From Verrucomicrobiota bacterium (GTDB lineage: Bacteria > Verrucomicrobiota > Verrucomicrobiia > Palsa-1439), in assembly GCA_003152315.1 (NCBI GenBank), contig PLZV01000062.1, positions 84,688 to 148,687 on the forward strand: DNA of 64,000 nucleotides, written 5' to 3'. The notes below the pieces were generated by a model. That model was not told the DNA's origin and made no database searches. It saw only the letters and a list, made by a program, of their open reading frames with translations. Shown piece after piece: positions 1 through 64,000 of the stretch. How positions within the stretch are numbered: the stretch's first letter is position 1; every line of letters begins with the position of its first letter. The translations under genes were made by a program, and so were the position numbers.

Positions 1-1
1 C

Positions 2-739
2 GACGAAGTGCTGGCCGTCGGCGATGCGTCCTTCCAGAAGAAGTGCTTGGGGAAAATGGGGGAAGTTGCCCAACAGGGACGCACCGTGCTTTTGGTAAGT
101 CATAACATGAGCGCTGTTGAAAACCTCTGCGGTAAGAGTGCCGTCCTGAACGAGGGCCGATTGGCTTTTTGGGGCGATACAGCGGGTGCCATTTCACACT
201 ATGTAAGTTTGACCGCCCAAAAGGCGTTGGCAGACACCGATTTGACCTCCCATTCCGGGCGCACAGGTAGCTCCAAAACAATCTTTCGCCGTCTCCGCTT
301 CCTGCAGCGAGATGGCACTCCGTGCTCCTCAGTCCGGCTGGGCGAAGAGCTTGTTCTGGAGGTCACCCTTAATTCGTGTGAGTCAATTCGCGATGCCAAT
401 TTGGGAATTGCCGTCAACACGGATTTCGGTTTGCGTGTCTTGACACTTACAACCCGGCTCAGTGGGCGGGCGATGGATCTACAAGCCGGACAACCGATTA
501 TCATCCGCTGTTCCGTACCGGAGTTGCTTCTTTCTCCCGGCCAGTACCGTCTGAAACTGGTGTTCGATCGATCGAGTGGCGAATCGTATGATGTAATCAA
601 TGATGCCGCAACGCTGATCGTGGAGGCAGCCGATTTCTATGGTAGTGGCCTCCTTCCTTCCGCATCCCAAGGACTGATCGTTAGCAAGGTTCATTGGTCA
701 TTTGCAGAGGACACGTTCACGGGGCCGGTACCGAAATGA
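2..739 (+). CDS. Wzt-type polysaccharide ABC exporter ATPase, C-terminal part
   Basis: The gene enters from the left edge, so its start is missing. The visible part begins inside the ATPase domain with the Walker B end and D-loop (DEVLAVGD), followed by the switch region (LLVSHNMSAVENLC). After about residue 75 comes a beta-rich domain of about 160 residues, with the layout of the Wzt C-terminal domain that binds the modified end of an O-antigen chain in ABC-dependent export. The protein would act at the inner membrane with a Wzm-type permease, presumably encoded upstream. The stop overlaps the start of the next gene (ATGA). The export role is well supported by family; the polymer it carries is not known. 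Confidence 0.85.
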   Translation, partial: DEVLAVGDASFQKKCLGKMGEVAQQGRTVLLVSHNMSAVENLCGKSAVLNEGRLAFWGDTAGAISHYVSLTAQKALADTDLTSHSGRTGSSKTIFRRLRFLQRDGTPCSSVRLGEELVLEVTLNSCESIRDANLGIAVNTDFGLRVLTLTTRLSGRAMDLQAGQPIIIRCSVPELLLSPGQYRLKLVFDRSSGESYDVINDAATLIVEAADFYGSGLLPSASQGLIVSKVHWSFAEDTFTGPVPK

Positions 740-1368
740 TTACGCTCCAAGTCGCGTCCAGTCACTACGCCCCGCTTCGGTACGATTCGCCCGAACGCCT
801 GTACAGTTACGGTCGCCAGATTGAGATAATCCTGGAGATTAAGCCGCAACATGTCTTGGAAATCGGGATCGGAAACGGATTTGTCAGCCGCTATTTGCGG
901 GACTGCGGTGTGCGCGTCACCACGTTGGATCTGGATGCCAAGCTCAAGCCATCTGTTTACGGTTCTGTGATTGATTTGCCGTTTGCCGGTAACTGCTTTG
1001 ACACCATCAGTTGCTGTGAGGTGTTGGAGCATCTGCCTTATGAGATCGTCCCCCATGCGCTGGCGGAACTGGCGAGAGTAGCGGCAAAGCAAATCGTGCT
1101 TTCCGTCCCCGATGTCAGTCCGTACTTCCAGTGGAAGTACGATCTGTCGGTCCTGGGGCAAAGCTACGGACTACGCAGCCTCCAGTTCTGGTCGTGGGGC
1201 AAGCAACACACCTTCGACGGGGAGCACTACTGGGAATTGGGTAAAAGGGGCCACAGCCTTCGTAATTTTATATCGGCTCTACAAAGTGCGGGATTGGCGG
1301 CGTATTCATGGCAGCGCGCCGTGGGCAACCCTTACCACCGCTTCTTTGTGACTACAAAGGATTTGTAG
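736..1368 (+). CDS. Class I SAM-dependent methyltransferase
   Basis: This is a 210-residue protein with a class I Rossmann methyltransferase core. Motif I reads VLEIGIGNGFVSRYL near residue 36 and is followed by an acidic end of strand 2 (TLDLDA). A DTISCCEVLEHLPYE stretch near residue 90 is typical of Methyltransf_11 enzymes. The ATG at 736 overlaps the stop of the upstream exporter ATPase, which decides the start and suggests coupling. A longer frame to 694 would overlap the upstream gene heavily. In this setting it probably methylates a sugar or caps the polymer, as Wzt C-terminal domains often recognise methylated ends. The substrate cannot be read from sequence. Confidence 0.85.
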   Translation: MITLQVASSHYAPLRYDSPERLYSYGRQIEIILEIKPQHVLEIGIGNGFVSRYLRDCGVRVTTLDLDAKLKPSVYGSVIDLPFAGNCFDTISCCEVLEHLPYEIVPHALAELARVAAKQIVLSVPDVSPYFQWKYDLSVLGQSYGLRSLQFWSWGKQHTFDGEHYWELGKRGHSLRNFISALQSAGLAAYSWQRAVGNPYHRFFVTTKDL

Positions 1369-2543
1369 TGTCTAACACAAGCACCGCGCGCGTGTCCTGC
1401 CCCATGCGTGTTGCCTTCATTACCCACTATGCCGAGATGTTCGGAGCCAATCGCTCCCTTCTCAACCTGATCGATGGCTTGCGCCCGTACGGCGTGGAGA
1501 GTTTTGTCATAACACCCGATTTGGGCGACTTTACCAAAGCGCTCGAAGAACGTGGGGTCGCATTTCGCCAACTCGCCATCCAGGAATGGATGGTGACTTC
1601 CCCTGCGGTGCGAAACCGCTGGCAAAGATTGTATCTCAATTTGCGCAGCCTGCCCCACTTGTTATCACAGCTTCGCAAGTGGCAAATTCAAATCGTGTAC
1701 TCTAATTCTTCGGTGTTTGCCGTCGGCCAGGTGGCTGCGTTGTTGCTCAGGACACCGCACATCTGGCATTTCCGTGAATTTGGAGAGTTGCACTACGGCA
1801 TGCGTCTGGACTGGGGAAGAAGATCGTTCGATTTCCTCGTTTCGAAGTCTGATGCTCGGATTGCCGTATCCAACTGCATCCGAGAGCGCCTGCTTTATGC
1901 GCAGCTAAACGGAAAAGTCCACGTGATCTACAACGGCGTGGCGACGGAAGCAGAGTTTGACCAACTGTGTCGCGAGGCTGAAGGGCGAGAGTGGACACAT
2001 CGGGCGTTCACCTTCTTGATGGTCGGGCTTTTTCACCCGGCCAAGAGGCAAGAGCAGGCTATCCGGGCTTTTGCCCGAGTGGCGCAGCAATTCCCAAATA
2101 CACGCCTCCTGCTAGTCGGCTCCGCTGACACTCCGTATGCGGATACCTGTCGAAATTTGGTTGCCAGACTGGGATTGGGTGGCAAGGTCGCTTTCCCGGG
2201 GTGGGTATCCGATCCATTTCCTCTCTACTTGAAGGCAAATGCCTTGTTGATGTGCTCCCAGTATGAGGCCATGGGGCGAGTCACAGCGGAGGCGATGGCC
2301 GCCTGCCTGCCTGTGATTGGCTCCGATAGCGACGGGACGCCTGAGCTGGTTGAACATGAACGAACCGGTTTGCTCTACCATGATGGCGAGGAGGGACTGG
2401 CGCGTTGCATGGCGCGATTCATTGAAAACCCCATGTGGGCCCGGGAACTTGGCCAGCAGGGCTGGCAGGTGGCCAGATCCAAATTCACGTCGGAACTCTA
2501 CGCTCGTCAAGTATACGACGTCCTGCAGAGCGTCCGGAAATGA
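1368..2543 (+). CDS. GT4-family glycosyltransferase
   Basis: This 391-residue protein has a GT-B fold. The N-terminal half starts with RVAFITHYAEMFGANRSLL, a form of the usual GGxxR/S loop. The C-terminal half holds the nucleotide-sugar site, with LMVGLFHPAKRQEQAI and the EAMGRVTAEAMAA motif (E-x7-E of retaining GT4 enzymes). The GTG at 1368 shares one base with the upstream TAG and is chosen as the start; an ATG at 1404 just before the first beta strand is the alternative. It would add one sugar to a lipid-linked intermediate on the cytoplasmic face. Donor and acceptor are unknown. Confidence 0.85.
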   Translation: MSNTSTARVSCPMRVAFITHYAEMFGANRSLLNLIDGLRPYGVESFVITPDLGDFTKALEERGVAFRQLAIQEWMVTSPAVRNRWQRLYLNLRSLPHLLSQLRKWQIQIVYSNSSVFAVGQVAALLLRTPHIWHFREFGELHYGMRLDWGRRSFDFLVSKSDARIAVSNCIRERLLYAQLNGKVHVIYNGVATEAEFDQLCREAEGREWTHRAFTFLMVGLFHPAKRQEQAIRAFARVAQQFPNTRLLLVGSADTPYADTCRNLVARLGLGGKVAFPGWVSDPFPLYLKANALLMCSQYEAMGRVTAEAMAACLPVIGSDSDGTPELVEHERTGLLYHDGEEGLARCMARFIENPMWARELGQQGWQVARSKFTSELYARQVYDVLQSVRK

Positions 2544-4432
2544 AACCGCGCCACCTTATGCGCACTGGTAACGCATGCAGGTCGCTTCTCACTTTTTTCC
2601 TCTTGTTGGACTTATGGCAGAAGCACTCGCCTCTCGATCGAGGAGTGTTGGCCGCAGAGCCTGCTCAACAGGCCGTGATTTCGATACAGGCCGAGTTTTT
2701 CGTCGCACCAACCGGCGATGATTCCAGCCCCGGCACGCGAGAGCGGCCCATCGCCACCCTGGACCATGTACGTGAACTTATCGCCCGAGAGGTGGCGGCG
2801 GGATTGCGCACGAACATAACGGTCTTTCTGCGTGGCGGGACTTACTACCTTGGACGACCACTGGTTTTTGGTCCAAAACTTTCCGGAACGGACCGCTTCT
2901 CGATCACGTTCGCTGCCTATCAAGAGGAGAGACCTGTCATCAGTGGCGGTCGAAGAATTGCCGGGTGGAAGCCAGGAGCAGGCGGCCTATGGACCGCAGA
3001 AATTCCCGACGTGAAGGCTGGCAAATGGTATTTTCGCCAACTCTTCGTAAACGAAAAGCGGGCCGTTCGGGCGCGCGCGCCCAACACGGACGCACCCGTG
3101 CCGTATTTCAAGTTAAAGGGGTCTCAGGTGGCGGAGAACAATGGGATCATCGGAAGCATGAATATTACATTGTCTCCCCAGGAACTCGGTTCCTGGCAGC
3201 GGCCCTACGATGTCGAAGTTACCATTTTGGGCGAGTGGGCTCCCTATCGAAAGCGACTCCAGGCGATCGACGCCAAGAACGGCATTGTATGGCTCGCCTC
3301 GCCGCATGGGTCAGTGAATTCGCTAAATATGCCCAAGCAAGAGAGTCGCTGCTACTTCGAAAATGCCTTGGAACTGCTCGACCAACCAAACGAATGGTAT
3401 CTCGACCGCAAGACCGGCACGCTCTACTACTGGCCGGAGGCGCAGGTCGAGATGGGTTCTGCCGAGATCGTCGCCCCAGTATTGACAAGTCTCATGGAGA
3501 TCCACGGAACGCCAAAGTTTCACGTTAAGAACTTGCATTTCAAAGGCCTCACGTTTACCTGTTGCGATTGGCCGCTGCCGCCGGTTGGGTTTCTGGGCCG
3601 CCAGGCGGCCTACTACTTTACCAAGGGGAAAAACATCGATGGCACCAGTCGCATTGTCGATGCGGCATTGTCTTGGTGGGATGCCGAATTCTGCAGCTTT
3701 GAAGATGGGCAAATTGCCGGGGCGGGCGGTTCGGGTCTGTGGCTCGAAGCCGGCTGCTCCCATAATTTGGTTCGAGGAAATGTCATTTGCGACGTGGGTG
3801 CCAACGGTGTCATGGTTGGGACTCAAAATAACCCCGTCGTTCTGCAAGAAGCTGTCAAAGCCAATCGTATCGCCAACAATATTCTTTATAATTGCGGCGT
3901 TGATTATCAGAGTGGTGTTGGCATTTGGGTGGGACTGTCGGCGGGGTCGGTCGTGTCGCACAACGAATTGTACGACCTCCCCTATACTGGCATCTCCCTT
4001 GGGTGGAAGTGGGACACCACGCCAACAATCTGCAGGGATAACCTCGTCGAGTACAACAACGTTCATCACTTCATGAAGACCCTGAGTGACGGTGCGGGTA
4101 TTTATACTTTGGGATTTCAACCGGGCACAATCATCCGCGGCAATTTGGTGCATGACAATGCGTATCATGGTCAGGGGACGTACGGTGCCAATTCCTTGCA
4201 ATTAGATGATGGCAGCAAGGGTTTCTACATCGAAAACAATATAACGTGCGACGGGGCGGGTCGGGTTCACATCAATGGCACGCCAGGTTTGGCCTCTACT
4301 CCCTCAGAATGGTACACGTGGGGCACTAATTATTTTGAGGTTAATTCGTCCGACACAAACTTCCCGAAGGAGTTGGCTGGCAGGGCGGGATTGGAGCCAG
4401 AATACCGGAAGCGCTTGGCTGAAACGCGATGA
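2540..4432 (+). CDS. Secreted right-handed beta-helix protein
   Basis: This is a 630-residue protein with an N-terminal signal peptide (basic start, then SLLTFFLLLDLW). It opens with FFVAPTGDDSSPGT, the signature that starts many pectate-lyase-like parallel beta-helix proteins. The last 250 residues contain short repeated turns rich in N, G and V (for example HNLVRGNVICDVGANGV and ANNILYNCG), as in PbH1 repeats. Such folds include polysaccharide lyases, C5-epimerases and glycoside hydrolases. It starts by ATGA overlap with the upstream glycosyltransferase. As a mannuronate-type nucleotide sugar may be made by this cluster (23224-24540), a role as epimerase or lyase is possible but is inference only. 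Confidence 0.8.
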   Translation: MKPRHLMRTGNACRSLLTFFLLLDLWQKHSPLDRGVLAAEPAQQAVISIQAEFFVAPTGDDSSPGTRERPIATLDHVRELIAREVAAGLRTNITVFLRGGTYYLGRPLVFGPKLSGTDRFSITFAAYQEERPVISGGRRIAGWKPGAGGLWTAEIPDVKAGKWYFRQLFVNEKRAVRARAPNTDAPVPYFKLKGSQVAENNGIIGSMNITLSPQELGSWQRPYDVEVTILGEWAPYRKRLQAIDAKNGIVWLASPHGSVNSLNMPKQESRCYFENALELLDQPNEWYLDRKTGTLYYWPEAQVEMGSAEIVAPVLTSLMEIHGTPKFHVKNLHFKGLTFTCCDWPLPPVGFLGRQAAYYFTKGKNIDGTSRIVDAALSWWDAEFCSFEDGQIAGAGGSGLWLEAGCSHNLVRGNVICDVGANGVMVGTQNNPVVLQEAVKANRIANNILYNCGVDYQSGVGIWVGLSAGSVVSHNELYDLPYTGISLGWKWDTTPTICRDNLVEYNNVHHFMKTLSDGAGIYTLGFQPGTIIRGNLVHDNAYHGQGTYGANSLQLDDGSKGFYIENNITCDGAGRVHINGTPGLASTPSEWYTWGTNYFEVNSSDTNFPKELAGRAGLEPEYRKRLAETR

Positions 4433-4490
4433 GGAAACATCAACTCCAATCAAACCATTCCAACTGCTCCAGCCGTTCGGAATCGAACGG

Positions 4491-5561
4491 ATGCTTTCCC
4501 TTGGCGGAATGAAACCCCCTTTGATTTCCATCTGCCTGCCGAATTTGAACACCCGCCCGTTCCTGGAAGAGCGCATGGAAACGATCCTGGCGCAAACTTT
4601 CACGGACTGGGAACTGATAGTCTGCGACAGCCATTCGGACGATGGCTCCTGGGAGTTTTTCCAAAAGTTTGCCGATGATCCTCGGGTTCGTCTGCATCAG
4701 GTACCCCGCGAGGGGATCTATGCTGGCTGGAATGAATGCCTGAAACGCGCCCGGGGGCGTTATCTCTACATCGCGACGAGCGACGACACCGCCAAGCCCC
4801 AACTTCTCGAACGATTGCTGGCCCCGTTGACCAGGGATCCGGGCATCCGCGTCGCCGTGTGTGATTACCAGGTAATCGACGGTGGCAGCCGGCCTATTGA
4901 ACCACTGGCGCAAGATAAACCCCGCCTCTTCATCGGCAAATGGATGAAGCAACCATGCTTGCGGCCGCGCCTTACGGAATTCGTGTTGCACTGCTGCTTC
5001 GGAACCATTTGGGGAACCATGACCGCTGTGCTCTTTCAGCATTCGCTGCTGAAACAGGTGGGCCTGTTCCGTACCGACCGTGGTTCGGTGGCGGACATCG
5101 AGTGGACGCTGCGCGCGACGCTCGCCAGCGACGTGGCCTTCATACCCGAGCGCCTGGCGACGTGGCGGATGCGTCCCGACCAGGCCACACAACACGGAAG
5201 TCTTTCGTGGCGCTTGCTGCGCACGACGCTGGCCTGTTTCGACGCCGTGCTGCATGATCCGAACGCGGAGCTTCCCGCGGACTGGCGGAGCATCCCCCAT
5301 TGGGACCGGGAGTTGACAAAAATCTGGCGGCTCGAGTACCTCGACAGTTTCCACCTCGACCGCCGCGCCGCGCGGGAGAACCCGACGCAGTTCCTCATGA
5401 ACTGCTGGGCGGGACTCCGTCTCAAGCCCGATTTGTTCTTTTCCCAACTGGCCCGCGGTTTTGCCTGGCGCAAGGAGTTCAGCCCGGACCGCATCGCGCG
5501 CGCGCAGGAGTTGATCGATTTATTCCAGGTTCCGTGGCCGCCCCGGGAAGCAGCATGGTAA
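4491..5561 (+). CDS. GT2-family glycosyltransferase
   Basis: This is an inverting GT-A fold enzyme of about 356 residues. The N-terminal part reads ISICLPNLNTRPFLEER, a variant of the GT2 nucleotide site. CDSHSDDGS carries the first Asp pair and YIATSDDTAKPQLLE holds the DxD-like metal site (here SDD). The ATG at 4491 is used; 4509 (MKPPL) is an equally plausible start and neither has a strong ribosome site. The 3' end overlaps the next gene by 7 bases. It probably transfers a single sugar in assembly of the repeat unit. Confidence 0.83.
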   Translation: MLSLGGMKPPLISICLPNLNTRPFLEERMETILAQTFTDWELIVCDSHSDDGSWEFFQKFADDPRVRLHQVPREGIYAGWNECLKRARGRYLYIATSDDTAKPQLLERLLAPLTRDPGIRVAVCDYQVIDGGSRPIEPLAQDKPRLFIGKWMKQPCLRPRLTEFVLHCCFGTIWGTMTAVLFQHSLLKQVGLFRTDRGSVADIEWTLRATLASDVAFIPERLATWRMRPDQATQHGSLSWRLLRTTLACFDAVLHDPNAELPADWRSIPHWDRELTKIWRLEYLDSFHLDRRAARENPTQFLMNCWAGLRLKPDLFFSQLARGFAWRKEFSPDRIARAQELIDLFQVPWPPREAAW

Positions 5562-7537
5562 AGGCGCTGCAGAGTGAGCCCATGAGAGTCGTCTTCTGCT
5601 CCAAATACATTCCGAAGACCGGTGATGGCGCCAGTGCCTACCTGCTGGCGATGATGGATTATTTTCGGCAGGCCGGTGTCACGGTCGAATGGATTTGTAT
5701 CAATGACTCGCCAAGCGGTGGCCGGACCCCGTGGTATGTAATCGGTCTCCGGTTCTACGGGCTCGCGCGCCTCAGCGTTTGGCGAAACATCCAGATTGGA
5801 CGGCTCTGCATTCGCCCGCTGCCCTTGTACGATTGGCTTTATTCGAGTGCCGCGGTGGTTGTTCGCTTCCTCTCTCGGAGCATCGGGGGAACCCACGCGT
5901 TGAATCGAAACCGTGATGCCCGTGCCAGGGAGAAGAACGCGGCCCCGCGGTCGGCCTTGCCCGCGGCCAAAGCGATGCACTTTGCCGCCAGGAAGTTACA
6001 GACCAGCCCGCCGGATGCCCTGCTGGCGAACTATATTTGGGTGGCGGACGTGCTGGATGCCGCCAGCCCCGAGACGCTGAAGCTTATCATCACTCACGAC
6101 GTGCAGCATGAGCGGACCGCTTCCTTCAAGGGACACAATCTGGACTCTCAGATCGAAACCTGGGATGCGGAAACCGAGTCGCGTCTTCTCGAGAAGGCAC
6201 AGGTTCTCCTGGCTATCCAGGAGGAAGAGGCTGTCTCCTTAAGAAAGCTCGCGCCGACCTGCGAGGTGATCACGGTTCCTTTTCCGGTCATACTGCAAGA
6301 ATGCCACACTTCCCAGGTGACGGGTCGTTGTCTCTTCGTTGGCAGTGACCAATTACACAATGTCCACGGGCTTTATTGGTTCCTGGGGGAAGTCTGGCCG
6401 CGGATTCTGGAGACGGTGCCGCAGGCCACCTTGCACGTGTGCGGATCCATCTGCTCCGTCTTCTCCGATTCGTCCGGTCAGTTCCAGAATGTTCGATTCG
6501 TGGGACGTGTCAAGGAGGTGGGGCCGGAATATGCAGCGGCCGAGGTCTGCGTCGTACCCAACCACGTGGGTAGCGGGTTAAAAATCAAGCTCGTGGAAGC
6601 GCTTTCTTATGGACGCGCTTGCGTCACGACCCGAATTGGGTTGCAAGGCCTGATGCAGTTGGAGAACAAAGCCGTTCGACTCGCCAACACGCCCGAGTTG
6701 TTCGCCGCTGCAGTCGGTGAGTTATTGACGCACCCGGCGACGCGACGCGACATGGAGCAAGCCGCGCGGGCCTATGTCGTGAACCATCTTTCACCAGAAA
6801 CGGTTTGTCAGCCCCTGGTGGATCGCATCCGGCAACACGCCGCGACGGTGCAACTGGCCCGATCCCGCCTGAAAATATCTCCGCCAAGTCCCTGGTTCCA
6901 CGTCAAGGCTAGAGCGAAACGGCTCCTGTCGCTGGCGTCACCGGTGGGACGCCTCTCCTACAAAATGGGTCGCCACCTGGAAACGGGCGGGTTACCGGAC
7001 TGCGGTGTTCCCGAGCCAGCCGGCAGATTTCTCTTTTCGATTGCCGAAACGACACCGGGAAACGGTGGAATCGTGGAAATCGGCTCGTGCTTCGGGCGCT
7101 CCACGATTTACCTCGCCAAGGGGGCCTGTCGTTCCGACTGCGGAACGGTCTGGGCCGTGGATCCGCATACCGGCGACATCGCCTGGGATCTGGGGCGCGT
7201 CTCCACGTACGAGGTCTTTCTGCGAAACATCCGCAAGTTCGGGGTGGAGAGTTGCGTCAAGCCGCTCAAAATGACCTCCCAAGAGGCTGCCAAAGCCTGG
7301 AATGGCACTCCCATTCGCATCTTGTTCATCGACGGCTGGCACAGCTACGCAGCCGTGACTGAAGACATTCTCCTGTGGTTCCCGCATGTAGTACCCGGCG
7401 GATTGATTATTTTCGATGACTACTCCAACCCGGAATTCCCCGGCGTTCGCCAAGCCGTGGACGAGCAAATGCAGAAGCTACCGGTCGAAAGGCCTCTCCG
7501 CATGGCCACGTCCCTGGCTTGGACGAGAAAGCTCTAA
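5555..7537 (+). CDS. Fusion: GT-B glycosyltransferase and class I methyltransferase
   Basis: This 660-residue two-domain protein has a GT-B glycosyltransferase at residues about 10-430. It starts RVVFCSKYIPKTGDGASAYLL, and its C-terminal half contains CLFVGSDQLHNVHGLYW and GSGLKIKLVEALSYG. Residues about 490-660 form a Methyltransf_24-like domain with EIGSCFGRSTIYLA near 508, VWAVDPHTGD, LFIDGWHSYAAV near 590 and IIFDDY. The two parts lie in one frame without a stop. ATG 5555 overlaps the upstream stop; ATG 5582 is the alternative. It may add a sugar and then methylate it. The pairing suggests coupled glycosylation and O-methylation, but the substrate is unknown. Confidence 0.85.
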   Translation: MVKALQSEPMRVVFCSKYIPKTGDGASAYLLAMMDYFRQAGVTVEWICINDSPSGGRTPWYVIGLRFYGLARLSVWRNIQIGRLCIRPLPLYDWLYSSAAVVVRFLSRSIGGTHALNRNRDARAREKNAAPRSALPAAKAMHFAARKLQTSPPDALLANYIWVADVLDAASPETLKLIITHDVQHERTASFKGHNLDSQIETWDAETESRLLEKAQVLLAIQEEEAVSLRKLAPTCEVITVPFPVILQECHTSQVTGRCLFVGSDQLHNVHGLYWFLGEVWPRILETVPQATLHVCGSICSVFSDSSGQFQNVRFVGRVKEVGPEYAAAEVCVVPNHVGSGLKIKLVEALSYGRACVTTRIGLQGLMQLENKAVRLANTPELFAAAVGELLTHPATRRDMEQAARAYVVNHLSPETVCQPLVDRIRQHAATVQLARSRLKISPPSPWFHVKARAKRLLSLASPVGRLSYKMGRHLETGGLPDCGVPEPAGRFLFSIAETTPGNGGIVEIGSCFGRSTIYLAKGACRSDCGTVWAVDPHTGDIAWDLGRVSTYEVFLRNIRKFGVESCVKPLKMTSQEAAKAWNGTPIRILFIDGWHSYAAVTEDILLWFPHVVPGGLIIFDDYSNPEFPGVRQAVDEQMQKLPVERPLRMATSLAWTRKL

Positions 7538-7553
7538 CGCGGCAGCGAGCGTC

Positions 7554-8480
7554 GTGAACAATCCTGACATAAAACGGTCGGTCACCGTCGTGGTCCCCAG
7601 CTTCAATTGCGGCCGGTTCATTCGGGAGGCGGTGGACAGTGCTCTCGCACAGACCGTCCCGCCGATGGAAGTCATCGTCATCGACGACGGCTCGACGGAC
7701 AACACCCCGGAAGTAATGGCCGCCTACGCGCCAGATCCGCGGGTGCGCTACATCCGCCAGAAAAACGCTGGCCAGTCCTCGGCGCGCAATAACGGCATCC
7801 GTGCCGCGCAAGGCGAATTCATCGCGCTACTCGACGCGGACGATCGCTGGAAACCCGACAAGCTGGAGAAGCAACTGGGTAAATTCTCGGACGACAGCAT
7901 CGGGGTGGTGTTCAGTGGTTCGCGGGTTTTCGACGAGCATGACGTCCGGAGCGAAAACCGCGCGGATGAGTCCTCCTGCGCCGACATGCTGCAGAGCCTG
8001 ATAACCAGCACGACATTTATTCCATCAAGCGTGGTCGTCCGCAAACGATGTTTCGATACCTGCGGACTGTTCGACGAATCCTTGAAGAAGGTGGAAGATC
8101 GCGAGATGTGGATACGGCTCGCCAAACGATACCGCTTTGGCTGCACGCCCGACTGTCTGGTGGACTACCGGTTACACACCAGCGCCCTTAACCTGCAGAC
8201 CGACGGCATGGAAGAGGCCTTCCATGAAACATTGCGCCGCGCTTTTGCCGACGGTCCGTTACAACGACGGTGGCTACTCCGGGACAAAGCCCGGGCCTTC
8301 ATGCACTTTGACTTTTCGTGGGTCTACCACATGGCGCGTCGACACCGCGAGGCCTGGTTTCATACGCTGCTGGCGCTGGTGCTGTATCCCCTCCCCGACT
8401 GGGGTGGGCAACTATTTCAGCATCGGTTTGCCCGTTGGCGGCGACTGTTGCGTTACACGTTCACACCCAACACACCCTAG
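7554..8480 (+). CDS. GT2-family glycosyltransferase
   Basis: This is a 308-residue GT-A enzyme with textbook GT2 motifs: VTVVVPSFNCGRFIREAVDS, VIVIDDGSTDNTPEV, and FIALLDADDRWKPDKLE with the DxD metal site. ED in KVEDREMWIRLAKR is the likely catalytic base. The GTG at 7554 is chosen because it lies 16 bases after the previous stop and a few residues before the first strand. The C-terminus has a short helical tail with no clear membrane span. It belongs to the sugar assembly part of the cluster. Confidence 0.86.
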   Translation: MNNPDIKRSVTVVVPSFNCGRFIREAVDSALAQTVPPMEVIVIDDGSTDNTPEVMAAYAPDPRVRYIRQKNAGQSSARNNGIRAAQGEFIALLDADDRWKPDKLEKQLGKFSDDSIGVVFSGSRVFDEHDVRSENRADESSCADMLQSLITSTTFIPSSVVVRKRCFDTCGLFDESLKKVEDREMWIRLAKRYRFGCTPDCLVDYRLHTSALNLQTDGMEEAFHETLRRAFADGPLQRRWLLRDKARAFMHFDFSWVYHMARRHREAWFHTLLALVLYPLPDWGGQLFQHRFARWRRLLRYTFTPNTP

Positions 8481-8492
8481 GAGAACCGAGAT

Positions 8493-9443
8493 ATGAAAAT
8501 CCTGATCACCGGCGGTGCCGGATTCATCGCGTCAAACGTTGCTGACGAATACCTTCAGCAAGGCCACGAGGTCGCCGTGCTCGACAATCTGAGCACCGGC
8601 TTCCGTCACAACCTCAACCCCAAGGCGCGCTTCTACGAGGTGGACATCCGCGACGCCGCCGGCGTGGACCGGGTCTTTGACGAGTTCAAACCCGAGGTCG
8701 TCAACCATCACGCCGCGCAAATGGACGTTCGCAAATCCACGCGGGACCCGGTCTTCGATGCGCAATGCAACATCCTCGGCAGCCTCAACGTGATCCTGGC
8801 CGCCGTGCGAACGAGCGTGAAACGCTTCATCTACATCTCCACGGGCGGCGCCGTGTACGGCGATGTCCCGAAGAAGGACCTGCCCGCCGCCGAGAGCTAC
8901 CCCATCAACCCGATCAGCCAGTATGGCATCAGCAAGCACACCGTGGAGCACTATCTCTACCTGTACAACCGCCTCCAGAGCCTTTCCTACATCGTCCTGC
9001 GGTATCCGAATGTCTTCGGCCCGCGGCAGACGCCACATGGCGAGGCGGGCGTCGTCGCCATTTTCAGCGGTCTACTGCTGGATGGCAAACCATGCACGAT
9101 TTTCGGCGACGGCAGCAAAACCCGTGACTACGTCTTTATCGGCGACATCGTGCGCGCCAACGTGCTGGCGCTCCAAACGGACTTCTGCGGCATCGTCAAC
9201 ATCGGCAGTGGCATCGGCACCAGCGACCGACAGGTTTATGACGCCGTCGCCGCCGCCGTCGGGACGAAATTACAACCTGCCTATACCACGGTGCGTCCCG
9301 GTGAAGTGGAACACATCTACCTCAACGCAGCGCGAGCGACCAAGATTCTCGGCTGGAAACAAGGCGTCCCCTTCCCCGAAGGCGTGCGCCGCACCGTCGA
9401 ATACATCCGCACCGTCGAGCGCCAACGCGCGGAGAAATCCTAA
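8493..9443 (+). CDS. NAD-dependent sugar-nucleotide epimerase (GalE-like extended SDR)
   Basis: This 316-residue extended SDR begins MKILITGGAGFIASNV. The dinucleotide motif is GxxGxxA rather than the more common GxxGxxG. It has the adenine-ribose Asp (VLDNLSTG), STGGAVYGD with the catalytic Ser/Thr, and YGISKHTVEHY with the YxxxK pair. A clear AGGAG lies 9 bases before the ATG. The length and NLSTG motif fit UDP-glucose 4-epimerase and relatives. It would supply UDP-galactose or a related sugar for the polymer. The exact substrate within the GalE group is not certain. Confidence 0.86.
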   Translation: MKILITGGAGFIASNVADEYLQQGHEVAVLDNLSTGFRHNLNPKARFYEVDIRDAAGVDRVFDEFKPEVVNHHAAQMDVRKSTRDPVFDAQCNILGSLNVILAAVRTSVKRFIYISTGGAVYGDVPKKDLPAAESYPINPISQYGISKHTVEHYLYLYNRLQSLSYIVLRYPNVFGPRQTPHGEAGVVAIFSGLLLDGKPCTIFGDGSKTRDYVFIGDIVRANVLALQTDFCGIVNIGSGIGTSDRQVYDAVAAAVGTKLQPAYTTVRPGEVEHIYLNAARATKILGWKQGVPFPEGVRRTVEYIRTVERQRAEKS

Positions 9444-9470
9444 CTCATTTTTTGTCGATGCGGATCGCTG

Positions 9471-10943
9471 ATGCAAGACCAGGCACTGAAAGACAAAGCC
9501 GTTCGCGGAGTCGTTTGGTACGGTGGGTCACGCGCGGCCCTCCAGCTCCTGAGTTGGGTGTTGACCATCGCGGTGGCGCGAGTGCTGGTGCCGGGAGATT
9601 ACGGGTTGTTTGGCATGTGCAGCGTGTACACGGGACTGGTGGACTTTCTCAACGAACTCGGCTTCGGCGCCGCGATCGTCCAGCGCAAGGAAGTCAGCGA
9701 GGACGATCTGCACACGCTGTTTTGGTTCAGTGTGATTGTCAGCGTACTGATTTACGGCCTTACCTACCTGGCGGCGCCGCTTGTCGCGGCCTTCTACCGG
9801 CACGAACACGTGACGGAGGTGCTGCGGGTATTGGGCCTGGTCTTCATTCTGACGAACCTGCGGTTGGTGCCGTGGAACCTATTGACGCGCGCGGTGGATT
9901 TCAAGCGGCGTTCGATTATCGAAGTCGTTAGCAACATGCTGGGCGTCGTGTCAACGTTCCTGCTGGCGCGCGGCGGCTGGGGCGTCTGGTCGCTGGTGTT
10001 GGGAGTATTGGTCCGCGAAGGTGTCTTGTGCGTCCTGGTGTTTGCCCAATCCCACTGGCGACCGCAACTTAGATTTGCGTGGGTCAACCTCCGCAAGCTT
10101 TCGTCGTTCAGCCTCAATCTATCCGGCGCACGCATCGCCTGGTATCTGTATGACAATTCCGACCGCCTGATTATCGGCCGCTATCTCGGCGAACAGACGC
10201 TGGGCTACTACACACTGGCCCTGCGGCTGACGACGGAGTTGAGCGGGCGAGTGCTGTCGATCATCAATCAAGTGGCGTTCCCCGTGTACTCCCGATTGCA
10301 GGACGACCACGAACGATTGAAGAGCTACTTCCTGATGTCGGTGCAACTGGCGTGTCTCATAATCATCCCGTTCCTGGCCGGCTTGTCGCTGGTGAGCGCG
10401 GATGTCATTCCGCTGTTGCTGAAGCCGAAGTGGGCGCCGATGATCCCGTCGCTGAATATCATGTGTTGGGCGGCCATGGCGATGATGATCAATTCACTCT
10501 CCGCTCCCCTGGTCCTGGCCAAAGGAAGGACCGCGCTGCTGCTGAAGTTCAATCTGCTCAACCTCGCGGTCATGCCGGCTGCCTTCTATCTGGCGACCCG
10601 GTTCGGCCTGCAGGCAATTTGCCTGATGTGGCTGCTGGTGTTCCCGGTGCTGGCCATTCTGTGGATCGCGGCCGTCAAACGATGCGTCGTGTTTGAATGG
10701 ACGGAGCTGGGACAATCCCTGCGGCCGGCGTTTGTGTCCACTGCGGTGCTGGTGCTCGCCGTTTTCCTGCCCCAAGTCACCATCCTCAAGAGCCTGGGGC
10801 CCGTCCTGCGAACCGCCGTTGAGGTGACGCTGGGCATCGCCAGCTATCTGGGCTGTCTGTTGGCTTTTTACCCACAACCGCTACAGCAACTGTTGCAGTT
10901 TGTGCGACGTGAGAAGTCGGAAGTCGTTACGGTAGCCGTCTGA
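9471..10943 (+). CDS. Oligosaccharide flippase (Wzx/MOP superfamily)
   Basis: This is a 490-residue polytopic membrane protein with about 12-14 hydrophobic segments. It fits the polysaccharide transporter (PST) branch of the MOP flippases, close to the WzxC type, as seen in the N-terminal stretch GVVWYGGSRAALQLLSW and in VPGDYGLFGMC. It would flip an undecaprenyl-linked repeat unit to the periplasm. It sits just upstream of a ligase/polymerase-like gene, the usual Wzx-Wzy arrangement. The presence of a Wzt-type ABC protein in the same cluster is therefore unusual. Confidence 0.85.
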   Translation: MQDQALKDKAVRGVVWYGGSRAALQLLSWVLTIAVARVLVPGDYGLFGMCSVYTGLVDFLNELGFGAAIVQRKEVSEDDLHTLFWFSVIVSVLIYGLTYLAAPLVAAFYRHEHVTEVLRVLGLVFILTNLRLVPWNLLTRAVDFKRRSIIEVVSNMLGVVSTFLLARGGWGVWSLVLGVLVREGVLCVLVFAQSHWRPQLRFAWVNLRKLSSFSLNLSGARIAWYLYDNSDRLIIGRYLGEQTLGYYTLALRLTTELSGRVLSIINQVAFPVYSRLQDDHERLKSYFLMSVQLACLIIIPFLAGLSLVSADVIPLLLKPKWAPMIPSLNIMCWAAMAMMINSLSAPLVLAKGRTALLLKFNLLNLAVMPAAFYLATRFGLQAICLMWLLVFPVLAILWIAAVKRCVVFEWTELGQSLRPAFVSTAVLVLAVFLPQVTILKSLGPVLRTAVEVTLGIASYLGCLLAFYPQPLQQLLQFVRREKSEVVTVAV

Positions 10944-10994
10944 ATGCCGCAGGGCCGAACCATGCAAGATGTTACCAAGATGAAGTAATTATCC

Positions 10995-12287
10995 ATGGCC
11001 TTTGGATTTCTCGTTATTTACGTGCTCGTATTGCTGGTGCGACCGCAGGAGTGGTACGAGCCGGTCCGCGGCTTCGAATTGGTCAACGTGGCCGCCATTC
11101 TGACCATCTTCGCGGCCTTCATCAACCCCTCACCCGACCAGAGGTTGATCGGGACGGTCTGGCGCAACAAGCATGGGCGTCTGATGTGGGGCTTGCTACT
11201 GGGCGTCGTGCTCTCGCAACTCGTGTATGGTCGTATCCATGACGGGGTCGATGCGTTTACGGAATTCGGCAAGTGCTGCGTGTTGCTGTTCTTGACGATG
11301 ACGCTGGTGGACAATCCCAAGCGCCTGCGCCGGATGATGTGGGTAATCGTAATGAGCGGCACGATTTTTTGCATCCACGGCATCATGCAAGTAAGAACCG
11401 GCTACGGTTTTGCGAACGTCGAACCCTTTGGATCATTCTTCGACGGGGACTTCCGCGTCCAGGGCACCGGGATGTTTCAGGATCCCAACGACTTTGCGAT
11501 GTTGTACGTCGTGGGCATTCCCTTCGTCTTCACGTTCCTGCAAACGGACACGATGATATTGGCAAAGTTCTTTGTGGTCGCCTCGTTCCCGGCAATGCTG
11601 TACGTGCTTTACTACACGCAGTCGCGCGGCGGCCTGGTGGGACTGGGCGCCATGTTGCTGGCCTACGTCTAGTTTTCAACGCGGACCGCCATCCTGCGCA
11701 TCCTGGTAATAAGCGCAGTGCTCGGTGCGGTCGTGGCACTCGGCCCGAAGCGCGCCCGCGAAACAATCTATGAAGGTTCCGCCGGCGGACGCATCATGCA
11801 GTGGGGTTACGGCAACCAGTTCCTCAAGCAAAACCCGTTGTTCGGCATCGGCTACCAGCGCTGGCTCGATTACTCCGACCAGGTCGCCCATAATTCCTTC
11901 GTCACTTGCTACGGCGAACTGGGATTGTTCGGCTATTCGTTCTGGTTCAGTCTCTTGTGGCTGGTGTTGCGGTCCGTCTATAAGATCGTGCGCCTAGAAC
12001 CGCTGGATCGCGGCACACGACGGCTGGCCATCGGCTTATTCGCCGCCTTGGTGGGGTTCTATGCCTCCGCGTTTTTTCTCACGCGCACTTATAATCCATT
12101 TCTCTACCTGATGTTGGGGTTGGGCATCGGCCTGATCCGTTACGTTGACCGTCAACCGTATTGTCCAGCAGGCTATCTGGATATCACCAACCGCAACATC
12201 GGCCAATCCGTACTCATGGCGGTCGCTAGTATTCCCGCGATCTGGGTCGTGGTAAGATTGTATTGGGCGGCGGGCGGTGGTGGCTAG
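10995..12287 (+). pseudogene. O-antigen ligase/polymerase-like protein, interrupted by an in-frame TAG
   Basis: Two hydrophobic open stretches (10995-11672 and from 11673 to 12287) are in the same frame and are separated only by TAG at 11670-11672. Together they give about 430 codons with the layout of a Wzy_C / O-antigen ligase protein: many membrane segments, GTGMFQDPNDFAMLY, QSRGGLVGLGAM just before the stop, and AHNSFVTCYGELGLFGYSFW after it. The family normally spans both halves, so the TAG splits a membrane domain. The cause could be a recent nonsense mutation, a sequencing error, readthrough, or reinitiation at GTG 11718. The gene would otherwise polymerise or ligate the repeat unit in the periplasm. 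Confidence 0.8.
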
Positions 12288-12325
12288 CACGAAATCTATC
12301 AAACCCAGTTGGATCGAAAAGCTGC

Positions 12326-13513
12326 ATGACCATTCAGTCCCCTAAACACGACTCTCAACCGGTCGAAGTGAGTGTCGTTATGCCCTGCCTCAATGAGGCC
12401 GATACACTGGAGATATGCATCCAGAAGGCCCAACGCTCACTTGAGGAGCACAAGATCTGCGGAGAGATTATTGTGGCTGATAACGGCAGCACCGATGGTT
12501 CGCAAGCCATCGCAGAGAAAGCGGGCGCGCGAGTGATCCTCGTTTCCGCCAAAGGTTATGGGAACGCGCTCATGGGAGGCATTGCCGCGGCGAGGGGCAA
12601 GTTCGTGATTATGGGCGACGCGGATGACAGCTACGATTTCCTTGAAGTTCCCAAGTTCGTGTCCGAACTGCGCAAAGGATATGATCTGGCGCAAGGGTGC
12701 CGGCTGCCATCCGGCGGTGGACAGGTGATGGATGGCGCGATGCCATTTCTCCATCGCTGGTGGGGTAACCCCATGCTTTCATTCCTTGCTCGCTGGTGGT
12801 TTCACACCCCGATTCACGATATCTACTGTGGGATGAGAGGCTTCACCAAGGACTGGTACGAAAAGCTGAAGCAACAATGCACCGGCATGGAGTTCGCCAC
12901 CGAGATGATCATCAAGTCGAGCTTCTACGGGGCCAAGACTGCAGAAGTCCCAATTACTCTTCATCCCGACGGTCGGAAGGCGCACGCGCCACACTTGAAA
13001 ACTTTCCGGGACGGCTGGCGGACGATTCGATTTTTCCTCATGCTGACACCGCGGTGGCTATTTTTGGCACCCGGACTGTTGCTGATAGCGGTCGGATTGA
13101 TCAGCTACGGGCTGGCGATACCGGCGGTGCGCATTGGCAATGCGATCTTCGATGCACACACGTTGCTGTTCGCAAGTCTGGCGATTTTGTGCGGCTACCA
13201 GTCGATTGTATTCGCGATTTTCACCAAGACCTTTGCCGTCAACGAGGGACTGATGCCGGAGGACGAACGCTACCGGCAGTTCTACCGGTGGATGAATCTG
13301 GAACGCGGCCTGATTGCCGCGCTGGTGATGTTGGTGGTGGGAGTGACGCTCCTGCTCATCGCGGTTAACCATTGGCGGCTGGCGGGTTTCGGCCGGCTGG
13401 ATTACGCGCAAACGATGCGGCTTGTCGTACCGGGCGCCACGCTAACAGCGTTGGGATGCCAGACCATGCTGTCGAGTTTCTTCGTCAGCATCCTCGGGAT
13501 GCACCGGCGATGA
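12326..13513 (+). CDS. GT2 glycosyltransferase, dolichol-phosphate-mannose-synthase-like, with membrane domain
   Basis: This is a protein of about 395 residues. The N-terminal GT-A domain has VSVVMPCLNEADTLEICIQK, IIVADNGSTDGSQ and FVIMGDADDSYDF (metal site), which match polyprenyl-phosphate sugar transferases of the DPM/DPG type. The C-terminal 150 residues have about four membrane helices. ATG 12326 is chosen as the first Met before the conserved domain. Such enzymes make polyprenyl-phosphate sugars that serve GT39/GT-C transferases in the periplasm. Two GT39-like genes lie close downstream (14222-16736), which supports that pairing. Confidence 0.87.
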   Translation: MTIQSPKHDSQPVEVSVVMPCLNEADTLEICIQKAQRSLEEHKICGEIIVADNGSTDGSQAIAEKAGARVILVSAKGYGNALMGGIAAARGKFVIMGDADDSYDFLEVPKFVSELRKGYDLAQGCRLPSGGGQVMDGAMPFLHRWWGNPMLSFLARWWFHTPIHDIYCGMRGFTKDWYEKLKQQCTGMEFATEMIIKSSFYGAKTAEVPITLHPDGRKAHAPHLKTFRDGWRTIRFFLMLTPRWLFLAPGLLLIAVGLISYGLAIPAVRIGNAIFDAHTLLFASLAILCGYQSIVFAIFTKTFAVNEGLMPEDERYRQFYRWMNLERGLIAALVMLVVGVTLLLIAVNHWRLAGFGRLDYAQTMRLVVPGATLTALGCQTMLSSFFVSILGMHRR

Positions 13514-14214
13514 ACAAGCCTTCGTCGTTCGACGAGTACGCGGTCGATTACGACGCGGCGTTGGCGCAGGGGATCAAGGTTTCCGGCGAAGACAAGACCT
13601 ATTTCGCGCATGGCCGTGTCGCGTGGTTGGCGCGGCGACTGGAAACCCTTCAGGCGCGTCCAGCAAGCGTCCTGGATTTTGGCTGCGGTACCGGTTCAGC
13701 GACCCCATACTTTTACAAACTGCTCTCCGTGACAGCGTCGCTCGGTTTGGACACCTCCGCGAAGTCCATTGAGGTCGCTCGCCAGCAACACGGTAGCGAC
13801 CGGGCCCGGTTTGATACCCTCGCGGCGTACAAACCTGCGAGTTCTATGGATTTGGCATTCTGCAATGGCGTGTTTCATCATATCCCGCTCGCGGAACGGG
13901 CGGGGGCGGCAACTATTATATATCAGTCACTGCGACCGGGCGGCTGGCTTGCTTTCTGGGAGAACAACCCATGGAATCCCGGCACCCGGCTCGTGATGCG
14001 CCGCATTCCCTTCGACCGCGACGCGATCCCATTGACGCCACCGGCTGCGGGCAGGCTCATGCGCGCCGTTGGTTTTGAAGTTGTCCGTACGGACTTTCTC
14101 TTTGTCTTTCCCCGCCTGCTCGGCTGGTTCCGACCGCTGGAGCGGCTACTTTGCCGGCTGCCCTTGGGCGCGCAGTATCAATTGTTGTGTCGGAAATCGC
14201 AGAATGACAGGTAG
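13510..14214 (+). CDS. Class I SAM-dependent methyltransferase
   Basis: This 234-residue protein starts by ATGA overlap with the upstream transferase. Motif I is VLDFGCGTGSATPYF near residue 56. SLGLDTSAKSIEVA follows as motif II, and DLAFCNGVFHHIP resembles the post-I region of Methyltransf_11/12. The N-terminal FDEYAVDYDAAL is the form seen in many methyltransferases that act on small or lipid-linked substrates. It could methylate a sugar or the lipid carrier. No substrate can be read. Confidence 0.83.
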   Translation: MNKPSSFDEYAVDYDAALAQGIKVSGEDKTYFAHGRVAWLARRLETLQARPASVLDFGCGTGSATPYFYKLLSVTASLGLDTSAKSIEVARQQHGSDRARFDTLAAYKPASSMDLAFCNGVFHHIPLAERAGAATIIYQSLRPGGWLAFWENNPWNPGTRLVMRRIPFDRDAIPLTPPAAGRLMRAVGFEVVRTDFLFVFPRLLGWFRPLERLLCRLPLGAQYQLLCRKSQNDR

Positions 14215-14221
14215 AACTTCC

Positions 14222-15475
14222 ATGAGCATCCGCTGGTTGCTACTCGCAATAGTTGTCATTGCCATCAGCTTGCGGCTTGGTGTTGCGGTAAAGATGGGAC
14301 TGAATACGGGGCCACGCCCTGGCTCAGACCAATACGAATATGACACGTATGCATGGAATTTGGCCCAAGGGCGAGGATACCGGGGGCCGAGTCCTGATGT
14401 CATTGACCACGACCATCTCACCGCGTATCGTCCGCCGGTCACGTCCGTCACGTGGGCTGGATTGTATTATATTTTTGGCCACCGCTACGATCTCGTGCGC
14501 GTGTTTCACTGCGTTCTGGACGGAATCTCTGCCGTAATCATTTTTGCAATTGGCCGGCGCTGTTTTAACGAACGAATTGGCCTGATCAGCGCCGCAATCT
14601 GGGCAGTGTGGCCTCTCGGATTGTTGTATTCGTGTGAATTGCTCTCTGAACTGATCGCGACATTCGTCTATCTGTTTTTTCTGCTGGCATGTCTTTGGTT
14701 TGCTCAACACCCAACGGGACTGCGCGCCCTAACGAGTGGGATTCTTCTCGGCATAGCCCTGATGGCTCGGTCGAACTACGTTGTGATGCTGCCGCTTGTG
14801 TTGCCGTGGGTGATGTGGCAATTCCGTCGCCAACCGCGGGCACTGGCGTGGGGATTAACAATCCTTGCGGTTTCGCTTCTCTGTCTTGCGCCGTGGACGG
14901 CACGCAACTACCACATCTTTGGCAAGCTTATCCCGCTTTCGACAACGGCAGGATCCGCGCTATTGCAGGGCAACAACGATATTGTGGCAACAAACCCCGC
15001 CTACTACGGCTTCTCAATCTGGGACACGAAAATCAACGACGAGGTCACTCGCCAGCTCAAGGCTCCCAATGACGAGTATGAGCGCGACCGCATCGCGAGG
15101 CGGTTGGCGATCGTTTGGCTAAAGTCACATCGTGACAAATGGTTTTTTCTGGTGCAGGCAAAGTTTCGGCGCTCGCTAACTCCGTTCCTCCAGCAACCTT
15201 CTAAATCAAGGCGGTTGATTTATTTCGTAACATGGGGTCCAATTCTTGTATTGGCTGGACTGGCCTTTTTCCCAACGCTCCTTGATTTTCTGCAACGAGG
15301 TCACCCTGGCTGGCTCATTCACCTCGCCATTGCTCATTACATCATCAACTCGATCGTCTTCTATGCTCTTAGTCGATACCGGTATCCCATCGAAGGACTG
15401 TGCATCATTCTGGCCTGTGTCAGCGCGCTTTGGTTGTGGGACAAACTGCGGGGTGTGCATGCTGCCAGCACTTGA
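14222..15475 (+). CDS. GT39-like membrane glycosyltransferase
   Basis: This is a 417-residue polytopic membrane protein with about ten hydrophobic segments. The first extracytoplasmic loop holds GSDQYEYDTYAWNLAQGRGY, the place where ArnT/PMT-type GT-C enzymes carry their catalytic acidic residue. LGIALMARSNYVVMLPL and LAPWTARNYHIFG are typical for glycosyltransferase family 39 relatives. ATG 14222 has AGG about 10 bases upstream; ATG 14204 is an alternative that would overlap the previous gene. It probably takes a sugar from a polyprenyl-phosphate donor made by the DPM-like enzyme at 12326-13513. Confidence 0.78.
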   Translation: MSIRWLLLAIVVIAISLRLGVAVKMGLNTGPRPGSDQYEYDTYAWNLAQGRGYRGPSPDVIDHDHLTAYRPPVTSVTWAGLYYIFGHRYDLVRVFHCVLDGISAVIIFAIGRRCFNERIGLISAAIWAVWPLGLLYSCELLSELIATFVYLFFLLACLWFAQHPTGLRALTSGILLGIALMARSNYVVMLPLVLPWVMWQFRRQPRALAWGLTILAVSLLCLAPWTARNYHIFGKLIPLSTTAGSALLQGNNDIVATNPAYYGFSIWDTKINDEVTRQLKAPNDEYERDRIARRLAIVWLKSHRDKWFFLVQAKFRRSLTPFLQQPSKSRRLIYFVTWGPILVLAGLAFFPTLLDFLQRGHPGWLIHLAIAHYIINSIVFYALSRYRYPIEGLCIILACVSALWLWDKLRGVHAAST

Positions 15476-16736
15476 ACAATTCGCCGAACGACTGAAGCCG
15501 CACCTCTATTTGTGGGTGGCGTTGGCGGTCGCCATCCCGCGTCTGGCGTTTGTCGCGATCGCGCCGAACCGCAATGCTTACGGAAATGCCCCGGGCTTGT
15601 TGGCACTTGCGAAGAACATGGCCGAAGGCCGCGGTTATCTCGATGAAGAAGGCAATCCCGACAGCTATTTCAATCCCGGGTATCCCTGTCTCCTGGCAGG
15701 CTGTCGATTGCTATCGGGTGATTTGCTGCTGGCGGTGAAAATTGCCCACATCCTTCTTGATATCACAACGGCTGTGGTCTTGAGCTGGCTGCTCCTGAGA
15801 ACCAGCTCGGCACTCACGGCGCTTTTTTTTGCGACCGCCTTCGCGCTGCATCCCTTGTTCATCCATCTGGGCAATAACGTGAACGATGAACCCCTTCTCA
15901 TCTTCTTCGTCGTCACCAGCTTCGTCGCCTTGCACCAGGCCATCGACCGTCCCGTCGCGTGGCGTTTCGCACTCGCGGGGCTCCTCTTGGGACTCGCGAT
16001 CTTCACCAAGAGCACCCCGATTTTTCTGCCCTTTGTCGTTACGGGCGTGATATTCCTTGTCATTAGAAGGATGAAAGCCAACCGTGTGACTCACTGGCTC
16101 GCGTACTTGCTCGCCTCCATCATCGTGCTGTTGCCATGGGCGTACCGTAACTACCTCGTCTTTGGCCATTTCTCGTTCAGCACCCGCGGCATTGGCACGA
16201 ACTTGTGGTGGGGTTCCAATCCCCGCATCTTCGCCACGTACGGCAAAGCCCAGCGCGTTGCTGCGAATGAAATCGAACTTGAGATGGTTGCCAAGGGGAT
16301 TCAACCTCCGGCAGAGAACAATGTCTTCGATCGGGAGCACTGGCGTTTGCGTATGGCCATCCAGCAGTACAAAGAGCTGTTGCATCAACCCGGCTTCCTT
16401 GCCAAGGTCCTGTTTCTCAAGGCCACGCGAACTCTGTATGCCACCGAAGACCGTCCGTCCGCACACCTGCCACTAATTCTACTGCAAATTCCCACGATTC
16501 TTCTGGCCACCTATGGGATGGTTCGATTGTGGAAGCGGGCAGAAACCAGGGTGCTGGCGTGGCTGTTGGTGCTCTACATCGGCTACTATTACGGCATAGT
16601 CACCGCGGGAATGCCGATGGTCCGGTACTTTGCGCCGGCTATCCCCTTACTGCTGGCCGCGGCGGCCGTCGGCCTGGTCGCGCTGTTGTCCACAATGTGC
16701 GCAATCGAAAAAACCAAACTCCTGGCGCAACCTTGA
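15459..16736 (+). CDS. GT39-like membrane glycosyltransferase, second copy
   Basis: This 425-residue membrane protein has the same overall plan as its upstream neighbour: N-terminal helix, an acidic loop with NMAEGRGYLDEEGNPDSYFN, YPCLLAGCRL, and LLPWAYRNYLVFGHFS matching the neighbour's PWTARNYHIFG. It starts at ATG 15459, overlapping the upstream gene by 17 bases. The two genes look like diverged tandem paralogues. The protein is probably a periplasm-facing transferase that uses a polyprenyl-phosphate sugar. The acceptor, whether polymer, lipid or protein, is not shown. Confidence 0.77.
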   Translation: MLPALEQFAERLKPHLYLWVALAVAIPRLAFVAIAPNRNAYGNAPGLLALAKNMAEGRGYLDEEGNPDSYFNPGYPCLLAGCRLLSGDLLLAVKIAHILLDITTAVVLSWLLLRTSSALTALFFATAFALHPLFIHLGNNVNDEPLLIFFVVTSFVALHQAIDRPVAWRFALAGLLLGLAIFTKSTPIFLPFVVTGVIFLVIRRMKANRVTHWLAYLLASIIVLLPWAYRNYLVFGHFSFSTRGIGTNLWWGSNPRIFATYGKAQRVAANEIELEMVAKGIQPPAENNVFDREHWRLRMAIQQYKELLHQPGFLAKVLFLKATRTLYATEDRPSAHLPLILLQIPTILLATYGMVRLWKRAETRVLAWLLVLYIGYYYGIVTAGMPMVRYFAPAIPLLLAAAAVGLVALLSTMCAIEKTKLLAQP

Positions 16737-17503
16737 GCCCACTAAAACATGCCCTGCTCAATCCCGAGGTGCGCCCGCTCTGGGGTAACGGCGATGAAGC
16801 GCAATTGCTGGCGGCGTATGAGCGCGTTTGGAGCCGCAAGACAATCATCCGTCAACTGTACGAGACCTGGTACGAAAGAATCGCCACTGAACTGCAACCG
16901 GGCTCGATCATCGAGGTCGGCGCCGGCACGGGTAACCTCAAACGTTGGCTTAAGGCGCGTGGACGCGCGTGCTGGACACTGGACATTCTGCCAGGCAAAT
17001 ATGTGGACGTGCAGGCTGACGCATTGCAAATGCCCCTGGCGGCAGGAAGCGTGGATAACATCGTGATGGTGGATGCACTGCACCACTTCGCCCGTCCGCT
17101 GGCGTTCCTGAAACATGCCGCCGAAGTGTTGCGCCCGCGCGGACGTATCTTGCTGATCGAGCCGTACGTCTCGGTCTGGGGTCGGTTCGTGTACCGCTAC
17201 TTGCACCACGAGCGTGTGGATTTCGATTTTGGGGAATCCACCGCCTCGAAGGAGGCCTGGGACGGCAATGCCGCCATTCCGCGTCTCACCCTGGCCCGCG
17301 TCGAACAGGAGATCCACGACCTGCGGATCCGGCGCATCAACTATTGCGAGTTTCTCGCCTACCCGCTCTCGGGCGGATTCTCGTACCGCTCTTTGTTACC
17401 CGGCCCCGTGCTACTGGCACTCCATCGCCTCGAACAAGCGCGCCTGTTCCAGAATCGGACATTATCTTTGCGAGTGATTGCCGTGTTGGAGAAATCCGCG
17501 TGA
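16733..17503 (+). CDS. Class I SAM-dependent methyltransferase with TTG start
   Basis: This 256-residue protein has motif I IIEVGAGTGNLKRWL near residue 56, then ACWTLDILPG and DNIVMVDALHHFARPLAFL, as in Methyltransf_11. No ATG exists between the upstream stop and the conserved domain. The only fitting start is TTG at 16733, which overlaps the previous stop as TTGA, a device used repeatedly in this cluster. The C-terminal third is basic and helical. It presumably methylates a polymer component. The next gene also starts by overlap. Confidence 0.82.
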   Translation: MSPLKHALLNPEVRPLWGNGDEAQLLAAYERVWSRKTIIRQLYETWYERIATELQPGSIIEVGAGTGNLKRWLKARGRACWTLDILPGKYVDVQADALQMPLAAGSVDNIVMVDALHHFARPLAFLKHAAEVLRPRGRILLIEPYVSVWGRFVYRYLHHERVDFDFGESTASKEAWDGNAAIPRLTLARVEQEIHDLRIRRINYCEFLAYPLSGGFSYRSLLPGPVLLALHRLEQARLFQNRTLSLRVIAVLEKSA

Positions 17504-18933
17504 ACGCCGCTGCTTCCATGCCCGATCGCAGTTCCCTCGTCAAATACTTCGACGCCCTCGCGCCCACGCGCGTGCGCTGGGTGGAGAAGAACCGCTACTA
17601 CCACCAACAATTGGGGAGGACGTTTTCCTTTTTCATCCCACCCAACCGTTCCGTGCTGGAGATCGGCTGCGGCGCCGGCCAGTTGCTGGCCTCGCTGAAA
17701 CCGGCGCGCGGCGTGGGGATCGACCTCAGCCCGAACATGGTTCAGGTCGCTCGTGAACGCTATCCACACCTCGAGTTCCGCGTGGACGATCTCGAGGCAC
17801 TCCAACTCGACGAGAAATTCGACTATGTTGTGGTTTCCGACGTGCTCGGCTTCCTCTACGATGTCCAGCGCAGCCTGGAAAATCTGCGCCGCGTCTGCTC
17901 GCCGCGCACCCGCGTCGTGATCTCGTACTACAATTTCCTCTGGGAACCCGTCCTCAACGCTGGGGAGCGCCTTGGGATAAAGGCCCGTCAGCCCACCCAA
18001 AACTGGTTGGGCACCGCCGACGTGGCCAATCTCCTCGACCTAGCCGGCTTTGAAGTCATCCGCGAAGCGTCCCGCCTGCTCTTGCCCAAACGCGTGCCGT
18101 TATTGTCCCTGCTCTGCAACCGCTTTCTGGTAAACCTGCCGGTGTTCCGTCACTTGGCCCTAACGTTTGTGATCGTCGCGCGCCCGAAGCCCATGTCGCG
18201 TCAAGACCAACCGAGTTGCTCCGTGGTCATTCCCGCCCGCAACGAGCGCGGGAATGTCGAGGAAGCCGTTCGCCGCATCCCGCAACTCGGTCGTCACACG
18301 GAGATCATCTTTGTGGAAGGCAATTCCAACGATGGGACTGCGGAGGAAATCCGGCGCGTAATTGCCGCCCATCCCGAAGGTGACATTAAGTTCATCTCGC
18401 AGGGCAGCGGACGCGGTAAAGGCGATGCTGTGCGCAAAGGCTTCACCGCCGCGACCGGCGACGTGTTGATGGTCCTCGATGCCGACCTCACTGTACCGCC
18501 GGAAGAACTGCCCAAGTTCTACGACGCCTTGATTTCCGGCCAGGGGGATTTCATCCACGGTTCTCGGCTCGTCTACCCGATGCAGGACCAGGCGATGCGC
18601 TTTCTCAACATCCTTGGCAACAAGTTTTTCAGCCTCGCGTTCACCTACCTGCTCGACCAGCGGTTTAAAGACACGCTCTGCGGCACCAAAGTCCTCTATC
18701 GTGCGGACTACAATCAAATCGCCGCCAACCGTACTTACTTCGGTGATTTCGATCCGTTCGGTGATTTCGATTTGATCTTCGGGGCGGCGAAACTGAATCT
18801 GAAGATCATCGAAGTTCCCATCCATTATTTCGCTCGAACCTATGGCGCCACAAACATCAGTCGTTTCAAACACGGCTGGCTCCTGCTGCGCATGTCTGTG
18901 TTTGCCATGCGCAAAATGAAATTTGTCGAATAA
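17500..18933 (+). CDS. Fusion: class I methyltransferase and GT2 (DPM-like) glycosyltransferase
   Basis: This is a 477-residue two-domain protein. Residues about 10-220 are a methyltransferase with VLEIGCGAGQLLASL near 52 and GVGIDLSPNMVQVARERY. Residues about 235-477 are a GT2 domain with SVVIPARNERGNVEEA, IIFVEGNSNDGTAEE and VLMVLDADLTVPPEELP. The GTG at 17500 overlaps the upstream stop; ATG 17518 is the alternative. The GT2 part resembles polyprenyl-phosphate sugar synthases but lacks the C-terminal membrane helices of the copy at 12326. Linking the two activities may channel a methylated sugar donor, but this is inference. Confidence 0.84.
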   Translation: MNAAASMPDRSSLVKYFDALAPTRVRWVEKNRYYHQQLGRTFSFFIPPNRSVLEIGCGAGQLLASLKPARGVGIDLSPNMVQVARERYPHLEFRVDDLEALQLDEKFDYVVVSDVLGFLYDVQRSLENLRRVCSPRTRVVISYYNFLWEPVLNAGERLGIKARQPTQNWLGTADVANLLDLAGFEVIREASRLLLPKRVPLLSLLCNRFLVNLPVFRHLALTFVIVARPKPMSRQDQPSCSVVIPARNERGNVEEAVRRIPQLGRHTEIIFVEGNSNDGTAEEIRRVIAAHPEGDIKFISQGSGRGKGDAVRKGFTAATGDVLMVLDADLTVPPEELPKFYDALISGQGDFIHGSRLVYPMQDQAMRFLNILGNKFFSLAFTYLLDQRFKDTLCGTKVLYRADYNQIAANRTYFGDFDPFGDFDLIFGAAKLNLKIIEVPIHYFARTYGATNISRFKHGWLLLRMSVFAMRKMKFVE

Positions 18934-18936
18934 CGT

Positions 18937-19980
18937 GTGCCCTTCGTGCAGCCGCCCAAAACCGTCATGCAAGTCGTACTCAGTCTGCGCGTGGGCGGAC
19001 TGGAACGCGTTGTCCTGGACCTGGTCCGGAACGCCTCCGAGGAATTCCGCCTCATCGTTTGTTGTTTGGAGGAGTCGGGGGCGTGGGCTGGCGAAGCGCC
19101 GCGTGTTGTCGCGCTCAACAAGAGACCCGGCGTGGATTGGCGGCTCTTCTGGAAGGTTGCGCGCCTCGCGCGCACCGAAAAAGTCGATGTGATCCACACG
19201 CATAATTCCGCCGCCCATATTTACGGGGCAATCGGCGGCAAACTCGCCGGTATCAAGGTTCTGCACACGGAACACGGCAAGAACCTTGGTGAAGAAGCCC
19301 GCTCGTTCCGTCTGAATCGCCGGGCCGGACGTTTCACCGACCTCACTGTTGCCGTTTCGGAGAAAATTGGCCGGGAGGCGCGCGACTTTGAAGGCGTTCC
19401 GTCTGACCGTCTCGCGATTATCGCCAACGGCATCTGTGTCGAGCGCTTCGACTTGCCACGCCACGCGCCCAACCGACGCATCGGCACGGTCGGTCGCCTT
19501 GTACGCGAAAAAAACTACCCGTTGTTGCTGCGCGCCGTCACCGCGATCCCCAACACGGAACTCGTTTTCGTCGGCGATGGCCCGCTGCGCGGAGAATTGG
19601 AAGGCGAAGCGGGTCCGCAGGTCCAATTCCTTGGTCAACGGGCTGATATCGCAGAGTTGTTGGCTGGATTTGATGTCTTTGCGCTCTCGTCGAGCACGGA
19701 AGGCATGAGCATCGCCCTGTTGGAAGCCATGGCCGCCGCTTGCCCGACCGTCGTCACGGCGGTCGGCGGCAACACGGAATTGATCCAACATGAGGTCACG
19801 GGACTCGTTGTTCCACCCGATGACGCGGCGGCATTGCGCGCAGCGATCGAACGGCTCTTAGATGATCGCGGGCTGGCCAACCGCCTCGGCGCGGCAGCGC
19901 GCGAGGTCGCCCGCCAACGCTACAGTGTCGCGGTGATGACCCAACGCTACGAAGAACTGTGGCGACGGCTGGCAGCATGA
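18937..19980 (+). CDS. GT4-family glycosyltransferase
   Basis: This is a GT-B enzyme of about 347 residues. The N-terminal motif is VVLSLRVGGLERVVLDL, where GGxER is the usual GT4 acceptor-side loop. VIHTHNSAAHIYG is the interdomain strand. The donor half has GTVGRLVREKNYPLLLRA and SSSTEGMSIALLEAMAA with the E-x7-E motif. GTG 18937 is used; ATG 18967, directly before the first strand, is an alternative. No ribosome site is clear for either. The gene is co-directional with and close to its neighbours. Confidence 0.85.
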   Translation: MPFVQPPKTVMQVVLSLRVGGLERVVLDLVRNASEEFRLIVCCLEESGAWAGEAPRVVALNKRPGVDWRLFWKVARLARTEKVDVIHTHNSAAHIYGAIGGKLAGIKVLHTEHGKNLGEEARSFRLNRRAGRFTDLTVAVSEKIGREARDFEGVPSDRLAIIANGICVERFDLPRHAPNRRIGTVGRLVREKNYPLLLRAVTAIPNTELVFVGDGPLRGELEGEAGPQVQFLGQRADIAELLAGFDVFALSSSTEGMSIALLEAMAAACPTVVTAVGGNTELIQHEVTGLVVPPDDAAALRAAIERLLDDRGLANRLGAAAREVARQRYSVAVMTQRYEELWRRLAA

Positions 19981-21038
19981 GACTGTTGTTCGTATCCAAC
20001 CTGTTTCCCAATGCCGCGGAACCGGTGCGCGGCATCTTCAATGCCCAGCAGATCGCGGCGTTGTCGAAGCTGTGCGAAGTGACGGTGATTGCGCCGACCA
20101 GCCAAACCATGCCCGACGAAAACCTCGCGGGCGTGAGGGTAATTCACCCACGTTGTTTTCATGTGCCTGTCTTATCGCGTTCATTTAACGGCTGGCTATT
20201 CGCCAGGGCAGTCGAACCGGTAATCCACCGCGAACGATTTGACATGGTGCTGGCCAGTTGGGCTTACCCCGATGCGTACGGCGTGATGCTCGTGGCCGAG
20301 AAGGTGAAGTTTCCATTTGCCACCGCCGTGCTCGGAAGCGATGTGAACGCTTTCTTCGACAACCCGACGCGCAAACAACAGATCCTGCGCGCGTTGCGGG
20401 CCAGCCGCGTGGTCTTTGCCAAAAGCAAGGCCCTCCAATCGCGTCTGACTTCAGAAGGGATCGAATCGGTAATCGACTACAATGGCATTGACCGCGAGAA
20501 GTTCCGGCCGCGCGACCGCGGCGACGCCTGTCGCCAGTTGGGGCTCGATCCAAAACGTCGCCGAGTTCTCTACGTCGGCAATCTCTTGCCAGTGAAGGGC
20601 CCAACCGTGCTGGCACGCGCTGCTGAGCAATTGCAGGACGTCGACATAATCTTTGTTGGCAGCGGCCCGGAAACAATTACTGCGGGCCGATGCGTCGGCG
20701 CGCGGCCACACGAGGAAATCCCGTCGTGGATGAATGCCTCTGACGTGCTCTGCCTGCCAAGTTTGAATGAAGGCCTCCCCAACGTCGCGCTCGAAGCCAT
20801 GGCCTGTGGGTTGCCCGTCGTCGCGTCGCGCGTCGGCGGCGTGCCTGAAATTGTGCGAGAGGGTGTGAACGGTTTTCTCGTGCCGCCTTCCGATCCAAAT
20901 GCGCTGGTCGAAGCGCTACGACGCGCGCTCGCCACGAAATGGGATCGCGAAGCGATCCGCGCTTCCGTCTCACAATTCGACTGGGACGTGAATGCTCGCG
21001 CCGTGTTGGACGCCTTGGACAAAGGGGTTGTCGCATGA
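19977..21038 (+). CDS. GT4-family glycosyltransferase
   Basis: This 353-residue GT-B enzyme begins MRLLFVSNLFPNAAEPVRGI and has the donor-site sequences VLYVGNLLPVKGPTVLARA and LPSLNEGLPNVALEAMACG (E-x7-E). The ATG at 19977 overlaps the upstream TGA, which sets the start. It is similar in plan to teichuronic acid and colanic acid type transferases of the TuaC/WcaL kind, but I cannot assign its linkage. It is coupled to the next gene by another ATGA overlap. Confidence 0.86.
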   Translation: MRLLFVSNLFPNAAEPVRGIFNAQQIAALSKLCEVTVIAPTSQTMPDENLAGVRVIHPRCFHVPVLSRSFNGWLFARAVEPVIHRERFDMVLASWAYPDAYGVMLVAEKVKFPFATAVLGSDVNAFFDNPTRKQQILRALRASRVVFAKSKALQSRLTSEGIESVIDYNGIDREKFRPRDRGDACRQLGLDPKRRRVLYVGNLLPVKGPTVLARAAEQLQDVDIIFVGSGPETITAGRCVGARPHEEIPSWMNASDVLCLPSLNEGLPNVALEAMACGLPVVASRVGGVPEIVREGVNGFLVPPSDPNALVEALRRALATKWDREAIRASVSQFDWDVNARAVLDALDKGVVA

Positions 21039-22369
21039 GTGGATCACTCCTCAATCCCCTGCGTCGCGCCACCATTCGTTGGATGGATGCCGTGAAGTAT
21101 TCGCCGCGGACAACGGACCTGCGGTTGGCAAGCACCAAAGCTCGACTCGGTTTCACCCGCAATGAAGCACGGCGCGCGAACCTGCTCATGCGCGCCTATC
21201 GGCTTGCGGAAGCGCAGCCAACTCGGGAGGCATTGCGCGCCCAGGCGGAGCCCTACTTGAATGGCTCGAACGGCATGGTTTGGCGCGAAAAGCACATCGG
21301 CTGGGACCGGTATCCGCGTGTCAGGGAAAGTTCGCTCATCAACCGCACGATCATCTTGAAGGCGCCGCGGCCAAATGGTGAAAAGGGCGTCATGCTCGTC
21401 ATGTTCGAGTACAACTGGCTGCGGCTGCTCGCAAATGTGAAGGACTTGGGCTACCTCGCCGAAAAGTTCGACATCATCCTTTCCACAAGCTGGTCGCCAA
21501 CGGACTATGCGTTGCTCGCGCTGGCGCTGCAATCTCTGCGCGGCACGATCTTTGTGCAAGCCTGTAACCACATCGAGATTCCCTGGATTGAAGGGTTTAG
21601 TCCCCGGTTGAAGTGCCTGCCCTGTATCGCTTGTGATTGGATCAACCCGGACTGCTATCAGCCAAAACCCTGTGCGCAGCGACAAACCGACATCCTGATG
21701 GTTGCCAACTGGGCGCCGTTCAAGCGGCATTGGCAATTTTTTGACGCTTTGCGCCGAATGCCTCGTCACCTGCGGATTACGATGATCGGACAGGCAGAAG
21801 GGCCTCATACGTTAGCGATGGTTCGGGATCAAGCTGTCCGGTTCGGCGTCAAACAGGACATCGACTTTGTGGAGAACATCGCCATTGAAGACGTCACCCG
21901 CCATCAATGCGACAGCAAGGTCTCGCTCATCCTGTCGCGTCGCGAAGGCTGTTGTGTGGCGGCGGTCGAGTCCTTGTTTGCCGACTCCCCGCTGGGCATG
22001 ATGCGTGACGCGCACGTCGGCCCCAAGGCGTATATTAACGATCAGACCGGCATGTTGCTGACCCCGGCTCGAATGGATTTACAGCTGCAGGAATTTCTTG
22101 AGAACGCCGAGGGCTTCCGCGCACGTGCCTGGGCGACGAAGAATATTTCGTGTCATGAATCGATTGCCAAAGTGAACGCCTTGTTGCGTTCCCACGCGAA
22201 ACAGCGCAACGTGCCATGGACAACGGACTTGAAAACTCCCTACTGGCGACCGTATCCGAAATTCCTAAGCTCGAACGATTGCGAGGAAATGCGGCCCGTC
22301 TACGAGGATTTGTCCGCGCGTTTCCCCGAGGTTTTCGGACCCGACCTTCTGAAGAAGGGCTCGGCTTGA
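21035..22369 (+). CDS. Divergent GT4-like glycosyltransferase
   Basis: This 444-residue protein is less typical than its neighbours. The C-terminal half has ILMVANWAPFKRHWQFFDAL and LSRREGCCVAAVESLFA, which occupy the places of the GT4 donor motifs. The N-terminal half lacks a clear GGxxR loop and carries Cys-rich CLPCIACDWINPDC near residue 200, of unknown role. It starts at ATG 21035 by ATGA overlap. A transferase role is likely from fold and context, with lower certainty than for other GT4 genes here. Confidence 0.7.
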   Translation: MSGSLLNPLRRATIRWMDAVKYSPRTTDLRLASTKARLGFTRNEARRANLLMRAYRLAEAQPTREALRAQAEPYLNGSNGMVWREKHIGWDRYPRVRESSLINRTIILKAPRPNGEKGVMLVMFEYNWLRLLANVKDLGYLAEKFDIILSTSWSPTDYALLALALQSLRGTIFVQACNHIEIPWIEGFSPRLKCLPCIACDWINPDCYQPKPCAQRQTDILMVANWAPFKRHWQFFDALRRMPRHLRITMIGQAEGPHTLAMVRDQAVRFGVKQDIDFVENIAIEDVTRHQCDSKVSLILSRREGCCVAAVESLFADSPLGMMRDAHVGPKAYINDQTGMLLTPARMDLQLQEFLENAEGFRARAWATKNISCHESIAKVNALLRSHAKQRNVPWTTDLKTPYWRPYPKFLSSNDCEEMRPVYEDLSARFPEVFGPDLLKKGSA

Positions 22370-22406
22370 TATAACCGGTACGGTGTTCTTTCGGAGAGAT
22401 CATTCC

Positions 22407-23180
22407 ATGTGGATCTACGGAGCCCTATCCAAGCTGTTGCCGGACTCGAAACTTAAAACCCGTGTTCGCGATTTCTGTTTCGGGAACATCCTCTACAAGG
22501 TGACGCGTGGCACAGCCGAGCATCCCCTGAAGGACGGTCTGCGGGGTAAATTCCACAAACTTGTATTTCTGCCGAATGGCGAGTACACCTGCGAACTCAT
22601 CGGTTACGAGAAGCATTATTCCATCCGGGAGGGCGATGTCGTCATCGATGCGGGTGCGTACCTTGGCCACTTTACCGTGTATGCCGCCATGAAGGTGGGA
22701 AGGACCGGCAAGGTGGTGGCTTTCGAGGCCGACCCGTACATCTATCGGCTGCTGCTTCGCAACATTGAACTCAACCATCTGACCAATGTCCTGGCCATCA
22801 ACAAAGGCGTCTGGAGCCATGATACCGAATTGACTTTCGACAGTCGTGGCAACGCCTCGCAGATCGTCACCGAAGGTACCCAGGTGAAAACACTCGTGAA
22901 AAAGATTCTCGTCATCGGGTTGGATTCCGAAATGCAGCGCCTTGGCCTGCCCAAGGTCGACCTTGTAAAAATGGATATTGAAGGCGCGGAACTCGAAGCC
23001 GTCCAGGGGGCGCGCCGCCTCATGCAGCATCAGAATTGTCACTTCGCCATCGCGTCGTACCACATCGTCCATGGTGTGCAAACCTCGGTAACACTGGAAA
23101 AGTTCTTCCAGGGCAGCGGATATAAGGTCGTCACGGAGTACCCCGCGCACACGACCACCTATGCCGCCAGGACCCTGTGA
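22407..23180 (+). CDS. FkbM-family methyltransferase
   Basis: This 257-residue protein contains the FkbM signature: VVIDAGAYLGHFTVYAA near residue 76, then VVAFEADPYIYRLLLRNIELN, and VDLVKMDIEGAELEAVQGA with the conserved DIEGAE. The ATG at 22407 is preceded by GGAGAG at 22393-22398 and is preferred over a GTG at 22383. FkbM enzymes O-methylate sugars and natural products and are frequent in capsule and O-antigen loci. The substrate is likely a polymer sugar. Confidence 0.87.
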   Translation: MWIYGALSKLLPDSKLKTRVRDFCFGNILYKVTRGTAEHPLKDGLRGKFHKLVFLPNGEYTCELIGYEKHYSIREGDVVIDAGAYLGHFTVYAAMKVGRTGKVVAFEADPYIYRLLLRNIELNHLTNVLAINKGVWSHDTELTFDSRGNASQIVTEGTQVKTLVKKILVIGLDSEMQRLGLPKVDLVKMDIEGAELEAVQGARRLMQHQNCHFAIASYHIVHGVQTSVTLEKFFQGSGYKVVTEYPAHTTTYAARTL

Positions 23181-23223
23181 CTTTCACGACGAACCGGCAT
23201 CGATCAACTGAGAGAATCGCCTC

Positions 23224-24540
23224 ATGAAAATTAGCATCTTTGGCCTTGGTTATGTTGGTTCCGTCACGGCGGCCTGTTTCGCGGACAAGGGCCACGACGT
23301 CATCGGCGTCGAGGTAAATCCTGATAAATTGGCGTTGTTCCGCGCGGGCCAGACGCCGCTGTTCGAGCCGGGTTTGGCCGAACTTTTGGCGAAAGTCCAC
23401 GGTGCCGGCCGCTTCGATGCGACCGCGGACGCCGCCGAAGCGATTCGCGGCTCCAGCATCTCGTTCATTTGCGTGGGCACACCCAGCAAGAAAGGCGGAC
23501 ACGCGGACCTGTCGCACGTTGAGCATGTCTCGCAGGAAATTGGCGAAGCCTTGCGCGGTAAACAAGGAACGCACACGGTGGTTGTCCGCAGCACGATGCT
23601 GCCGGGCAGCATCGAGGGCGTTGTCATCCCGCAAATCGAGTCGGCGTCCGGTAAACGCGAGGGCCAGGACTTCCATGTCGTTGCCAACCCGGAATTCATG
23701 CGCGAAGGCTCGGCGATTCGCGATTTTTACGAACCGCCATTCGTTGTGATCGGTGAGCGCCGGGCCGGGGTTGGCGAGGCGCTTGCCGAGTTGTACCACT
23801 GCGTCGATGCGCCACAGGTGCGCATAACCATTCGCGCGGCGGAGGCCATCAAGTTTGCGTGCAACGCATTTCACGCGCTGAAAATCACCTTCGCCAACGA
23901 GATCGGGCAATTCTGCAAAGCCCACGGCATCGATAGCCATGAAGTGATGGACATTGTTTGCCGCGATACGAAGCTCAACATTTCCAAAACCTATCTCCAG
24001 CCGGGTCTGGCGTACGGCGGTTCCTGCCTGCCGAAGGATTTGCGCGCTCTTGTCGGGCGGGCTCGCGAAAACGATGTCGAACTGCCCATGCTGGAGGCCA
24101 TCGCCAAGAGCAACCTCAACCAGATTCAGCGGACGATCGATTTCATTACCGAGGTCGGCCACCGTGAGGTTGGCATCCTGGGATTGAGTTTCAAAGTCGG
24201 CACCGACGATTTGCGGGAGAGTCCCCTCGTCATCATGGCCGAGACGCTTCTGGGTAAAGGCTTCAAATTGGCGATACGCGATTCCGATGTTGAACTGACC
24301 CGTTTGACCGGCGCCAACAAGCGCTTCCTTGAGGAAAAACTGCCGCACATTAATTCGCTTTTGTCGGCCTCGTTGGAGGAAGTTGTTGTGCGGAGCAAGG
24401 TGCTCGTCGTCTGCAAGAATGCTCCCGAGTACCGCGAGTTGCCGCGATTAATTTCTCCGCATCATCATATCGTCGATCTGGTTGCTGCGCTGAAGAGCGC
24501 CAAAATCCCCACCGCGCAATATCACGGTTTGTACTGGTGA
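23224..24540 (+). CDS. algD: GDP-mannose 6-dehydrogenase (AlgD-type UDP/GDP-sugar dehydrogenase)
   Basis: This 438-residue enzyme of the UDP-glucose/GDP-mannose dehydrogenase family starts MKISIFGLGYVGSV (NAD site) and has ICVGTPS, VANPEFMREG and the catalytic YGGSCLPKDLRAL with Cys at residue 268. From memory, the Pseudomonas AlgD catalytic residue is also Cys268, and AlgD has a similar length and shares VRST, GLSFKxGTDDLRESPLV and a terminal GxxW. It would oxidise GDP-mannose twice to GDP-mannuronate with NAD. This suggests a uronic acid in the polymer. The choice of GDP-mannose over UDP-glucose rests on overall likeness and should be tested. Its stop overlaps the next start (GTGA). Confidence 0.85.
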   Translation: MKISIFGLGYVGSVTAACFADKGHDVIGVEVNPDKLALFRAGQTPLFEPGLAELLAKVHGAGRFDATADAAEAIRGSSISFICVGTPSKKGGHADLSHVEHVSQEIGEALRGKQGTHTVVVRSTMLPGSIEGVVIPQIESASGKREGQDFHVVANPEFMREGSAIRDFYEPPFVVIGERRAGVGEALAELYHCVDAPQVRITIRAAEAIKFACNAFHALKITFANEIGQFCKAHGIDSHEVMDIVCRDTKLNISKTYLQPGLAYGGSCLPKDLRALVGRARENDVELPMLEAIAKSNLNQIQRTIDFITEVGHREVGILGLSFKVGTDDLRESPLVIMAETLLGKGFKLAIRDSDVELTRLTGANKRFLEEKLPHINSLLSASLEEVVVRSKVLVVCKNAPEYRELPRLISPHHHIVDLVAALKSAKIPTAQYHGLYW

Positions 24541-25733
24541 GAATTCTTACACTGATCTCGAAATTCCCGTGGCCGCTCACGGATGGCGCGGTCATTCGCG
24601 ATTTCAACCTCCTGCGCGAAGCGGCGAAGCGCCATGAGGTCTCCCTGCTTTGCTTCCTGTTCAAACCCAGCGACCGTGAGCAGTTCGATGCGCTGCGGCC
24701 ATTCTGCAAGAAAATTGTCGGACTCGACCTCGTGCGAACGAAAGGACGCGCCCTTATCAACGCCGCCCAAAGCCTCGTCACCCCTGACCCTTTCATCCTC
24801 CGCGAATACTGGCGGCCGGAGATGGCGCGCGCGCTGGAAAAGTTCGTGGATGAAGAGCGCATCGACGTGATCCACTCGCATTTCCTGCACATGAGCCAGT
24901 ATGTCGGCCACAAACGCGGTGCCGCCTTCGTGCACGACGCGCATAATCTCGAACACATTCTCTGGCAGCGGATGGGACGCACCACCAGCAATCCCCTCAA
25001 GAAAGCGTTCATTCAGACGCAGTACGGCAAGCTGGTGCGACGGCAGCAGGACGTGGCTCGTGCCAGCGAGAAATGCGTCGTGCTTTCGGACGAAGATCGC
25101 GCGGAATATCGACGCATCTGCCCCGAGGCCGATGTGACGACGGTTCCCAACGGCGCGGACGTGGAATACTGGACGCCACGCGACGGCGTCTCCGAGCCAG
25201 CGTCGATCCTTTACTTCGGCAACCTCAGTTGGCCACCGCAGGCCGACGCCGCCATCTACTTTCACGACAAAATCCTTCCCCTCATTCGCCGGCAGGTGCC
25301 CGACGCGAAGTTCTACATTGTGGGGCAAAACCCGCCCGAGAGCGTGAAAGCGCTCGCGAGCGACCACGTCATTGTCACTGGGTTTGTGCCGGACATGCGC
25401 GAGTACGTCGCCCGGGCCACCGTCGTCGTCATGCCGTTGCGCGCGGGCGCGGGCACGAAGCATCGGGTGTTTCAGGCGTTGTGCATGAAGAAGCCGGTGG
25501 TCTGCACGGCCGTGGCCGCCGAAGGGATTGCGCTGACGCACGGCGAAACGGCGCTGCTGGCGGATGATCCTGAAAGATTTGCCAGCGCGACCGTTTCCCT
25601 GCTACAAGATGAAGCGTTGCGTCAGCGGCTCGGCGAACGAGGCCGTCAGCTTGTCCTCGATCGCTATGACTGGCGCGCGATCTACGAACGTCTGGAGGAG
25701 GCTTTTCAGGAGGCGGTCCGCAAACGAAAATGA
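24537..25733 (+). CDS. GT4-family sugar transferase (PEP-CTERM/EpsH-associated type)
   Basis: This 398-residue GT-B enzyme starts at GTG 24537, overlapping the upstream stop. It begins RILTLISKFPWPLTDGAVIRD and contains FVHDAHNLEHILW, SILYFGNLSWPPQADA and PLRAGAGTKHRVFQALCM. These resemble the sugar transferases often found with exosortase-linked polysaccharide loci (the Stp1 group, TIGR03087 from memory). PEP-CTERM proteins do occur in this window (35922-36740 and 53281-54180), which fits. It is joined to the next gene by ATGA. Confidence 0.84.
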   Translation: MRILTLISKFPWPLTDGAVIRDFNLLREAAKRHEVSLLCFLFKPSDREQFDALRPFCKKIVGLDLVRTKGRALINAAQSLVTPDPFILREYWRPEMARALEKFVDEERIDVIHSHFLHMSQYVGHKRGAAFVHDAHNLEHILWQRMGRTTSNPLKKAFIQTQYGKLVRRQQDVARASEKCVVLSDEDRAEYRRICPEADVTTVPNGADVEYWTPRDGVSEPASILYFGNLSWPPQADAAIYFHDKILPLIRRQVPDAKFYIVGQNPPESVKALASDHVIVTGFVPDMREYVARATVVVMPLRAGAGTKHRVFQALCMKKPVVCTAVAAEGIALTHGETALLADDPERFASATVSLLQDEALRQRLGERGRQLVLDRYDWRAIYERLEEAFQEAVRKRK

Positions 25734-27790
25734 CCAACGGCAAGAACTATCGTGTCGGTCTCGTCGGCGCAGGTTACGTCAGCGAGTTTCACATCAAGGC
25801 GCTGAAGCGCTTGCCTAATGTGCGCCTGGTTGGCATTACCGACCTCGATGCCGCGCGCGCCAAGGCCACGGCCCAGAGTTTCGGCATCGCCGCCTTTCCA
25901 TCGCTCAAGGTGATGGCCGCCGAAGGTCTTGACGTTGTCCACGTGCTCACGCCGCCAAGCATCCACGTCACCGTCGCCCTCGAAGCGCTGTCGCTGGGCT
26001 GTCATGTGCTCGTGGAAAAGCCACTCGCCACGAGTGTCGAGGATTGCGATCGGCTTATTGCGGAAAGCCAGGCGCGCGGCCTGCGGGTCTGCGTGAATCA
26101 CTCGTTGCTCGGTGATCCGTTTGTGAAACGCGCGCTGGCATTGGTAAGGGCCGGGGCGATTGGTGATGTGTTGACCGTCGACTATCTGCGCAGTTCGAAT
26201 TACCCGCCCTATCGCGGCGGTCCGCTGCCGCTGCATTACCGCGAGGGCGGCTATCCGTTTCGCGATCTCGGCGTGCACGCGTTGTATCTGCTGCAAGAGT
26301 TTCTCGGGAACGTCGAAGATGTCCACGCTGAATTTCGCACTTCGGGCGTGAACGATAGCGATCCCGATCTCCACTTCGATGAGTGGCGCGCGCTGGCGCG
26401 CTGCGCCAAGGGCACCGCCAATATCCAGCTTTCCTGGAACGTCAAGCCGTTGCAGCACCAGCTCATCATCCAAGGTACTCGCGGTTCGCTCCGCGCCGAC
26501 CTCTTCGCGATGTACCTAACGCGCCGCCGCCATACGCCGTTGCCAAAAGCCATCGAGCGCGTCGTCAATGCGTTGACCGAATCGATTTCGTCGGCAGCCC
26601 AATTGATTTGGAACGCCGCGCTCTTCATCGCTGGCCAGGTCCAGCCCTACCAGGGACTTCACAATTTCGTGCAGGCGTTTTACGAATCGCTTTCCACCAG
26701 CGCGTTGATGCCCGCGAGCCTGGAGCAGGGCCGCGAGGTTGTCCGCTGGACGGAGCGGGTCGCGCGCGATGCCGATCACGCCAAGGCGAAGCTCTACAGC
26801 CAATATCAACCGAGCGGACGTCCGGCCGTTGTTGTTACGGGCGCGAATGGCCTGCTCGGTCGCGCGTTCGTCAATCGTCTCATCAAGGAGGACGAGTTCG
26901 TCCGCCTGTTCGTGCGCCGACTGCCTCCGCCTGAAATCCTGCATCACCCGCAAGTCGAGGTGGTCCTCGGCGACCTGGGCGATCCGGCGGCCGTTGATCG
27001 CGCCCTGGAGGACGCCACGGCGGTGTTTCACATCGGCGCGGCGATGGGCGGCGGTTGGGCGGCGCATGAGGCCGCGACGATCACCGGTACGCAAAACGTC
27101 GTCGATGCATGCCTCAAGCATCAGATGCCGAAGATGGTTTATCTTAGCTCCCTCTCGGTGATCGATTGGGCGGGACATCCAGCCAACCAACCCGTCACCG
27201 AGTCCGCGACACTCGAGCCCGCCCCGCAACAACGCGGCTACTATACGCAAGCCAAGCTCGAAGCAGAACGTATCGTGCGCGCCGCCGTGCAGGAGCGCGG
27301 CTTGGCGGCGGTCATTCTGCGTCCCGGCCAGATTTGGAGCGAGAAGAGTCCGCTGATTTCCCCCGCCGTTGGCATTCGCGTTGGTAATCGGCTCGTGGTA
27401 ATCGGCGACGGTTCGAATCTGTTGCCACTGGTGCACGTGGATGACGTCGTGGAGGCCATCGTGCTGGCGACGCAAAGCACCTTTCACGGCGGTGAGGTTT
27501 TTCAATTTGTGGACAACGAACTGATGAGCCGCGAAGAACTCGTGCGCTTGTACACCCTCAAACGTGAGCCACGATTGCGAGTGTCGCGAGTTTCGCTGAA
27601 GCTGGCCTGCTTCCTTGCGAGCGGTGTCGAGGGGCTTGCCAACCTGCTGAAACTTCCCGCGCCAATCTCGCCCTATCGCCTGCGCTCCGCCGTCGCGCCG
27701 CTCGTGTTCGATTGCACCAAAGCGCGGGAGCGACTGGGCTGGCAACCACGCGTCCACACCCGCGAAACGCTGCGGAAGCTGCTGACATAG
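25730..27790 (+). CDS. Fusion: Gfo/Idh/MocA oxidoreductase and NAD-dependent epimerase/dehydratase
   Basis: This 686-residue protein has two NAD-binding halves. Residues 1 to about 345 are Gfo/Idh/MocA: RVGLVGAGYVSEFHIKAL, the conserved EKPLAT near 97 and a C-terminal alpha/beta domain. Residues about 365-686 are an extended SDR: VVVTGANGLLGRAFVNRL near 367, YLSSLSVIDW and YYTQAKLEAE with the YxxxK pair near 503. Each half is of normal length for its family. The protein probably carries out two consecutive steps on a sugar nucleotide, such as oxidation then epimerisation or reduction. ATG 25730 overlaps the upstream stop. Confidence 0.87.
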   Translation: MTNGKNYRVGLVGAGYVSEFHIKALKRLPNVRLVGITDLDAARAKATAQSFGIAAFPSLKVMAAEGLDVVHVLTPPSIHVTVALEALSLGCHVLVEKPLATSVEDCDRLIAESQARGLRVCVNHSLLGDPFVKRALALVRAGAIGDVLTVDYLRSSNYPPYRGGPLPLHYREGGYPFRDLGVHALYLLQEFLGNVEDVHAEFRTSGVNDSDPDLHFDEWRALARCAKGTANIQLSWNVKPLQHQLIIQGTRGSLRADLFAMYLTRRRHTPLPKAIERVVNALTESISSAAQLIWNAALFIAGQVQPYQGLHNFVQAFYESLSTSALMPASLEQGREVVRWTERVARDADHAKAKLYSQYQPSGRPAVVVTGANGLLGRAFVNRLIKEDEFVRLFVRRLPPPEILHHPQVEVVLGDLGDPAAVDRALEDATAVFHIGAAMGGGWAAHEAATITGTQNVVDACLKHQMPKMVYLSSLSVIDWAGHPANQPVTESATLEPAPQQRGYYTQAKLEAERIVRAAVQERGLAAVILRPGQIWSEKSPLISPAVGIRVGNRLVVIGDGSNLLPLVHVDDVVEAIVLATQSTFHGGEVFQFVDNELMSREELVRLYTLKREPRLRVSRVSLKLACFLASGVEGLANLLKLPAPISPYRLRSAVAPLVFDCTKARERLGWQPRVHTRETLRKLLT

Positions 27791-27794
27791 GCAG

Positions 27795-27825
27795 TCACCC
27801 TTCGCTTTGCTCAGAATGACGACTC
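27795..27825 (+). repeat. Short dispersed repeat overlapping a start codon
   Basis: The 31 bases after the fusion gene read, in reverse orientation, as a member of the GTCATTCTGAGC...GAAGGGTGAC type. A related copy lies inside the giant gene at 60152-60199. The ATG of the next gene (27816) lies within this copy, so the repeat may have supplied its start. Confidence 0.5.
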
Positions 27826-28949
27826 TCTGGGTCACAGTCTTTTTTGTATCTGCCGGCGTGATCGTTTATTCCTATGCGATCTATCCGCTGCTGCTGGCGC
27901 TGGTGCCGGTGCGTCGGCGCGGACAGCTTCCCGAACCTGCCGAGTGGCCGTTCGTTTCCGTGTTGATCAGCGTGTACAACGAGGAAAAGCATATCACCCA
28001 GCGCATCGGGAATTTGCTGGCACTCGATTATCCGCCTGAAAAACTCGAGATTCTGATTGGTTCGGACGGCTCGACCGACCGCACGGATGAATTGGTGCGC
28101 CGATTCAGCGATCCGCGCGTGCGACTGCACGAATTCGATCAGCGTAGCGGAAAGCCCAGCATGCTGAATCGGCTCATCCCGCAAACACGCGGTGAGCTAC
28201 TTGCCTTCAGCGACGCGAATGCGCTGTTTGCGCCTGATGCCCTGCGCAAACTCGCGCGACATTTCCGCGATCCGCGCATCGGCGGCGTCTGCGGGCGGTT
28301 GGTGTTCCACGGGGACAAGAGTGAAACCGATGAAGAGCGCTACTGGGAGTTGGAAACGTATCTCAAGACGCGTGAGAGCGCGCTGGACTCGTGTCTCGGC
28401 GCGAATGGGGCCATCTACGCGATCCGCAAGTCGTGTTGGCCCGGTATTCCCGACAATACGTTCGTGGACGACTTCGTCATTGGCATGCGGGTTCGTGAAC
28501 AGGGCCTGCGAGTCGTGTATGACCGCGACGCCATGGCCACGGAAGAATTGCCCCAATCCGTCAGCCACGAAATGACGCGGCGCATCCGTATTGGCGCGGG
28601 TGATTTTCAGGCCTTGTTTCTTTGCTGGCGCTCACTGCTCCCGTGGCGCGGGTTTCATTCGCTGGCGTTCTGGTCCCATAAAGTCCTGCGCTGGCTGGCG
28701 CCCTTTTTCATGGTGGCGACCTTGATCTCAAACATCGCGCTGCTTCCCCGCCCGCTTTTCATGGTACTGCTGGCGCTGCAACTGGCCTTTTACGCGTTGG
28801 CGATCGTCGGCGCGTTACGGAAGGGGCGGAAGAGCATTTTGTTCAGCGCACCGCACTATTTTGTGACGATCAACCTGGCCCTGTTGCTCGGGTTCTTCCG
28901 TTTCATAACGGGCACGCAACAAGCTGCGTGGAAACGTACTGCGCGGTAG
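27816..28949 (+). CDS. Membrane-bound GT2-family glycosyltransferase
   Basis: This protein of about 377 residues has one N-terminal membrane helix, a GT-A domain and about three C-terminal helices, as in processive or membrane-linked GT2 enzymes. Motifs are FVSVLISVYNEEKHITQRI, ILIGSDGSTDRTDELV, LLAFSDANALF and FVDDFVIGMRV. A Q-rich loop with RRIRIGAGDFQAL sits where processive enzymes carry QxxRW, but the exact motif is absent. ATG 27816 follows a short dispersed repeat. It may extend the polymer or attach a side sugar. Confidence 0.84.
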   Translation: MTTLWVTVFFVSAGVIVYSYAIYPLLLALVPVRRRGQLPEPAEWPFVSVLISVYNEEKHITQRIGNLLALDYPPEKLEILIGSDGSTDRTDELVRRFSDPRVRLHEFDQRSGKPSMLNRLIPQTRGELLAFSDANALFAPDALRKLARHFRDPRIGGVCGRLVFHGDKSETDEERYWELETYLKTRESALDSCLGANGAIYAIRKSCWPGIPDNTFVDDFVIGMRVREQGLRVVYDRDAMATEELPQSVSHEMTRRIRIGAGDFQALFLCWRSLLPWRGFHSLAFWSHKVLRWLAPFFMVATLISNIALLPRPLFMVLLALQLAFYALAIVGALRKGRKSILFSAPHYFVTINLALLLGFFRFITGTQQAAWKRTAR

Positions 28950-28971
28950 GATCCGTTGGGCCATCATATTG

Positions 28972-30063
28972 ATGTCGAAGAACATCCAGCTCTGGCTGCC
29001 GAGCTATCTCTCGCGGCGACCGCCGCAAGCGGTCACGTCGACGCACGTTTTCTTTTGCTTTGTGGACCACTACGAACCCTTGTGGAACAAGGCGTCGCGC
29101 CATCAGGGATTGGAGCGAGTGGAGCATTGGTTCGAGAATTACCCGCGGATGGCGGACAATTTTCGCGATGCGGATGGTCGTCCGCCGCAGCATACGTTCT
29201 TTTATCCCACCGAGGAATATGTGCCCGAGTACCTGGAGTTGCTGGCGCGGCTTTGTGGTCAGGGTTACGGCGAAACTGAAATCCACCTGCACCACGACAA
29301 CGATACTGCGGAAAACCTCAAAGCCACGCTCAACGATTTCAAAGCGAAACTGGAACATCACGGTTTTCTTTCCAACGGTCGCTATGGGTTCATCCACGGC
29401 AATTGGTCGCTGGACAATTCGCGCGCCGATGGACGGTGGTGCGGGGTAAACAACGAACTGCAGGTTTTGCGCGATACTGGTTGCTACGCCGACTTCACGC
29501 TGCCGAGCGCACCGAGCGAGTGCCAGACGCGCAAGATCAATTCGATTTACTACGCGACCGACGATCCGCAGCTTCCGAAATCACATGACACCGGCGTGGA
29601 TGTCTGCGTCGGAGGCGAAGCCAGCGGCGATCTGATGATCGTGCAAGGCCCGCTGGCGTTGAACTGGAGCAGCCGTAAATTCGGCTTGCTGCCACGCATC
29701 GAGAATGGCGAGGTGGCCCACAATGCGCCAGCCGTCGCCGACCGCATCGACAACTGGGTGGCGCAACGGATCAGCGTCGTTGACAAACCTGATTGGGTTT
29801 TCGTAAAAGTTCATACACACGGCTGCCAGGAAATGAATCTCAATGCGGCGCTGGGGCCATCCGTCACGGAAATGCACCAGCATCTGCAAGACAAGTACAA
29901 TGATGGCACGGCCTTTGTGCTGCACTACGTAACGGCCCGGGAGGTTTTCAATTTGATCAAGGCCGCTGAGGCGGGTCAGACGGGCGACCCGAATCGGTAC
30001 CGCGATTACGTCCTGCCTCCCCCACCTGTTATCGGGGCACCACGACAAGGTGCCAAGCCTTGA
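28972..30063 (+). CDS. Polysaccharide deacetylase-like protein
   Basis: This 363-residue protein has no signal peptide. An N-terminal Asp/His pair (FFCFVDHYEPLW), an EIHLHHDNDTAENL motif near residue 105 and YGFIHGNWSLDNS near 142 are placed as in NodB-fold carbohydrate esterases: Asp, then HxxxH-like metal ligands, then a further strand. The exact NodB motifs are altered, so this is a distant or new branch. It overlaps the next gene by TTGA. In context it could deacetylate a sugar precursor or the polymer. Confidence 0.6.
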   Translation: MSKNIQLWLPSYLSRRPPQAVTSTHVFFCFVDHYEPLWNKASRHQGLERVEHWFENYPRMADNFRDADGRPPQHTFFYPTEEYVPEYLELLARLCGQGYGETEIHLHHDNDTAENLKATLNDFKAKLEHHGFLSNGRYGFIHGNWSLDNSRADGRWCGVNNELQVLRDTGCYADFTLPSAPSECQTRKINSIYYATDDPQLPKSHDTGVDVCVGGEASGDLMIVQGPLALNWSSRKFGLLPRIENGEVAHNAPAVADRIDNWVAQRISVVDKPDWVFVKVHTHGCQEMNLNAALGPSVTEMHQHLQDKYNDGTAFVLHYVTAREVFNLIKAAEAGQTGDPNRYRDYVLPPPPVIGAPRQGAKP

Positions 30064-30734
30064 ACGACAAGATTTACAAGTGCGCAGGTTTGGCCGACCG
30101 GATTTTAGCCTTCATCGCGATTGTCGTTTTCCTGCTCCAAATTCTCCTGGCGGTGACCGGGCCGCCACAGGGTATTGTTGACTGGCTGGAAATGCCCGAA
30201 CTCGCACCGCGCGAAACACCGCGCAACATTGTGGTTCTGGGAGGCGGCGGCATTCCGAGTGGTTCCAGTTTGCTGCGCACATATTATGCGGCGCAGTATG
30301 GGAAGAACCTGACCGGCACAATTTTTGTTGTCGCGCTGCCGGCTGATGGTAATCCGGAAACGAGCAGTGTGGGACGAATGCGGGATGAGCTGGTGTTTCG
30401 GGGAGTCTCCGTGTCGGCGATCCGAATGGAGTATCATGGGTTAAACACCCACGAGCAGGCCGTCAACGTTCAACACTTGCTCGGGCCCGAAGCGCTCAAA
30501 CAGCCGATCTTGATCGTCACGTCGGGATACCACATGCGGCGGGCAGTCCTATGTTTCCGCAAACTGGGATTTACGAAGGTCGAGGGCCTGCTGGCGTCCG
30601 AAATCGGGGCGGAAGCGGGGATTGGCCCATGGGGCTGGTTGCGCTATGGGGCGTGGGCGAACCTGGAGCGGGGAATTCGCGTTTCCAGGGAGTTGGCGGC
30701 TTTGGCGGCCTACAAATTTGAAGGCTGGATTTAG
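30060..30734 (+). CDS. DUF218 (YdcF/ElyC-like) membrane-anchored protein
   Basis: This 224-residue protein starts at TTG 30060 by overlap with the previous stop. One N-terminal membrane helix (AFIAIVVFLLQILLAV) is followed by a DUF218 domain: NIVVLGGGGIPSGSS, then NTHEQAVNVQHLL and ILIVTSGYHMRRAVLCF, with the conserved TxxxHMxRA. E. coli members (YdcF, ElyC) act near envelope polymer synthesis, but the biochemical function is unsettled. It belongs to the surface polymer cluster by position. Confidence 0.8.
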   Translation: MNDKIYKCAGLADRILAFIAIVVFLLQILLAVTGPPQGIVDWLEMPELAPRETPRNIVVLGGGGIPSGSSLLRTYYAAQYGKNLTGTIFVVALPADGNPETSSVGRMRDELVFRGVSVSAIRMEYHGLNTHEQAVNVQHLLGPEALKQPILIVTSGYHMRRAVLCFRKLGFTKVEGLLASEIGAEAGIGPWGWLRYGAWANLERGIRVSRELAALAAYKFEGWI

Positions 30735-30750
30735 CGTTACGATCTCTTCA

Positions 30751-31755
30751 ATGAAGGCCCGGCAACAAATCCGTCCAGTTCTCTTCTGCGCGGTCGTCTG
30801 CCTGCTGGCAAACGGGGCCTCGGCGAGGCAGGAAGCCCCCGTCATCACCAAACCAACACTGTTCAATGCGCCTGAAGCGGATGTGATTCTGGGAGCGCTG
30901 GAAGTTTTTCCGCCGGACAATGCGTGGAACCAAATCGTTTCCGGATGGCCGGTCCATCCCAACTCACGGAACATCGTCGCGTCGATTGGGAACGACAAGC
31001 CGCTGCGGTACAACGCCGACATGGCGTTCATCCTCGTGCCGCCAGATCAGAAACGGGTCGAGGTCAAGATCACGGATTACGCGGCGGAGTCTGACAAGGG
31101 GCCGTATCCGGTTCCCGACCAACTGCCGATTGAGGGCTGGCCGGTGTGGTTCCGTCGCGATTCCGGACATCCGAACGTGACGCTGGAAGGCGTGCAGCGC
31201 GACAAACTCAATCTTGGCGGCGACCGCCACGCCATCGTTGTTGATCCCATCAATCGGATGCTTTACGAATTCTACGGGATGCGGCGGACCAGCAGCGGTT
31301 GGCAGGCAGCCCAGGCTTCCATCTTCGATCTAAGGACAAACAAACTACGACCAACAGGCTGGACTTCGGCAGACGCGGCGGGCTTGCCCATTTTCCCCGC
31401 TGTCGTGCGGTATGATGAGCTGAAGCGTGGAGAGATCAATCATGCGTTGCGGGTAACGGTCCGCAAGACGCGAAAAGACTTCATCGCCCCGGCTACGCAC
31501 TACGCCAGCCGGCTGACGGACGAAAACCTCCCGCGTATGGGCGAGCGGTTGCGCCTGCGACAGGACTTCGATGCTTCCGGGTTTTCACCGGAAGTTCGCA
31601 CGATCCTGGTGGCGCTGAAGCGTTACGGCATGTTCGTCGCGGACAATGGTATTGAATGGGCAATTTCAGTGGCCCCGGACGAACGCATTCCTGTCCTTCA
31701 CGAGGAACTGCGGCGGGTGAAAGGTTCTGACTTTGAGGTGGTCGTCCCTCCGTGA
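30751..31755 (+). CDS. Secreted protein of unknown function
   Basis: This 334-residue protein has a signal peptide (PVLFCAVVCLLANGASA). No known domain was recognised. Conserved-looking parts are FPPDNAWNQIVSGWPVHPN, DRHAIVVDPINRMLYEFY and GLPIFPAVVRYDELKRGEI. The pattern of aromatic and acidic residues resembles secreted carbohydrate-active proteins, but no catalytic motif can be named. It is the last gene of the long plus-strand cluster and lies 16 bases after the DUF218 gene, so it is probably part of the same transcript. Confidence 0.7.
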   Translation: MKARQQIRPVLFCAVVCLLANGASARQEAPVITKPTLFNAPEADVILGALEVFPPDNAWNQIVSGWPVHPNSRNIVASIGNDKPLRYNADMAFILVPPDQKRVEVKITDYAAESDKGPYPVPDQLPIEGWPVWFRRDSGHPNVTLEGVQRDKLNLGGDRHAIVVDPINRMLYEFYGMRRTSSGWQAAQASIFDLRTNKLRPTGWTSADAAGLPIFPAVVRYDELKRGEINHALRVTVRKTRKDFIAPATHYASRLTDENLPRMGERLRLRQDFDASGFSPEVRTILVALKRYGMFVADNGIEWAISVAPDERIPVLHEELRRVKGSDFEVVVPP

Positions 31756-31877
31756 CCAGTTCCTCACACAAGGGTGATAAACATCGAAGGCCATTTACAG
31801 AAAGAAGGGATGTGAACCCGTTTCCATCTCGCTGCACGTGATGGCTCGCCAGCAGTTTGAAAGGCGTCCATTCCCGA

Positions 31878-32216
31878 TCAGGCTCCACAGCAAGCATTGA
31901 CGCAGGTGTGGACGTTGTGGGTCTGCTTCAAATCCGTGGCCACCTTCGTACCGCAGCCGGGGCATTGGTCCACGTTGACCGTGGCTTGGACTGTGCCATG
32001 GCCCGGTTTGGTCGCGGTTTGTTCGTTGATCGTCACCGGAACCTTGCAGGCGGCGCACATCCGCTGGGCTGGGTAGACGTTCGCCTGAATGTTGGTGGCC
32101 GGGACCTGCTTCGCGCTGAACCACGGCTTGGTGCTGAGGGCGTTACCGCCCTTGTCGGCATTCGCGTTGATGGCGGTGAGGGCGATTACTGCGATGATGC
32201 TGAGTACTTTGTTCAT
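31878..32216 (-). CDS. Small secreted Cys-rich protein
   Basis: This 112-residue protein has a clear signal peptide (MNKVLSIIAVIALTAINANA). The mature part carries three cysteine pairs: MCAACKVP, CPGCGTKV and CVNACCGA, which suggests a zinc-ribbon or metal-binding fold outside the cytoplasm. It is not part of the plus-strand cluster and faces it tail to tail; the two are 122 bases apart. I do not recognise a family. A role in metal or redox handling is possible but not shown. Confidence 0.65.
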   Translation of the reverse strand: MNKVLSIIAVIALTAINANADKGGNALSTKPWFSAKQVPATNIQANVYPAQRMCAACKVPVTINEQTATKPGHGTVQATVNVDQCPGCGTKVATDLKQTHNVHTCVNACCGA

Positions 32217-32371
32217 GACTACTTCCTTCTTTCGTTTAGCCGACGGGGTGGTGCGGCTTCACTAGGTACTACGTCAGCCGTCGGAAAACCCCTCGCGTGA
32301 AAGGACAGACCATTGGATATCAGCGACTTGCCGTGGTTGGGCAAACATGCGAGATTGTGTGGGACTGACGT

Positions 32372-34045
32372 TTAATGCTTCTGAGTCAATGCCGCGCCCT
32401 TGAGTTTTTGCGCGGTGATGCTGTTGCTCTGCAACGTGGCCAGGGCCGCCAGTTGTGGCGGGGTCAGAAAACTGGCGGCCTGATCCAGGATGCGCTGGTT
32501 GCTCTCGGTCACCTGTTGCAGATATTTGTCGATTTCCTCCTGTGAACCGAAGAAGGCCATGTCCAACACACCCGAGATGCCGTGCGTGAGGGTATAGGGC
32601 TCAGCTTTTACCAGTTGGAACAGGCGCGCGCTTTGATCATCGGTCAGGGGGTTGTCACCCAACTGATTGTTCAGCATGTTGACGGTGGTCTGGGCAGGGA
32701 CTTCCTGATTGAATTCATTGTAGCGCGCGTAGCCGGCCGGGCCCAACAACGATTGCAGCTCGCCTTCGATTTCCTTTGGGGCGTCGGCCATGGCCTGACG
32801 TGCCGCAGCCAGATCCGTTTTTCCCTCCGCCATCGATGATCCCAAGTCGGTAAATTTCTGCCACTCGCCGCCGATCAACTGGGTGAACTTCTCGGTATCC
32901 TCGGGCGTGAGTTTCAACTTTTGGAACAAGGGACCGTAGCGTTCCTTGATTTTTTCCAATTGCTCCTGGTGGATATATTCTTTCATCTTCGGGTCATTCA
33001 TCATTTGGGCCAGTGCAGTAGAAGGCGAACCAGTCGGGCTCCCGCTCGAAACCGATTGCTGCGGAAGTCCTCCCGCTTCGCCCCGCGAACTTGAAAGGGC
33101 CGCCAACTTTTGATCGGCCTTCCGTTGTTCGTTTTCCCCCTGCGCGGCGGCCAATTGGGTTTTTGCTTCATCACGCTCATGCTGCAACTGCTGGATTTGC
33201 TCGTTCAGCGGCGCCTGCTGTTGTTGGAAGGCTTGGATCTGTTCATGGAGAGTTTGTGCCTGCTCGCGCAGGGTTGAAGCCTGGCGGGCTTCGTAGATTC
33301 CTGCGCCAGCGGTGACGACGATGGTGGCGGTGATCAGGGCTTTTTGGAGTGCGGTCATGGCGATGGCCTTGGTGATGGTGGCAGTTGTGGTGGCGGCGAC
33401 GGTTGTTCCGGCAAGAACGGCGGCGGTTGAAATCGCGGCGGCCAGTCCGGCCGGCGCGGCTTGGACGGCGTTGGCGGAGATCACGACCACGAGGCCGCTG
33501 GCGCCGACGGTGACGCCGCGTTTGGCGAAGAATTCGCGGAGGCGTTCGACGGCGCGGCTGACGCGTTTTTGCGCGGCATCATCGGACGTACCGAGCGTCG
33601 CGCCGACTTCGCGCAGGGATTTGTTTTCGAAATAGCGAAGGACGATGACGCTGCGGTCCGTCTCATCGAGCGTGTCCATTCCCTCGTCCAGTAGATCCTC
33701 AATAAGCGACCAGTCCGAAGACACTGAATCCATGGCAGCCATCTCCATCGCTTTCTGCTCCCGAGCCTGACGTCGTGATTCGCCGCGCACGACATCGATC
33801 GCCGTCCGGTACGCGACGCTGTGCAGCCAGGCTCCCAGAACGGTGTCGGGCCTCAACTTGTCGGCATTTCGCGCTAGATCCGTGAACACCGATTGGGACA
33901 CTTCCTCGGCCAAATGCGACGAGCCCACGCGGCGCAGCGCCACGGAATACACCAAATTCACATGACGGCGGACCAACGTGGCAAAGGCCTCTTCCGAGTG
34001 CCGTTCGGCATACTGGCGCAGCAGATTTCGGTCATCGGTTTCCAT
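32372..34045 (-). CDS. ECF sigma factor with membrane helix and coiled-coil C-terminal extension
   Basis: This is a 557-residue protein. Residues about 5-95 are sigma-70 region 2 (EEAFATLVRRHVNLVYSVAL, VLGAWLHSVAYRTAIDVV) and about 125-180 region 4 (VIVLRYFENKSLREVGATLG). Then come hydrophobic segments, a long Q-rich coiled coil and a C-terminal domain ending after residue 550. ECF factors are usually near 190 residues, so about 370 extra residues are attached. The start is METDD at 34045, as the upstream extension runs into the divergent gene's region. The extension may tether the factor to the membrane and take the place of a separate anti-sigma factor; this is inference. Confidence 0.85.
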   Translation of the reverse strand: METDDRNLLRQYAERHSEEAFATLVRRHVNLVYSVALRRVGSSHLAEEVSQSVFTDLARNADKLRPDTVLGAWLHSVAYRTAIDVVRGESRRQAREQKAMEMAAMDSVSSDWSLIEDLLDEGMDTLDETDRSVIVLRYFENKSLREVGATLGTSDDAAQKRVSRAVERLREFFAKRGVTVGASGLVVVISANAVQAAPAGLAAAISTAAVLAGTTVAATTTATITKAIAMTALQKALITATIVVTAGAGIYEARQASTLREQAQTLHEQIQAFQQQQAPLNEQIQQLQHERDEAKTQLAAAQGENEQRKADQKLAALSSSRGEAGGLPQQSVSSGSPTGSPSTALAQMMNDPKMKEYIHQEQLEKIKERYGPLFQKLKLTPEDTEKFTQLIGGEWQKFTDLGSSMAEGKTDLAAARQAMADAPKEIEGELQSLLGPAGYARYNEFNQEVPAQTTVNMLNNQLGDNPLTDDQSARLFQLVKAEPYTLTHGISGVLDMAFFGSQEEIDKYLQQVTESNQRILDQAASFLTPPQLAALATLQSNSITAQKLKGAALTQKH

Positions 34046-34152
34046 CTTTGTTGAGTATATCGCCGCTGCTAACTGGAATCCGACACGATTTCCGCCGTTG
34101 CGGCTCGTTTTTCCTGTCACCTTTTCGTAGGCTGAGCGTCGTATCCGGTGAC
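34046..34152. promoter_or_regulatory. Shared intergenic region between divergent sigma-factor genes
   Basis: Only 107 bases separate the starts of two divergent ECF sigma genes (34045 minus and 34153 plus). Promoters for both must lie here or overlap the genes. No palindrome or clear -35/-10 pair was identified by eye. Confidence 0.55.
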
Positions 34153-35814
34153 ATGAGAACAATCGTAGCAACCGAACCACTGGATGATGTGCGGCTGGTC
34201 GAACTCTCGCGCGAGGGCGACCGCGAGGCTTTCGGGCGGATCGTGGAACGATACCAGTCGCTCATCTGCGCGTTGACCTACAGCGCCTGCGGCAATTTCC
34301 AGGCCAGTGAAGACCTGGCACAGGTGACCTTCATCACCGCGTGGTGCCAACTGCGCAGTCTCCGCGAGCCGGCCAAGCTCAAATCATGGCTGTGCAGCAT
34401 CGCGCGTAACGCCACTGTCAATTCCTTCCGCCAACAGCGCCGCACTCCCACGGCGAATGCCGAAGCACTGGATTCAAGCGCGGAGGTTTCTGCGGATACA
34501 CCCACGCCGCGTGACCACGTCATCAGCAAAGAAGAGGAAGCGATCCTGTGGCGTTCGTTGGGTGAATTACCGCCGACGTATCGGGAACCGCTGGTGTTGT
34601 TCTACCGCCAACAGCAGTCCGTCGCTGAAGTCGCCGACGCGCTGGAGTTGAGTGAGGACGCGGTGAAGCAACGGCTCTCACGCGGGCGGACGATGTTGAC
34701 GGAGAAGGTCACGGCGTTCGTGGAAGGCGCGTTGCGGCAGACGACTCCCGGCAGGGCCTTTACGCTGGGCGTGCTGGCGGCGCTCCCGGTGATGGCGACT
34801 TCGACCAAGGCAGCAGTCGTGGGGGCCACGGCAGCAGGAGGGGTAGCGAAAGCTGCTGCGTCCATCGGTATCGCAGGCGCGATTTTCGGGCCGATCATCG
34901 GGATAATGGGGGGTTGGTTTGGCGCGAAGATGAGCATCGAGAATACACAATCGGCGCGCGAGCGGCAGTTCATGATCCAGATGGTGCGGAAAATCGTGGT
35001 GCTTGTGGGAGTTTTTTGCCTCGCCATGCTCGGACTCGTCTTGCTGGCCTTTTTTTGGTGGAAGATGCATCCGGTCCTGATCGCAACCGCGTTCATCGGC
35101 GCGCTACTGGGATATTGCATCGTACTCATGGTGCTCGTTTTTTGGGGCAATCGCACCCAGCAACGCATCCGGCGGGAGGAAGCGGCGAAGCTGCCGTCGG
35201 GGACAGCGCTTCCCGGCCTGCAGATGTCCTGGCCCTGTGGCGTGTCCTACCGCCCGCTGGAGTATCGTAGCCGTTGGACGCTGCTGGGACTTCCGCTCAT
35301 TCATGTCCGGTTGTTTTGTGGGCAAAACGGCAAGATGCGCCCCGCCAGAGGATGGATCGCCGTGGGTGACATCGCGTACGGCGCACTGTTCGCATTCGGC
35401 TCAATGTGGGCGGTTGCTCCCATCAGCTTGGGCGGCGGGTTCGCCGTGGGAGGGTTGGCAGTTGGCGGTGGGTTCGCCGCAGGGCTGCTGTCGCTCGGCG
35501 GAGGATTCAGTTTCGGCGTGTGGGCGCTGGGCGGGGGATTGGCGATGGGCCTGCTGGCGTACAGCGCGTGCGCGGTCGGCTGGACGGCGGCGCTGGGCGG
35601 GGCGGCGTTTGCTCACGAGTTTGCGCGCGGTGGTTTGGCGCTGGCAAAGCACGCCAATGATGCGGCGGCTAATGCCTTCATCCAGAACAATCCCTTCCTT
35701 CGAAATGCACCGGCGGTGATGCGCTACATTTACCGGGCGAGTTTGGCTTTTTTGCTGCTGCCGGTGCTGGTGGTATGGAAGGCCTTCAAAGCGCGGCGAC
35801 GTTTTCCAATGTAA
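34153..35814 (+). CDS. ECF sigma factor with large glycine-rich membrane domain
   Basis: This 553-residue protein has sigma region 2 (REAFGRIVERYQSLICALTY, SEDLAQVTFITAW) and region 4 (LPPTYREPLVLFYRQQQ, VAEVADALELSEDAVKQRL) in its first 190 residues. The remainder has several membrane helices (IVVLVGVFCLAMLGLVLLAF and the next segment). It also has a Gly/Ala-rich part with repeats such as GGGFAVGGLAVGGGFAAG. This is far longer than a free ECF factor and suggests membrane-anchored regulation within one chain. It is transcribed divergently from a similar but not identical factor. Confidence 0.84.
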   Translation: MRTIVATEPLDDVRLVELSREGDREAFGRIVERYQSLICALTYSACGNFQASEDLAQVTFITAWCQLRSLREPAKLKSWLCSIARNATVNSFRQQRRTPTANAEALDSSAEVSADTPTPRDHVISKEEEAILWRSLGELPPTYREPLVLFYRQQQSVAEVADALELSEDAVKQRLSRGRTMLTEKVTAFVEGALRQTTPGRAFTLGVLAALPVMATSTKAAVVGATAAGGVAKAAASIGIAGAIFGPIIGIMGGWFGAKMSIENTQSARERQFMIQMVRKIVVLVGVFCLAMLGLVLLAFFWWKMHPVLIATAFIGALLGYCIVLMVLVFWGNRTQQRIRREEAAKLPSGTALPGLQMSWPCGVSYRPLEYRSRWTLLGLPLIHVRLFCGQNGKMRPARGWIAVGDIAYGALFAFGSMWAVAPISLGGGFAVGGLAVGGGFAAGLLSLGGGFSFGVWALGGGLAMGLLAYSACAVGWTAALGGAAFAHEFARGGLALAKHANDAAANAFIQNNPFLRNAPAVMRYIYRASLAFLLLPVLVVWKAFKARRRFPM

Positions 35815-35829
35815 CTTGACGAGCCCGGA

Positions 35830-35860
35830 CCTTGCCGCAGTGGTTCGGATTGCGGCAAGG
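35830..35860. terminator. Stem-loop between convergent genes
   Basis: A perfect 10-bp stem (CCTTGCCGCA at 35830-35839 and TGCGGCAAGG at 35851-35860) has an 11-base loop. It lies 16 bases after the plus-strand sigma gene and 62 bases before the end of the minus-strand PEP-CTERM gene. It has no long T run, so a bidirectional terminator is likely but not proven. Confidence 0.6.
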
Positions 35861-35921
35861 CCCGTCTAAATGTCCACCAAAGCCCCCCAAAAACTGGCTC
35901 CGGCGTGCAGCACGGCCATGG

Positions 35922-36740
35922 TTACGACCGGCGACGACGGAGGGCGAAGAAGCCCAACAGGCCGGTGCCGACCAACAGGAAGCTGGATGGCTCGGGAACC
36001 GCAGTGATCGAGTACGGGATGAGCTCCGGGGTGGTACCGCTGAAAACGTTCATCAGTCCAAGAATGTTAACCGGTCCAGTCGGGACCGTGTTGCCAATCA
36101 TCGCCCCATCAGAGGAGTAAGACGTTACCTGGAAAAACATCGTCATGGTATTGCCGCTGCCGTCCTTGAGAATGTAACTGAAGTTGCCATTCGGGAAGAG
36201 ACCGCCATTGGCGCTGGCGTTGGTGATCGTGACGTTATCCAGCTCCACGAGGTGGCCCGCAACGTTCTGCGGGAGCGTCGTCAAGTTGAGCTGCGGCACC
36301 GTAAAGACGGGAGGTGGGGGTACCGCATTGCCCGAGGAGATGTTGGTAAGTGAGGTCATCGACCCGATCTCCGGAATCTGGTTAAATGGAGAAAAGGTAC
36401 CCGTAGCGCCGATGGCATCGCCAACCGTCGGGTTGGACTCACTGGTACCGCTGGGCAGCGCGCCAAAGAGGTCAATCGACCCACCTGAATCCTGAGCTAG
36501 AATCGCCCAGTTGTTGTAGGTATGCCCATTCACTGAAAAGCCACCGCCATGGGACATGACGGCGGTGATGATGGGATTCGAGTCGAGCGTCACGAGAGTG
36601 CCGCTAGTATTAGTTTCGATGCTGGCGATATTGTCGGCCATAACGCTTGTGCCGACCAAAACCATTGCGGCTGCAATCGCACTCGCCACCAATACGCGCT
36701 TCTTCATACTACCAACTGCTGCATTAAGTATCGCTTTCAT
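35922..36740 (-). CDS. PEP-CTERM sorted secreted protein
   Basis: This 272-residue protein has an N-terminal signal region (KKRVLVASAIAAAMVLVGTS) and a C-terminal PEP-CTERM signal: VPEPSSFLLVGTGLLGFFAL then RRRR. The mature part is rich in G, N, S and T, with no recognised catalytic domain. A strong GGGAGG lies a few bases before the ATG at 36740, which fixes the start; ATG 36707 is possible. PEP-CTERM proteins are processed by an exosortase and linked to exopolysaccharide. No exosortase gene was found in this window. The promoter should lie in 36741-37040, where nothing else is seen. Confidence 0.85.
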   Translation of the reverse strand: MKAILNAAVGSMKKRVLVASAIAAAMVLVGTSVMADNIASIETNTSGTLVTLDSNPIITAVMSHGGGFSVNGHTYNNWAILAQDSGGSIDLFGALPSGTSESNPTVGDAIGATGTFSPFNQIPEIGSMTSLTNISSGNAVPPPPVFTVPQLNLTTLPQNVAGHLVELDNVTITNASANGGLFPNGNFSYILKDGSGNTMTMFFQVTSYSSDGAMIGNTVPTGPVNILGLMNVFSGTTPELIPYSITAVPEPSSFLLVGTGLLGFFALRRRRS

Positions 36741-37041
36741 ACTGCCTCCCCTGGTTGATTTTTTTCCTGGAACTTTGAATGGGAGACTGGTTCTCCTGTG
36801 CGTGGATCGCCAATTTGCCAACACTCACCGTTCCCTGTTTAAAGAACTACCGAACTCGCTTGCGGCAGAGTCTGCTTGTTACGAAAGGCATAACCAGTGC
36901 GGAGTCGTTACAATTCAGTGACAGGCGACGGATGCGAATGGGGCCGGGACTGTACAATGTTTAGTTCCGCCGCGAAGAGTGTGAGAACATCATGAGTGCG
37001 GATCTAAGCCTCTTCACAGCCCCGTTTGCTACCATCCCTCG

Positions 37042-37299
37042 TGCGTAAACGTGATCGGTATTGCCCCACCACCTTCTGGACTTGGTGCATGCTAGAAATG
37101 TGGCGCTCAAAGCGAGATCCTCTGGGGCAAATACGGCTATTATTGGAAGTGTCCCCAATGCCAGACGAATATGCGCATCAATGAGTATTGTCCCACCTGC
37201 AAGACCAAGCTGAGGTTGCGTAAGGAAAAGCAACGGTTCTTCAAATACTGCGAGCCGTGCAAGTCGGGCGAGTCGTTGTATTACGAAGCTAAGGGCTGA
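37042..37299 (+). pseudogene. Decayed zinc-ribbon gene remnant
   Basis: The frame ending at TGA 37297-37299 encodes KCGAQSEILWGKYGYYWKC, then PQC, NEYCPTCKTKLRLRK, FFKYCEPCKS. Four C-x-x-C knuckles make two zinc ribbons, as seen at the C-terminus of nuclease-related or topoisomerase-like proteins. The first knuckle is broken by TAG at 37093-37095 (Cys-stop-Lys-Cys). No start codon or N-terminal domain is present. It looks like the tail of a lost gene. The identification of the parent family is uncertain. Confidence 0.5.
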
Positions 37300-37470
37300 T
37301 TTTCTACGACCGGAGGCACGCCTCGCCCACTATACGGAACAGCTCGATTAAATCTCTTTACATCGTATTCCGATAATGGTATAGTTCGGACGTGGATTAT
37401 GAATTGAAGCGTGGCAGTCACGGTCAAACGGTGAAAAAGTACAGGCGGGAGCCTACTTCGCGAGGACGCT

Positions 37471-37500
37471 TCCTCCTTCGCCAAGGCTACGGCGGACAAG
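37471..37500 (+). repeat. 30-bp mini-palindromic repeat unit
   Basis: This 30-mer (TCCTCCTTCGCCAAGG...CGGCGGACAAG) matches, in reverse complement and at about 27 of 30 positions, the 30 bases inserted into another repeat at 56371-56400. A partial relative is at 37848-37871. Confidence 0.6.
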
Positions 37501-37682
37501 ACGGAGGCGACGCTGCCCGCGCTACTACGGCAGGCCGACTCGCTGACTGCGAGCGGCATTGCGAGTGAGGATGGAATCTCAAAACATGTGTTTTTGCGAA
37601 ACGAACCCACCGTTTTCCGAGGATGTTTTTGGTGCAACTGCCACTGCACACGTGGCTTGCGACGGAAATGTGCGGAGAATTT

Positions 37683-37714
37683 CGGTGGGTTCGTTTTGGA
37701 AAACGAACCCACCG
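37683..37714. repeat. Perfect 15-bp hairpin with 2-base loop
   Basis: CGGTGGGTTCGTTTT at 37683-37697 and AAAACGAACCCACCG at 37700-37714 are exact complements around GG. The left arm also serves as the 3' arm of copy A. The site therefore looks like the junction of two inverted element ends. Confidence 0.7.
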
Positions 37715-37930
37715 GGAGGAGGTAAATGAGGTCGGACGAGGCGTTTTGGGCCGGTTGGAGACGTTTATTACCCGTGAAAGAGGAACGGCGAGCGGGCCGC
37801 TCGCCCTACAAATCGGGCAGAGCAGAGCGGTGCGCCCGGCGGACGAGTCCGTCTTCGCCAAGGTTGCGCCGTTGGCACGAATTCGGCGCGTCTCGTCGGA
37901 CTCGGCTTCGAGGCGACAGGGAGACCCTCG

Positions 37931-38070
37931 AAACATGTAGTTCTGCGAAACGAACCGGATTGGGAATCGACGGTTTTTATGTGGAACAAACCAAGCGTCA
38001 ATGAGTTAGGAAGCGAGAGCGGAAAATTCCAATCCGGTTCGTTTGGAATGGAATTGAGGGTTCGCAACAC
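37931..38070 (+). repeat. Dispersed stem-loop element, copy C
   Basis: This copy has the box AAACATGTAGTTCTGCG and the arm AAACGAACCGGATTGG (37948-37963), which pairs without mismatch with CCAATCCGGTTCGTTT (38029-38044). The spacer contains TTTATGTGGAACAA, also present in copy B. Arm sequence beyond AAACGAACC differs from copies A and B, but both arms change together. Confidence 0.7.
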
Positions 38071-38110
38071 GAACGACGGCAACCGGAGCGGTTGCCCTAC
38101 AAATCAGTGC

Positions 38111-38130
38111 GGCCACGATGGAACGTGGCC
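38111..38130. repeat. Small palindromic repeat upstream of ispH
   Basis: GGCCACG at 38111-38117 and CGTGGCC at 38124-38130 form a 7-bp stem with loop ATGGAA. It follows a segment with CCCTACAAATC that also occurs at 37803-37815. It lies 76 bases before ispH, so it could also affect that transcript. Confidence 0.45.
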
Positions 38131-38205
38131 CTCCGAATTATCGGGACATTATGGATCCGGGGTTTTGGTTGAAATATGTCCCTTTATACGGTAGAAAGGT
38201 AGTGA

Positions 38206-39462
38206 ATGAGTATCTCAAGTGTCGCAGAAGTGCCTAAACCGAAGCGTGTTAACCTGCGTCGGCCAGACATTATGGAGGCCGTCCGCGAAGAGGTGGAGCT
38301 GCATTATCGCAGCCAGATCGTCGAAAAGCTGCGGCAGCGCGGCGGCGAACTGGAGGCGGGCGGGCTGAAGGTCCGATTGGCGAAGGAATTCGGGTTCTGC
38401 TACGGCGTGGAACGCGCCATCGACCTCGCATACGCGGCGCGGAAGGTGTTCCCCAACCAACCGATCTACATTCTCGGCGAGATCATCCACAATCCCGAGG
38501 TCAACGAGCAGCTTGTCGCGATGAGCATCAAGTTTCTCTCGGGGCCGATCAAGAGCGCGAGCATCGACGACCTCAAGGAAGACGACGTGGTGATCATCCC
38601 CGCGTTCGGCGCAGAAGTGGCGACGATGGAGAAATTGAAGGCGAAGGGCTGCCAGCTTGTGGACACGACCTGCGGCGACGTGATGAGCGTCTGGAAACGC
38701 GTCACGCAAAACGCGAAGGAAAGTTTCACCTCCATCATCCACGGCAAATCGAAGCACGAGGAAACGAAGGCGACCAGTTCACGCGCCACGTCCAATAATG
38801 CCGGCCATTATCTCGTGGTGCTCAACATCGCGGAGACCGATTACGCTTGTGACTATATCCGCCACAACGGCAACAAGGCGGAATTCCTGGCGAAATTTGC
38901 CGGCGCGATGTCGCCGGATTTTGATCCCGACCTGCACCTGGCTTCCATCGGCGTGGCCAACCAAACCACGATGTTGCGGAGCGAGACCGAGGAGATCCAG
39001 CGGCGGCTGCGACGGGCGATGGTTGACCGTTATGGCGAGGCGGAGATCGACCGCCATTACCGGATGTTCGATACGATCTGCGGCGCCACCCAGGAACGGC
39101 AGGATGCGTTGATCCAACTGCTGCAGGAGCCGCTCGACATGATGATCGTCGTCGGCGGATACAACTCCAGCAATACCTCGCACCTCGCCGAAATGAGCGA
39201 GGAACGCATGCCCACTTTCTTCATCCGCAACGCCAGCAAGATTCTCTCGGACAAGGCAATTTTGCACTTCAACCTGCACAAACAGGAGGAAGTTCTTGCC
39301 GAGAACTGGCTGCCGGCGGGCAAGCTCTACGTCGGCATTACCGCGGGCGCGTCCTGTCCGAATAATTTGATCGATGACACCGTCCGCCGACTTTTCAACC
39401 TGCGTGGCGTCAACGTGGATGGCATGATCGCCGCCAGTGAAGCTGCTGCGGCGAATTCGTGA
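38206..39462 (+). CDS. ispH: 4-hydroxy-3-methylbut-2-enyl diphosphate reductase
   Basis: This 418-residue IspH/LytB enzyme makes the last step of the MEP isoprenoid pathway, reducing HMBPP to IPP and DMAPP with a 4Fe-4S cluster. The three cluster ligands are visible: Cys65 in FGFCYGVERA, Cys156 in DTTCGDV and Cys384 in ITAGASCPNN. It is the longer type (about 400 residues, with an N-terminal extension of about 55 residues) known from cyanobacteria, plants and some PVC bacteria, rather than the 310-residue enterobacterial type. Its product feeds polyprenyl carriers, which the upstream polysaccharide cluster would need. Confidence 0.93.
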   Translation: MSISSVAEVPKPKRVNLRRPDIMEAVREEVELHYRSQIVEKLRQRGGELEAGGLKVRLAKEFGFCYGVERAIDLAYAARKVFPNQPIYILGEIIHNPEVNEQLVAMSIKFLSGPIKSASIDDLKEDDVVIIPAFGAEVATMEKLKAKGCQLVDTTCGDVMSVWKRVTQNAKESFTSIIHGKSKHEETKATSSRATSNNAGHYLVVLNIAETDYACDYIRHNGNKAEFLAKFAGAMSPDFDPDLHLASIGVANQTTMLRSETEEIQRRLRRAMVDRYGEAEIDRHYRMFDTICGATQERQDALIQLLQEPLDMMIVVGGYNSSNTSHLAEMSEERMPTFFIRNASKILSDKAILHFNLHKQEEVLAENWLPAGKLYVGITAGASCPNNLIDDTVRRLFNLRGVNVDGMIAASEAAAANS

Positions 39463-39531
39463 TGGCTGCATGTTCCCCGCGCTGATTTTTCACCGCATGG
39501 CATCCAGAATGCTCAAGCGAACCTGAATTTT

Positions 39532-41730
39532 ATGGATAAAGCCCCATTCCGATTCCGTTCCACATCGATGGCCGACATCGAACTGCCCAAGGAAGTTTCG
39601 GGGCTGCGCGAACTGGCGTACAACCTGTGGTGGACGTGGAATCCCCATGCACGCCGAATGTTCGCGCACATCCAGCCCGGACTGTGGGCGATTTATCGCA
39701 ACCCGGTCGAGTTGCTGATCAACATCGAGCCGGCGCACTGGGAAACGCTGCTGGAGGACGAGGTGTTCCTCAGCATGTACAAGTCCGTGCTGCGCGATTT
39801 CGAGACCTACATGAGGTCGCTCAACGACACCTGGTTCGCCAAGAACCATCCCGGCTACCAGGGCGGTCCGTTTGTTTATTTCTCGACCGAATTCGGCTTT
39901 CACGAATGCCTGCGCATTTATTCCGGCGGCCTCGGCGTACTCTCCGGCGATCACTGCAAGTCCGCGAGCGATCTCGGGATCCCGTTCATCGGCATCGGCC
40001 CGCTCTACAAGCATGGGTACTTCGAGCAGGAGATTGAGCCCGACGGCCGGCAGCAACACTTTTATCCGGCGTATGATTTTTCGCGTCTGCCGATCCAGCC
40101 ATTGCTGGGTGACGATGGCCGCCACCTCACGATTAGCGTCGATTTCCCCGACCGCGCCGTGTTCGCGCGCGTCTGGTTGGCGCAGGTGGGTCGCGTGCCG
40201 GTGCTGCTGCTGGACACCGATAACAACAAGAATAATCCCGCCGACCGCCCGATTACGGGCCAGCTTTATGTGAGTGGCCGCGAGATGCGCATCTGCCAGG
40301 AAATTGTCATCGGTGTCGGCGGTGTGCGCGCGCTGCAGTCGCTGGGCATCGAGCCGGCCTGTTGGCACATGAACGAGGGCCATTGCGCGTTCCTCGGACT
40401 CGAACGGGTTCGCAATGCCGTCAAAGGCGGGGCGAGCTTTGCCGATGCGTGCCAGCAGGTCGCCAAGAATGCCGTCTTTACGACCCACACGCCAGTGCCG
40501 GCCGGCAACGAAGCCTTCGACATCGGGTTGATCCGCAAATACTACAAGAACTACTGTAAAGACATCGGCATCAAACTGGATCAGCTCATCGACCTCGGGC
40601 TTTCCAGTCCCGGCCAGGGAAATCAGCCATTTAGCCTGACCGTGCTGGCGCTGCATCTCTCAACTTTCTGCAATGGTGTCAGCCAGCTTCACGGCCACGT
40701 CAGCAATGACATGTGGCGACATGTTTTCAAGGATCTGAAACCGGGGGAGAATCGAATTCAGGCCATCACGAACGGCATTCACACCTTCACGTGGATGGGC
40801 TACCAGATGGCCGAGCTTTACGACAAGTATCTGACCCCGGCCTGGCGCGAGAATCTCATGGACGAACTCTTCTGGAAGCGGGGCGTCGTCAACATTCCCG
40901 ACAAGGAGGTGTGGGCCGTCCACAACCTGCAAAAGGAGAGCTTGATTCGCTTCACGCGCAGCCGCGAACGCGCCCATCTGGCCCGGCACGGCGCCTCACC
41001 CGACGACCTGCGCAGTGTCGAGGAGTTGCTCGATCCGCAAGCGTTGACGATTGGTTTTGCCCGTCGCTTTGCGACCTACAAACGCGCCGATTTGCTGTTC
41101 CGCGATTTTAATCGGCTGCGCGCGATCCTCAAGGACCCCGAGCGTCCGGTGCAGTTTATTTTTGCCGGCAAAGCGCATCCGGCAGATAAGCCGGGCCAGG
41201 AATTGATTCGCCGGATCTTCGACATCTCGAGAAACACAGATTTGCACGGCCACATCGTCTTTATCGAGAACTACAACATGCGAGTCGCGCGCATGCTTGT
41301 ACAGGGCGTCGACGTCTGGCTCAATAACCCGCGCCGTCCCCACGAGGCGAGCGGTACCAGTGGCATGAAAGCTCCCGTCAATGGCGGCATCAACTTTTCC
41401 GTTGCGGACGGCTGGTGGTGTGAAGTGCAAAACCCGGACGCGGGTTGGACCATCGGCAAGGCGGAGGAAAACGGCAATCCTGACGCACAGGACCACGAGG
41501 ATAGTGAGTCGTTCTACGATATCCTCGAAGGACAGATTGTCCCGCTCTACTATGAGCGCGATGCCAATAACCTGCCGCTTGAGTGGATCAAGATGATGAA
41601 GGCTTCGATTGCCGCCGTCACCCCGCGGTTCTCGACCGCGCGCATGGTGCGCGACTACACGGAGCAGGCCTACCTGCCGGCGGCGAAACGTGGTGGAGCG
41701 GTCACGACGACGGCGGAACAGATCTGGTAG
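39532..41730 (+). CDS. glgP: Alpha-glucan (glycogen/maltodextrin) phosphorylase
   Basis: This 732-residue GT35 enzyme of the shorter bacterial type (TIGR02094-like, from memory) releases glucose-1-phosphate from alpha-1,4 glucans using pyridoxal phosphate. It opens with VSGLRELAYNLWWTWNP, contains FSTEFGFHECLRIYSGGLG, and has the PLP-lysine region EASGTSGMKAPVNGG near residue 605. ATG 39532 is used; a second Met at 39568 is possible. It follows ispH by 69 bases. The 3' end overlaps the convergent membrane gene by 29 bases. Confidence 0.92.
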   Translation: MDKAPFRFRSTSMADIELPKEVSGLRELAYNLWWTWNPHARRMFAHIQPGLWAIYRNPVELLINIEPAHWETLLEDEVFLSMYKSVLRDFETYMRSLNDTWFAKNHPGYQGGPFVYFSTEFGFHECLRIYSGGLGVLSGDHCKSASDLGIPFIGIGPLYKHGYFEQEIEPDGRQQHFYPAYDFSRLPIQPLLGDDGRHLTISVDFPDRAVFARVWLAQVGRVPVLLLDTDNNKNNPADRPITGQLYVSGREMRICQEIVIGVGGVRALQSLGIEPACWHMNEGHCAFLGLERVRNAVKGGASFADACQQVAKNAVFTTHTPVPAGNEAFDIGLIRKYYKNYCKDIGIKLDQLIDLGLSSPGQGNQPFSLTVLALHLSTFCNGVSQLHGHVSNDMWRHVFKDLKPGENRIQAITNGIHTFTWMGYQMAELYDKYLTPAWRENLMDELFWKRGVVNIPDKEVWAVHNLQKESLIRFTRSRERAHLARHGASPDDLRSVEELLDPQALTIGFARRFATYKRADLLFRDFNRLRAILKDPERPVQFIFAGKAHPADKPGQELIRRIFDISRNTDLHGHIVFIENYNMRVARMLVQGVDVWLNNPRRPHEASGTSGMKAPVNGGINFSVADGWWCEVQNPDAGWTIGKAEENGNPDAQDHEDSESFYDILEGQIVPLYYERDANNLPLEWIKMMKASIAAVTPRFSTARMVRDYTEQAYLPAAKRGGAVTTTAEQIW

Positions 41731-42964
41731 AGACCACCCCCGTCGACTGGGAATTGAGAGTTTCCGTGGCGAAGAACGCGCCCAGCAACAGTAGCCCATA
41801 CAGTGGAATATAGCTGACGACAAATTCCAACCATGGGCTCCGGAAGTCGCCCATCAAGTTCAGCATCACGAGCGCAATCCCGAGCGTGAAGATCCGGCCA
41901 AGGGTCGGTTTTCGCCCCACGCGCGCCACGGCCATTGCGGCCGGAAAAACGAGCAGCACAAAGTAGTGACCCCACGCCTCCGAAATCCCGGCCAGCATCG
42001 CGGCGCTCATCAAACAAAACTCGGACTCAAGATCCGCGCCCGTCGCGCCCCGCCCGTTCTTCCAGCAGATGCCGTACACGAGGACGATGAGTGCCAGACC
42101 GATGATGGCGCCGACATTGGCCCATGCGTGTAACTCGTTCCATTGGGGATCGAACCCCTGGAAGGACCACGCCGCATTCTTCACGAAGGCTGGCACGGTA
42201 AAGTTGAAGTGACGCTGCCACGTGATCCAGTCGTCCACCACCTTCATTCCATGCGTCCAAAACTGCTGCCAGTTCCCCAAGCCACTGGCCAGAACCAGCA
42301 CCGCGCTCCACGCCAGAACCGCACCCGCGCATTTCCAGCGAGTGTTCCACTCACGCGAGGAGCGCCACAAGAACCATGGAACCAGCACCGCCGGAAAGAG
42401 CTTGAGCCACACCGTAGTTGTCACGGCTACACAGGCGCTCACCGGCCGGCCATTCCGCAGATACCAGTAGGCCTGGAGAATGACCGCGGCGATTAGCAAC
42501 TGGCATTGCGAAAAGAAGAAATGCCAATACACCGGCGCCGAAGCGATCACAGCCCCACAGACCAGCCATCGTACCGGCAGCGAAAGCCGATTGGCTGACA
42601 GCCGCCATGTAAGCATTAAGATCCAGCCCAGGCTGAAGATCTCCAACACTGCCCAGGCCCAAAATGCCTCGATCGGCGGAAGCAGTGCAAACGGCGCGAA
42701 GATGGCGACAAGCAGCGGCGGATTTGTAGCCGTGGGGATCGCATGTGTGTAGCGGAATCCCCAACGCTGATACTCCGGCTCTAACGGTGTGGAATAGAGA
42801 TCGCCGCCGGTGAGGAGCAGACGGCTGGTGATATAGTAGTGCGCGAAATCGTTCCCCCGCGCGCGCGCTGGCAGATCGCGAACGATATGCACGACTCCAA
42901 ACAGGGCAAGACACAGTGCGAGCGTCTGCAGCAGCCACGAACGCCATTTTCGATCTTTCGTCAC
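41702..42964 (-). CDS. GT87/DUF2029-like membrane glycosyltransferase
   Basis: This is a protein of about 420 residues with about ten membrane helices. RGNDFAHYYITSRLLLTGGDLY in the first large loop, and VTTTVWLKLFPAVLVPWFL later, match the DUF2029 (GT87) group of polyprenyl-phosphate-mannose dependent transferases. GTG 42964 is chosen because it lies just after the upstream gene's stop; an ATG at 43033 would overlap that gene. It is the last gene of the minus-strand operon. The sugar and acceptor are unknown. Confidence 0.75.
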   Translation of the reverse strand: MTKDRKWRSWLLQTLALCLALFGVVHIVRDLPARARGNDFAHYYITSRLLLTGGDLYSTPLEPEYQRWGFRYTHAIPTATNPPLLVAIFAPFALLPPIEAFWAWAVLEIFSLGWILMLTWRLSANRLSLPVRWLVCGAVIASAPVYWHFFFSQCQLLIAAVILQAYWYLRNGRPVSACVAVTTTVWLKLFPAVLVPWFLWRSSREWNTRWKCAGAVLAWSAVLVLASGLGNWQQFWTHGMKVVDDWITWQRHFNFTVPAFVKNAAWSFQGFDPQWNELHAWANVGAIIGLALIVLVYGICWKNGRGATGADLESEFCLMSAAMLAGISEAWGHYFVLLVFPAAMAVARVGRKPTLGRIFTLGIALVMLNLMGDFRSPWLEFVVSYIPLYGLLLLGAFFATETLNSQSTGVVSTRSVPPSS

Positions 42965-42975
42965 CGTGTTTGATC

Positions 42976-43917
42976 TCAAGATTTGGGAGGTGATGGCACC
43001 CGCCAGTAATCTTTCAGGAAATAGTTCTGCCACTCTTCAATCCCACGCGTGCGCGTCGTTTCGTCGCCCGCGGGATCAAACGCCACCTGCTTGCCGGTGA
43101 GTTTGCGCAACTTTTCGTCCGCTCCGCGCCGCTGGGTCGCCGCGCTCGACGATAGCTCCCTGACCAACGCCGTGATAATTTTGAACTCGACAAACCTTCC
43201 CCGTACGCTTTCCACGTTGGATAGGTTCTTCTCGCCGAAACTACCACTGTTCTGCTGCAGCACCGATGCCACATCCACGTCATGCCGCAGGCATATCGTC
43301 GCCAGCGAGTACAAACATGAATAGCGGAACTTGCCGCTCGACGTCCCAAAGAATAGCTTCGCGATCGGCAACACCTCCATCTCGCCTCCACTCGTCCCGA
43401 GCGCCAGCACGGCCTGTTCCTGCACGAAATCTGGCCCGCCCAGCAAGAGCTGCAGCGGGGGCACCAGTCGCGCATCGTCCACAAATCGCGCGGCGAAAGC
43501 CGCCGAGCGTTGTACGCGCGGCTCCTTGTCATCCAGCGCCTGAAGCAGTACCGGAACCACGAGATTGTTCCTTGCGCCGGGACGCTCGCGAAACACGGCC
43601 TTCTTTAGAGTGTTCCCCAACACGATCAAAATCAAATCCCGTGCTTCGACGGGCAAGGTGTTGTCGCCCGCTTTTCGTAGGCAGGCTGGAATTGCCACGA
43701 TTCCCATGTCCGCGACCCAGGATAGATTAAGATTGGCGACAGAACCGCGCAGCAGCGTATCGAGACGCGCCAGCTGGTTACTCTGGAGTTCCGTTGGGGG
43801 AGGAAAGAATGCCTCGGGTTTGACCGATGACGACATTGGTCCTGCCGGCGGCACTTTGTCCGTACTGCAACCCAGAAGCAGAAACACCGCCAGCAACAGC
43901 ACACCGAATTTTCTCAA
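42976..43917 (-). CDS. Lipoprotein with HEAT-like repeats
   Basis: This 313-residue protein starts at TTG 43917, overlapping the folD stop. It has a lipoprotein signal: RKFGVLLLAVFLLLGC with the lipid-modified Cys at residue 17. The mature protein has repeated helical pairs such as VPVLLQALDDKEPRVQRSAA and FVQEQAVLALGTSG, as in HEAT/PBS repeats. It would sit on the periplasmic side and bind other proteins. No partner can be named. The overlap suggests translational coupling with folD, though the functions are unrelated. Confidence 0.8.
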   Translation of the reverse strand: MRKFGVLLLAVFLLLGCSTDKVPPAGPMSSSVKPEAFFPPPTELQSNQLARLDTLLRGSVANLNLSWVADMGIVAIPACLRKAGDNTLPVEARDLILIVLGNTLKKAVFRERPGARNNLVVPVLLQALDDKEPRVQRSAAFAARFVDDARLVPPLQLLLGGPDFVQEQAVLALGTSGGEMEVLPIAKLFFGTSSGKFRYSCLYSLATICLRHDVDVASVLQQNSGSFGEKNLSNVESVRGRFVEFKIITALVRELSSSAATQRRGADEKLRKLTGKQVAFDPAGDETTRTRGIEEWQNYFLKDYWRVPSPPKS

Positions 43918-44807
43918 GCGATGCCGTGCCTCATCTTGGCCGCGCGGAGCGTGTTGTGCATGAGCATGGCAATGGTCATCGGACCAACGCCACCCGGCAC
44001 GGGCGTGATCAGCGATGCCTTCGGCGCGACCGCGTCGAAGGCCACGTCTCCCACAATGCGGTATCCTTTTTCGACCACCTTGTCCTCGATGCGATTGATG
44101 CCCACGTCGATGACGACGGCGCCCTCGCGCACCATGTCGGCCTTCACAAAGTGCGGCGCTCCGATTGCCGCGATCAAAATATCGGCCGACCGGCAGATCT
44201 CCGCGAGCTTCCGGCTCCCCGAGTGGCACACCGTGACCGTGGCGTTGGCCCTCGGGGTCTTCTGCGAAAGAATCAGGGACAATGGGCGACCCACAAGGAG
44301 GCTGCGGCCAAGGATCACGACGTGCGCGCCGTCCGTAGCCACTCCACTGCGAATGAGCAGCTCATGGACACCGGCCGGTGTACACGGGGTAAAGCCGGTT
44401 GGATCACCCAGCGCGACTTTTCCCACGTTAAGCGGGTGAAAACCATCGACGTCCTTGCTGGGATCGATCGCAACGAGAATGTTTCCCGCCGAAATCTGCA
44501 GTGGCAAGGGTGATTGAACAAGGATTCCGTGGATCTCCCGCTTGAAGTTCAGATCGTTGAGGATGGCGAGCAATTCGCCTACGCTCGTGGATGACGGAAG
44601 ATTGACGCGCTCGGAGTGCAGTCCGAGGCGCGCGCACATCTTGTCCTTCATCGAAACGTACGTGGCGCTGGCGGGATTATCGCCAACAAGGACAACGGCG
44701 AGACCCGGAGTCAGGCCATGCTGCTCCTTCAGGCGCGCGATCTCAGCGACAGTCTCGGCGTTGATCTGCTCGGCGATGGCCTTGCCGTCGATGAGTTTCC
44801 CAGGCAT
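43914..44807 (-). CDS. folD: Methylenetetrahydrofolate dehydrogenase/cyclohydrolase
   Basis: This 297-residue FolD interconverts methylene-THF, methenyl-THF and formyl-THF with NADP. Conserved parts are SATYVSMKDKMCARLG with the YxxxK pair, GILVQSPLPLQISA, DPSKDVDGFHPLNVG, VVILGRSLLVGRPLSLIL and VIDVGINRIEDK, then TPVPGGVGPMTIAML. Its length is normal. It lies in the middle of the minus-strand operon, 10 bases after the SH3 gene's stop. Confidence 0.94.
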   Translation of the reverse strand: MPGKLIDGKAIAEQINAETVAEIARLKEQHGLTPGLAVVLVGDNPASATYVSMKDKMCARLGLHSERVNLPSSTSVGELLAILNDLNFKREIHGILVQSPLPLQISAGNILVAIDPSKDVDGFHPLNVGKVALGDPTGFTPCTPAGVHELLIRSGVATDGAHVVILGRSLLVGRPLSLILSQKTPRANATVTVCHSGSRKLAEICRSADILIAAIGAPHFVKADMVREGAVVIDVGINRIEDKVVEKGYRIVGDVAFDAVAPKASLITPVPGGVGPMTIAMLMHNTLRAAKMRHGIA

Positions 44808-44817
44808 CGCAAGACGA

Positions 44818-45723
44818 TTACCAAACCATGTCGACGCGTTCGATGGCGATCACCGGATAGCGTTCGCCCTTGCGCCAGCGTTGCGTGCCGACGATGCGAA
44901 CGTGTTTCCCCTCGAACCTCTTCAGGTTCGTCTCGGAGGTTTCCAGATACGCGATGCGAAAGCTGAGGCGGTCCGCTTCCATTGTCCGCAACTCAAAAGC
45001 GGCCGGCGCATTCGGCTCATTGACCGCACCCACGTATCCGTCCTTCACAACGTACGTGACCAGGATATCAGGATCGGCATTCACGATGCTGACGGCTGGC
45101 GCCGACGGTGCCGGCGTTGGTGACACAGCAACGGGTGGCGTTACGATCTCCGGCGTACCGGCTGATGGCGCGAGCGCGCGCGGGGCCGCTTCGACGTCCA
45201 CTAACTCGGCCGCGATCCAACCGCTGCAGTCTGGCGTCGGCCGGATTTGCACCCACTCACCCTTCTTCTCCACCACCTCGACCCTCGCGCCTTTCGACAA
45301 CTTTCCAATGTCGCGGTAATTCGCGCCGGGACCGCAGCGTACGTTTAGGTTCTCGACATTGGCGGCACCGTCCGTGACACGCTTGGCGTTGACGAAACAT
45401 TTCGCCGTCGTCGGCAGGGTAATGCGCAGCCAGTCCAACGACTTTTCCCGCTCGGTCACCGTCTTGCGCTCGAGCACGTCCACGGTCTCGCCCTTGTGAA
45501 GCTGGGTGACGACCTCCGAACTCAGGCTCGGGCGCGAGCGGACGTTGCTGTGCTGGCCCTTGACGGTGCCGCGGCCCATTTGGACTGACGGAGCAGCAGT
45601 GGGCGGGACGGCCCCGCCGGAATCGGCGCGAACGGCGGACACGATCCAGAGAGCCGTGCCGGCGAGCGTGCTAAGGACGAGAAGCTGCTGACGAAAATTG
45701 CGTAAGTTTGTCCACTTCCTCAT
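44818..45723 (-). CDS. Secreted SH3-domain (SH3b) protein
   Basis: This 301-residue protein has an N-terminal membrane or signal segment (QQLLVLSTLAGTALWIVSAVRA). Two bacterial SH3 domains follow: residues about 50-120 (SNVRSRPSLSSEVVTQLHKGE) and about 122-175 (LNVRCGPGANYRDIGKLSKGA). A Pro/Ala/Thr-rich linker leads to a C-terminal OB-like part (FEGKHVRIVGTQRW). SH3b domains usually bind cell-wall material. The gene overlaps the 3' end of the pseudouridine synthase gene by 53 bases. Confidence 0.8.
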   Translation of the reverse strand: MRKWTNLRNFRQQLLVLSTLAGTALWIVSAVRADSGGAVPPTAAPSVQMGRGTVKGQHSNVRSRPSLSSEVVTQLHKGETVDVLERKTVTEREKSLDWLRITLPTTAKCFVNAKRVTDGAANVENLNVRCGPGANYRDIGKLSKGARVEVVEKKGEWVQIRPTPDCSGWIAAELVDVEAAPRALAPSAGTPEIVTPPVAVSPTPAPSAPAVSIVNADPDILVTYVVKDGYVGAVNEPNAPAAFELRTMEADRLSFRIAYLETSETNLKRFEGKHVRIVGTQRWRKGERYPVIAIERVDMVW

Positions 45724-46402
45724 GAGTAAGATGCCTCCATTGTGATGTTGCCAGATTCCCCAATTCGATTGGCCCGACCGCGAGTCGCACGAGGCGCTTC
45801 ACGGGGTGCCCCACTACTGCCATCATCCTGCGAATTTGTCGTTTCTTTCCTTCGCTGAGAATCAGCCGCAGTTCGGTATCGTGGACCTGCGCGCGCACCT
45901 GGAAGATTTTTTCGGCGCGCAACAACTCGCCGTCACTACGAACCCCCTTCAGCAGGCGTGCGATCTCAGTATTCTTCAGTTCCCCTTCGACCTCCACGAA
46001 ATAGGTCTTCCGCATCTTGTAACGGGGGTGCGTGAGCCGCAAGCTAAAAGTGCCGTCATTGGTCAGGAACAACAGGCCCTCGGAATCCTTGTCGAGCCGT
46101 CCAACGGTGTACAATCGCGGCAGCGAACGCGGCAGCAAATCGACCGCGCGCTTGCGGCCATGGGTATCAGAATTGGTGCACACGCAGCCGGCAGGTTTGT
46201 GAAGCGCAATGTAAACCTTGCGCTCGAGGGCGACCGGCTTGCCACCCACGGTCACGGAATCGCGCTCAGGATCAACCTTGGTACCGAGAACGTAGACCGG
46301 TTGGCCATTGACCGAGACCCGGCCGTCTTCGATGAATTGCTCGCAACGACGCCGCGAGGCGATGCCTGCTTCCGCCAGGTACTTTTGCAGACGGACGAGC
46401 AC
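45671..46402 (-). CDS. rRNA pseudouridine synthase (RsuA/RluB/RluF family)
   Basis: This enzyme of about 243 residues has an N-terminal S4 domain (VRLQKYLAEAGIASRRRCEQ) and a catalytic domain with YTVGRLDKDSEGLLFLTNDG, where Asp in GRLD is the nucleophile. KKRQIRRMMAVVGHPV is the usual C-terminal signature. The GTG at 46402 is chosen; a longer frame would overlap the small basic protein gene. It modifies a uridine in rRNA. It lies 14 bases after that small gene. Whether it is RsuA, RluB or RluF type cannot be said. Confidence 0.88.
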   Translation of the reverse strand: MLVRLQKYLAEAGIASRRRCEQFIEDGRVSVNGQPVYVLGTKVDPERDSVTVGGKPVALERKVYIALHKPAGCVCTNSDTHGRKRAVDLLPRSLPRLYTVGRLDKDSEGLLFLTNDGTFSLRLTHPRYKMRKTYFVEVEGELKNTEIARLLKGVRSDGELLRAEKIFQVRAQVHDTELRLILSEGKKRQIRRMMAVVGHPVKRLVRLAVGPIELGNLATSQWRHLTHEEVDKLTQFSSAASRP

Positions 46403-46416
46403 GGGGGGGTGGCCGA

Positions 46417-46569
46417 TTACTCGGGTTTGGTTTTGGGCAGGCCGAAAACGCGATCGCCGTCTTTCCACCGACCCTGCTTCTTGAGCACCTCAACTCGCTC
46501 GAAGCGCTTGAGAACGTTGCGGCGCGCCTGGATCTTGTTGGCCCCTTTGAGACTTTGATGTTGTGACAT
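46417..46569 (-). CDS. Small basic protein (Verrucomicrobia/Chlamydiae type)
   Basis: This 50-residue, strongly basic protein starts MSQHQSLKGANKIQARRNVL and ends FGLPKTKPE. I recall a family of very similar small basic proteins (TIGR04137) in Verrucomicrobia and Chlamydiae. No function is established to my knowledge. It lies directly upstream of an rRNA pseudouridine synthase gene, which hints at a ribosome link; its basic charge fits RNA binding. The gene is shorter than usual cut-offs for gene prediction. Confidence 0.82.
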   Translation of the reverse strand: MSQHQSLKGANKIQARRNVLKRFERVEVLKKQGRWKDGDRVFGLPKTKPE

Positions 46570-46584
46570 GGTGTACTTCCTGAT

Positions 46585-47580
46585 TTAAGGCTTGATTGTC
46601 AGTTTCAGTGCTTCAATTTTCGCGGCGACTTCATCACGATACTCGACAGTTCTACCAGATTGCAGGTACTTTTCAAAGTTTTTTATCGCCTCGGCGGGAT
46701 TGTTGTCCTCGTAGAAAAGGCCGAGCTTGTAATACACCAGCGTGTAGTCCGGCCGCAATTCCAGCGCTTTGCGGTACGAGGTCAACGCCTTGTCGCGTTC
46801 CTTGAGTTGCGCGTAGGCGTCCCCGAGTCCGCTGTAGGCCAGTGCGTACTTCGGATCTTTTTCGATGGCTTTCTTGTAATAAACAATCGACTCATCCGGC
46901 CGCTTTTCCACGAGATAGGTGTCACCCATGGCGTTGTTGTAGTGCGGAATACTCGGATCGGTGTCGATCGCCTTCTGCAACAGCAGCTTGGCTTCCTTGT
47001 CCCGTGATTCCTGCAAATAAAGAATGCCGAGGCTGTAGTAGGCATCGCCGTTCTGCCGTCCCGCTTCGTCTTCGAGCTTCACAAATGTCGCCAGTTGCTG
47101 CTCGGCACCCTTGAGGTCCCCCTCCTCTTTCAACAACACACCGAGGTTGTGGTGCGCCCGCCCGTATTTCGGGTTAATGGCCAGCGCTTTCTCATACGCG
47201 TTGCGCCCTTCCTTCTTGCTGCCGGTCTCATCGTAAAGCACGCCCATCTGGTTCCAAACGTCTGCATCATCCGGCTTGATCTCCAGATAATGTTTGTACT
47301 GGTCGATCGCCCCGCCCTTTTCTCCGAGTTTCTCACAGACGACGCCGAGATTGTAAAACGCGTCGAGATATTTGGGGTAGAGTTTGATGGCTTTCGCGTA
47401 CTCCAGCTTCGCGCGCGGCAGCGAACCGGCCTCGACGAATTTGTTGGCTCGCTCAAAATATTTGGTCGCCTCGGCAATCGCCCCATTCTCCTGCGCCCCG
47501 CCGTCCGCGGCCCGCGCCGGCGTCAGCAACACTGTCGCCAGCGCAATCACGATCAGGAATCGTTCAATTGCTCTTTTCAC
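46585..47580 (-). CDS. Periplasmic TPR-repeat protein
   Basis: This 331-residue protein has a signal peptide (FLIVIALATVLLTPARAA) and about eight tetratricopeptide repeats, for example YLDAFYNLGVVCEKLGEKGG, YGRAHHNLGVLLKEEGD and YALAYSGLGDAYAQLKERDK. It is likely a protein-binding scaffold outside the cytoplasm. Its start overlaps the end of the CutA fusion gene by 17 bases. No partner is evident. Confidence 0.85.
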   Translation of the reverse strand: MKRAIERFLIVIALATVLLTPARAADGGAQENGAIAEATKYFERANKFVEAGSLPRAKLEYAKAIKLYPKYLDAFYNLGVVCEKLGEKGGAIDQYKHYLEIKPDDADVWNQMGVLYDETGSKKEGRNAYEKALAINPKYGRAHHNLGVLLKEEGDLKGAEQQLATFVKLEDEAGRQNGDAYYSLGILYLQESRDKEAKLLLQKAIDTDPSIPHYNNAMGDTYLVEKRPDESIVYYKKAIEKDPKYALAYSGLGDAYAQLKERDKALTSYRKALELRPDYTLVYYKLGLFYEDNNPAEAIKNFEKYLQSGRTVEYRDEVAAKIEALKLTIKP

Positions 47581-49093
47581 TGTTCCCCTCCTTCGCCTTC
47601 AACTTATCCAGGGCCGCCTGCGCGCTCTTGGCGATGGAATTATTGGGAAACTCCTGCAGCAATTGCTCCAACCGCGCCCGCCCCTTTTCCTTCTGCCCCA
47701 CCGCCAACTGGCTCAGGCCGAGACAATACAACGCCTTGTCCTTGTCCTTGTACTCCGGCCAGCGCCCCAGCAGCTTCTCGAAACTGTACGCCGCTTGCGC
47801 GTATTCGCCGCGCTTGCCGAGGGCGAACCCCAGCGCAAACATCGCCTTGTCCGTGTACCCGTATTGATTCTCTTCATCGTGCTCGATGACGTTGCGCAGA
47901 TGCGGCTCCGCCAAATCCTCCCGCCCTTCCTCCAAATACGTCTCCGCCACCTTCCAGTTCGCCTGCACGTCTGCCGGGCTCTGTATGGCCAGCCGCCGCG
48001 CCTCGCGGAACGTCAACTTGCTGCGCTTCGCCTCATCCAGCTTGGCCAGCAACTGCTCCTTCCCGACCAACCCCGCCACGCGCGACATTTCGTTTCCCGC
48101 GCCATCCAACAACAAAATCGTCGGCGCGCCGCGCACGTCCAGCTTGCGGGCGTCGTCCCCCTGCTTCGTCGCATCGATCCGCACGCACACAAATTCCTCG
48201 GCCACATCGATGACCGCCTTGTCCGCCAGCAAACCTTCCTCCAACTTCTGGCAGAACTCCGAGTCGCGTAGGAAGAAATACGCCAGCACCGGCTTGTTCA
48301 ACTGCCGCGCCTGCTTCTCCGCGTCGGGCAACGACCGCAGCCAGTGAATGCTCGACCGCAATTTCCCCAACGCCTCCGTCGCGGCTTCACGGACGGAATC
48401 CGTCGTGTCGGATTTCTCGACCTCCACCAACCACGGAATGGCCTCGGCCCGCCCGCTGGTCTGCAACGCCGTCACCGCGGACCATCGCACAATAGAGTTT
48501 TCGTCCTTCAACAATGTGTGCGCCCTTTCGAGGTCTTCCGCCGCATCACTCACTTGCAGCAAACCGATCACCGCCTCCTGTCGTTTCTCGGGACTCGACG
48601 AAGTCAGCATCTCACGGAACTGCTTCTCCACTCGCGACCCACCGATGTGCGTCAACGCATCCGCAGCATCCGCCCGCTCCTCGTCATTCGTGCTCCCCAG
48701 TTGCTTCACCAAATCATCGATGCGATCCGCGCGTGCCGTTCCGACAAACGCAAACACAAGCAAAGTCACAGCGACTTTCGCAATGGATGAACGCAACCAG
48801 GTCAAATAATTCCGTTCGCCCGCAACCACCGGCAAAAAGATCACTTCCGGCACCTCATAGCTGTGCGCGGCCTTGACCGCATTCACAACACTGCTGACCC
48901 GCGCCCGCGTCGTCTTGATGAGCAGCAGACACTCGCGCGCGGTTTCGAGTTTGCCCCGCCACCAGTAATGCGATTCCAGGCCGCCGATGATGTTCACACA
49001 CGCGGCCAACTTCTTTTTCAAAATTGTCCGGGCCACCTTGCGCGCCTCTGTCCGCGACGAGCAGGTCACCAGTCCCACCACAGCATTTGTCAT
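47564..49093 (-). CDS. Fusion: CutA1, membrane segment, HEAT, thioredoxin-like, TPR
   Basis: This is a 509-residue protein. Residues 1-104 are a complete CutA1 domain (VVGLVTCSSRTEARKVARTI, ACVNIIGGLESHYWWRGKL, EVPEVIFLPVVAGERNYLTW). CutA proteins normally end at this point. Here the frame goes on into a signal-like hydrophobic segment (KVAVTLLVFAFVGTARA), then HEAT-like repeats, then a thioredoxin-like fold with a cis-Pro (RGAPTILLL) but SEFC in place of CxxC, then TPRs. A TTG just before RSSIAKVAV could be an internal start giving a separate secreted protein. The start overlaps the upstream HAD gene (ATGA). Confidence 0.83.
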   Translation of the reverse strand: MTNAVVGLVTCSSRTEARKVARTILKKKLAACVNIIGGLESHYWWRGKLETARECLLLIKTTRARVSSVVNAVKAAHSYEVPEVIFLPVVAGERNYLTWLRSSIAKVAVTLLVFAFVGTARADRIDDLVKQLGSTNDEERADAADALTHIGGSRVEKQFREMLTSSSPEKRQEAVIGLLQVSDAAEDLERAHTLLKDENSIVRWSAVTALQTSGRAEAIPWLVEVEKSDTTDSVREAATEALGKLRSSIHWLRSLPDAEKQARQLNKPVLAYFFLRDSEFCQKLEEGLLADKAVIDVAEEFVCVRIDATKQGDDARKLDVRGAPTILLLDGAGNEMSRVAGLVGKEQLLAKLDEAKRSKLTFREARRLAIQSPADVQANWKVAETYLEEGREDLAEPHLRNVIEHDEENQYGYTDKAMFALGFALGKRGEYAQAAYSFEKLLGRWPEYKDKDKALYCLGLSQLAVGQKEKGRARLEQLLQEFPNNSIAKSAQAALDKLKAKEGNSEKSN

Positions 49094-49674
49094 CGTTTCT
49101 TCCCCTCGATTATCTCGATCACTTCGCTCAAGGTCGTGATGATATACGTCGCGTCGCTGGCCCAATCGGGTATTGCCTCACCGTTCGTCAGCATCGCGCT
49201 CGGCGCACCCGCGTTCTTCGCGCAGAGCACATCCCATTTGTAATCACCGACCATCAATACCTCACCCGGTTCCGCGCCCCAATGCCGCGCGATCTCCCAG
49301 ATCGGCTCGGGCGCGGGCTTGTGCGGCCCGTCCTCCCTTGTGACAGTGATCGCGAACTTCAGGTTCAATTTCCGGCAAACCCCGTCCACCGACCGCCGCG
49401 TATTCCGCGTCAACAACGCCGTCGGCATCTTGCGCCGGACCAGCTCGTCCAACAACTCGCGCGCCCCATGGTTCAACTTCGCTTCCGCCACGCCCGCGTC
49501 CTCGAACTTCGTCATGACCGCCTGCACCCGCGCGTGTTCCGCGCCAGTCGCCGTCGCCAAATAGTCCAGCATATCCACATCGCCGATCCCCGCCTCCTCC
49601 TTGATCGTCGTAAAGTCGAAGTACGGCGCCGTGATCGTGCCATCCATATCAAATATAACGCCCTTGATCTTCAT
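49090..49674 (-). CDS. HAD-superfamily hydrolase (phosphoglycolate-phosphatase-like)
   Basis: This 194-residue protein has the HAD motifs: IFDMDGTITAPYFDF (motif I, with nucleophile Asp), LLTRNTRRS (motif II, Thr) and EPIWEIARHWGAEPGEVLMVGDYKWDV with VGDYxxDV (motif IV). A small cap lies between motifs I and II. The ATG at 49674 is chosen because the frame upstream belongs to a dispersed repeat (copy B). It probably dephosphorylates a small metabolite. It is the first gene of the minus-strand operon, which should have its promoter within or near that repeat. Confidence 0.85.
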   Translation of the reverse strand: MKIKGVIFDMDGTITAPYFDFTTIKEEAGIGDVDMLDYLATATGAEHARVQAVMTKFEDAGVAEAKLNHGARELLDELVRRKMPTALLTRNTRRSVDGVCRKLNLKFAITVTREDGPHKPAPEPIWEIARHWGAEPGEVLMVGDYKWDVLCAKNAGAPSAMLTNGEAIPDWASDATYIITTLSEVIEIIEGKKR

Positions 49675-49744
49675 GGGAACCGCGATGAAACCATATCTGG
49701 GCAAGAATTCCAATCCCGAACGCTGTCCGTCATTCGCGTCACCA

Positions 49745-49977
49745 ACTCTCAATTCCATGCCAAACGAACCCGAATGTAATTTTTCGCTCTCGCGTCTTAA
49801 CTCACTGGTATTCTGCTTGTTCCACATAAATTCAGGTGCTTCCAATTCGGGTTCGTTTCGCAGAAATACATGTTTTTTAGGTCCATCTCCTCCTGCCAAA
49901 CCGCGCCGCCTTTCCACCCTACGAATCGTTGACCGTAATAGTTCACAGCCCAATACTACCACTATCGGAATACGATG
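49745..49977 (-). repeat. Dispersed stem-loop element, copy B
   Basis: Read on the minus strand this copy has CATCGTATTCCGATAGTGGT at its start, the AAACATGTATTTCTGCG box, and arms AAACGAACCCGAAT (plus-strand positions 49762-49775 and 49845-49858), a perfect 14-bp pairing. The TTTATGTGGAACAA sequence of copy C is also present. The gap 49675-50286 holds only this element and the short repeats that follow it. Confidence 0.7.
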
Positions 49978-50010
49978 TCCAGAGAGAATTACCAGGTTCC
50001 GCGCCCCGGC

Positions 50011-50125
50011 CCTTCGTGCTCTTCGTGACTTCGTGGTGAACTCCTGCCGCTCCCCCACCCTTCTCTTCTTCGGATTTCATTCCCCTTTGTTTCGAATTTC
50101 GAGATTCGGATTTCGGATTTGCCCC
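50011..50125 (+). repeat. Short dispersed repeats (TTCGTG and CGGATTTC types)
   Basis: CTTCGTGACTTCGTGGTGAA at 50021-50040 is the uninterrupted form of a repeat that also occurs at about 51185-51220 and, with an insert, at 56361-56410. It is followed by an AT-rich segment built of TTTCGAATTTCGAGATTCGG-like steps at 50090-50125. Confidence 0.6.
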
Positions 50126-50286
50126 CATCCTGCACGGTAGGGTTACACCCCATACCGCCCGCACGGTTACCCGGATTATCTTCGATTACATCAAGAAAGT
50201 AACACAGCGATGAAACCAACCAAATACATGTTGATCCCCGCGCTGGCCAAGGGCGTATGCGCGACAATTGCGAAGGAGTGTTCGTC

Positions 50287-50661
50287 ATGAACGTGAGGCG
50301 AAATATTGTATTCACCATGTGGGCGATGCTCGCCATCGCCATCCTCGCGGTCGCGCTCGCGATTCGTGTTACCGCCGACGAGCCGACGCCCGCACCGACG
50401 CCCGCGCCGACGGGGCAACTGTTCATCTACAGCGGCATCCTCCGGTCGGTGGATCTGCATGCGCGGACGATTATCGTCGATGGGTCACCTGCCCAGCAGA
50501 CGTTCACGGTCCCGACTGACGCGGAGATTATCGTAAAAAGCAAACCGCGGGGCACGCTCAGCGATCTCATGGTCGGCGACGGACTTCAGGTAAAGTACAC
50601 CGACGATGATGGGGTTCACGTCGCGCACCAAATTTCCCTTCTGAGTCTCAAAGTTCCGTAG
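50287..50661 (+). CDS. Small secreted protein with DUF5666-like OB domain
   Basis: This 124-residue protein has a signal peptide (NIVFTMWAMLAIAILAVALA), a short Pro/Thr linker (PTPAPTPAPT) and a beta-rich domain (SGILRSVDLHARTIIVDG, TLSDLMVGDGLQVKYTDDDG). The pattern of a repeated G-x-I-x-x-VD start and a GDxLxVxY end resembles DUF5666-type domains. An AAGGAG lies about 9 bases before the ATG and sets the start. The function is unknown. It may be co-transcribed with the lipoprotein downstream. Confidence 0.72.
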   Translation: MNVRRNIVFTMWAMLAIAILAVALAIRVTADEPTPAPTPAPTGQLFIYSGILRSVDLHARTIIVDGSPAQQTFTVPTDAEIIVKSKPRGTLSDLMVGDGLQVKYTDDDGVHVAHQISLLSLKVP

Positions 50662-50716
50662 CTCCACCGGTGCGGTTCATCGGTAAATGTCCGCTAAAAG
50701 AAAAGGAATCACGAAT

Positions 50717-51121
50717 ATGAAATCGTTACGAAAGATCCAGATCACTGCGGCCAGTACGCTGGTGAGTTTGTCACTGTACGGATGCAACCAACAGGTGCCG
50801 ACGACCACCGCGCCACAGGCGACCCAGGAGCCAGTTACCCAATCGACGCCACAGATGACGCCATCGGCATCCACCAACAACCTGCCGGTCCCCACGACGG
50901 ATTCGTCAGCGACTTCCACCAACAACCCACTGTCCCCCACGGGTGTTTCGACACCGACCGTCACCAACGAACCGCCGACCCCCGTGTCGTCTGAGTCTGC
51001 GAATCCCATTAATACCCCGCCGTCCTCCACGATGCCTACGTCATCGCTGCCTGACTCCACGATACCGGTTTCCACGAATGATTTGCCGACGGCCCCACCC
51101 ATGCGGGTTTCGCCACAATAA
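50717..51121 (+). CDS. Small Pro/Ser/Thr-rich lipoprotein
   Basis: This 134-residue protein has a lipoprotein signal ending in VSLSLYGC. The mature part is almost entirely P, S, T and N, with STNNLPVPTTDSS and STNNPLSPTG as loose repeats. It has no folded domain and may be a cell-surface spacer. An AAAGGAA stands about 10 bases before the ATG. It follows the gene at 50287 by 55 bases. Confidence 0.65.
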   Translation: MKSLRKIQITAASTLVSLSLYGCNQQVPTTTAPQATQEPVTQSTPQMTPSASTNNLPVPTTDSSATSTNNPLSPTGVSTPTVTNEPPTPVSSESANPINTPPSSTMPTSSLPDSTIPVSTNDLPTAPPMRVSPQ

Positions 51122-51151
51122 ATCCGCTTTTCGCCCTCGTTGAACGGCCCG

Positions 51152-51220
51152 CCCCGAACCCCTTTCGGGGTTGAGGAGTCAACCCCTCGTGTTCTTCGCG
51201 CTCTTCGTGGTGAACTCCTA
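51152..51220 (+). repeat. CCCCGAA...TTCGGGG palindrome and TTCGTG repeat
   Basis: A 7-bp stem (CCCCGAA 51152-51158, TTCGGGG 51164-51170) is followed by GTTGAGGAG and then by a TTCGTG-type repeat. A second copy of the palindrome lies at 54801-54819 within another repeat family. Confidence 0.55.
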
Positions 51221-51298
51221 CGCCGCCTCCGCCCTTTCCGCTTTCCGCTCTCCGCTCTCTTTTGCTACATTTGGCCTCGGCCAACATAAGGAGCCAAC

Positions 51299-52213
51299 AT
51301 GTCCATTCGACCCGTCCACAAGGTGATCAAATCCAAACCCACCCTCGAAGGCGCGGGCGTCCACCTCCGCCGCGCGTTCGGCTTCGGCAACACCACCGAC
51401 TTCGACCCCTTCCTGTTGTTGGACGATTTCCGCAACGACATCCCCGCCGATTACCTCGCCGGCTTCCCCTGGCATCCCCATCGCGGCATCGAAACCATCA
51501 CCTACGTCCTCGCCGGCAACGTCGACCACGCCGACAGCATCGGCAACAACGGCTCCATCGAAGCGGGCGACATCCAGTGGATGACCGCCGGCCGCGGCAT
51601 CATCCACCAGGAAATGCCCAAGGGCGACAAAGCCGGCAGAATGCACGGCTTCCAATTGTGGGCGAATCTGCCCTCCTCGCTCAAGATGACCGCCCCGCAT
51701 TACCAGGAAGTCAAAGCGCCCGAAATCGCCGTCGCCACCGAAGACGACGGCACCCAGGCCCGCATCATCTGCGGCACGTTCTGGGGCAAAAAAGGTCCCG
51801 TCACCGGCATCGCCGCCGACCCGATCTACCTCGACGTCACCGTCCCGCCCGGCAAATGCAAACGCCTGCCCGTCGACACCTCGCGCAACGCCTTCGCCTA
51901 CGTCTTCGCCGGCTCCGGCAAATTCTGCAACGCCTCCGGCCCCCTCGCCGTCCCCACCGAAAGCGTCAACTGGCTCGACACCACCCCGCCCGCCGAAGCC
52001 GAAGACCGTAGTTTGATCCTCTTCGACAGCGGCGACGAAGTAGTAGTCCAAGCCGGCGACCAAGGCATCCGCTTCCTACTCGTGTCGGGCAAACCCCTAA
52101 AAGAACCGGTCGCCTGGTACGGCCCCATAGTCATGAACACCCAGGAACAGCTACGCAAAGCCTTCGATCAGCTGAACGAGGGTACGTTCCTGGAAATGAC
52201 AAAGATAGATTGA
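51299..52213 (+). CDS. Pirin-family protein (cupin)
   Basis: This 304-residue bicupin of the pirin family has the four metal ligands: His59 and His61 in FPWHPHRGIET, His103 and Glu105 in RGIIHQEMP. GIETITYVLAG and MHGFQLWANLP are family signatures. An AAGGAG precedes the ATG at 51299. Pirins bind iron and some act as quercetinases or as redox sensors. The role here is unknown. Its GC-rich codon use is like that of the main chromosome, unlike the next gene. Confidence 0.9.
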   Translation: MSIRPVHKVIKSKPTLEGAGVHLRRAFGFGNTTDFDPFLLLDDFRNDIPADYLAGFPWHPHRGIETITYVLAGNVDHADSIGNNGSIEAGDIQWMTAGRGIIHQEMPKGDKAGRMHGFQLWANLPSSLKMTAPHYQEVKAPEIAVATEDDGTQARIICGTFWGKKGPVTGIAADPIYLDVTVPPGKCKRLPVDTSRNAFAYVFAGSGKFCNASGPLAVPTESVNWLDTTPPAEAEDRSLILFDSGDEVVVQAGDQGIRFLLVSGKPLKEPVAWYGPIVMNTQEQLRKAFDQLNEGTFLEMTKID

Positions 52214-52265
52214 ACAACTTTGAAGGTGGCCCCTAGCCAAGTCCTTCCAACTAGCTGCATCGACG

Positions 52266-53132
52266 ATGAGCACACCTCCGATCCTCTACAAGTATATTAG
52301 GACAGAGCATGCGTTGACTGTTCTTCAGAATCTTAAGCTGAAGCTGACCCCGCCAATTGAATTTGACGATCCATTTGAGTTTTTGATGCGCGTAGAGGGC
52401 TCCATGAATCGTCGTCGAGTGGGGAAAATGATGGATCGGAACAGTCACATAAGACTGGTATACGAATTGGCCCTCGCAAAGGGTTTGTGCAGTGGAGACT
52501 TCAAAACATTTAGGCGAGATTTCAAGGCCAACCGAGAGAAACACCTCCGAGACGCAATTCGATTTGCTGAACCGGTACTTGGCAATCATCTGAAGGGTCA
52601 GTTTCTTGTAAATCTTTCAAAAATGTACGCTGTACTTTGCTTATCCGAAGTGCGAGACAGCATTCTAATGTGGTCACACTACGCTAGCGGTCATAGGGGC
52701 ATAGTGCTGGGAATCGAAATTCCTCCGTCATGGAAAATACATCAAGTGGAATACGGTAACCAACGAGTCGCCATTGATCTTGCTTGGAATCCGAATGATG
52801 AACGGTGTCAAGATATGCTGAGGGCACTTGTGAAAGCGAAGGGTGAAGACTGGAAGTACGAACGCGAGTGGCGCGCACTTGGACAGCTAGATCGGTTAGA
52901 GCAAATTCAGCGAGAAGGAAAAGTGCAGTACTTCGCAAAAATGCAGCCTAAATTCGTCAAAGAAATCCTCCTTGGGTGGCGTTTCCCCGAAGGAGATATG
53001 GCCGAGATAATCACACTGCACAAACAATGGCTACCTCAGGCGCGACTCCTAAAAGCATCCCTTCACGATAGTGAGTATAGGATGATCATAAGCGATCTCC
53101 AATCCTCGGACCCACCTCCGGCCACACGCTAA
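52266..53132 (+). CDS. DUF2971 protein, probably acquired
   Basis: This 288-residue protein has the DUF2971 core: LCLSEVRDSILMWSHYASGH followed by RGIVLGIEI, with an N-terminal YKYIRTEHALTVLQN. Base composition is clearly lower in GC than in neighbours on either side, with many A- or T-ending codons, a sign of transfer. DUF2971 proteins are frequent in mobile and accessory regions, some near defence genes. No defence partner is seen here. The function is unknown. Confidence 0.82.
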   Translation: MSTPPILYKYIRTEHALTVLQNLKLKLTPPIEFDDPFEFLMRVEGSMNRRRVGKMMDRNSHIRLVYELALAKGLCSGDFKTFRRDFKANREKHLRDAIRFAEPVLGNHLKGQFLVNLSKMYAVLCLSEVRDSILMWSHYASGHRGIVLGIEIPPSWKIHQVEYGNQRVAIDLAWNPNDERCQDMLRALVKAKGEDWKYEREWRALGQLDRLEQIQREGKVQYFAKMQPKFVKEILLGWRFPEGDMAEIITLHKQWLPQARLLKASLHDSEYRMIISDLQSSDPPPATR

Positions 53133-53236
53133 TGTACAAGCGTCTCGGGGTACGGCCTGACCTTCGAGAGATTCCGCGTGACGACCCGAACCGCCCTCAC
53201 TTCCACGATGCGTTTCGTGTGATGGGAAACGAGAAA

Positions 53237-53261
53237 CCCCCTCCCGTTACCGGGAGCGGGG
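53237..53261 (-). terminator. Terminator-like stem-loop after PEP-CTERM gene
   Basis: CTCCCG (53241-53246) pairs with CGGGAG (53251-53256), extended by CCCC/GGGG with one bulge. On the minus strand it follows the stop of the PEP-CTERM gene by about 20 bases and is followed by TTTCTCGTTT. It fits an intrinsic terminator of moderate strength. Confidence 0.6.
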
Positions 53262-53280
53262 CAATGAAAAATAACCCGGC

Positions 53281-54180
53281 TTACTTCCGCCGCCGAAGGA
53301 ACAATAACAAAGACAACCCGCTAAAACCCGCCAGTGCCAGCGTGGTCGGCTCGGGAATCACCGCGATGCCCCATGGTTGATGCAACCCTGAAACCAGCGA
53401 GGCGTTGACCGCCACACCGTTGGTCGTGTATTCGCCTATCGTGTTGACGGTCGCGGGCGAGCCGCCAATGCTCGAAACAAAGAGATCTCCTCCCAACACT
53501 GCGATCCCAACCGGTTCACCCAACCCGGAGACCAGCGAGGCGTTGACCGTCACACCGTTGGTCGTGTATTCGCCAATCGTAGCGCTGAAAGCGTTCGCGA
53601 CAAAAAGATTTCCTCCAGACACCACGAGGCCAAATGGTCCACTCAACCCTGAGACCAGCGAGGCATTGACCGTCACACCGTTGGTCGTATATTCGCCTAT
53701 CGTGCCGCCGTTAGCGTTCGCGACAAAGAGATCTCCTCCAGACACCACGAGGCCAGCTGGGTCCAACAATCCTGAGACCAGCGAGGCGTTGACCGTCACA
53801 CCGTTGGTCGTGTATTCGCCAATGATGCCGCTGCCCTCGTTCGCGACAAAGAGATTTCCTCCAGACACCGCCATCCCTACTGGTTCATTTAACCCTGAGA
53901 CCAGCGAGGTGCTGACTGTCCCACCCGAGGTGGTGTACTCGCCAATCGTGCCTGGAGTGGTAAAATTCGCGGAATAGATATCTCCTCCAAACACCGCGAT
54001 GTCGTGTATTCCGGGCACTGACACCAGCGAAGCGTTGACCGTCGTCCCATCGAAGTTGTATTCGCCAATCGCTCCGCCATTGATGGTAAAGATTTGTGCG
54101 TGAGCGGTTCCTGGCATAGCCCAAAGCGCGGCACAGATCGTCAGGCCAGTAACTACAAGTAGTCGAATATGTTTTTTCAT
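53281..54180 (-). CDS. PEP-CTERM protein with six beta-propeller-like repeats
   Basis: This 299-residue protein has a signal peptide ending in PGTAHA, six tandem repeats of about 41 residues and a C-terminal PEP-CTERM signal (IPEPTTLALAGFSGLSLLLF then LRRRK). Each repeat has GTIGEYTTNGVTVNASLVSG and then a LVVSGGxLFVANA half, as in NHL/SBP-type propeller blades. Six blades would close a ring. The unit is 123 bp and is highly alike at DNA level, so copy number may change easily. It is probably displayed on the surface with exopolysaccharide. Confidence 0.87.
   Translation of the reverse strand: MKKHIRLLVVTGLTICAALWAMPGTAHAQIFTINGGAIGEYNFDGTTVNASLVSVPGIHDIAVFGGDIYSANFTTPGTIGEYTTSGGTVSTSLVSGLNEPVGMAVSGGNLFVANEGSGIIGEYTTNGVTVNASLVSGLLDPAGLVVSGGDLFVANANGGTIGEYTTNGVTVNASLVSGLSGPFGLVVSGGNLFVANAFSATIGEYTTNGVTVNASLVSGLGEPVGIAVLGGDLFVSSIGGSPATVNTIGEYTTNGVAVNASLVSGLHQPWGIAVIPEPTTLALAGFSGLSLLLFLRRRK
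53402..54060. repeat. Tandem 123-bp coding repeats
   Basis: GACCGTCACACCGTTGGTCG recurs with a period of 123 bases (near 53545, 53668 and 53791), with more diverged copies at both ends. One unit near 53470 carries 15 extra bases. These are the propeller blades of the gene on the minus strand. Confidence 0.8.
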
Positions 54181-54464
54181 TTCTGTTTTCCTGGCCGTTC
54201 GTTAACCGCGTCACCCCGGTGTCCTCAGGAATGGAAGTTCACGGCCAGGGGACCAAGATACCTGCGACAGGAGTTCCTTTACTAAGTTCCCCGACTAATA
54301 GCAAGAACATTCACAGCTTGTTCCGCCCCGGAAACCAACAAAATACTTGCCCCTGAGAGGTCTATTCAAGCGGCCAGAAGTGGAAATTACACCACACCTT
54401 GCACGCGCACACACGCCTGCGCGCTCGCCGTCTTCCCAACTCTCTCGCCCTGCCAGAAGAAAAA

Positions 54465-54644
54465 CTACTTCACGTCACGAATGGCAGCCTTCACCTTCGC
54501 CACCAATTCGGGGGGAATGTCCTTGAACCCGTGCGCCGTCCGCGCGTGTTCCGCCAACTTCTTCATCAACTCCGCCTCGTTCTCCGCGCGCGCCTCAAAA
54601 TCACAGGCCACGCCAACATCCGAACATTTCATGCTCTTCGCCAT
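54465..54644 (-). CDS. DUF1059 small protein
   Basis: This 59-residue protein reads MAKSMKCSDVGVACDFEARA, followed by a helix and HARTAHGFKDIPPELVAKV. This matches the DUF1059 family of small Cys-containing proteins, found widely in bacteria and archaea with no known function. ATG 54644 is chosen over the longer frame to 54680. It stands alone between repeats, with 284 gene-free bases on its far side (54181-54464) in which I saw nothing. Confidence 0.78.
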   Translation of the reverse strand: MAKSMKCSDVGVACDFEARAENEAELMKKLAEHARTAHGFKDIPPELVAKVKAAIRDVK

Positions 54645-54754
54645 GACTGCCTCCGGGGTGATTGATTGCCGCCCCACCATCTACCCCGAAAGGCCCAGAC
54701 CTTCAACGAAGAAATTGCCCATTTTCAGGTAATAACGCTTCTTGATTTCGTTGC

Positions 54755-54840
54755 GAATTTCCTCCGCCGCCTCGTTGGACGTTGAGCGTTCAGCAGCCTG
54801 CCCCGAATCCTTTTCGGGGTTGAATGTTGAACGTTGACTT
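54755..54840 (+). repeat. GTTGAACG repeat interrupted by a 31-bp palindromic insert
   Basis: Compared with the copy at 56410-56460, this one is identical through GTTGGACGTTGAGCGTTCAG and the next C. It then carries 31 extra bases (54795-54825) with the stem CCCCGAA/TTCGGGG, and resumes with GTTGAACGTTGA. The insert boundaries are clean. Confidence 0.65.
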
Positions 54841-54853
54841 CGTTGTGTTTCCG

Positions 54854-55480
54854 TTACGGTTCCGCAACCAGCACGCTACCATTGGGAGTGTCATTCACGC
54901 CCGCCGTCGACGGCAGACTGTTCGCCCACGATGCGTGCCCGTCATTGAAAAGCACGTTCCCGCCGGCGTCCTTGTGGGGCGCGTAAGGGGAACTCCCGCT
55001 GGCCGACCATCGCGCGCCCTTCGTGTACCCCGCCGCGGTCACGGACTTGCCCATCCGATCCAACGCGATGACCGAATCCGGCTGGTCCTGCCAGTTCAGG
55101 CCAACCGAATACGAATAACTGATCGTCATGTTGGCAACCGTGTTCGTCAACGGATAGACGGTCTGAGACTTCGCCGCATTATCACTCGGGCACGTGAATA
55201 TCTTCGCCGTAGTGAGGACGTTGCTTAACAGATTGTACGAACCCGGCAACGTCGGATTGCTCGCAAGGTCCAAGGGCATCCGCCCATTGTAACCGTCCGC
55301 GTACATCGCGATGCCCAGGCCGATTTGCTTGAGGTTGTTCAGGCAGGCCGTGCGCCGCCCTTTTTCGCGGGCCATGCCAAGCGCGGGCAACAGCATCGCC
55401 GCCAGAATCCCAATGATCGCGATGACCACCAACAGTTCAATGAGGGTGAACCCGATTCTGTCTCTCGTGGAACGTTTCAT
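54854..55480 (-). CDS. Type II pseudopilin-like prepilin protein (PVC type)
   Basis: This 208-residue protein starts with a short basic leader and then [20 protein letters not shown], the prepilin peptidase site and N-terminal helix of type II pseudopilins. The globular part ends with [17 protein letters not shown], the H...DGH form common in Planctomycetes, Verrucomicrobia and Lentisphaerae, where hundreds of paralogues may occur. It would be processed and held in the inner membrane. No secretion machinery lies nearby. Confidence 0.87.
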
Positions 55481-55679
55481 GGCTCGGTCCTCCGCACGGT
55501 TGCGTCAGGACTGTGTGCCCGTCACTGCGTAACACTACAGCCGCACCCCACGCGAGTCATGTAAACACCCTGTAAAAAAGCCCGCGTATGTGATTGGGTT
55601 CAGATCGCATTGTTAGGAGTCCGCACCCCTGCTTCCTCCACTTGCCCGACCACTCCCGACCTGTTAAACTGCGAACACT

Positions 55680-56306
55680 TTGCAAGAGATACTAAACGGC
55701 ATCTTTACCTGGGGTGGGTCCTATCCCGACATGCCCTGGGAACTGAACGGCTTCGCGATCCGGCTGGACGACGGGGCCATCCTGATTGACCCGCCCATAC
55801 CCGGTGCCGACGACTGGCCGCAACTCGATGCCTTGAAGCCGATCCGGAAGATCATCGTGACCAATCGCGATCACGACCGCGAGGCGCAACAGTTTCACGA
55901 ACGCTATCAGGCGCCAATCGTGACCGGCGTCAACGAGGCCGGCGGTTTCGCTACGCTGATGGTGGATGAGACCGTCAAGGATGGCGACATTTTGCCCGGT
56001 GGGTTACGAGTGATTGATCTGCCCGGCAAATCACCCGGCGAAATCGGGCTGTACTTCGACCCGTTGCGGAGCAAACTTTCCCGGGAACTCGGCGGCATCG
56101 TGCTCTTGGGCGACGCCCTCATCGGTCATCCGCCCGGCCTCTTGCGATTCGTCCCCAGTCGCAAACTCGACGACGCGCCGCAACTGCGAACGTCCCTGCG
56201 AAAGCTGCTCGACCTGGAGTTCGAAGTCCTGCTCCTCTGCGACGGCCATTCAATCCTCAAAGACGCCCACAAAAAAGTGGAACAATTCCTCGCCACCCAA
56301 CCGTGA
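55680..56306 (+). CDS. Metallo-beta-lactamase-fold-like protein
   Basis: This 208-residue protein starts at TTG 55680, the only fitting start. The layout is that of an MBL-fold hydrolase: LNGFAIRLDDGAILIDPPIP, a strand and loop with IIVTNRDHDREAQQF, then GEIGLYFDPLR, IVLLGDALIGHPPGLLRF and LLLCDGHSILKDAH. The usual HxHxDH is replaced by NRDHDR, so the metal site is altered and activity is uncertain. Its regulation and substrate are unknown. Confidence 0.72.
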   Translation: MQEILNGIFTWGGSYPDMPWELNGFAIRLDDGAILIDPPIPGADDWPQLDALKPIRKIIVTNRDHDREAQQFHERYQAPIVTGVNEAGGFATLMVDETVKDGDILPGGLRVIDLPGKSPGEIGLYFDPLRSKLSRELGGIVLLGDALIGHPPGLLRFVPSRKLDDAPQLRTSLRKLLDLEFEVLLLCDGHSILKDAHKKVEQFLATQP

Positions 56307-56348
56307 CGTTGCAGACAGTCGCTGGGTTCCGGTCTCATTTTCAGACAG

Positions 56349-56466
56349 TAACGCTTCGTGCTCTTCGTGACTCTTGTCCGCCATAGCCTTGGCGACGGCG
56401 GATCGTGGTGAATTTCCTTGCCGCCCCCGTTGGACGTTGAGCGTTCAGCGTTGAACGTTGAAAGTT
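56349..56466 (+). repeat. Composite repeat: TTCGTG unit with 30-bp insert, then GTTGAACG unit
   Basis: CTTCGTGACT and TCGTGGTGAA, which are contiguous at 50021-50040, are split here by 30 bases (56371-56400). The insert is the reverse complement of the 37471-37500 unit and has a TCCGCC/GGCGGA stem. The GTTGGACGTTGAGCGTTCAG unit follows at 56429. Confidence 0.65.
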
Positions 56467-56478
56467 AATTCTTTCCCC

Positions 56479-57933
56479 CTACCACGTATACCTCACCGTA
56501 TAAGTAATCACCTGCTCGCCGTCCTTGTCCACCTTCACAGGAAAGTGAATCGTATTGGAATCGTGCTTCGTCCACTTCTGGTTGGACTCGGTGATCTCCC
56601 AGTTGTTCCAACGGTAGAGCGTCTCCTTCACCAGCACTTCGACCGGCTCGGTCTTGTGGTTACGGACACGGATCTCAAAACTCTCGGTGATGACATGGCT
56701 GCTGGCATCCACATGGAAGTCCGTGCGCTTGCGTTCGCCCACGATGTCAAACGCGTCGCCGATGTGCAGCTTGACGGTCTCGTCCTTCGGCGTGTGGTCG
56801 ATCTCGTCCTCGCCGATGAACTCCAGCGAGCCGTCGGCTTCATCGCGCTTGTAGAGCCGCATCTTGCCTTTCGGCAACGCCATGCCCAGGTTGTTCTCCT
56901 TGGAATTCTTGACCTCGACAACCACATTGACCTTCTTGTTGGAAGAATCGCTGCCATAGTTGGCATCGTTGTTCAACCCGCCATAAAACCGATACTGCGG
57001 CGCGCCATCATAAAGAAAAAACTTCTTCACCGGCACATCCGCCGCCTTGAGCAACTCGATCTGCTTGGTCTGGTTCTGCGCCACCGTCGCCGGCCGCCCC
57101 AGCGTGTAGAGGTGATACTCAAAGAAGGCTTTCTCCTCGAAGCCGCTCTGCGCTGCGGCTCTGCGCGCCCCAAACGCCATCGGTGCGGTCATCTCTAGCG
57201 GCTGCACCCGCCGCACATCTCCCGCAATCAGCTTGAGCTTCGCATCCTTGTACGTCGCGCCCGACTGATTATTGATCGTGACCCAACCACCCAGATCGAG
57301 CTTCGTGTCGTTGGGATTCAAAGTGGCGTTGTAGTCCGCCTGCCAGTTGATGCCTGCCGTCTGGTAAGCTACTTCGATAAGTTGCTGGCCCACCTTCTCC
57401 GTCGCCAGCTTCCATACCAGCGTCGGCTTCGTGATCAATCCCTCCGGCAACGCGCCAAACTGGATGTCCTTCACATTGTCGCCGCGCTGCACCATCACAA
57501 TCTCCGGTTGTACAACCTCCGCTTTATCACCCTCCTGCCGAATCACCAACTGGTTCGCGTCAAAGCTGAGCAAACTGCCCGAATACCGCGAACCGTCCTT
57601 CGTCAGTACAGCAATCTGTTTGTCGATGTACTTCCCGAGCAGCTTGTCGGCGGAAACCAGGTCGTACTCATAATTCTGCTCCAGCACTGTCGCACCGGGA
57701 TCGGTGAGCGACTTGAATTGCACGCTGGTCCCGTCGATCTGCGACGCCACATCGGTAAACTGAATCGTGCCCGTCTTCTCTTTGACGTCCACAGTGCGCT
57801 TCTCGCGCACCACGCCAAAATTCTGGTTGTAGATGGTCAGCGCAATGCCTTCTTCCTGTTTTTCGGGGGCGGCAAGGGCGGCGGCGGTCAGTCCGAACGC
57901 CAGTGGAATCATCGTCAGGTTGCGTAGCTTCAT
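56479..57933 (-). CDS. DUF4139 secreted protein
   Basis: This 484-residue protein has a signal peptide (TMIPLAFGLTAAALAA). It fits the DUF4139 group (mucoidy inhibitor MuiA-like) by its C-terminal half: VVVEVKNSKENNLGMALPKG, MRLYKRDEADGSLEFIGED, then RKRTDFHVDASSHVITESFE and IRVRNHKTEPVEVLV. The N-terminal half has IYNQNFGVVREKRTVDV. The start at 57933 has GGAGGAA about 8 bases upstream. Its role is likely extracytoplasmic. The function of the family is not settled. Confidence 0.85.
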   Translation of the reverse strand: MKLRNLTMIPLAFGLTAAALAAPEKQEEGIALTIYNQNFGVVREKRTVDVKEKTGTIQFTDVASQIDGTSVQFKSLTDPGATVLEQNYEYDLVSADKLLGKYIDKQIAVLTKDGSRYSGSLLSFDANQLVIRQEGDKAEVVQPEIVMVQRGDNVKDIQFGALPEGLITKPTLVWKLATEKVGQQLIEVAYQTAGINWQADYNATLNPNDTKLDLGGWVTINNQSGATYKDAKLKLIAGDVRRVQPLEMTAPMAFGARRAAAQSGFEEKAFFEYHLYTLGRPATVAQNQTKQIELLKAADVPVKKFFLYDGAPQYRFYGGLNNDANYGSDSSNKKVNVVVEVKNSKENNLGMALPKGKMRLYKRDEADGSLEFIGEDEIDHTPKDETVKLHIGDAFDIVGERKRTDFHVDASSHVITESFEIRVRNHKTEPVEVLVKETLYRWNNWEITESNQKWTKHDSNTIHFPVKVDKDGEQVITYTVRYTW

Positions 57934-58045
57934 AACCGTTCCTCCGTGGATGTCCGACACCGCCTACTCTACAAGAGTTCCGCGTGGTGTGCGATATTTT
58001 CCTGGTCGGGCTTTCAAAATGAAGCGGACTCCCTATAATGCGCGC

Positions 58046-61000
58046 ATGGCCTCCTGGAAATACGACGTCATTATCGTGGGAGCGGGCCCCGCCGGCATCA
58101 CGGCGGCCATTGCCTTGGCCAGGGCGAACGTCCCCGTGCTCGTCATCGAGGCGGGCGTCTTCCCGGGCGCAGAGAACTGGTCAGGTGCCGTCTATTTCAC
58201 GGAAAACCTCGCGCAGCCGGATGTCCTCGGCGAACAAGCCGTCCGCGATTCCGCCTACGAACGTCCCGTCACCAAACGCGGCTTCTACATCTATAACGGC
58301 CACTCGCTCGTCGGCCTCAATTACCGCAACCCGGCCACGTTCGCCAACTGCTACACCGTCCTGCGCCCGACGTACGACCACTATCTGGCCGAACTCGCCA
58401 AGTCGTTCGGAGCGGAGATCCTCACGGAAACCACGGTGGACGGCCTGCTCCGCGACGATAACGGCCACATCGTCGGCGTCCACACCGACCGCGGCTCGAT
58501 CCATGCCGATGTCGTGTTCCTCGCCGAGGGCGACGCGTCGCAACTCGTCACAAAAGAAGGTTACGAGCGCAACATCGAAGCCGGCACGCCGCATTTCCTG
58601 CAAGGCATCAAGGAAGTCATCGAGGTCGATCCCGATTACATCGAGCACACCTTTAAGCTGTCGCAAGGCGAAGGCGCGGCCTTCGAAATCCTCTTGCGCA
58701 ACGGCTCGATCCACAATCGCACCGCCAACCTCAACATGGGCGGCTTCCTCTATACGAACAAGGCCAGCCTCTCGCTCGGCCTCGTCCTGCCGCTCGACAA
58801 TCTCAGCAAAGAGTTCGGCGGCGACCACAACCGCCTCATGGAATGGTTCAAGGGACTGCCCGAAGTCCGCCGTTGGACGAACCACAGTCGGTCGTCCGCT
58901 TACGGCGCAAAGATCATCCGCGGTGGCGGCTTCCGCGAATTGCCGCAACTCGTCGACAACGGCCTCGCCATCGGCGGCGCCGCCACCGGCATCGGCCTCG
59001 ATTTCCCCTACCCCAATTTTACCGGCCCCGCCACCGCGATGGGACGCCTCTTCGCCAACGCCGTCAAGCAGGCGCGCGCCGCCAACAAATCTTTCTCCCG
59101 GCCGGTCCTCGAAGAACTCTACGAACGCCCGCTGCGCGACACGCACTACTTCAAGAACGTCGAGTTTCTCGAAAAATGGCCGCATTACGTCGAGCACACC
59201 CGCGTCTTCTTCGGTCGCGCCGCCGACCTCGCGACCGGTTCGCTTTACATCGCGAGCAACACAACGTTGCGCCCCCGCCAAAGGCTCTGGCCGCTCGCCA
59301 AGTTTACTCGCGAGACTCTCCCATTGAAACATTGGGGCGAGTTCTTCCACGACCTGCGCGAACAACGCGCCGCCCTTGGTCTCACCCATACAAGCAAACC
59401 AGTCGCAGGAGCCTCGACGAATTCGTCCGGGCGACCAGGCGAAGGCGAAGCTCATCTGGAATTCCGCGTGGACGGCGAACCTTGCAACAATTTCCCCTGG
59501 CCCCTTTCCCTCATCTTCGCCAATGCCTCCGTGATGCTGTCAGCGGCTTCCGATCATCTTTACCGGAATGACGCCACGCCCTTGCCCGACAAACTTCGCA
59601 ACGCCATCGCCTCCGCAAAACGCAACACAAGTGTTGCCGCGTACCTGGGTCTGACGGGAATGTTCGTGCTCCTGCTGGTGCTGATGCCCATTCAGTGGAT
59701 CTGCGAATTGATCCACCTCGTCATCACGCGTCCGTCGCCGGAAAAATTCCTGTCCAGCTTCTTCCAAAAGAATCTGGCCCTCGTCCGCCAACGCCTCAAG
59801 CTCGATCCGGACGCCGTCAAAATCGAACAACCGTGGGAAGAGAAACTCTCGCTCATCCGCTACTTCTCCGAGGACCACACGCACATCAAAGTGTTCCGCC
59901 CCGAGAATTTCGAGAATCGCGCGAAGATCGCCGACTCTCCCCTCTGGCACGTCTGCCCCGCGAAAGTTTACGAGTGCCACACCGACGACCTCGGCCAGTC
60001 CCAACTCGTCGTGAACTTCGAGAACTGCATCAAGTGCGAGACCTGCTGGCGCTCCGCCACCAACGACGTCGATTGGACCCGCCAGCGCCACCAGCGATTG
60101 ATCTTCAACGCCTCAACCGAGGCCAACCGAAAACTCCTCGCCATTCTGAAGTCTGTCACCCTGAACGAACCGAAGGGGCTTGCCTCGCAGTCACCCCGGA
60201 TACTTCAATTCACCCAGTACGACATTCGCCAGAAGGCTCTCGCCCTCACCGCCAAGCTCCACCAATTCTGCGACACCGTTTATGCCGGCCCGCGTTATGT
60301 CGATGCCGGCCGCACGCGCTGGCTACAATCATTGTTAACTGAAGCGCAGTCCATTGCCGCCGCCATCAAAGACCCGTGCATCGACCGGCAACTCGTCCGC
60401 ATTCTCGCCCACGCCAAGCGCCGCAAGTTCTTCTGGGCCGAAGCCGACACGCGACAATTGTTGGAGCAACTTCCTCCGCTTCCCCCGCTGGCGACCGCGA
60501 CACCACAACAAGCGCGCGTCGCGATGGTTTCGCGTCTCGATAAACTCTTCCCGAAACAGGCCGTCAAGGACCTCGAACACAATAAGCCGCTGTCAAAGGA
60601 ACAGAAAAACTTCCTGCACGTCCTCTCCGACACTGTTTCGCCGCCGCGCCCCGTCATCTTGCGCGAACTGGCGCGCCGCGATCCGTCGCTGGCCGCGCTC
60701 GTTTCGGGAATTTATTCCGCGCAAGTTGCCGCGCGCCCGGAACTCGCCGACCAGCCATGGATCGGCCTCACCGCCGCGCGCAACGCCTGGAAGGAATTCG
60801 TGCCCGAGCAGACACCGACGTTGTCACAGGTTGCCGCCGACGTTTGCGCCATCGCCCTGGGCGCGGGCGAGATGTTGTTGGAACGCTGCCACCAACACGC
60901 AACCAATCGCGTCCAATTCCCCGGGCTGTTCAAGGACGAAGACGGCCGCGACGGCATCGCCAAGTTCGGATCCGTGAAGAAGCTGCTGAGCGAGATGGAA

Positions 61001-64000
61001 GCACAGGTGTATCTCTTGGAGGCCCTGCTTCCGTACGCCGACAAGGAGCCGGCCTTGGTGAAGATACTCGCTGCCACGGCTTTCGGCCCCGACTCCGGCA
61101 GTCTGGCCTACAACGCCGGCCAAATTTTCGGCGGCACCGCTTACAGCGAAGACGACGTCCTCTCGAAATTCTACCGTGACAGCGTGTGCTTCTCCCACAT
61201 GTTGATGGATGATACCGAACTGAAACGGCAACTCGGTCCAGACGCAGAAGTAAAACTCCGCCGTCTCGCCCTCGAAGCCGTCAAGCAACGCGCCGTTGAT
61301 CCGACAGAACTCGAAGCCGAGATCGTCAAATTCTTCGAGGCCCTACAGGGCGCGCCACAGCCCGCATCCGGACCTGCCGCCGAGACCATCGAACACGGTT
61401 ACATCGAAGCACCACTGCAACGACCACCGTCATTCAATTATCGCGAAGCATTGAATACGGATCAGGAATACGATTACGGGGATTTCCTCGTAAAACCCTT
61501 CGATCCGAATGGCTGGCGGTTCACGCCCGAAATGTTGCACGCGGACACCGAGCTTCAGGCCTATTACAATCAACAGTACCAATACTTCACCGAGAAGTTT
61601 TGGAATGCCCGCTTCGACGGCCTGCCGTACCACCGACTCGTCGAAAAACTGCACATGATTCCACTTGCCGATATCCACGACATGATCGCTCGCGGCTTCA
61701 TGCGCATGTACATCCCCACGGAATTCGGCGGCCAGGGTTTGCTCAAGGCGCACTACTACATCCTCTGCCCGCTCTCAATGCGATACGCCGACCCGTCGTA
61801 CGCGCTGACCATCATGGCCCACTCAAGTATCGGCACGACGCCAATACTGCTCGGCCTCAACCAGGATTTACCGCGCGCCAAGGAGGACCTGCAGCAGTTC
61901 CTCTCGGACCAATCCCAAATTGAAAACCTCAAATCCGAAATTGCTCGCATTCTCCGCATGCTCGAGTCGCCGGAAGCGCTCAAGGTGAAGAAGGTCTTCA
62001 CCGCCCTGGGCGAACAAGTGAAGACGAACATCGGCAAGAAACCGATGCTCCGCGCCATCGCCAGCGAGTTCCTCACTCACTTCATGGACGCCGGCCGCGC
62101 CGGCTTGCGCACCGACCTGGTGGTTTTCAAGAGCGAACTGCAACGGTCGCTTGCTATGCTGGATACTCTCCGCCCCCGCGCCGAAGCCGTCATCGCCGAA
62201 CTCGATCGCCGCGCCGAAGCTCACAAACTCTTCTTACGGCTCGTCTCGGCAGGCCAGATCAGCGCGTTCGCGTTGACCGAACCGAACGCCGGCAGCGACT
62301 CCGGCGGCGTCCAGACCCGCGCGGACTTGAAAAAGGTCGAAGTGCTCACCGACGCCGACGGCGTGAAGTATTTCCTGCTTGGGAAAGACCGCAAAAACAT
62401 CATCGATGCAGCCACGATCGATCTCACGAAGATCGATTACAGCGAGTACGACTACAAGACCGATGACCCCGCAAAATTCCGTTACTACCAGCATAACGGC
62501 AAGCGCATTCCCATCCACGACATCGCCCAAGTCCGCCGCGAAGGCGACAAGGAATTCTACGAGTACTACGAGGTCAACGGCGCCAAGATGTGGATCACCA
62601 ACGGCCATGTGGCCGGCATCTTCTGCCTCTATGCTCGCACGAAGGAAGGCCCAACAGGCTTCATGGTGGATCGCCACGCCGAAGGCCTGATCGTCGGCAA
62701 AGACGAGGAAAAGATGGGACAGCGCGGTTCGCCGACGAACGAACTCGGCCTCACCAGTGTTCGCGTCCCGCGCGAGAACGTCATCGGCATCGAAGGACGG
62801 GGACAGGTCAATGCGCTGGAGACATTGAACGTCGGCCGCCTGGGCCTCTGCGTCAGCGCCGTGTCGATGATGGCGAAAATCGTCGAGCAGACGCGCGCCT
62901 TCATCAAAGAACATGAGTTGGACAAGGAAGAGTGGGTGTCGCAGATCCTCGGCGGTATGGCCACCGAATTATACGCCACCGAATCGCTCGCCTACGAACT
63001 CATCGGTCGCGCCGACCACCACGGCACGAAATCCGTTCGCACCGAATCCGCCATCGGCAAGTATTACGCCAGCGAAGCCCTCCATCGTACCATTCGCGCC
63101 GCCGAGAAAATCATGGGCATCGAAGCTTGCACCCAGATGCACGAGTTGGAAAAGCACCGCCGCGACGCCCGCGTTCTCAACATCTACGAAGGTACCAACG
63201 AAGTGCAACGCTTCCTCATCCTCCGCGACCTCGTGGACCACGTGCTGCCGCAATGCGCGAAGTGGGAAGGAGAACCACCCGTCGACCCACTCGGGGCCGA
63301 GAAGTTCGCATTGGCGCGCGCTCTCAAGCGCGCGGTCGACACCTTCGGCGCACACGTTTGGCAGAACGCAAGTTTCCAACCTACGATGTTCAAATTGGTG
63401 GATGTTGCCGGTTACATCAAGACGATGGACTCAACGCTGTGGCGCACCCAATGGCTCAAGCAGAATTGCGCGGAAACCGACACCGCTCACCACGCTTTTG
63501 CCGAGCGCGCCTGCCAGGCCTATCTGGATCACGCCAAGAGTGAAATTGAGCGTCTCCACACCGGGTTCGACCGTGATTTCACCCTGCTGAAACAAGGTTT
63601 CTATCCGCCGGAAGTACGCACGGCCTTTCTCGCATTGGAGACTGCCGATGACCAATCGGAGCCATTACGACCAACGCCCGGGCACAAGGTCACCAGGGCA
63701 TTGCACGTGCTGGTCGTCCTGAATATTGTACCCGCCCTCTCGCCGCTTCCGCGTATCGTGAATGGCGAACTGCTGGAGACGCATTTCGATATCGATGGCG
63801 CGAGTCGCACGGCACTGGAACGCGCCCTCGAACTGAAGTCCGCTTCCGAAGAAGTTGCCGTCACGGCCATCGCGGTTGCGCCGGGCTATGCGATGGAAGT
63901 ATTGCACCGCGCCCTGGCGCTCGGCGCTGACGGCGCGGCGTTGATCAAGACCGACGACCTTCCCGATAATCCGCACGACACCGCCAGATTGATTGCCGAC
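58046..64000 (+). CDS. Giant fusion: ETF-quinone oxidoreductase, acyl-CoA dehydrogenase, ETF beta (continues past window)
   Basis: I read this frame codon by codon from ATG 58046 to the window end: 1985 codons, no stop. Residues 8-35 are an FAD Rossmann site (GAGPAG at 12-17) of an ETF-QO/FixC domain. A membrane segment lies near 533-560. An ETF-QO-type 4Fe-4S site has Cys637, 661, 664 and 667 (CPAKVYEC, NCIKCETC). Residues about 930-1050 resemble an acyl-CoA dehydrogenase C-terminal domain (NAGQIFGGTAYSED). Residues about 1145-1830 are a full acyl-CoA dehydrogenase (PTEFGGQG, ALTEPNAGSDSGG, GAKMWITNG, and NIYEGTNEVQR with the usual catalytic Glu at 1715). From about 1880 an ETF beta subunit begins (ALHVLVVLN, RALALGADGA). 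The expected role is electron flow from acyl-CoA through ETF to quinone. Family calls are firm; the single-chain operation is inference. Confidence 0.88.
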   Translation, partial: MASWKYDVIIVGAGPAGITAAIALARANVPVLVIEAGVFPGAENWSGAVYFTENLAQPDVLGEQAVRDSAYERPVTKRGFYIYNGHSLVGLNYRNPATFANCYTVLRPTYDHYLAELAKSFGAEILTETTVDGLLRDDNGHIVGVHTDRGSIHADVVFLAEGDASQLVTKEGYERNIEAGTPHFLQGIKEVIEVDPDYIEHTFKLSQGEGAAFEILLRNGSIHNRTANLNMGGFLYTNKASLSLGLVLPLDNLSKEFGGDHNRLMEWFKGLPEVRRWTNHSRSSAYGAKIIRGGGFRELPQLVDNGLAIGGAATGIGLDFPYPNFTGPATAMGRLFANAVKQARAANKSFSRPVLEELYERPLRDTHYFKNVEFLEKWPHYVEHTRVFFGRAADLATGSLYIASNTTLRPRQRLWPLAKFTRETLPLKHWGEFFHDLREQRAALGLTHTSKPVAGASTNSSGRPGEGEAHLEFRVDGEPCNNFPWPLSLIFANASVMLSAASDHLYRNDATPLPDKLRNAIASAKRNTSVAAYLGLTGMFVLLLVLMPIQWICELIHLVITRPSPEKFLSSFFQKNLALVRQRLKLDPDAVKIEQPWEEKLSLIRYFSEDHTHIKVFRPENFENRAKIADSPLWHVCPAKVYECHTDDLGQSQLVVNFENCIKCETCWRSATNDVDWTRQRHQRLIFNASTEANRKLLAILKSVTLNEPKGLASQSPRILQFTQYDIRQKALALTAKLHQFCDTVYAGPRYVDAGRTRWLQSLLTEAQSIAAAIKDPCIDRQLVRILAHAKRRKFFWAEADTRQLLEQLPPLPPLATATPQQARVAMVSRLDKLFPKQAVKDLEHNKPLSKEQKNFLHVLSDTVSPPRPVILRELARRDPSLAALVSGIYSAQVAARPELADQPWIGLTAARNAWKEFVPEQTPTLSQVAADVCAIALGAGEMLLERCHQHATNRVQFPGLFKDEDGRDGIAKFGSVKKLLSEMEAQVYLLEALLPYADKEPALVKILAATAFGPDSGSLAYNAGQIFGGTAYSEDDVLSKFYRDSVCFSHMLMDDTELKRQLGPDAEVKLRRLALEAVKQRAVDPTELEAEIVKFFEALQGAPQPASGPAAETIEHGYIEAPLQRPPSFNYREALNTDQEYDYGDFLVKPFDPNGWRFTPEMLHADTELQAYYNQQYQYFTEKFWNARFDGLPYHRLVEKLHMIPLADIHDMIARGFMRMYIPTEFGGQGLLKAHYYILCPLSMRYADPSYALTIMAHSSIGTTPILLGLNQDLPRAKEDLQQFLSDQSQIENLKSEIARILRMLESPEALKVKKVFTALGEQVKTNIGKKPMLRAIASEFLTHFMDAGRAGLRTDLVVFKSELQRSLAMLDTLRPRAEAVIAELDRRAEAHKLFLRLVSAGQISAFALTEPNAGSDSGGVQTRADLKKVEVLTDADGVKYFLLGKDRKNIIDAATIDLTKIDYSEYDYKTDDPAKFRYYQHNGKRIPIHDIAQVRREGDKEFYEYYEVNGAKMWITNGHVAGIFCLYARTKEGPTGFMVDRHAEGLIVGKDEEKMGQRGSPTNELGLTSVRVPRENVIGIEGRGQVNALETLNVGRLGLCVSAVSMMAKIVEQTRAFIKEHELDKEEWVSQILGGMATELYATESLAYELIGRADHHGTKSVRTESAIGKYYASEALHRTIRAAEKIMGIEACTQMHELEKHRRDARVLNIYEGTNEVQRFLILRDLVDHVLPQCAKWEGEPPVDPLGAEKFALARALKRAVDTFGAHVWQNASFQPTMFKLVDVAGYIKTMDSTLWRTQWLKQNCAETDTAHHAFAERACQAYLDHAKSEIERLHTGFDRDFTLLKQGFYPPEVRTAFLALETADDQSEPLRPTPGHKVTRALHVLVVLNIVPALSPLPRIVNGELLETHFDIDGASRTALERALELKSASEEVAVTAIAVAPGYAMEVLHRALALGADGAALIKTDDLPDNPHDTARLIAD
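60152..60199 (+). repeat. Dispersed repeat translated inside the giant gene
   Basis: GTCACCCTGAACGAACCGAA and the next bases resemble the repeat at 27795-27825. In the giant frame it encodes SVTLNEPKGLASQSPR, between the 4Fe-4S domain and the following helical part. It keeps the frame. Confidence 0.5.
61911..61942 (+). repeat. AT-rich repeat-like segment translated inside the giant gene
   Basis: AATCCCAAATTGAAAACCTC and the following AAATCCGAAATT stand out in the GC-rich gene and resemble, in reverse, the CGGATTTC-type repeat at 50090-50125. They encode QSQIENLKSEI within a helical insertion of the acyl-CoA dehydrogenase domain. Confidence 0.45.

Follow-up and report, generated by a model that had tools for sequence, protein, structure and literature searches.

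The genes of the alginate operon follow the order algD-alg8-alg44-K-E-G-X-L.... The product of the first, GDP-mannose 6-dehydrogenase (GMD, or AlgD), is represented in the PDB by the P. aeruginosa enzyme (1MV8/1MUU/1MFZ). UDP-glucose 6-dehydrogenase (UGD; PDB 4A7P, 2Y0E) has the same family fold and the same catalytic Cys. The residues most specific to the GMD group are, according to PMC4794789, His217, Leu126, Ala263, Arg122 and Cys213, the first of them at a distance of 2.9 A from the 2''-hydroxyl of mannose. Two other kinds of locus bear comparison with the one described here: Wzx/Wzy- or ABC-dependent heteropolysaccharide clusters, and PEP-CTERM/XrtA-type EPS loci with their stp1 (TIGR03087) and stp2 (TIGR03088) transferases. 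In Ca. Accumulibacter, GDP-mannuronic acid is counted among the glycan precursors in the accessible part of PMC12925313, where the word alginate is not used, so that a role for GDP-mannuronate outside alginate has already been thought of. Among the matches listed in the open-licence literature, as far as the available parts of these sources extend (PMC7356697, PMC9850573, PMC3684757, PMC12925313, PMC4189415, PMC10740432 and PMC4794789 included), no GMD was found in an EPS locus of Verrucomicrobiota.

The present locus lies in a stretch of 64,000 nucleotides, referred to as the window, from a Verrucomicrobiota genome of 4.89 Mb (62 contigs, 95.8% complete); the first reading was right to suppose a PVC bacterium. 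Its features are collected in table 1.

Table 1. Features of the window, in order of position.
Feature	Position	Strand	Remarks
Wzt C-terminal domain	8..739	+	domain match
Beta-helix protein with GH141 insertion domain	2540..4432	+	glycoside hydrolase of BT_1002 type; N-terminus suggests secretion (by eye)
Wzx-type polysaccharide flippase	9471..10943	+	Polysacc_synt_3
Wzy/O-antigen-ligase-like region, two ORFs	10995..11672, 11718..12287	+	Wzy_C match only in second ORF, below cut-off
Two PMT-family membrane glycosyltransferases	14069..15475 and 15246..16736	+	family matches
ORF with methyltransferase part and GT2 part (AglJ-like)	17344..18933	+	family matches
TIGR03088-like (stp2-like) GT4 glycosyltransferase	18937..19980	+	224.2 bits, cut-off 409.05
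GT4 glycosyltransferase	19959..21038	+	kept in genus
Weakly GT4-like protein	20939..22369	+	below Pfam cut-off
FkbM-family methyltransferase	22383..23180	+	family match
GDP-mannose 6-dehydrogenase (GMD/AlgD branch)	23224..24540	+	438 aa; Cys268, His217
TIGR03087-like (stp1-like) GT4 glycosyltransferase	24537..25733	+	264.9 bits, family cut-off 316.65; 4 bp overlap with GMD gene
Fusion of Gfo/Idh/MocA oxidoreductase and SDR (NAD-dependent epimerase/reductase)	25730..27790	+	686 aa; 4 bp overlap with preceding GT4 gene
GT2 glycosyltransferase	27807..28949	+	TM-like hydrophobic stretches, one N-terminal and three C-terminal; top PDB match 6yv7
Conserved protein, probably the one first called deacetylase-like	28969..30063	+	no credible Pfam, NCBIfam or PDB match
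DUF218 protein	30060..30734	+	domain match
Protein without family match	30622..31755	+	80% identity to counterpart in genus mate G010
PEP-CTERM protein	35922..36824	-	PF07589, E 1.3e-7

Identity of the dehydrogenase

The dehydrogenase ORF begins with ATG and is uninterrupted, and its product contains all three UDPG_MGDP_dh Pfam domains. A search of all PDB chains returned P. aeruginosa GMD (1mfz/1muu/1mv8) as the top match, aligned over residues 1-438 (E 2.6e-145, 487.6 bits); the runner-up, a UGD, scored 256 bits and was aligned over residues 3-355 only. Identity to P. aeruginosa AlgD is 53%, the two proteins are of nearly equal length (438 and 436 aa), and Cys268 is kept, which bears out the preliminary description of an enzyme with the Cys and the length of AlgD. 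All five of the group-specific GMD residues are present.

A UGD might be mistaken for AlgD, since the two enzymes have fold and catalytic Cys in common, and the window protein passes an NCBIfam cut-off only at the subfamily level of 'nucleotide sugar dehydrogenase'. Such a mistake is very unlikely here. Positions 217, 126, 263 and 122 are occupied by Leu, Pro, Gly and Lys in five UGD rows of the alignment, and the window genome's own UGD has L, P, G, K and C at 217, 126, 263, 122 and 213. This UGD set is absent from the window dehydrogenase, which has His217, Leu126, Ala263 and Arg122 instead and is further separated from UGD by a KLNxS insertion. The existence of that separate UGD gene also speaks against the mistaken-identity reading; it is one of two paralogues elsewhere in the genome (38% identity), the other being a Cap5O/WbpA-like enzyme (31%).

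The phylogeny of AlgD versus UGD, proposed at the outset as a check, points the same way. Twenty GMD-type rows, the window protein among them, form a clade with support 99/99 in a 35-row tree, with the PDB UGDs and the genome's own UGD outside it. A second tree, which omits 14 of those 35 rows (long branches, duplicates, redundant UGDs and both Cap5O/WbpA-type rows), divides 46 GMD-type from 5 UGD rows with split support 100/100. Placement within the UGD clade, named at the outset as a refuting result, did not occur. The window GMD is a deep branch apart from the Pseudomonas alginate clade, the order of branching being ambiguous in the second tree. At the level of sequence, trees and diagnostic residues thus contradict a UGD identity. 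We are highly confident that the ORF encodes a GMD, and specificity for GDP-mannose is predicted from homology.

Gene content of the cluster and the alginate question

The GMD gene lies in an operon-like array that is conserved in its genus. GMD, the TIGR03087-like GT4, the Gfo/Idh-SDR fusion, the GT2 and the gene at 28969 were found in all three genomes of the genus, and the 4 bp overlap between the GMD and GT4 genes recurs in each; the interval between the GT2 and 28969 genes is about 3.5 kb longer in G009 than in the window. GMD of the window shares 93% and 85% identity with its counterparts in the two genus mates, G010 and G009 (85% in G009), and the corresponding dN/dS values are about 0.09 and 0.06, dS being near saturation for the latter. 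Homologues of the weakly GT4-like protein at 20939 adjoin GMD both in the genus and in a Pseudomonadota genome, G688.

The cluster resembles Wzx/Wzy- or ABC-dependent heteropolysaccharide clusters in its Wzx flippase, Wzt C-terminal domain, Wzy-like protein, many transferases and methyltransferases, to which may be added an ABC-2-type permease recognized by eye farther upstream on the contig (L008 17342-18169). It differs from them in containing a GMD. Flippase, Wzt domain and transferases together point to a heteropolysaccharide. The Wzx and Wzt genes, at distances of 12 and 22 kb from GMD, may belong with some other polymer. Both Wzy-like ORFs match one single ORF in the genus mate G009 (L112 17678-19243). 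The stp1-like and stp2-like transferases, with a PEP-CTERM protein nearby, recall the PEP-CTERM/XrtA-type EPS loci, from which the window differs in that both transferases score below the curated cut-offs. PEP-CTERM proteins had been said to lie in reach, and one does. Beside the cluster is a divergent gene pair, 32372-34180 (-) and 34048-35814 (+), each encoding a sigma-70-like region at the N-terminus together with a long additional part; as listed, the two ORFs overlap by 133 bp.

Likeness to the alginate operon extends to the GMD, which would supply GDP-mannuronate. The P. aeruginosa PA7 Alg8 query found no match in the window genome (G000) at E<=0.01, and none was detected in a total of eight GMD-bearing genomes (G000, G009, G010, G001, G216, a Janthinobacterium, a Nitrospiraceae MAG and an Anaerolineales MAG), although a very divergent Alg8 could escape such a search; as a positive control, P. 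kilonensis was matched at E 7.7e-285. Alg44, AlgK, AlgX and AlgL gave no blastp match at E<=1e-4 in the ORFs of the window, of L008 and of the G009 and G010 stretches, and neither the AlgG-containing ORF nor AlgL matched anything within the window. The PA7 query ORFs (Alg44, AlgK, AlgX, AlgL etc.) took their names from the gene order of the operon. The preliminary description had seen no alg8 or alg44 at the locus, and none was detected with the PA7 queries. Its suggestion of an alginate-type polymer fared worse: with no Alg8 match in the genome the classical route is unsupported, and Wzx, the Wzt domain and the many transferases suggest a heteropolysaccharide. That classical alginate is made by this locus is scarcely credible. 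The predicted secreted beta-helix protein exists, although the epimerase or lyase activity once considered for it is contradicted by its GH141 insertion domain and its match to the glycoside hydrolase BT_1002 (5mqp, E 4.3e-54).

The protein at 28969 is similarly not supported as a deacetylase: there was no Pfam match up to E 1, no NCBIfam match up to E 1e-10, and nothing better than E 0.17 in a profile search of the PDB. An AlphaFold model built from two sequences had a mean pLDDT of 37.5. Its family, in which invariant His/Asp/Glu residues were noted, was detected at E<=1e-20 in 10 of 398 Pseudomonadota genomes and in 23 of 363 from the window's own phylum. Twenty stretches around its homologues were inspected; a GT2 homologue is present in nine and GMD in none, so that the GT2-28969 pair does not look specific to GMD. 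The pair (window 27807-30063) recurs in two phyla as an uncharacterized polysaccharide gene pair, and 28969-family/GT2 loci include L195, L198-L200, L203, L204, L206-L208, L214 and L216. The first reading of the DNA was right on the enzyme and mostly wrong on its supporting cast.

The same GT2 is central to another proposal, in which this membrane protein would stand in for Alg8 as a non-canonical synthase, polymerizing GDP-mannuronate directly into an alginate-type mannuronan. In keeping with this are its TM-like stretches, its place as the third gene after GMD in the genus, the closeness of its homologue to GMD in G688, and its best PDB match, 6yv7, an archaeal transferase that uses GDP-mannose and has a minimal fold of the cellulose-synthase kind. 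However, the PA7 Alg8 query matches none of the window's GT2 proteins, this one included, by blastp at E<=1e-4; the QxxRW motif of processive synthases is not evident in it by eye; its relatives beside 28969 homologues (nine of the 20 stretches) sit in surroundings without GMD; and the window and genus-mate stretches contain no homologue of Alg44, AlgK, AlgX or AlgL. We regard a synthase role as unlikely.

Since GMD sits in a cluster for a mixed-sugar polymer and no alginate polymerase was found, a different mannuronate-containing coat is the probable product. We favour the reading that this operon makes GDP-mannuronate for a mannuronate-containing heteropolysaccharide. The proposed pathway would run as follows. 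(i) A GDP-mannose pyrophosphorylase, whose gene lies elsewhere in the genome, would provide GDP-mannose. The genome has six NTP-transferase matches, of which the one at L126 is a mannose-1-phosphate guanylyltransferase (TIGR01479, 329.8 bits against a cut-off of 372.95 that is set for the two-domain enzyme; PDB 2x5s, E 2.1e-72). (ii) GMD would oxidize GDP-mannose in two NAD+-dependent steps through Cys268, yielding GDP-mannuronate. (iii) GDP-mannuronate would be the donor for a transferase encoded in this operon; the likeliest candidates are the TIGR03087-like GT4, whose gene overlaps that of GMD, and the GT2, whose gene is the third after it. (iv) Mannuronate, perhaps modified by the Gfo/Idh-SDR fusion, would enter a lipid-linked repeat unit. 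(v) The Wzx/Wzy- or ABC-type machinery of the cluster would export and assemble the heteropolysaccharide.

Step (iv) touches on a further alternative, in which the enzyme is a GMD by descent and the pathway sugar a derivative: the fusion protein would oxidize and reduce GDP-mannuronate, for instance by C3 epimerization, to give a rare uronic acid. The fusion gene overlaps its neighbour in the operon and is present throughout the genus. The two halves of its product show likeness, in each case below cut-off, to UDP-GlcNAc 3-dehydrogenase (N-terminal) and to sugar epimerases and reductases (C-terminal). At two further GMD loci (G216, G227) an ADH-Gfo/Idh bi-domain oxidoreductase is encoded two genes upstream. 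Yet a homologue of the fusion (44%) lies near a 28969 homologue in G613 without GMD. This alternative is rather improbable.

GMD loci and their partners in other genomes

At E<=1e-100 the window GMD matches 9 of 387 genomes of its own phylum, its own genome included, and 30 of 398 Pseudomonadota genomes, all 30 of these matches falling on the GMD side of the second tree. A second GMD match of G590, without a locus, forms no part of the locus counts. The Pseudomonadota loci differ in their surroundings. Twelve of the 30 have an alg8 homologue within 1.5 kb of GMD. In ten, counting L160 of G569 with its gene about 2 kb away, a TIGR03087-like gene is found at a distance of up to about 2 kb. Five have a particular GT4, a heparinase II/III-like gene or both close by, and the remaining three (L134, L145 and L148) have none of these neighbours. 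Hence 18 loci have no alg8 match within 1.5 kb, including L134 and L148, which belong to the Pseudomonas alginate clade and whose alg8 may sit farther off. Among 12 GMD loci of the window's own phylum, the window excluded, none has alg8, four have the heparinase-like gene with the GT4, and two, those of the genus mates, have a TIGR03087-like gene. With 18 of 30 Pseudomonadota and all 12 own-phylum loci lacking a nearby alg8, GMD alone is a poor marker of alginate.

A heparinase II/III-like gene stands beside GMD at L093, L104, L105, L110, L135 (the same gene as L054) and L147, which represent the own phylum and Pseudomonadota, and in five of these six loci the same GT4 is found on the other side of GMD. 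A Nitrospiraceae MAG (L028) has a heparinase II/III-like gene about 5 kb from GMD. Pfam confirmed five of six suspected heparinase proteins, the sixth, at L121, being a sulfate permease. The window genome has two heparinase-like genes, both on other contigs. The heparinase, GMD and GT4 set is possibly a uronate-polymer module distinct from alginate. At L158 (G721), a GMD-like protein adjoins an Alg8-like gene (43%) and has Arg in place of His at position 217; its substrate may differ.

The pairing of GMD with TIGR03087-like transferases is less easily read. Of 398 Pseudomonadota genomes, 68 have a TIGR03087 gene that scores over the cut-off, and most of these have no GMD. In the 11 that have both, the gene listed as over the cut-off is on a contig other than that of GMD, and any TIGR03087-like gene next to GMD is a paralogue that scores below it. 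A tree of 34 TIGR03087-like proteins and two outgroup rows, its deep branches poorly resolved, splits the GMD-linked proteins into three groups, one of the window genus, one of nine Pseudomonadota rows, and one that joins G688 to a Nitrospiraceae row. The best tree therefore does not bear out a single clade of GMD-linked proteins. If the pairing originated on several occasions, that would speak for a functional link; the other possibility is that the two genes do no more than occur together in EPS loci, as the mostly GMD-free distribution of TIGR03087 and the absence of a single clade may indicate. The strongest case of pairing is G688 (L189), where a TIGR03087-like gene, GMD, homologues of the 20939, GT2 and 28969 genes, and a GT4 are gathered within about 10 kb; its GMD and TIGR03087-like protein group elsewhere in the trees than those of the window.

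A possible second use of GDP-mannuronate

The name algD is easily read as 'alginate'. We tentatively suggest that GDP-mannuronate might also serve a second, largely undescribed kind of polysaccharide, namely heteropolysaccharides that contain mannuronate. In some of their loci the partner of GMD would be a TIGR03087-like transferase, as a candidate mannuronosyltransferase; in others, a specific GT4 together with a protein of heparinase II/III type. Such pairings are not confined to one phylum, and the window genus and G688, from two different phyla, have the same gene set around GMDs of different tree branches. GMD may then mark mannuronate in non-alginate coats. To our knowledge, the donors of TIGR03087-like transferases are unassigned, and the proposal, if true, would provide testable donor assignments for them.

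Follow-up and report, generated by a model that had tools for sequence, protein, structure and literature searches.

An ETF-QO, an acyl-CoA dehydrogenase (ACAD) and an ETF are encoded in a single reading frame of a Verrucomicrobiota bacterium. The domain order can be read directly from the sequence: the N-terminal part runs from a FixC/ETF-QO flavin domain through a hydrophobic membrane segment to an ETF-QO-type 4Fe-4S domain, and the C-terminal part carries an ACAD copy predicted to be inactive, an active ACAD, ETF-beta, and ETF-alpha. We propose, with a probability of about three in four, that the product is one polypeptide, attached to the membrane, that works as an acyl-CoA:quinone oxidoreductase, with its ETF shuttle tethered and without bifurcation; the activity itself is inferred.

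Extent, domains, and conservation of the fused gene

The window, the whole stretch of 64,000 nucleotides analyzed here, corresponds to PLZV01000062.1, 84,688–148,687 (G000:C48:84688-148687). A frame scan of the window revealed an open frame from position 57833 that reaches the window end and, in the parent contig, continues to a stop at window-equivalent position 65494, 1,494 bases beyond the window; counted from the first possible start, its length is 2,553 codons. Two candidate starts are available, Met 58019 (MKRTPYNAR), giving 2,491 aa, and Met 58046 (MASWKYD), giving 2,482 aa. Residues are numbered on the 2,491-aa protein, in which the first base of residue r lies at window position 58019+3(r-1). 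An earlier reading of the sequence alone had proposed one frame of at least 1985 codons over 58046–64000, to be given up if a stop soon after 64000 left only a fragment of ETF-beta. The frame is open as proposed and beyond, no such stop was found, and ETF-alpha follows ETF-beta in frame. The features are as follows, all on the plus strand:

58019–64000, then past the window to the stop at window-equivalent 65494: fused gene, 2,491 aa (frame and orthologues)
58046–59218: FixC/ETF-QO flavin (quinone-reductase FAD) domain, residues 10–400 (phmmer, NCBIfam)
59630–59788: hydrophobic membrane segment, residues about 538–590 (hydropathy)
59849–60118: ETF-QO-type single 4Fe-4S domain, residues 611–700 (PF05187, 33.3 bits, cut-off 24)
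60236–61348: ACAD copy predicted to be catalytically dead, residues about 740–1110 (PF00441, profiles)
60908–60919: RVQF in the dead copy; its Arg occupies the site of SCAD R297, a contact to the FAD of the partner (alignment)
61121–61135: QIFGG in the dead copy, corresponding to SCAD Q365 and G369, which contact the FAD of the partner (alignment)
61514–63628: active ACAD with a VLCAD/ACAD9-type C-terminal extension, residues 1166–1870 (PF02771, PF02770, PF00441)
61889–62218: helical insert of ~110 residues between the ACAD N and M domains, residues 1291–1400 (alignment)
62591–62602: WITN flavin-binding motif of the live ACAD, invariant in 5/5 full-length homologues
63185–63202: YEGTNE, containing catalytic Glu1724, unchanged in all live copies that extend this far
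63650–64000 in the window: start of ETF-beta; domain residues 1878–2106, to window-equivalent 64336 (PF01012, two stretches)
Window-equivalent 64337–65491, parent contig: ETF-alpha (PF00766, 56 bits)

Run over the whole translation, Pfam found ETF-QO, ACAD, and ETF domains in one chain, with FAD oxidoreductase, Fer4_ETF_QO (33 bits, cut-off 24), the ACAD N, M, and C domains (98 bits for the C domain), ETF twice, and ETF_alpha (56 bits) all above their cut-offs. The earlier division into ETF-QO, ACAD, and ETF thus holds; what it had overlooked is a second ACAD at 60236–61348, the affinity of the flavin domain to FixC, and the loss of a loop in ETF-beta.

A phmmer search with residues 1–400 returned FixC (EtfC) of Thermotoga EtfABCX as the nearest solved structure (7koe_C, E 3e-42) and ETF-QO 2gmh as the next, which satisfies the requirement that the FAD-binding Rossmann domain be homologous to FixC/ETF-QO and supports the ETF-QO with a FAD site read earlier, FixC being nearest. 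The NCBIfam FixC subfamily models reached about 158–160 bits on this domain, below their own cut-offs. The presumed membrane segment was recovered as the hydropathy peak of all six homologues, being the most hydrophobic 19-mer at the same place in each (Kyte-Doolittle mean 1.9–2.7). The 4Fe-4S ligands Cys646, 670, 673, and 676 are the residues named earlier as 637, 661, 664, and 667, numbered from 58046. They are invariant in the 6/6 homologues covering them, with PF05187 above its cut-off, and they form one cluster motif only; this iron-sulphur part resembles both 7koe_D (EtfX) and 2gmh. Pfam gave no match to the quinone-binding subdomain PF21162 in the window protein, and the E-values of 6e-4 and 4e-3 for the homologues G270 and G420 are below the cut-off.

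The same domain order, for which a search of other PVC genomes had been suggested, occurs in intact orthologous frames of other genomes, including some from another class. The full-length frame recurs in two congeners, G002 (88% identity) and G001 (78% identity; PLTX01000034, Verrucomicrobia bog_1451). Full-length frames in G001, G002, G270, and G420 span 2,504–2,605 codons; the last two, from another class, have 2,605 and 2,582 codons and are colinear throughout at 34% identity, as found by a middle-segment profile search. A third family is represented by G487, with a 1,780-codon frame open to the end of its own 5.5 kb contig. In G006, another genus of the same family, two short contigs each end in part of the gene, one in the ETF-QO half and the other in the ACAD-ETF half; this position, together with the same divergent DUF4139 neighbor, makes a fusion there likely, although not shown. 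All homologue sources are fragmented and are probably metagenome-assembled genomes. The distribution is patchy: 4/384 genomes of the window's class and, counting strong matches within long frames, 2/198 of the class of G270. A peptide-seed scan of genome contigs yielded nothing beyond the congener bog_1451 and a short match to the FAD motif in Syntrophomonas.

Among congeners, dN/dS is 0.02–0.3 in nearly all segments and 0.16–0.39 in the fast linker 431–560, and in windows centered on each joint pN stays lower than pS. Linkers 431–560 and 701–740 evolve fast and vary in length between species; the joints between dead and live ACAD and between ETF-beta and ETF-alpha are about as constrained as the domains. 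The proposal of ETF-QO, ACAD, and ETF on one chain is therefore supported, since the arrangement is conserved and under selection. Chance, assembly error, and frameshift were considered as the source of the frame and are excluded because the orthologous frames are intact in other genomes and dN/dS is well below 1.

An in-frame stretch of linker at 60140–60224 (residues about 708–735) is present only in the window genome among the three congeners. It resembles an interspersed element; a second copy was not found within the window.

Complementary decay of the two ACAD copies

The best solved relatives of the live ACAD include ACAD9 8phf and VLCAD 3b96/2uxw (E 1e-37 to 1e-39), and the match to 3owa continues into its C-terminal extension. 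Such an extension is typical of the longer VLCAD/ACAD9 group. The live copy meets the expectation for an ACAD of N, M, and C domains with the catalytic Glu in YEGT; the dehydrogenase with YEGTNEVQR named earlier is confirmed by PF02771, PF02770, and PF00441 and by the invariant YEGTNE. The helical insert between the N and M domains occurs in the window genus and in G270 and G420 of another class, and is nearly absent in G487.

Upstream in the same frame, PF00441 gives a second, separate match of 21.5 bits, or 24.7 with neighbors, against a cut-off of 22.4. A profile of this copy matches butyryl-CoA dehydrogenase 1buc weakly (E 0.009) and also ordinary-length ACAD frames in 49 other genomes (E 4e-6 to 1e-4), which in the examples read sit directly downstream of etfB-etfA. 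In reverse, a model of four ordinary ACADs matched both copies of the fusions at model positions about 410–450 in 5/5 proteins, each match being weak, while profile-profile comparison of the dead with the live segments (five sequences each) gave no informative match. The middle beta domain of this copy is deleted in the window genus, and an M-like stretch is retained in G270, G420, and G487. Judged by these matches and by its motifs, the region of residues about 740–1110 is a degenerate second ACAD, predicted to be catalytically dead.

Ordinary ACADs place their FAD at the dimer interface. In human SCAD, the adjacent monomer contributes Arg297, Gln365, and Gly369 to FAD binding, with Glu392 acting as the base (PMC13027082). 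We aligned these motifs in six dead and seven live copies, with 1buc and ACAD9 sequences as reference rows. The Gln and the two Gly of QxxGG are invariant in 6/6 dead copies and lost in 7/7 live copies, where K, R, S, or G replaces the Gln and I, V, or S the Gly. The RxQF loop is retained in the dead copies, with Cys for Arg in G487, and has been deleted from every live copy. Conversely, the catalytic Glu of YEGTNE is kept in all live copies reaching it and absent from every dead copy. None of the seven live copies thus meets the requirement for a homodimer, that one domain set carry RxQF and QxxGG together with the catalytic Glu.

In the α2β2 steroid ACADs, the α chain provides the Glu and the site of the flavin ring, and the β chain contacts the ADP-ribose part (PMC11153573; PMC8399759). 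The motif distribution in the fusion exactly fits such a pair of one catalytic and one non-catalytic ACAD with a common FAD site, as in the ChsE type; the pairing itself is not shown. Because the dead and live copies have decayed complementarily, an intramolecular pseudo-heterodimer is implied, in which the dead ACAD seems to complete the FAD site of the live copy within one chain. Selection would leave such a pattern if this were the task that the dead copy still had to perform. How the two copies fold and pair is inferred and lacks structural support, since AlphaFold2 had only two usable sequences; for residues 701–1870, the two-sequence alignment gave a mean pLDDT of 37 and no usable fold.

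The ETF module, the proposed electron path, and competing explanations

The start of ETF-beta seen earlier at the window end is substantiated by the two PF01012 stretches and a weak match to 1efp_B. C-terminal profiles match the ETF-alpha structures 5ol2, 6fah, 4kpu, and 1efv, slightly better for bifurcating ETFs than for human ETF. The ETF-alpha FAD domain expected of an ETF is thus present (PF00766), and its domain II is the best-conserved part of the module, with RK.VE, GQ(T/S)G, SGAPQH, and N.D kept in all. These FAD-binding motifs persist at high identity even where ETF-beta is no longer recognizable: in the window genus, the ETF-beta fold can be followed by sequence, and Pfam did not detect PF01012 in G270 or G420. 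The RQAIDGDTAQVG loop of ETF-beta holds AMP or the bifurcating FAD. This loop is missing from the fusion, whose ETF-beta aligns against 6fah_B as 'cg......d.ailaavlagnl' across RQAIDGDTAQVG, and the nucleotide site expected of an ETF-beta is therefore not met. Having lost it, the module is not a normal ETF and likely contains a single mobile FAD, as far as its motifs indicate.

In the path that we propose, acyl-CoA would be oxidized at the FAD of the live ACAD, with Glu1724 as the base. The upstream dead ACAD would provide the ADP-ribose contacts (RxQF, QxxGG) for this FAD site, such that no second protein is required. Electrons would then pass to the FAD of ETF-alpha domain II, swinging on its tether, with ETF-beta as a scaffold without nucleotide, before moving via the one 4Fe-4S cluster to the FixC/ETF-QO FAD and finally to membrane quinone. 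In the high-potential branch of EtfABCX, electrons follow the order ET-FAD on mobile domain II, 4Fe-4S, FAD of EtfC, and menaquinone (PMC10765413). The fusion matches this order of cofactors, which we count in favor of the proposed path. The path, the class of substrate, and acyl-CoA-dependent quinone reduction without free ETF are all inferences. The genome holds thiolases and just one other recognizable ACAD, and this too we count for the reading as an acyl-CoA:quinone oxidoreductase.

Several other explanations were weighed. Affinity of the flavin domain to 7koe_C and of ETF-alpha, slightly, to bifurcating rather than human ETFs could point to an electron-bifurcating FixABCX/EtfABCX-type machine fused to an ACAD. 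However, such a machine is expected to have two 4Fe-4S motifs and a FAD site in EtfB. Bifurcating FixX has two 4Fe-4S cluster motifs (PMC6085437), whereas the fusion has only four conserved Cys, enough for one cluster, and its ETF-beta has lost the site for the bifurcating FAD; bifurcation is therefore unlikely, and we regard this explanation as very improbable. The same loss, with PF01012 undetected in G270 and G420, could instead mean that the whole ETF part is degenerate and transfers no electrons, the live ACAD donating directly to the 4Fe-4S/FixC part. We find this improbable, given that no part of the module is better conserved than the FAD domain of ETF-alpha, which keeps its motifs in every homologue.

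The chain could also be a polyprotein, one translation product cut into the usual subunits with ordinary ETF-QO, ACAD, and ETF functions, and the fast-evolving linkers 431–560 and 701–740, variable in length, would suit such a product. Nevertheless, the dead/live ACAD and ETF-beta/alpha joints are about as constrained as domains, order and joints are retained across classes at 34% identity, and the complementary decay fits a permanent 1:1 pairing of the ACAD copies, though cut pieces could stay paired. We consider a polyprotein unlikely; that the chain remains uncut is nonetheless inferred, and proteolytic cutting after translation cannot be excluded. As to read-through or an assembly artefact joining neighboring genes, the fragmentation of all available assemblies might invite the idea, but with the same intact fusion present in other genomes, including another class, and under purifying selection, we give it almost no credence.

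Relation to known systems and genomic surroundings

Every domain of the fusion comes from a known family. The FAD domain, the 4Fe-4S domain with ETF-QO Cys spacing, and the expected path to quinone are alike in ETF-QO (2GMH) and in FixC/EtfC with FixX/EtfX (7KOE), but the fusion joins the FAD and 4Fe-4S domains via a membrane segment and continues into ACAD and ETF; it also has one cluster motif where FixX has two. The live copy resembles VLCAD and ACAD9 in its N, M, and C domains, the YEGTNE Glu, and the C-terminal extension, and differs in the large insert between the N and M domains and in lacking the homodimer contacts to the partner's FAD, which the dead copy carries. With canonical ETF (1EFV, 1EFP) and EtfAB of EtfABCX, the fusion shares the ETF-alpha FAD domain II and its motifs, whereas its ETF-beta has lost the AMP/FAD loop and its alpha and beta parts are joined to each other and to their partners. 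The pairs ChsE4-ChsE5, ChsE1-ChsE2, and IpdE1-IpdE2 have one Glu and one FAD per pair, with an inactive partner that binds the ADP part of FAD; these are two separate, steroid-specialized chains, while both copies of the fusion lie in one frame with ETF and ETF-QO. EtfABCX of Thermotoga maritima is membrane-associated and has the same order of ET-FAD, 4Fe-4S, FAD, and quinone, but consists of four separate subunits, bifurcates from NADH, and has no ACAD (PMC10765413).

We found no paper describing the fusion architecture in the open-access full-text literature, and within that literature the impression that no protein of this order had been described is upheld; as far as searched, an assembly of this kind on one chain, with a cis pseudo-heterodimeric ACAD, is undescribed. 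To our knowledge, dehydrogenase, ETF, and ETF-QO are separate proteins in every described case. In textbook beta-oxidation, ETF diffuses freely and is common to many dehydrogenases. Here, one dehydrogenase would be hard-wired to its carrier and quinone reductase, fixing stoichiometry and geometry, and one purified chain would allow direct tests of substrate channeling and of how the ETF flavin domain swings. The paired ACADs would illustrate how complementary decay can turn a homodimer into a cis heterodimer; the examples described to date involve separate subunits in steroid degraders. The arrangement also suggests how a lineage with one other recognizable ACAD may couple fatty-acid oxidation to respiration. 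In its widest form, our proposal is that of a complete one-chain acyl-CoA:quinone oxidoreductase, its swinging ETF flavin domain tethered between a cis pseudo-heterodimeric ACAD and ETF-QO, which is old, common to at least two Verrucomicrobiota classes, and dispenses with a free carrier at the first step of beta-oxidation. We hold this wider form to be probable, and restriction to the phylum is not shown.

Downstream of the fusion lie a gene for a DUF7544 membrane protein (Pfam), a glycerophosphodiester phosphodiesterase-like gene, and a glycerol-3-phosphate dehydrogenase-like gene. Both glycerol-lipid-like genes, just past the window (L004:15564-18094), were identified from sequence without a profile. 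This neighborhood is consistent with lipid catabolism, without being proof of it. On the other side, a DUF4139 protein (56479–57960, minus strand) is a divergent neighbor of the fusion that is kept beside it in G001 and G002 and is also present on the ETF-QO contig of G006. Further upstream, positions 53281–54180 (minus strand) encode a protein of IGEYTTNGVTVNASLVSGL repeats with a PEP-CTERM-like C-terminus.

The same genome contains a separate, divergent, and unfused cluster of ETF-alpha, ETF-beta, an ETF-QO-like protein, and an ACAD (747 aa), the one other recognizable ACAD mentioned above (G000:C57; L005:9276-16280, minus strand). In its ETF-QO-like protein, PF21162 and Fer4 models of the ferredoxin type match, not Fer4_ETF_QO, and the FAD domain of the ETF-alpha in this cluster is below the Pfam cut-off. 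In G003, of the same family, separate etfB-etfA genes are followed by one for a 627-aa membrane protein (L054:3282-6895) that looks like an EMO-type ETF:menaquinone oxidoreductase; sister genera seem to use a different route from ETF to quinone. Elsewhere, the frame holding an ETF-alpha domain at G233:C37:2239-2481 has 646 codons, more than one ETF-alpha would need, and is possibly another fusion.
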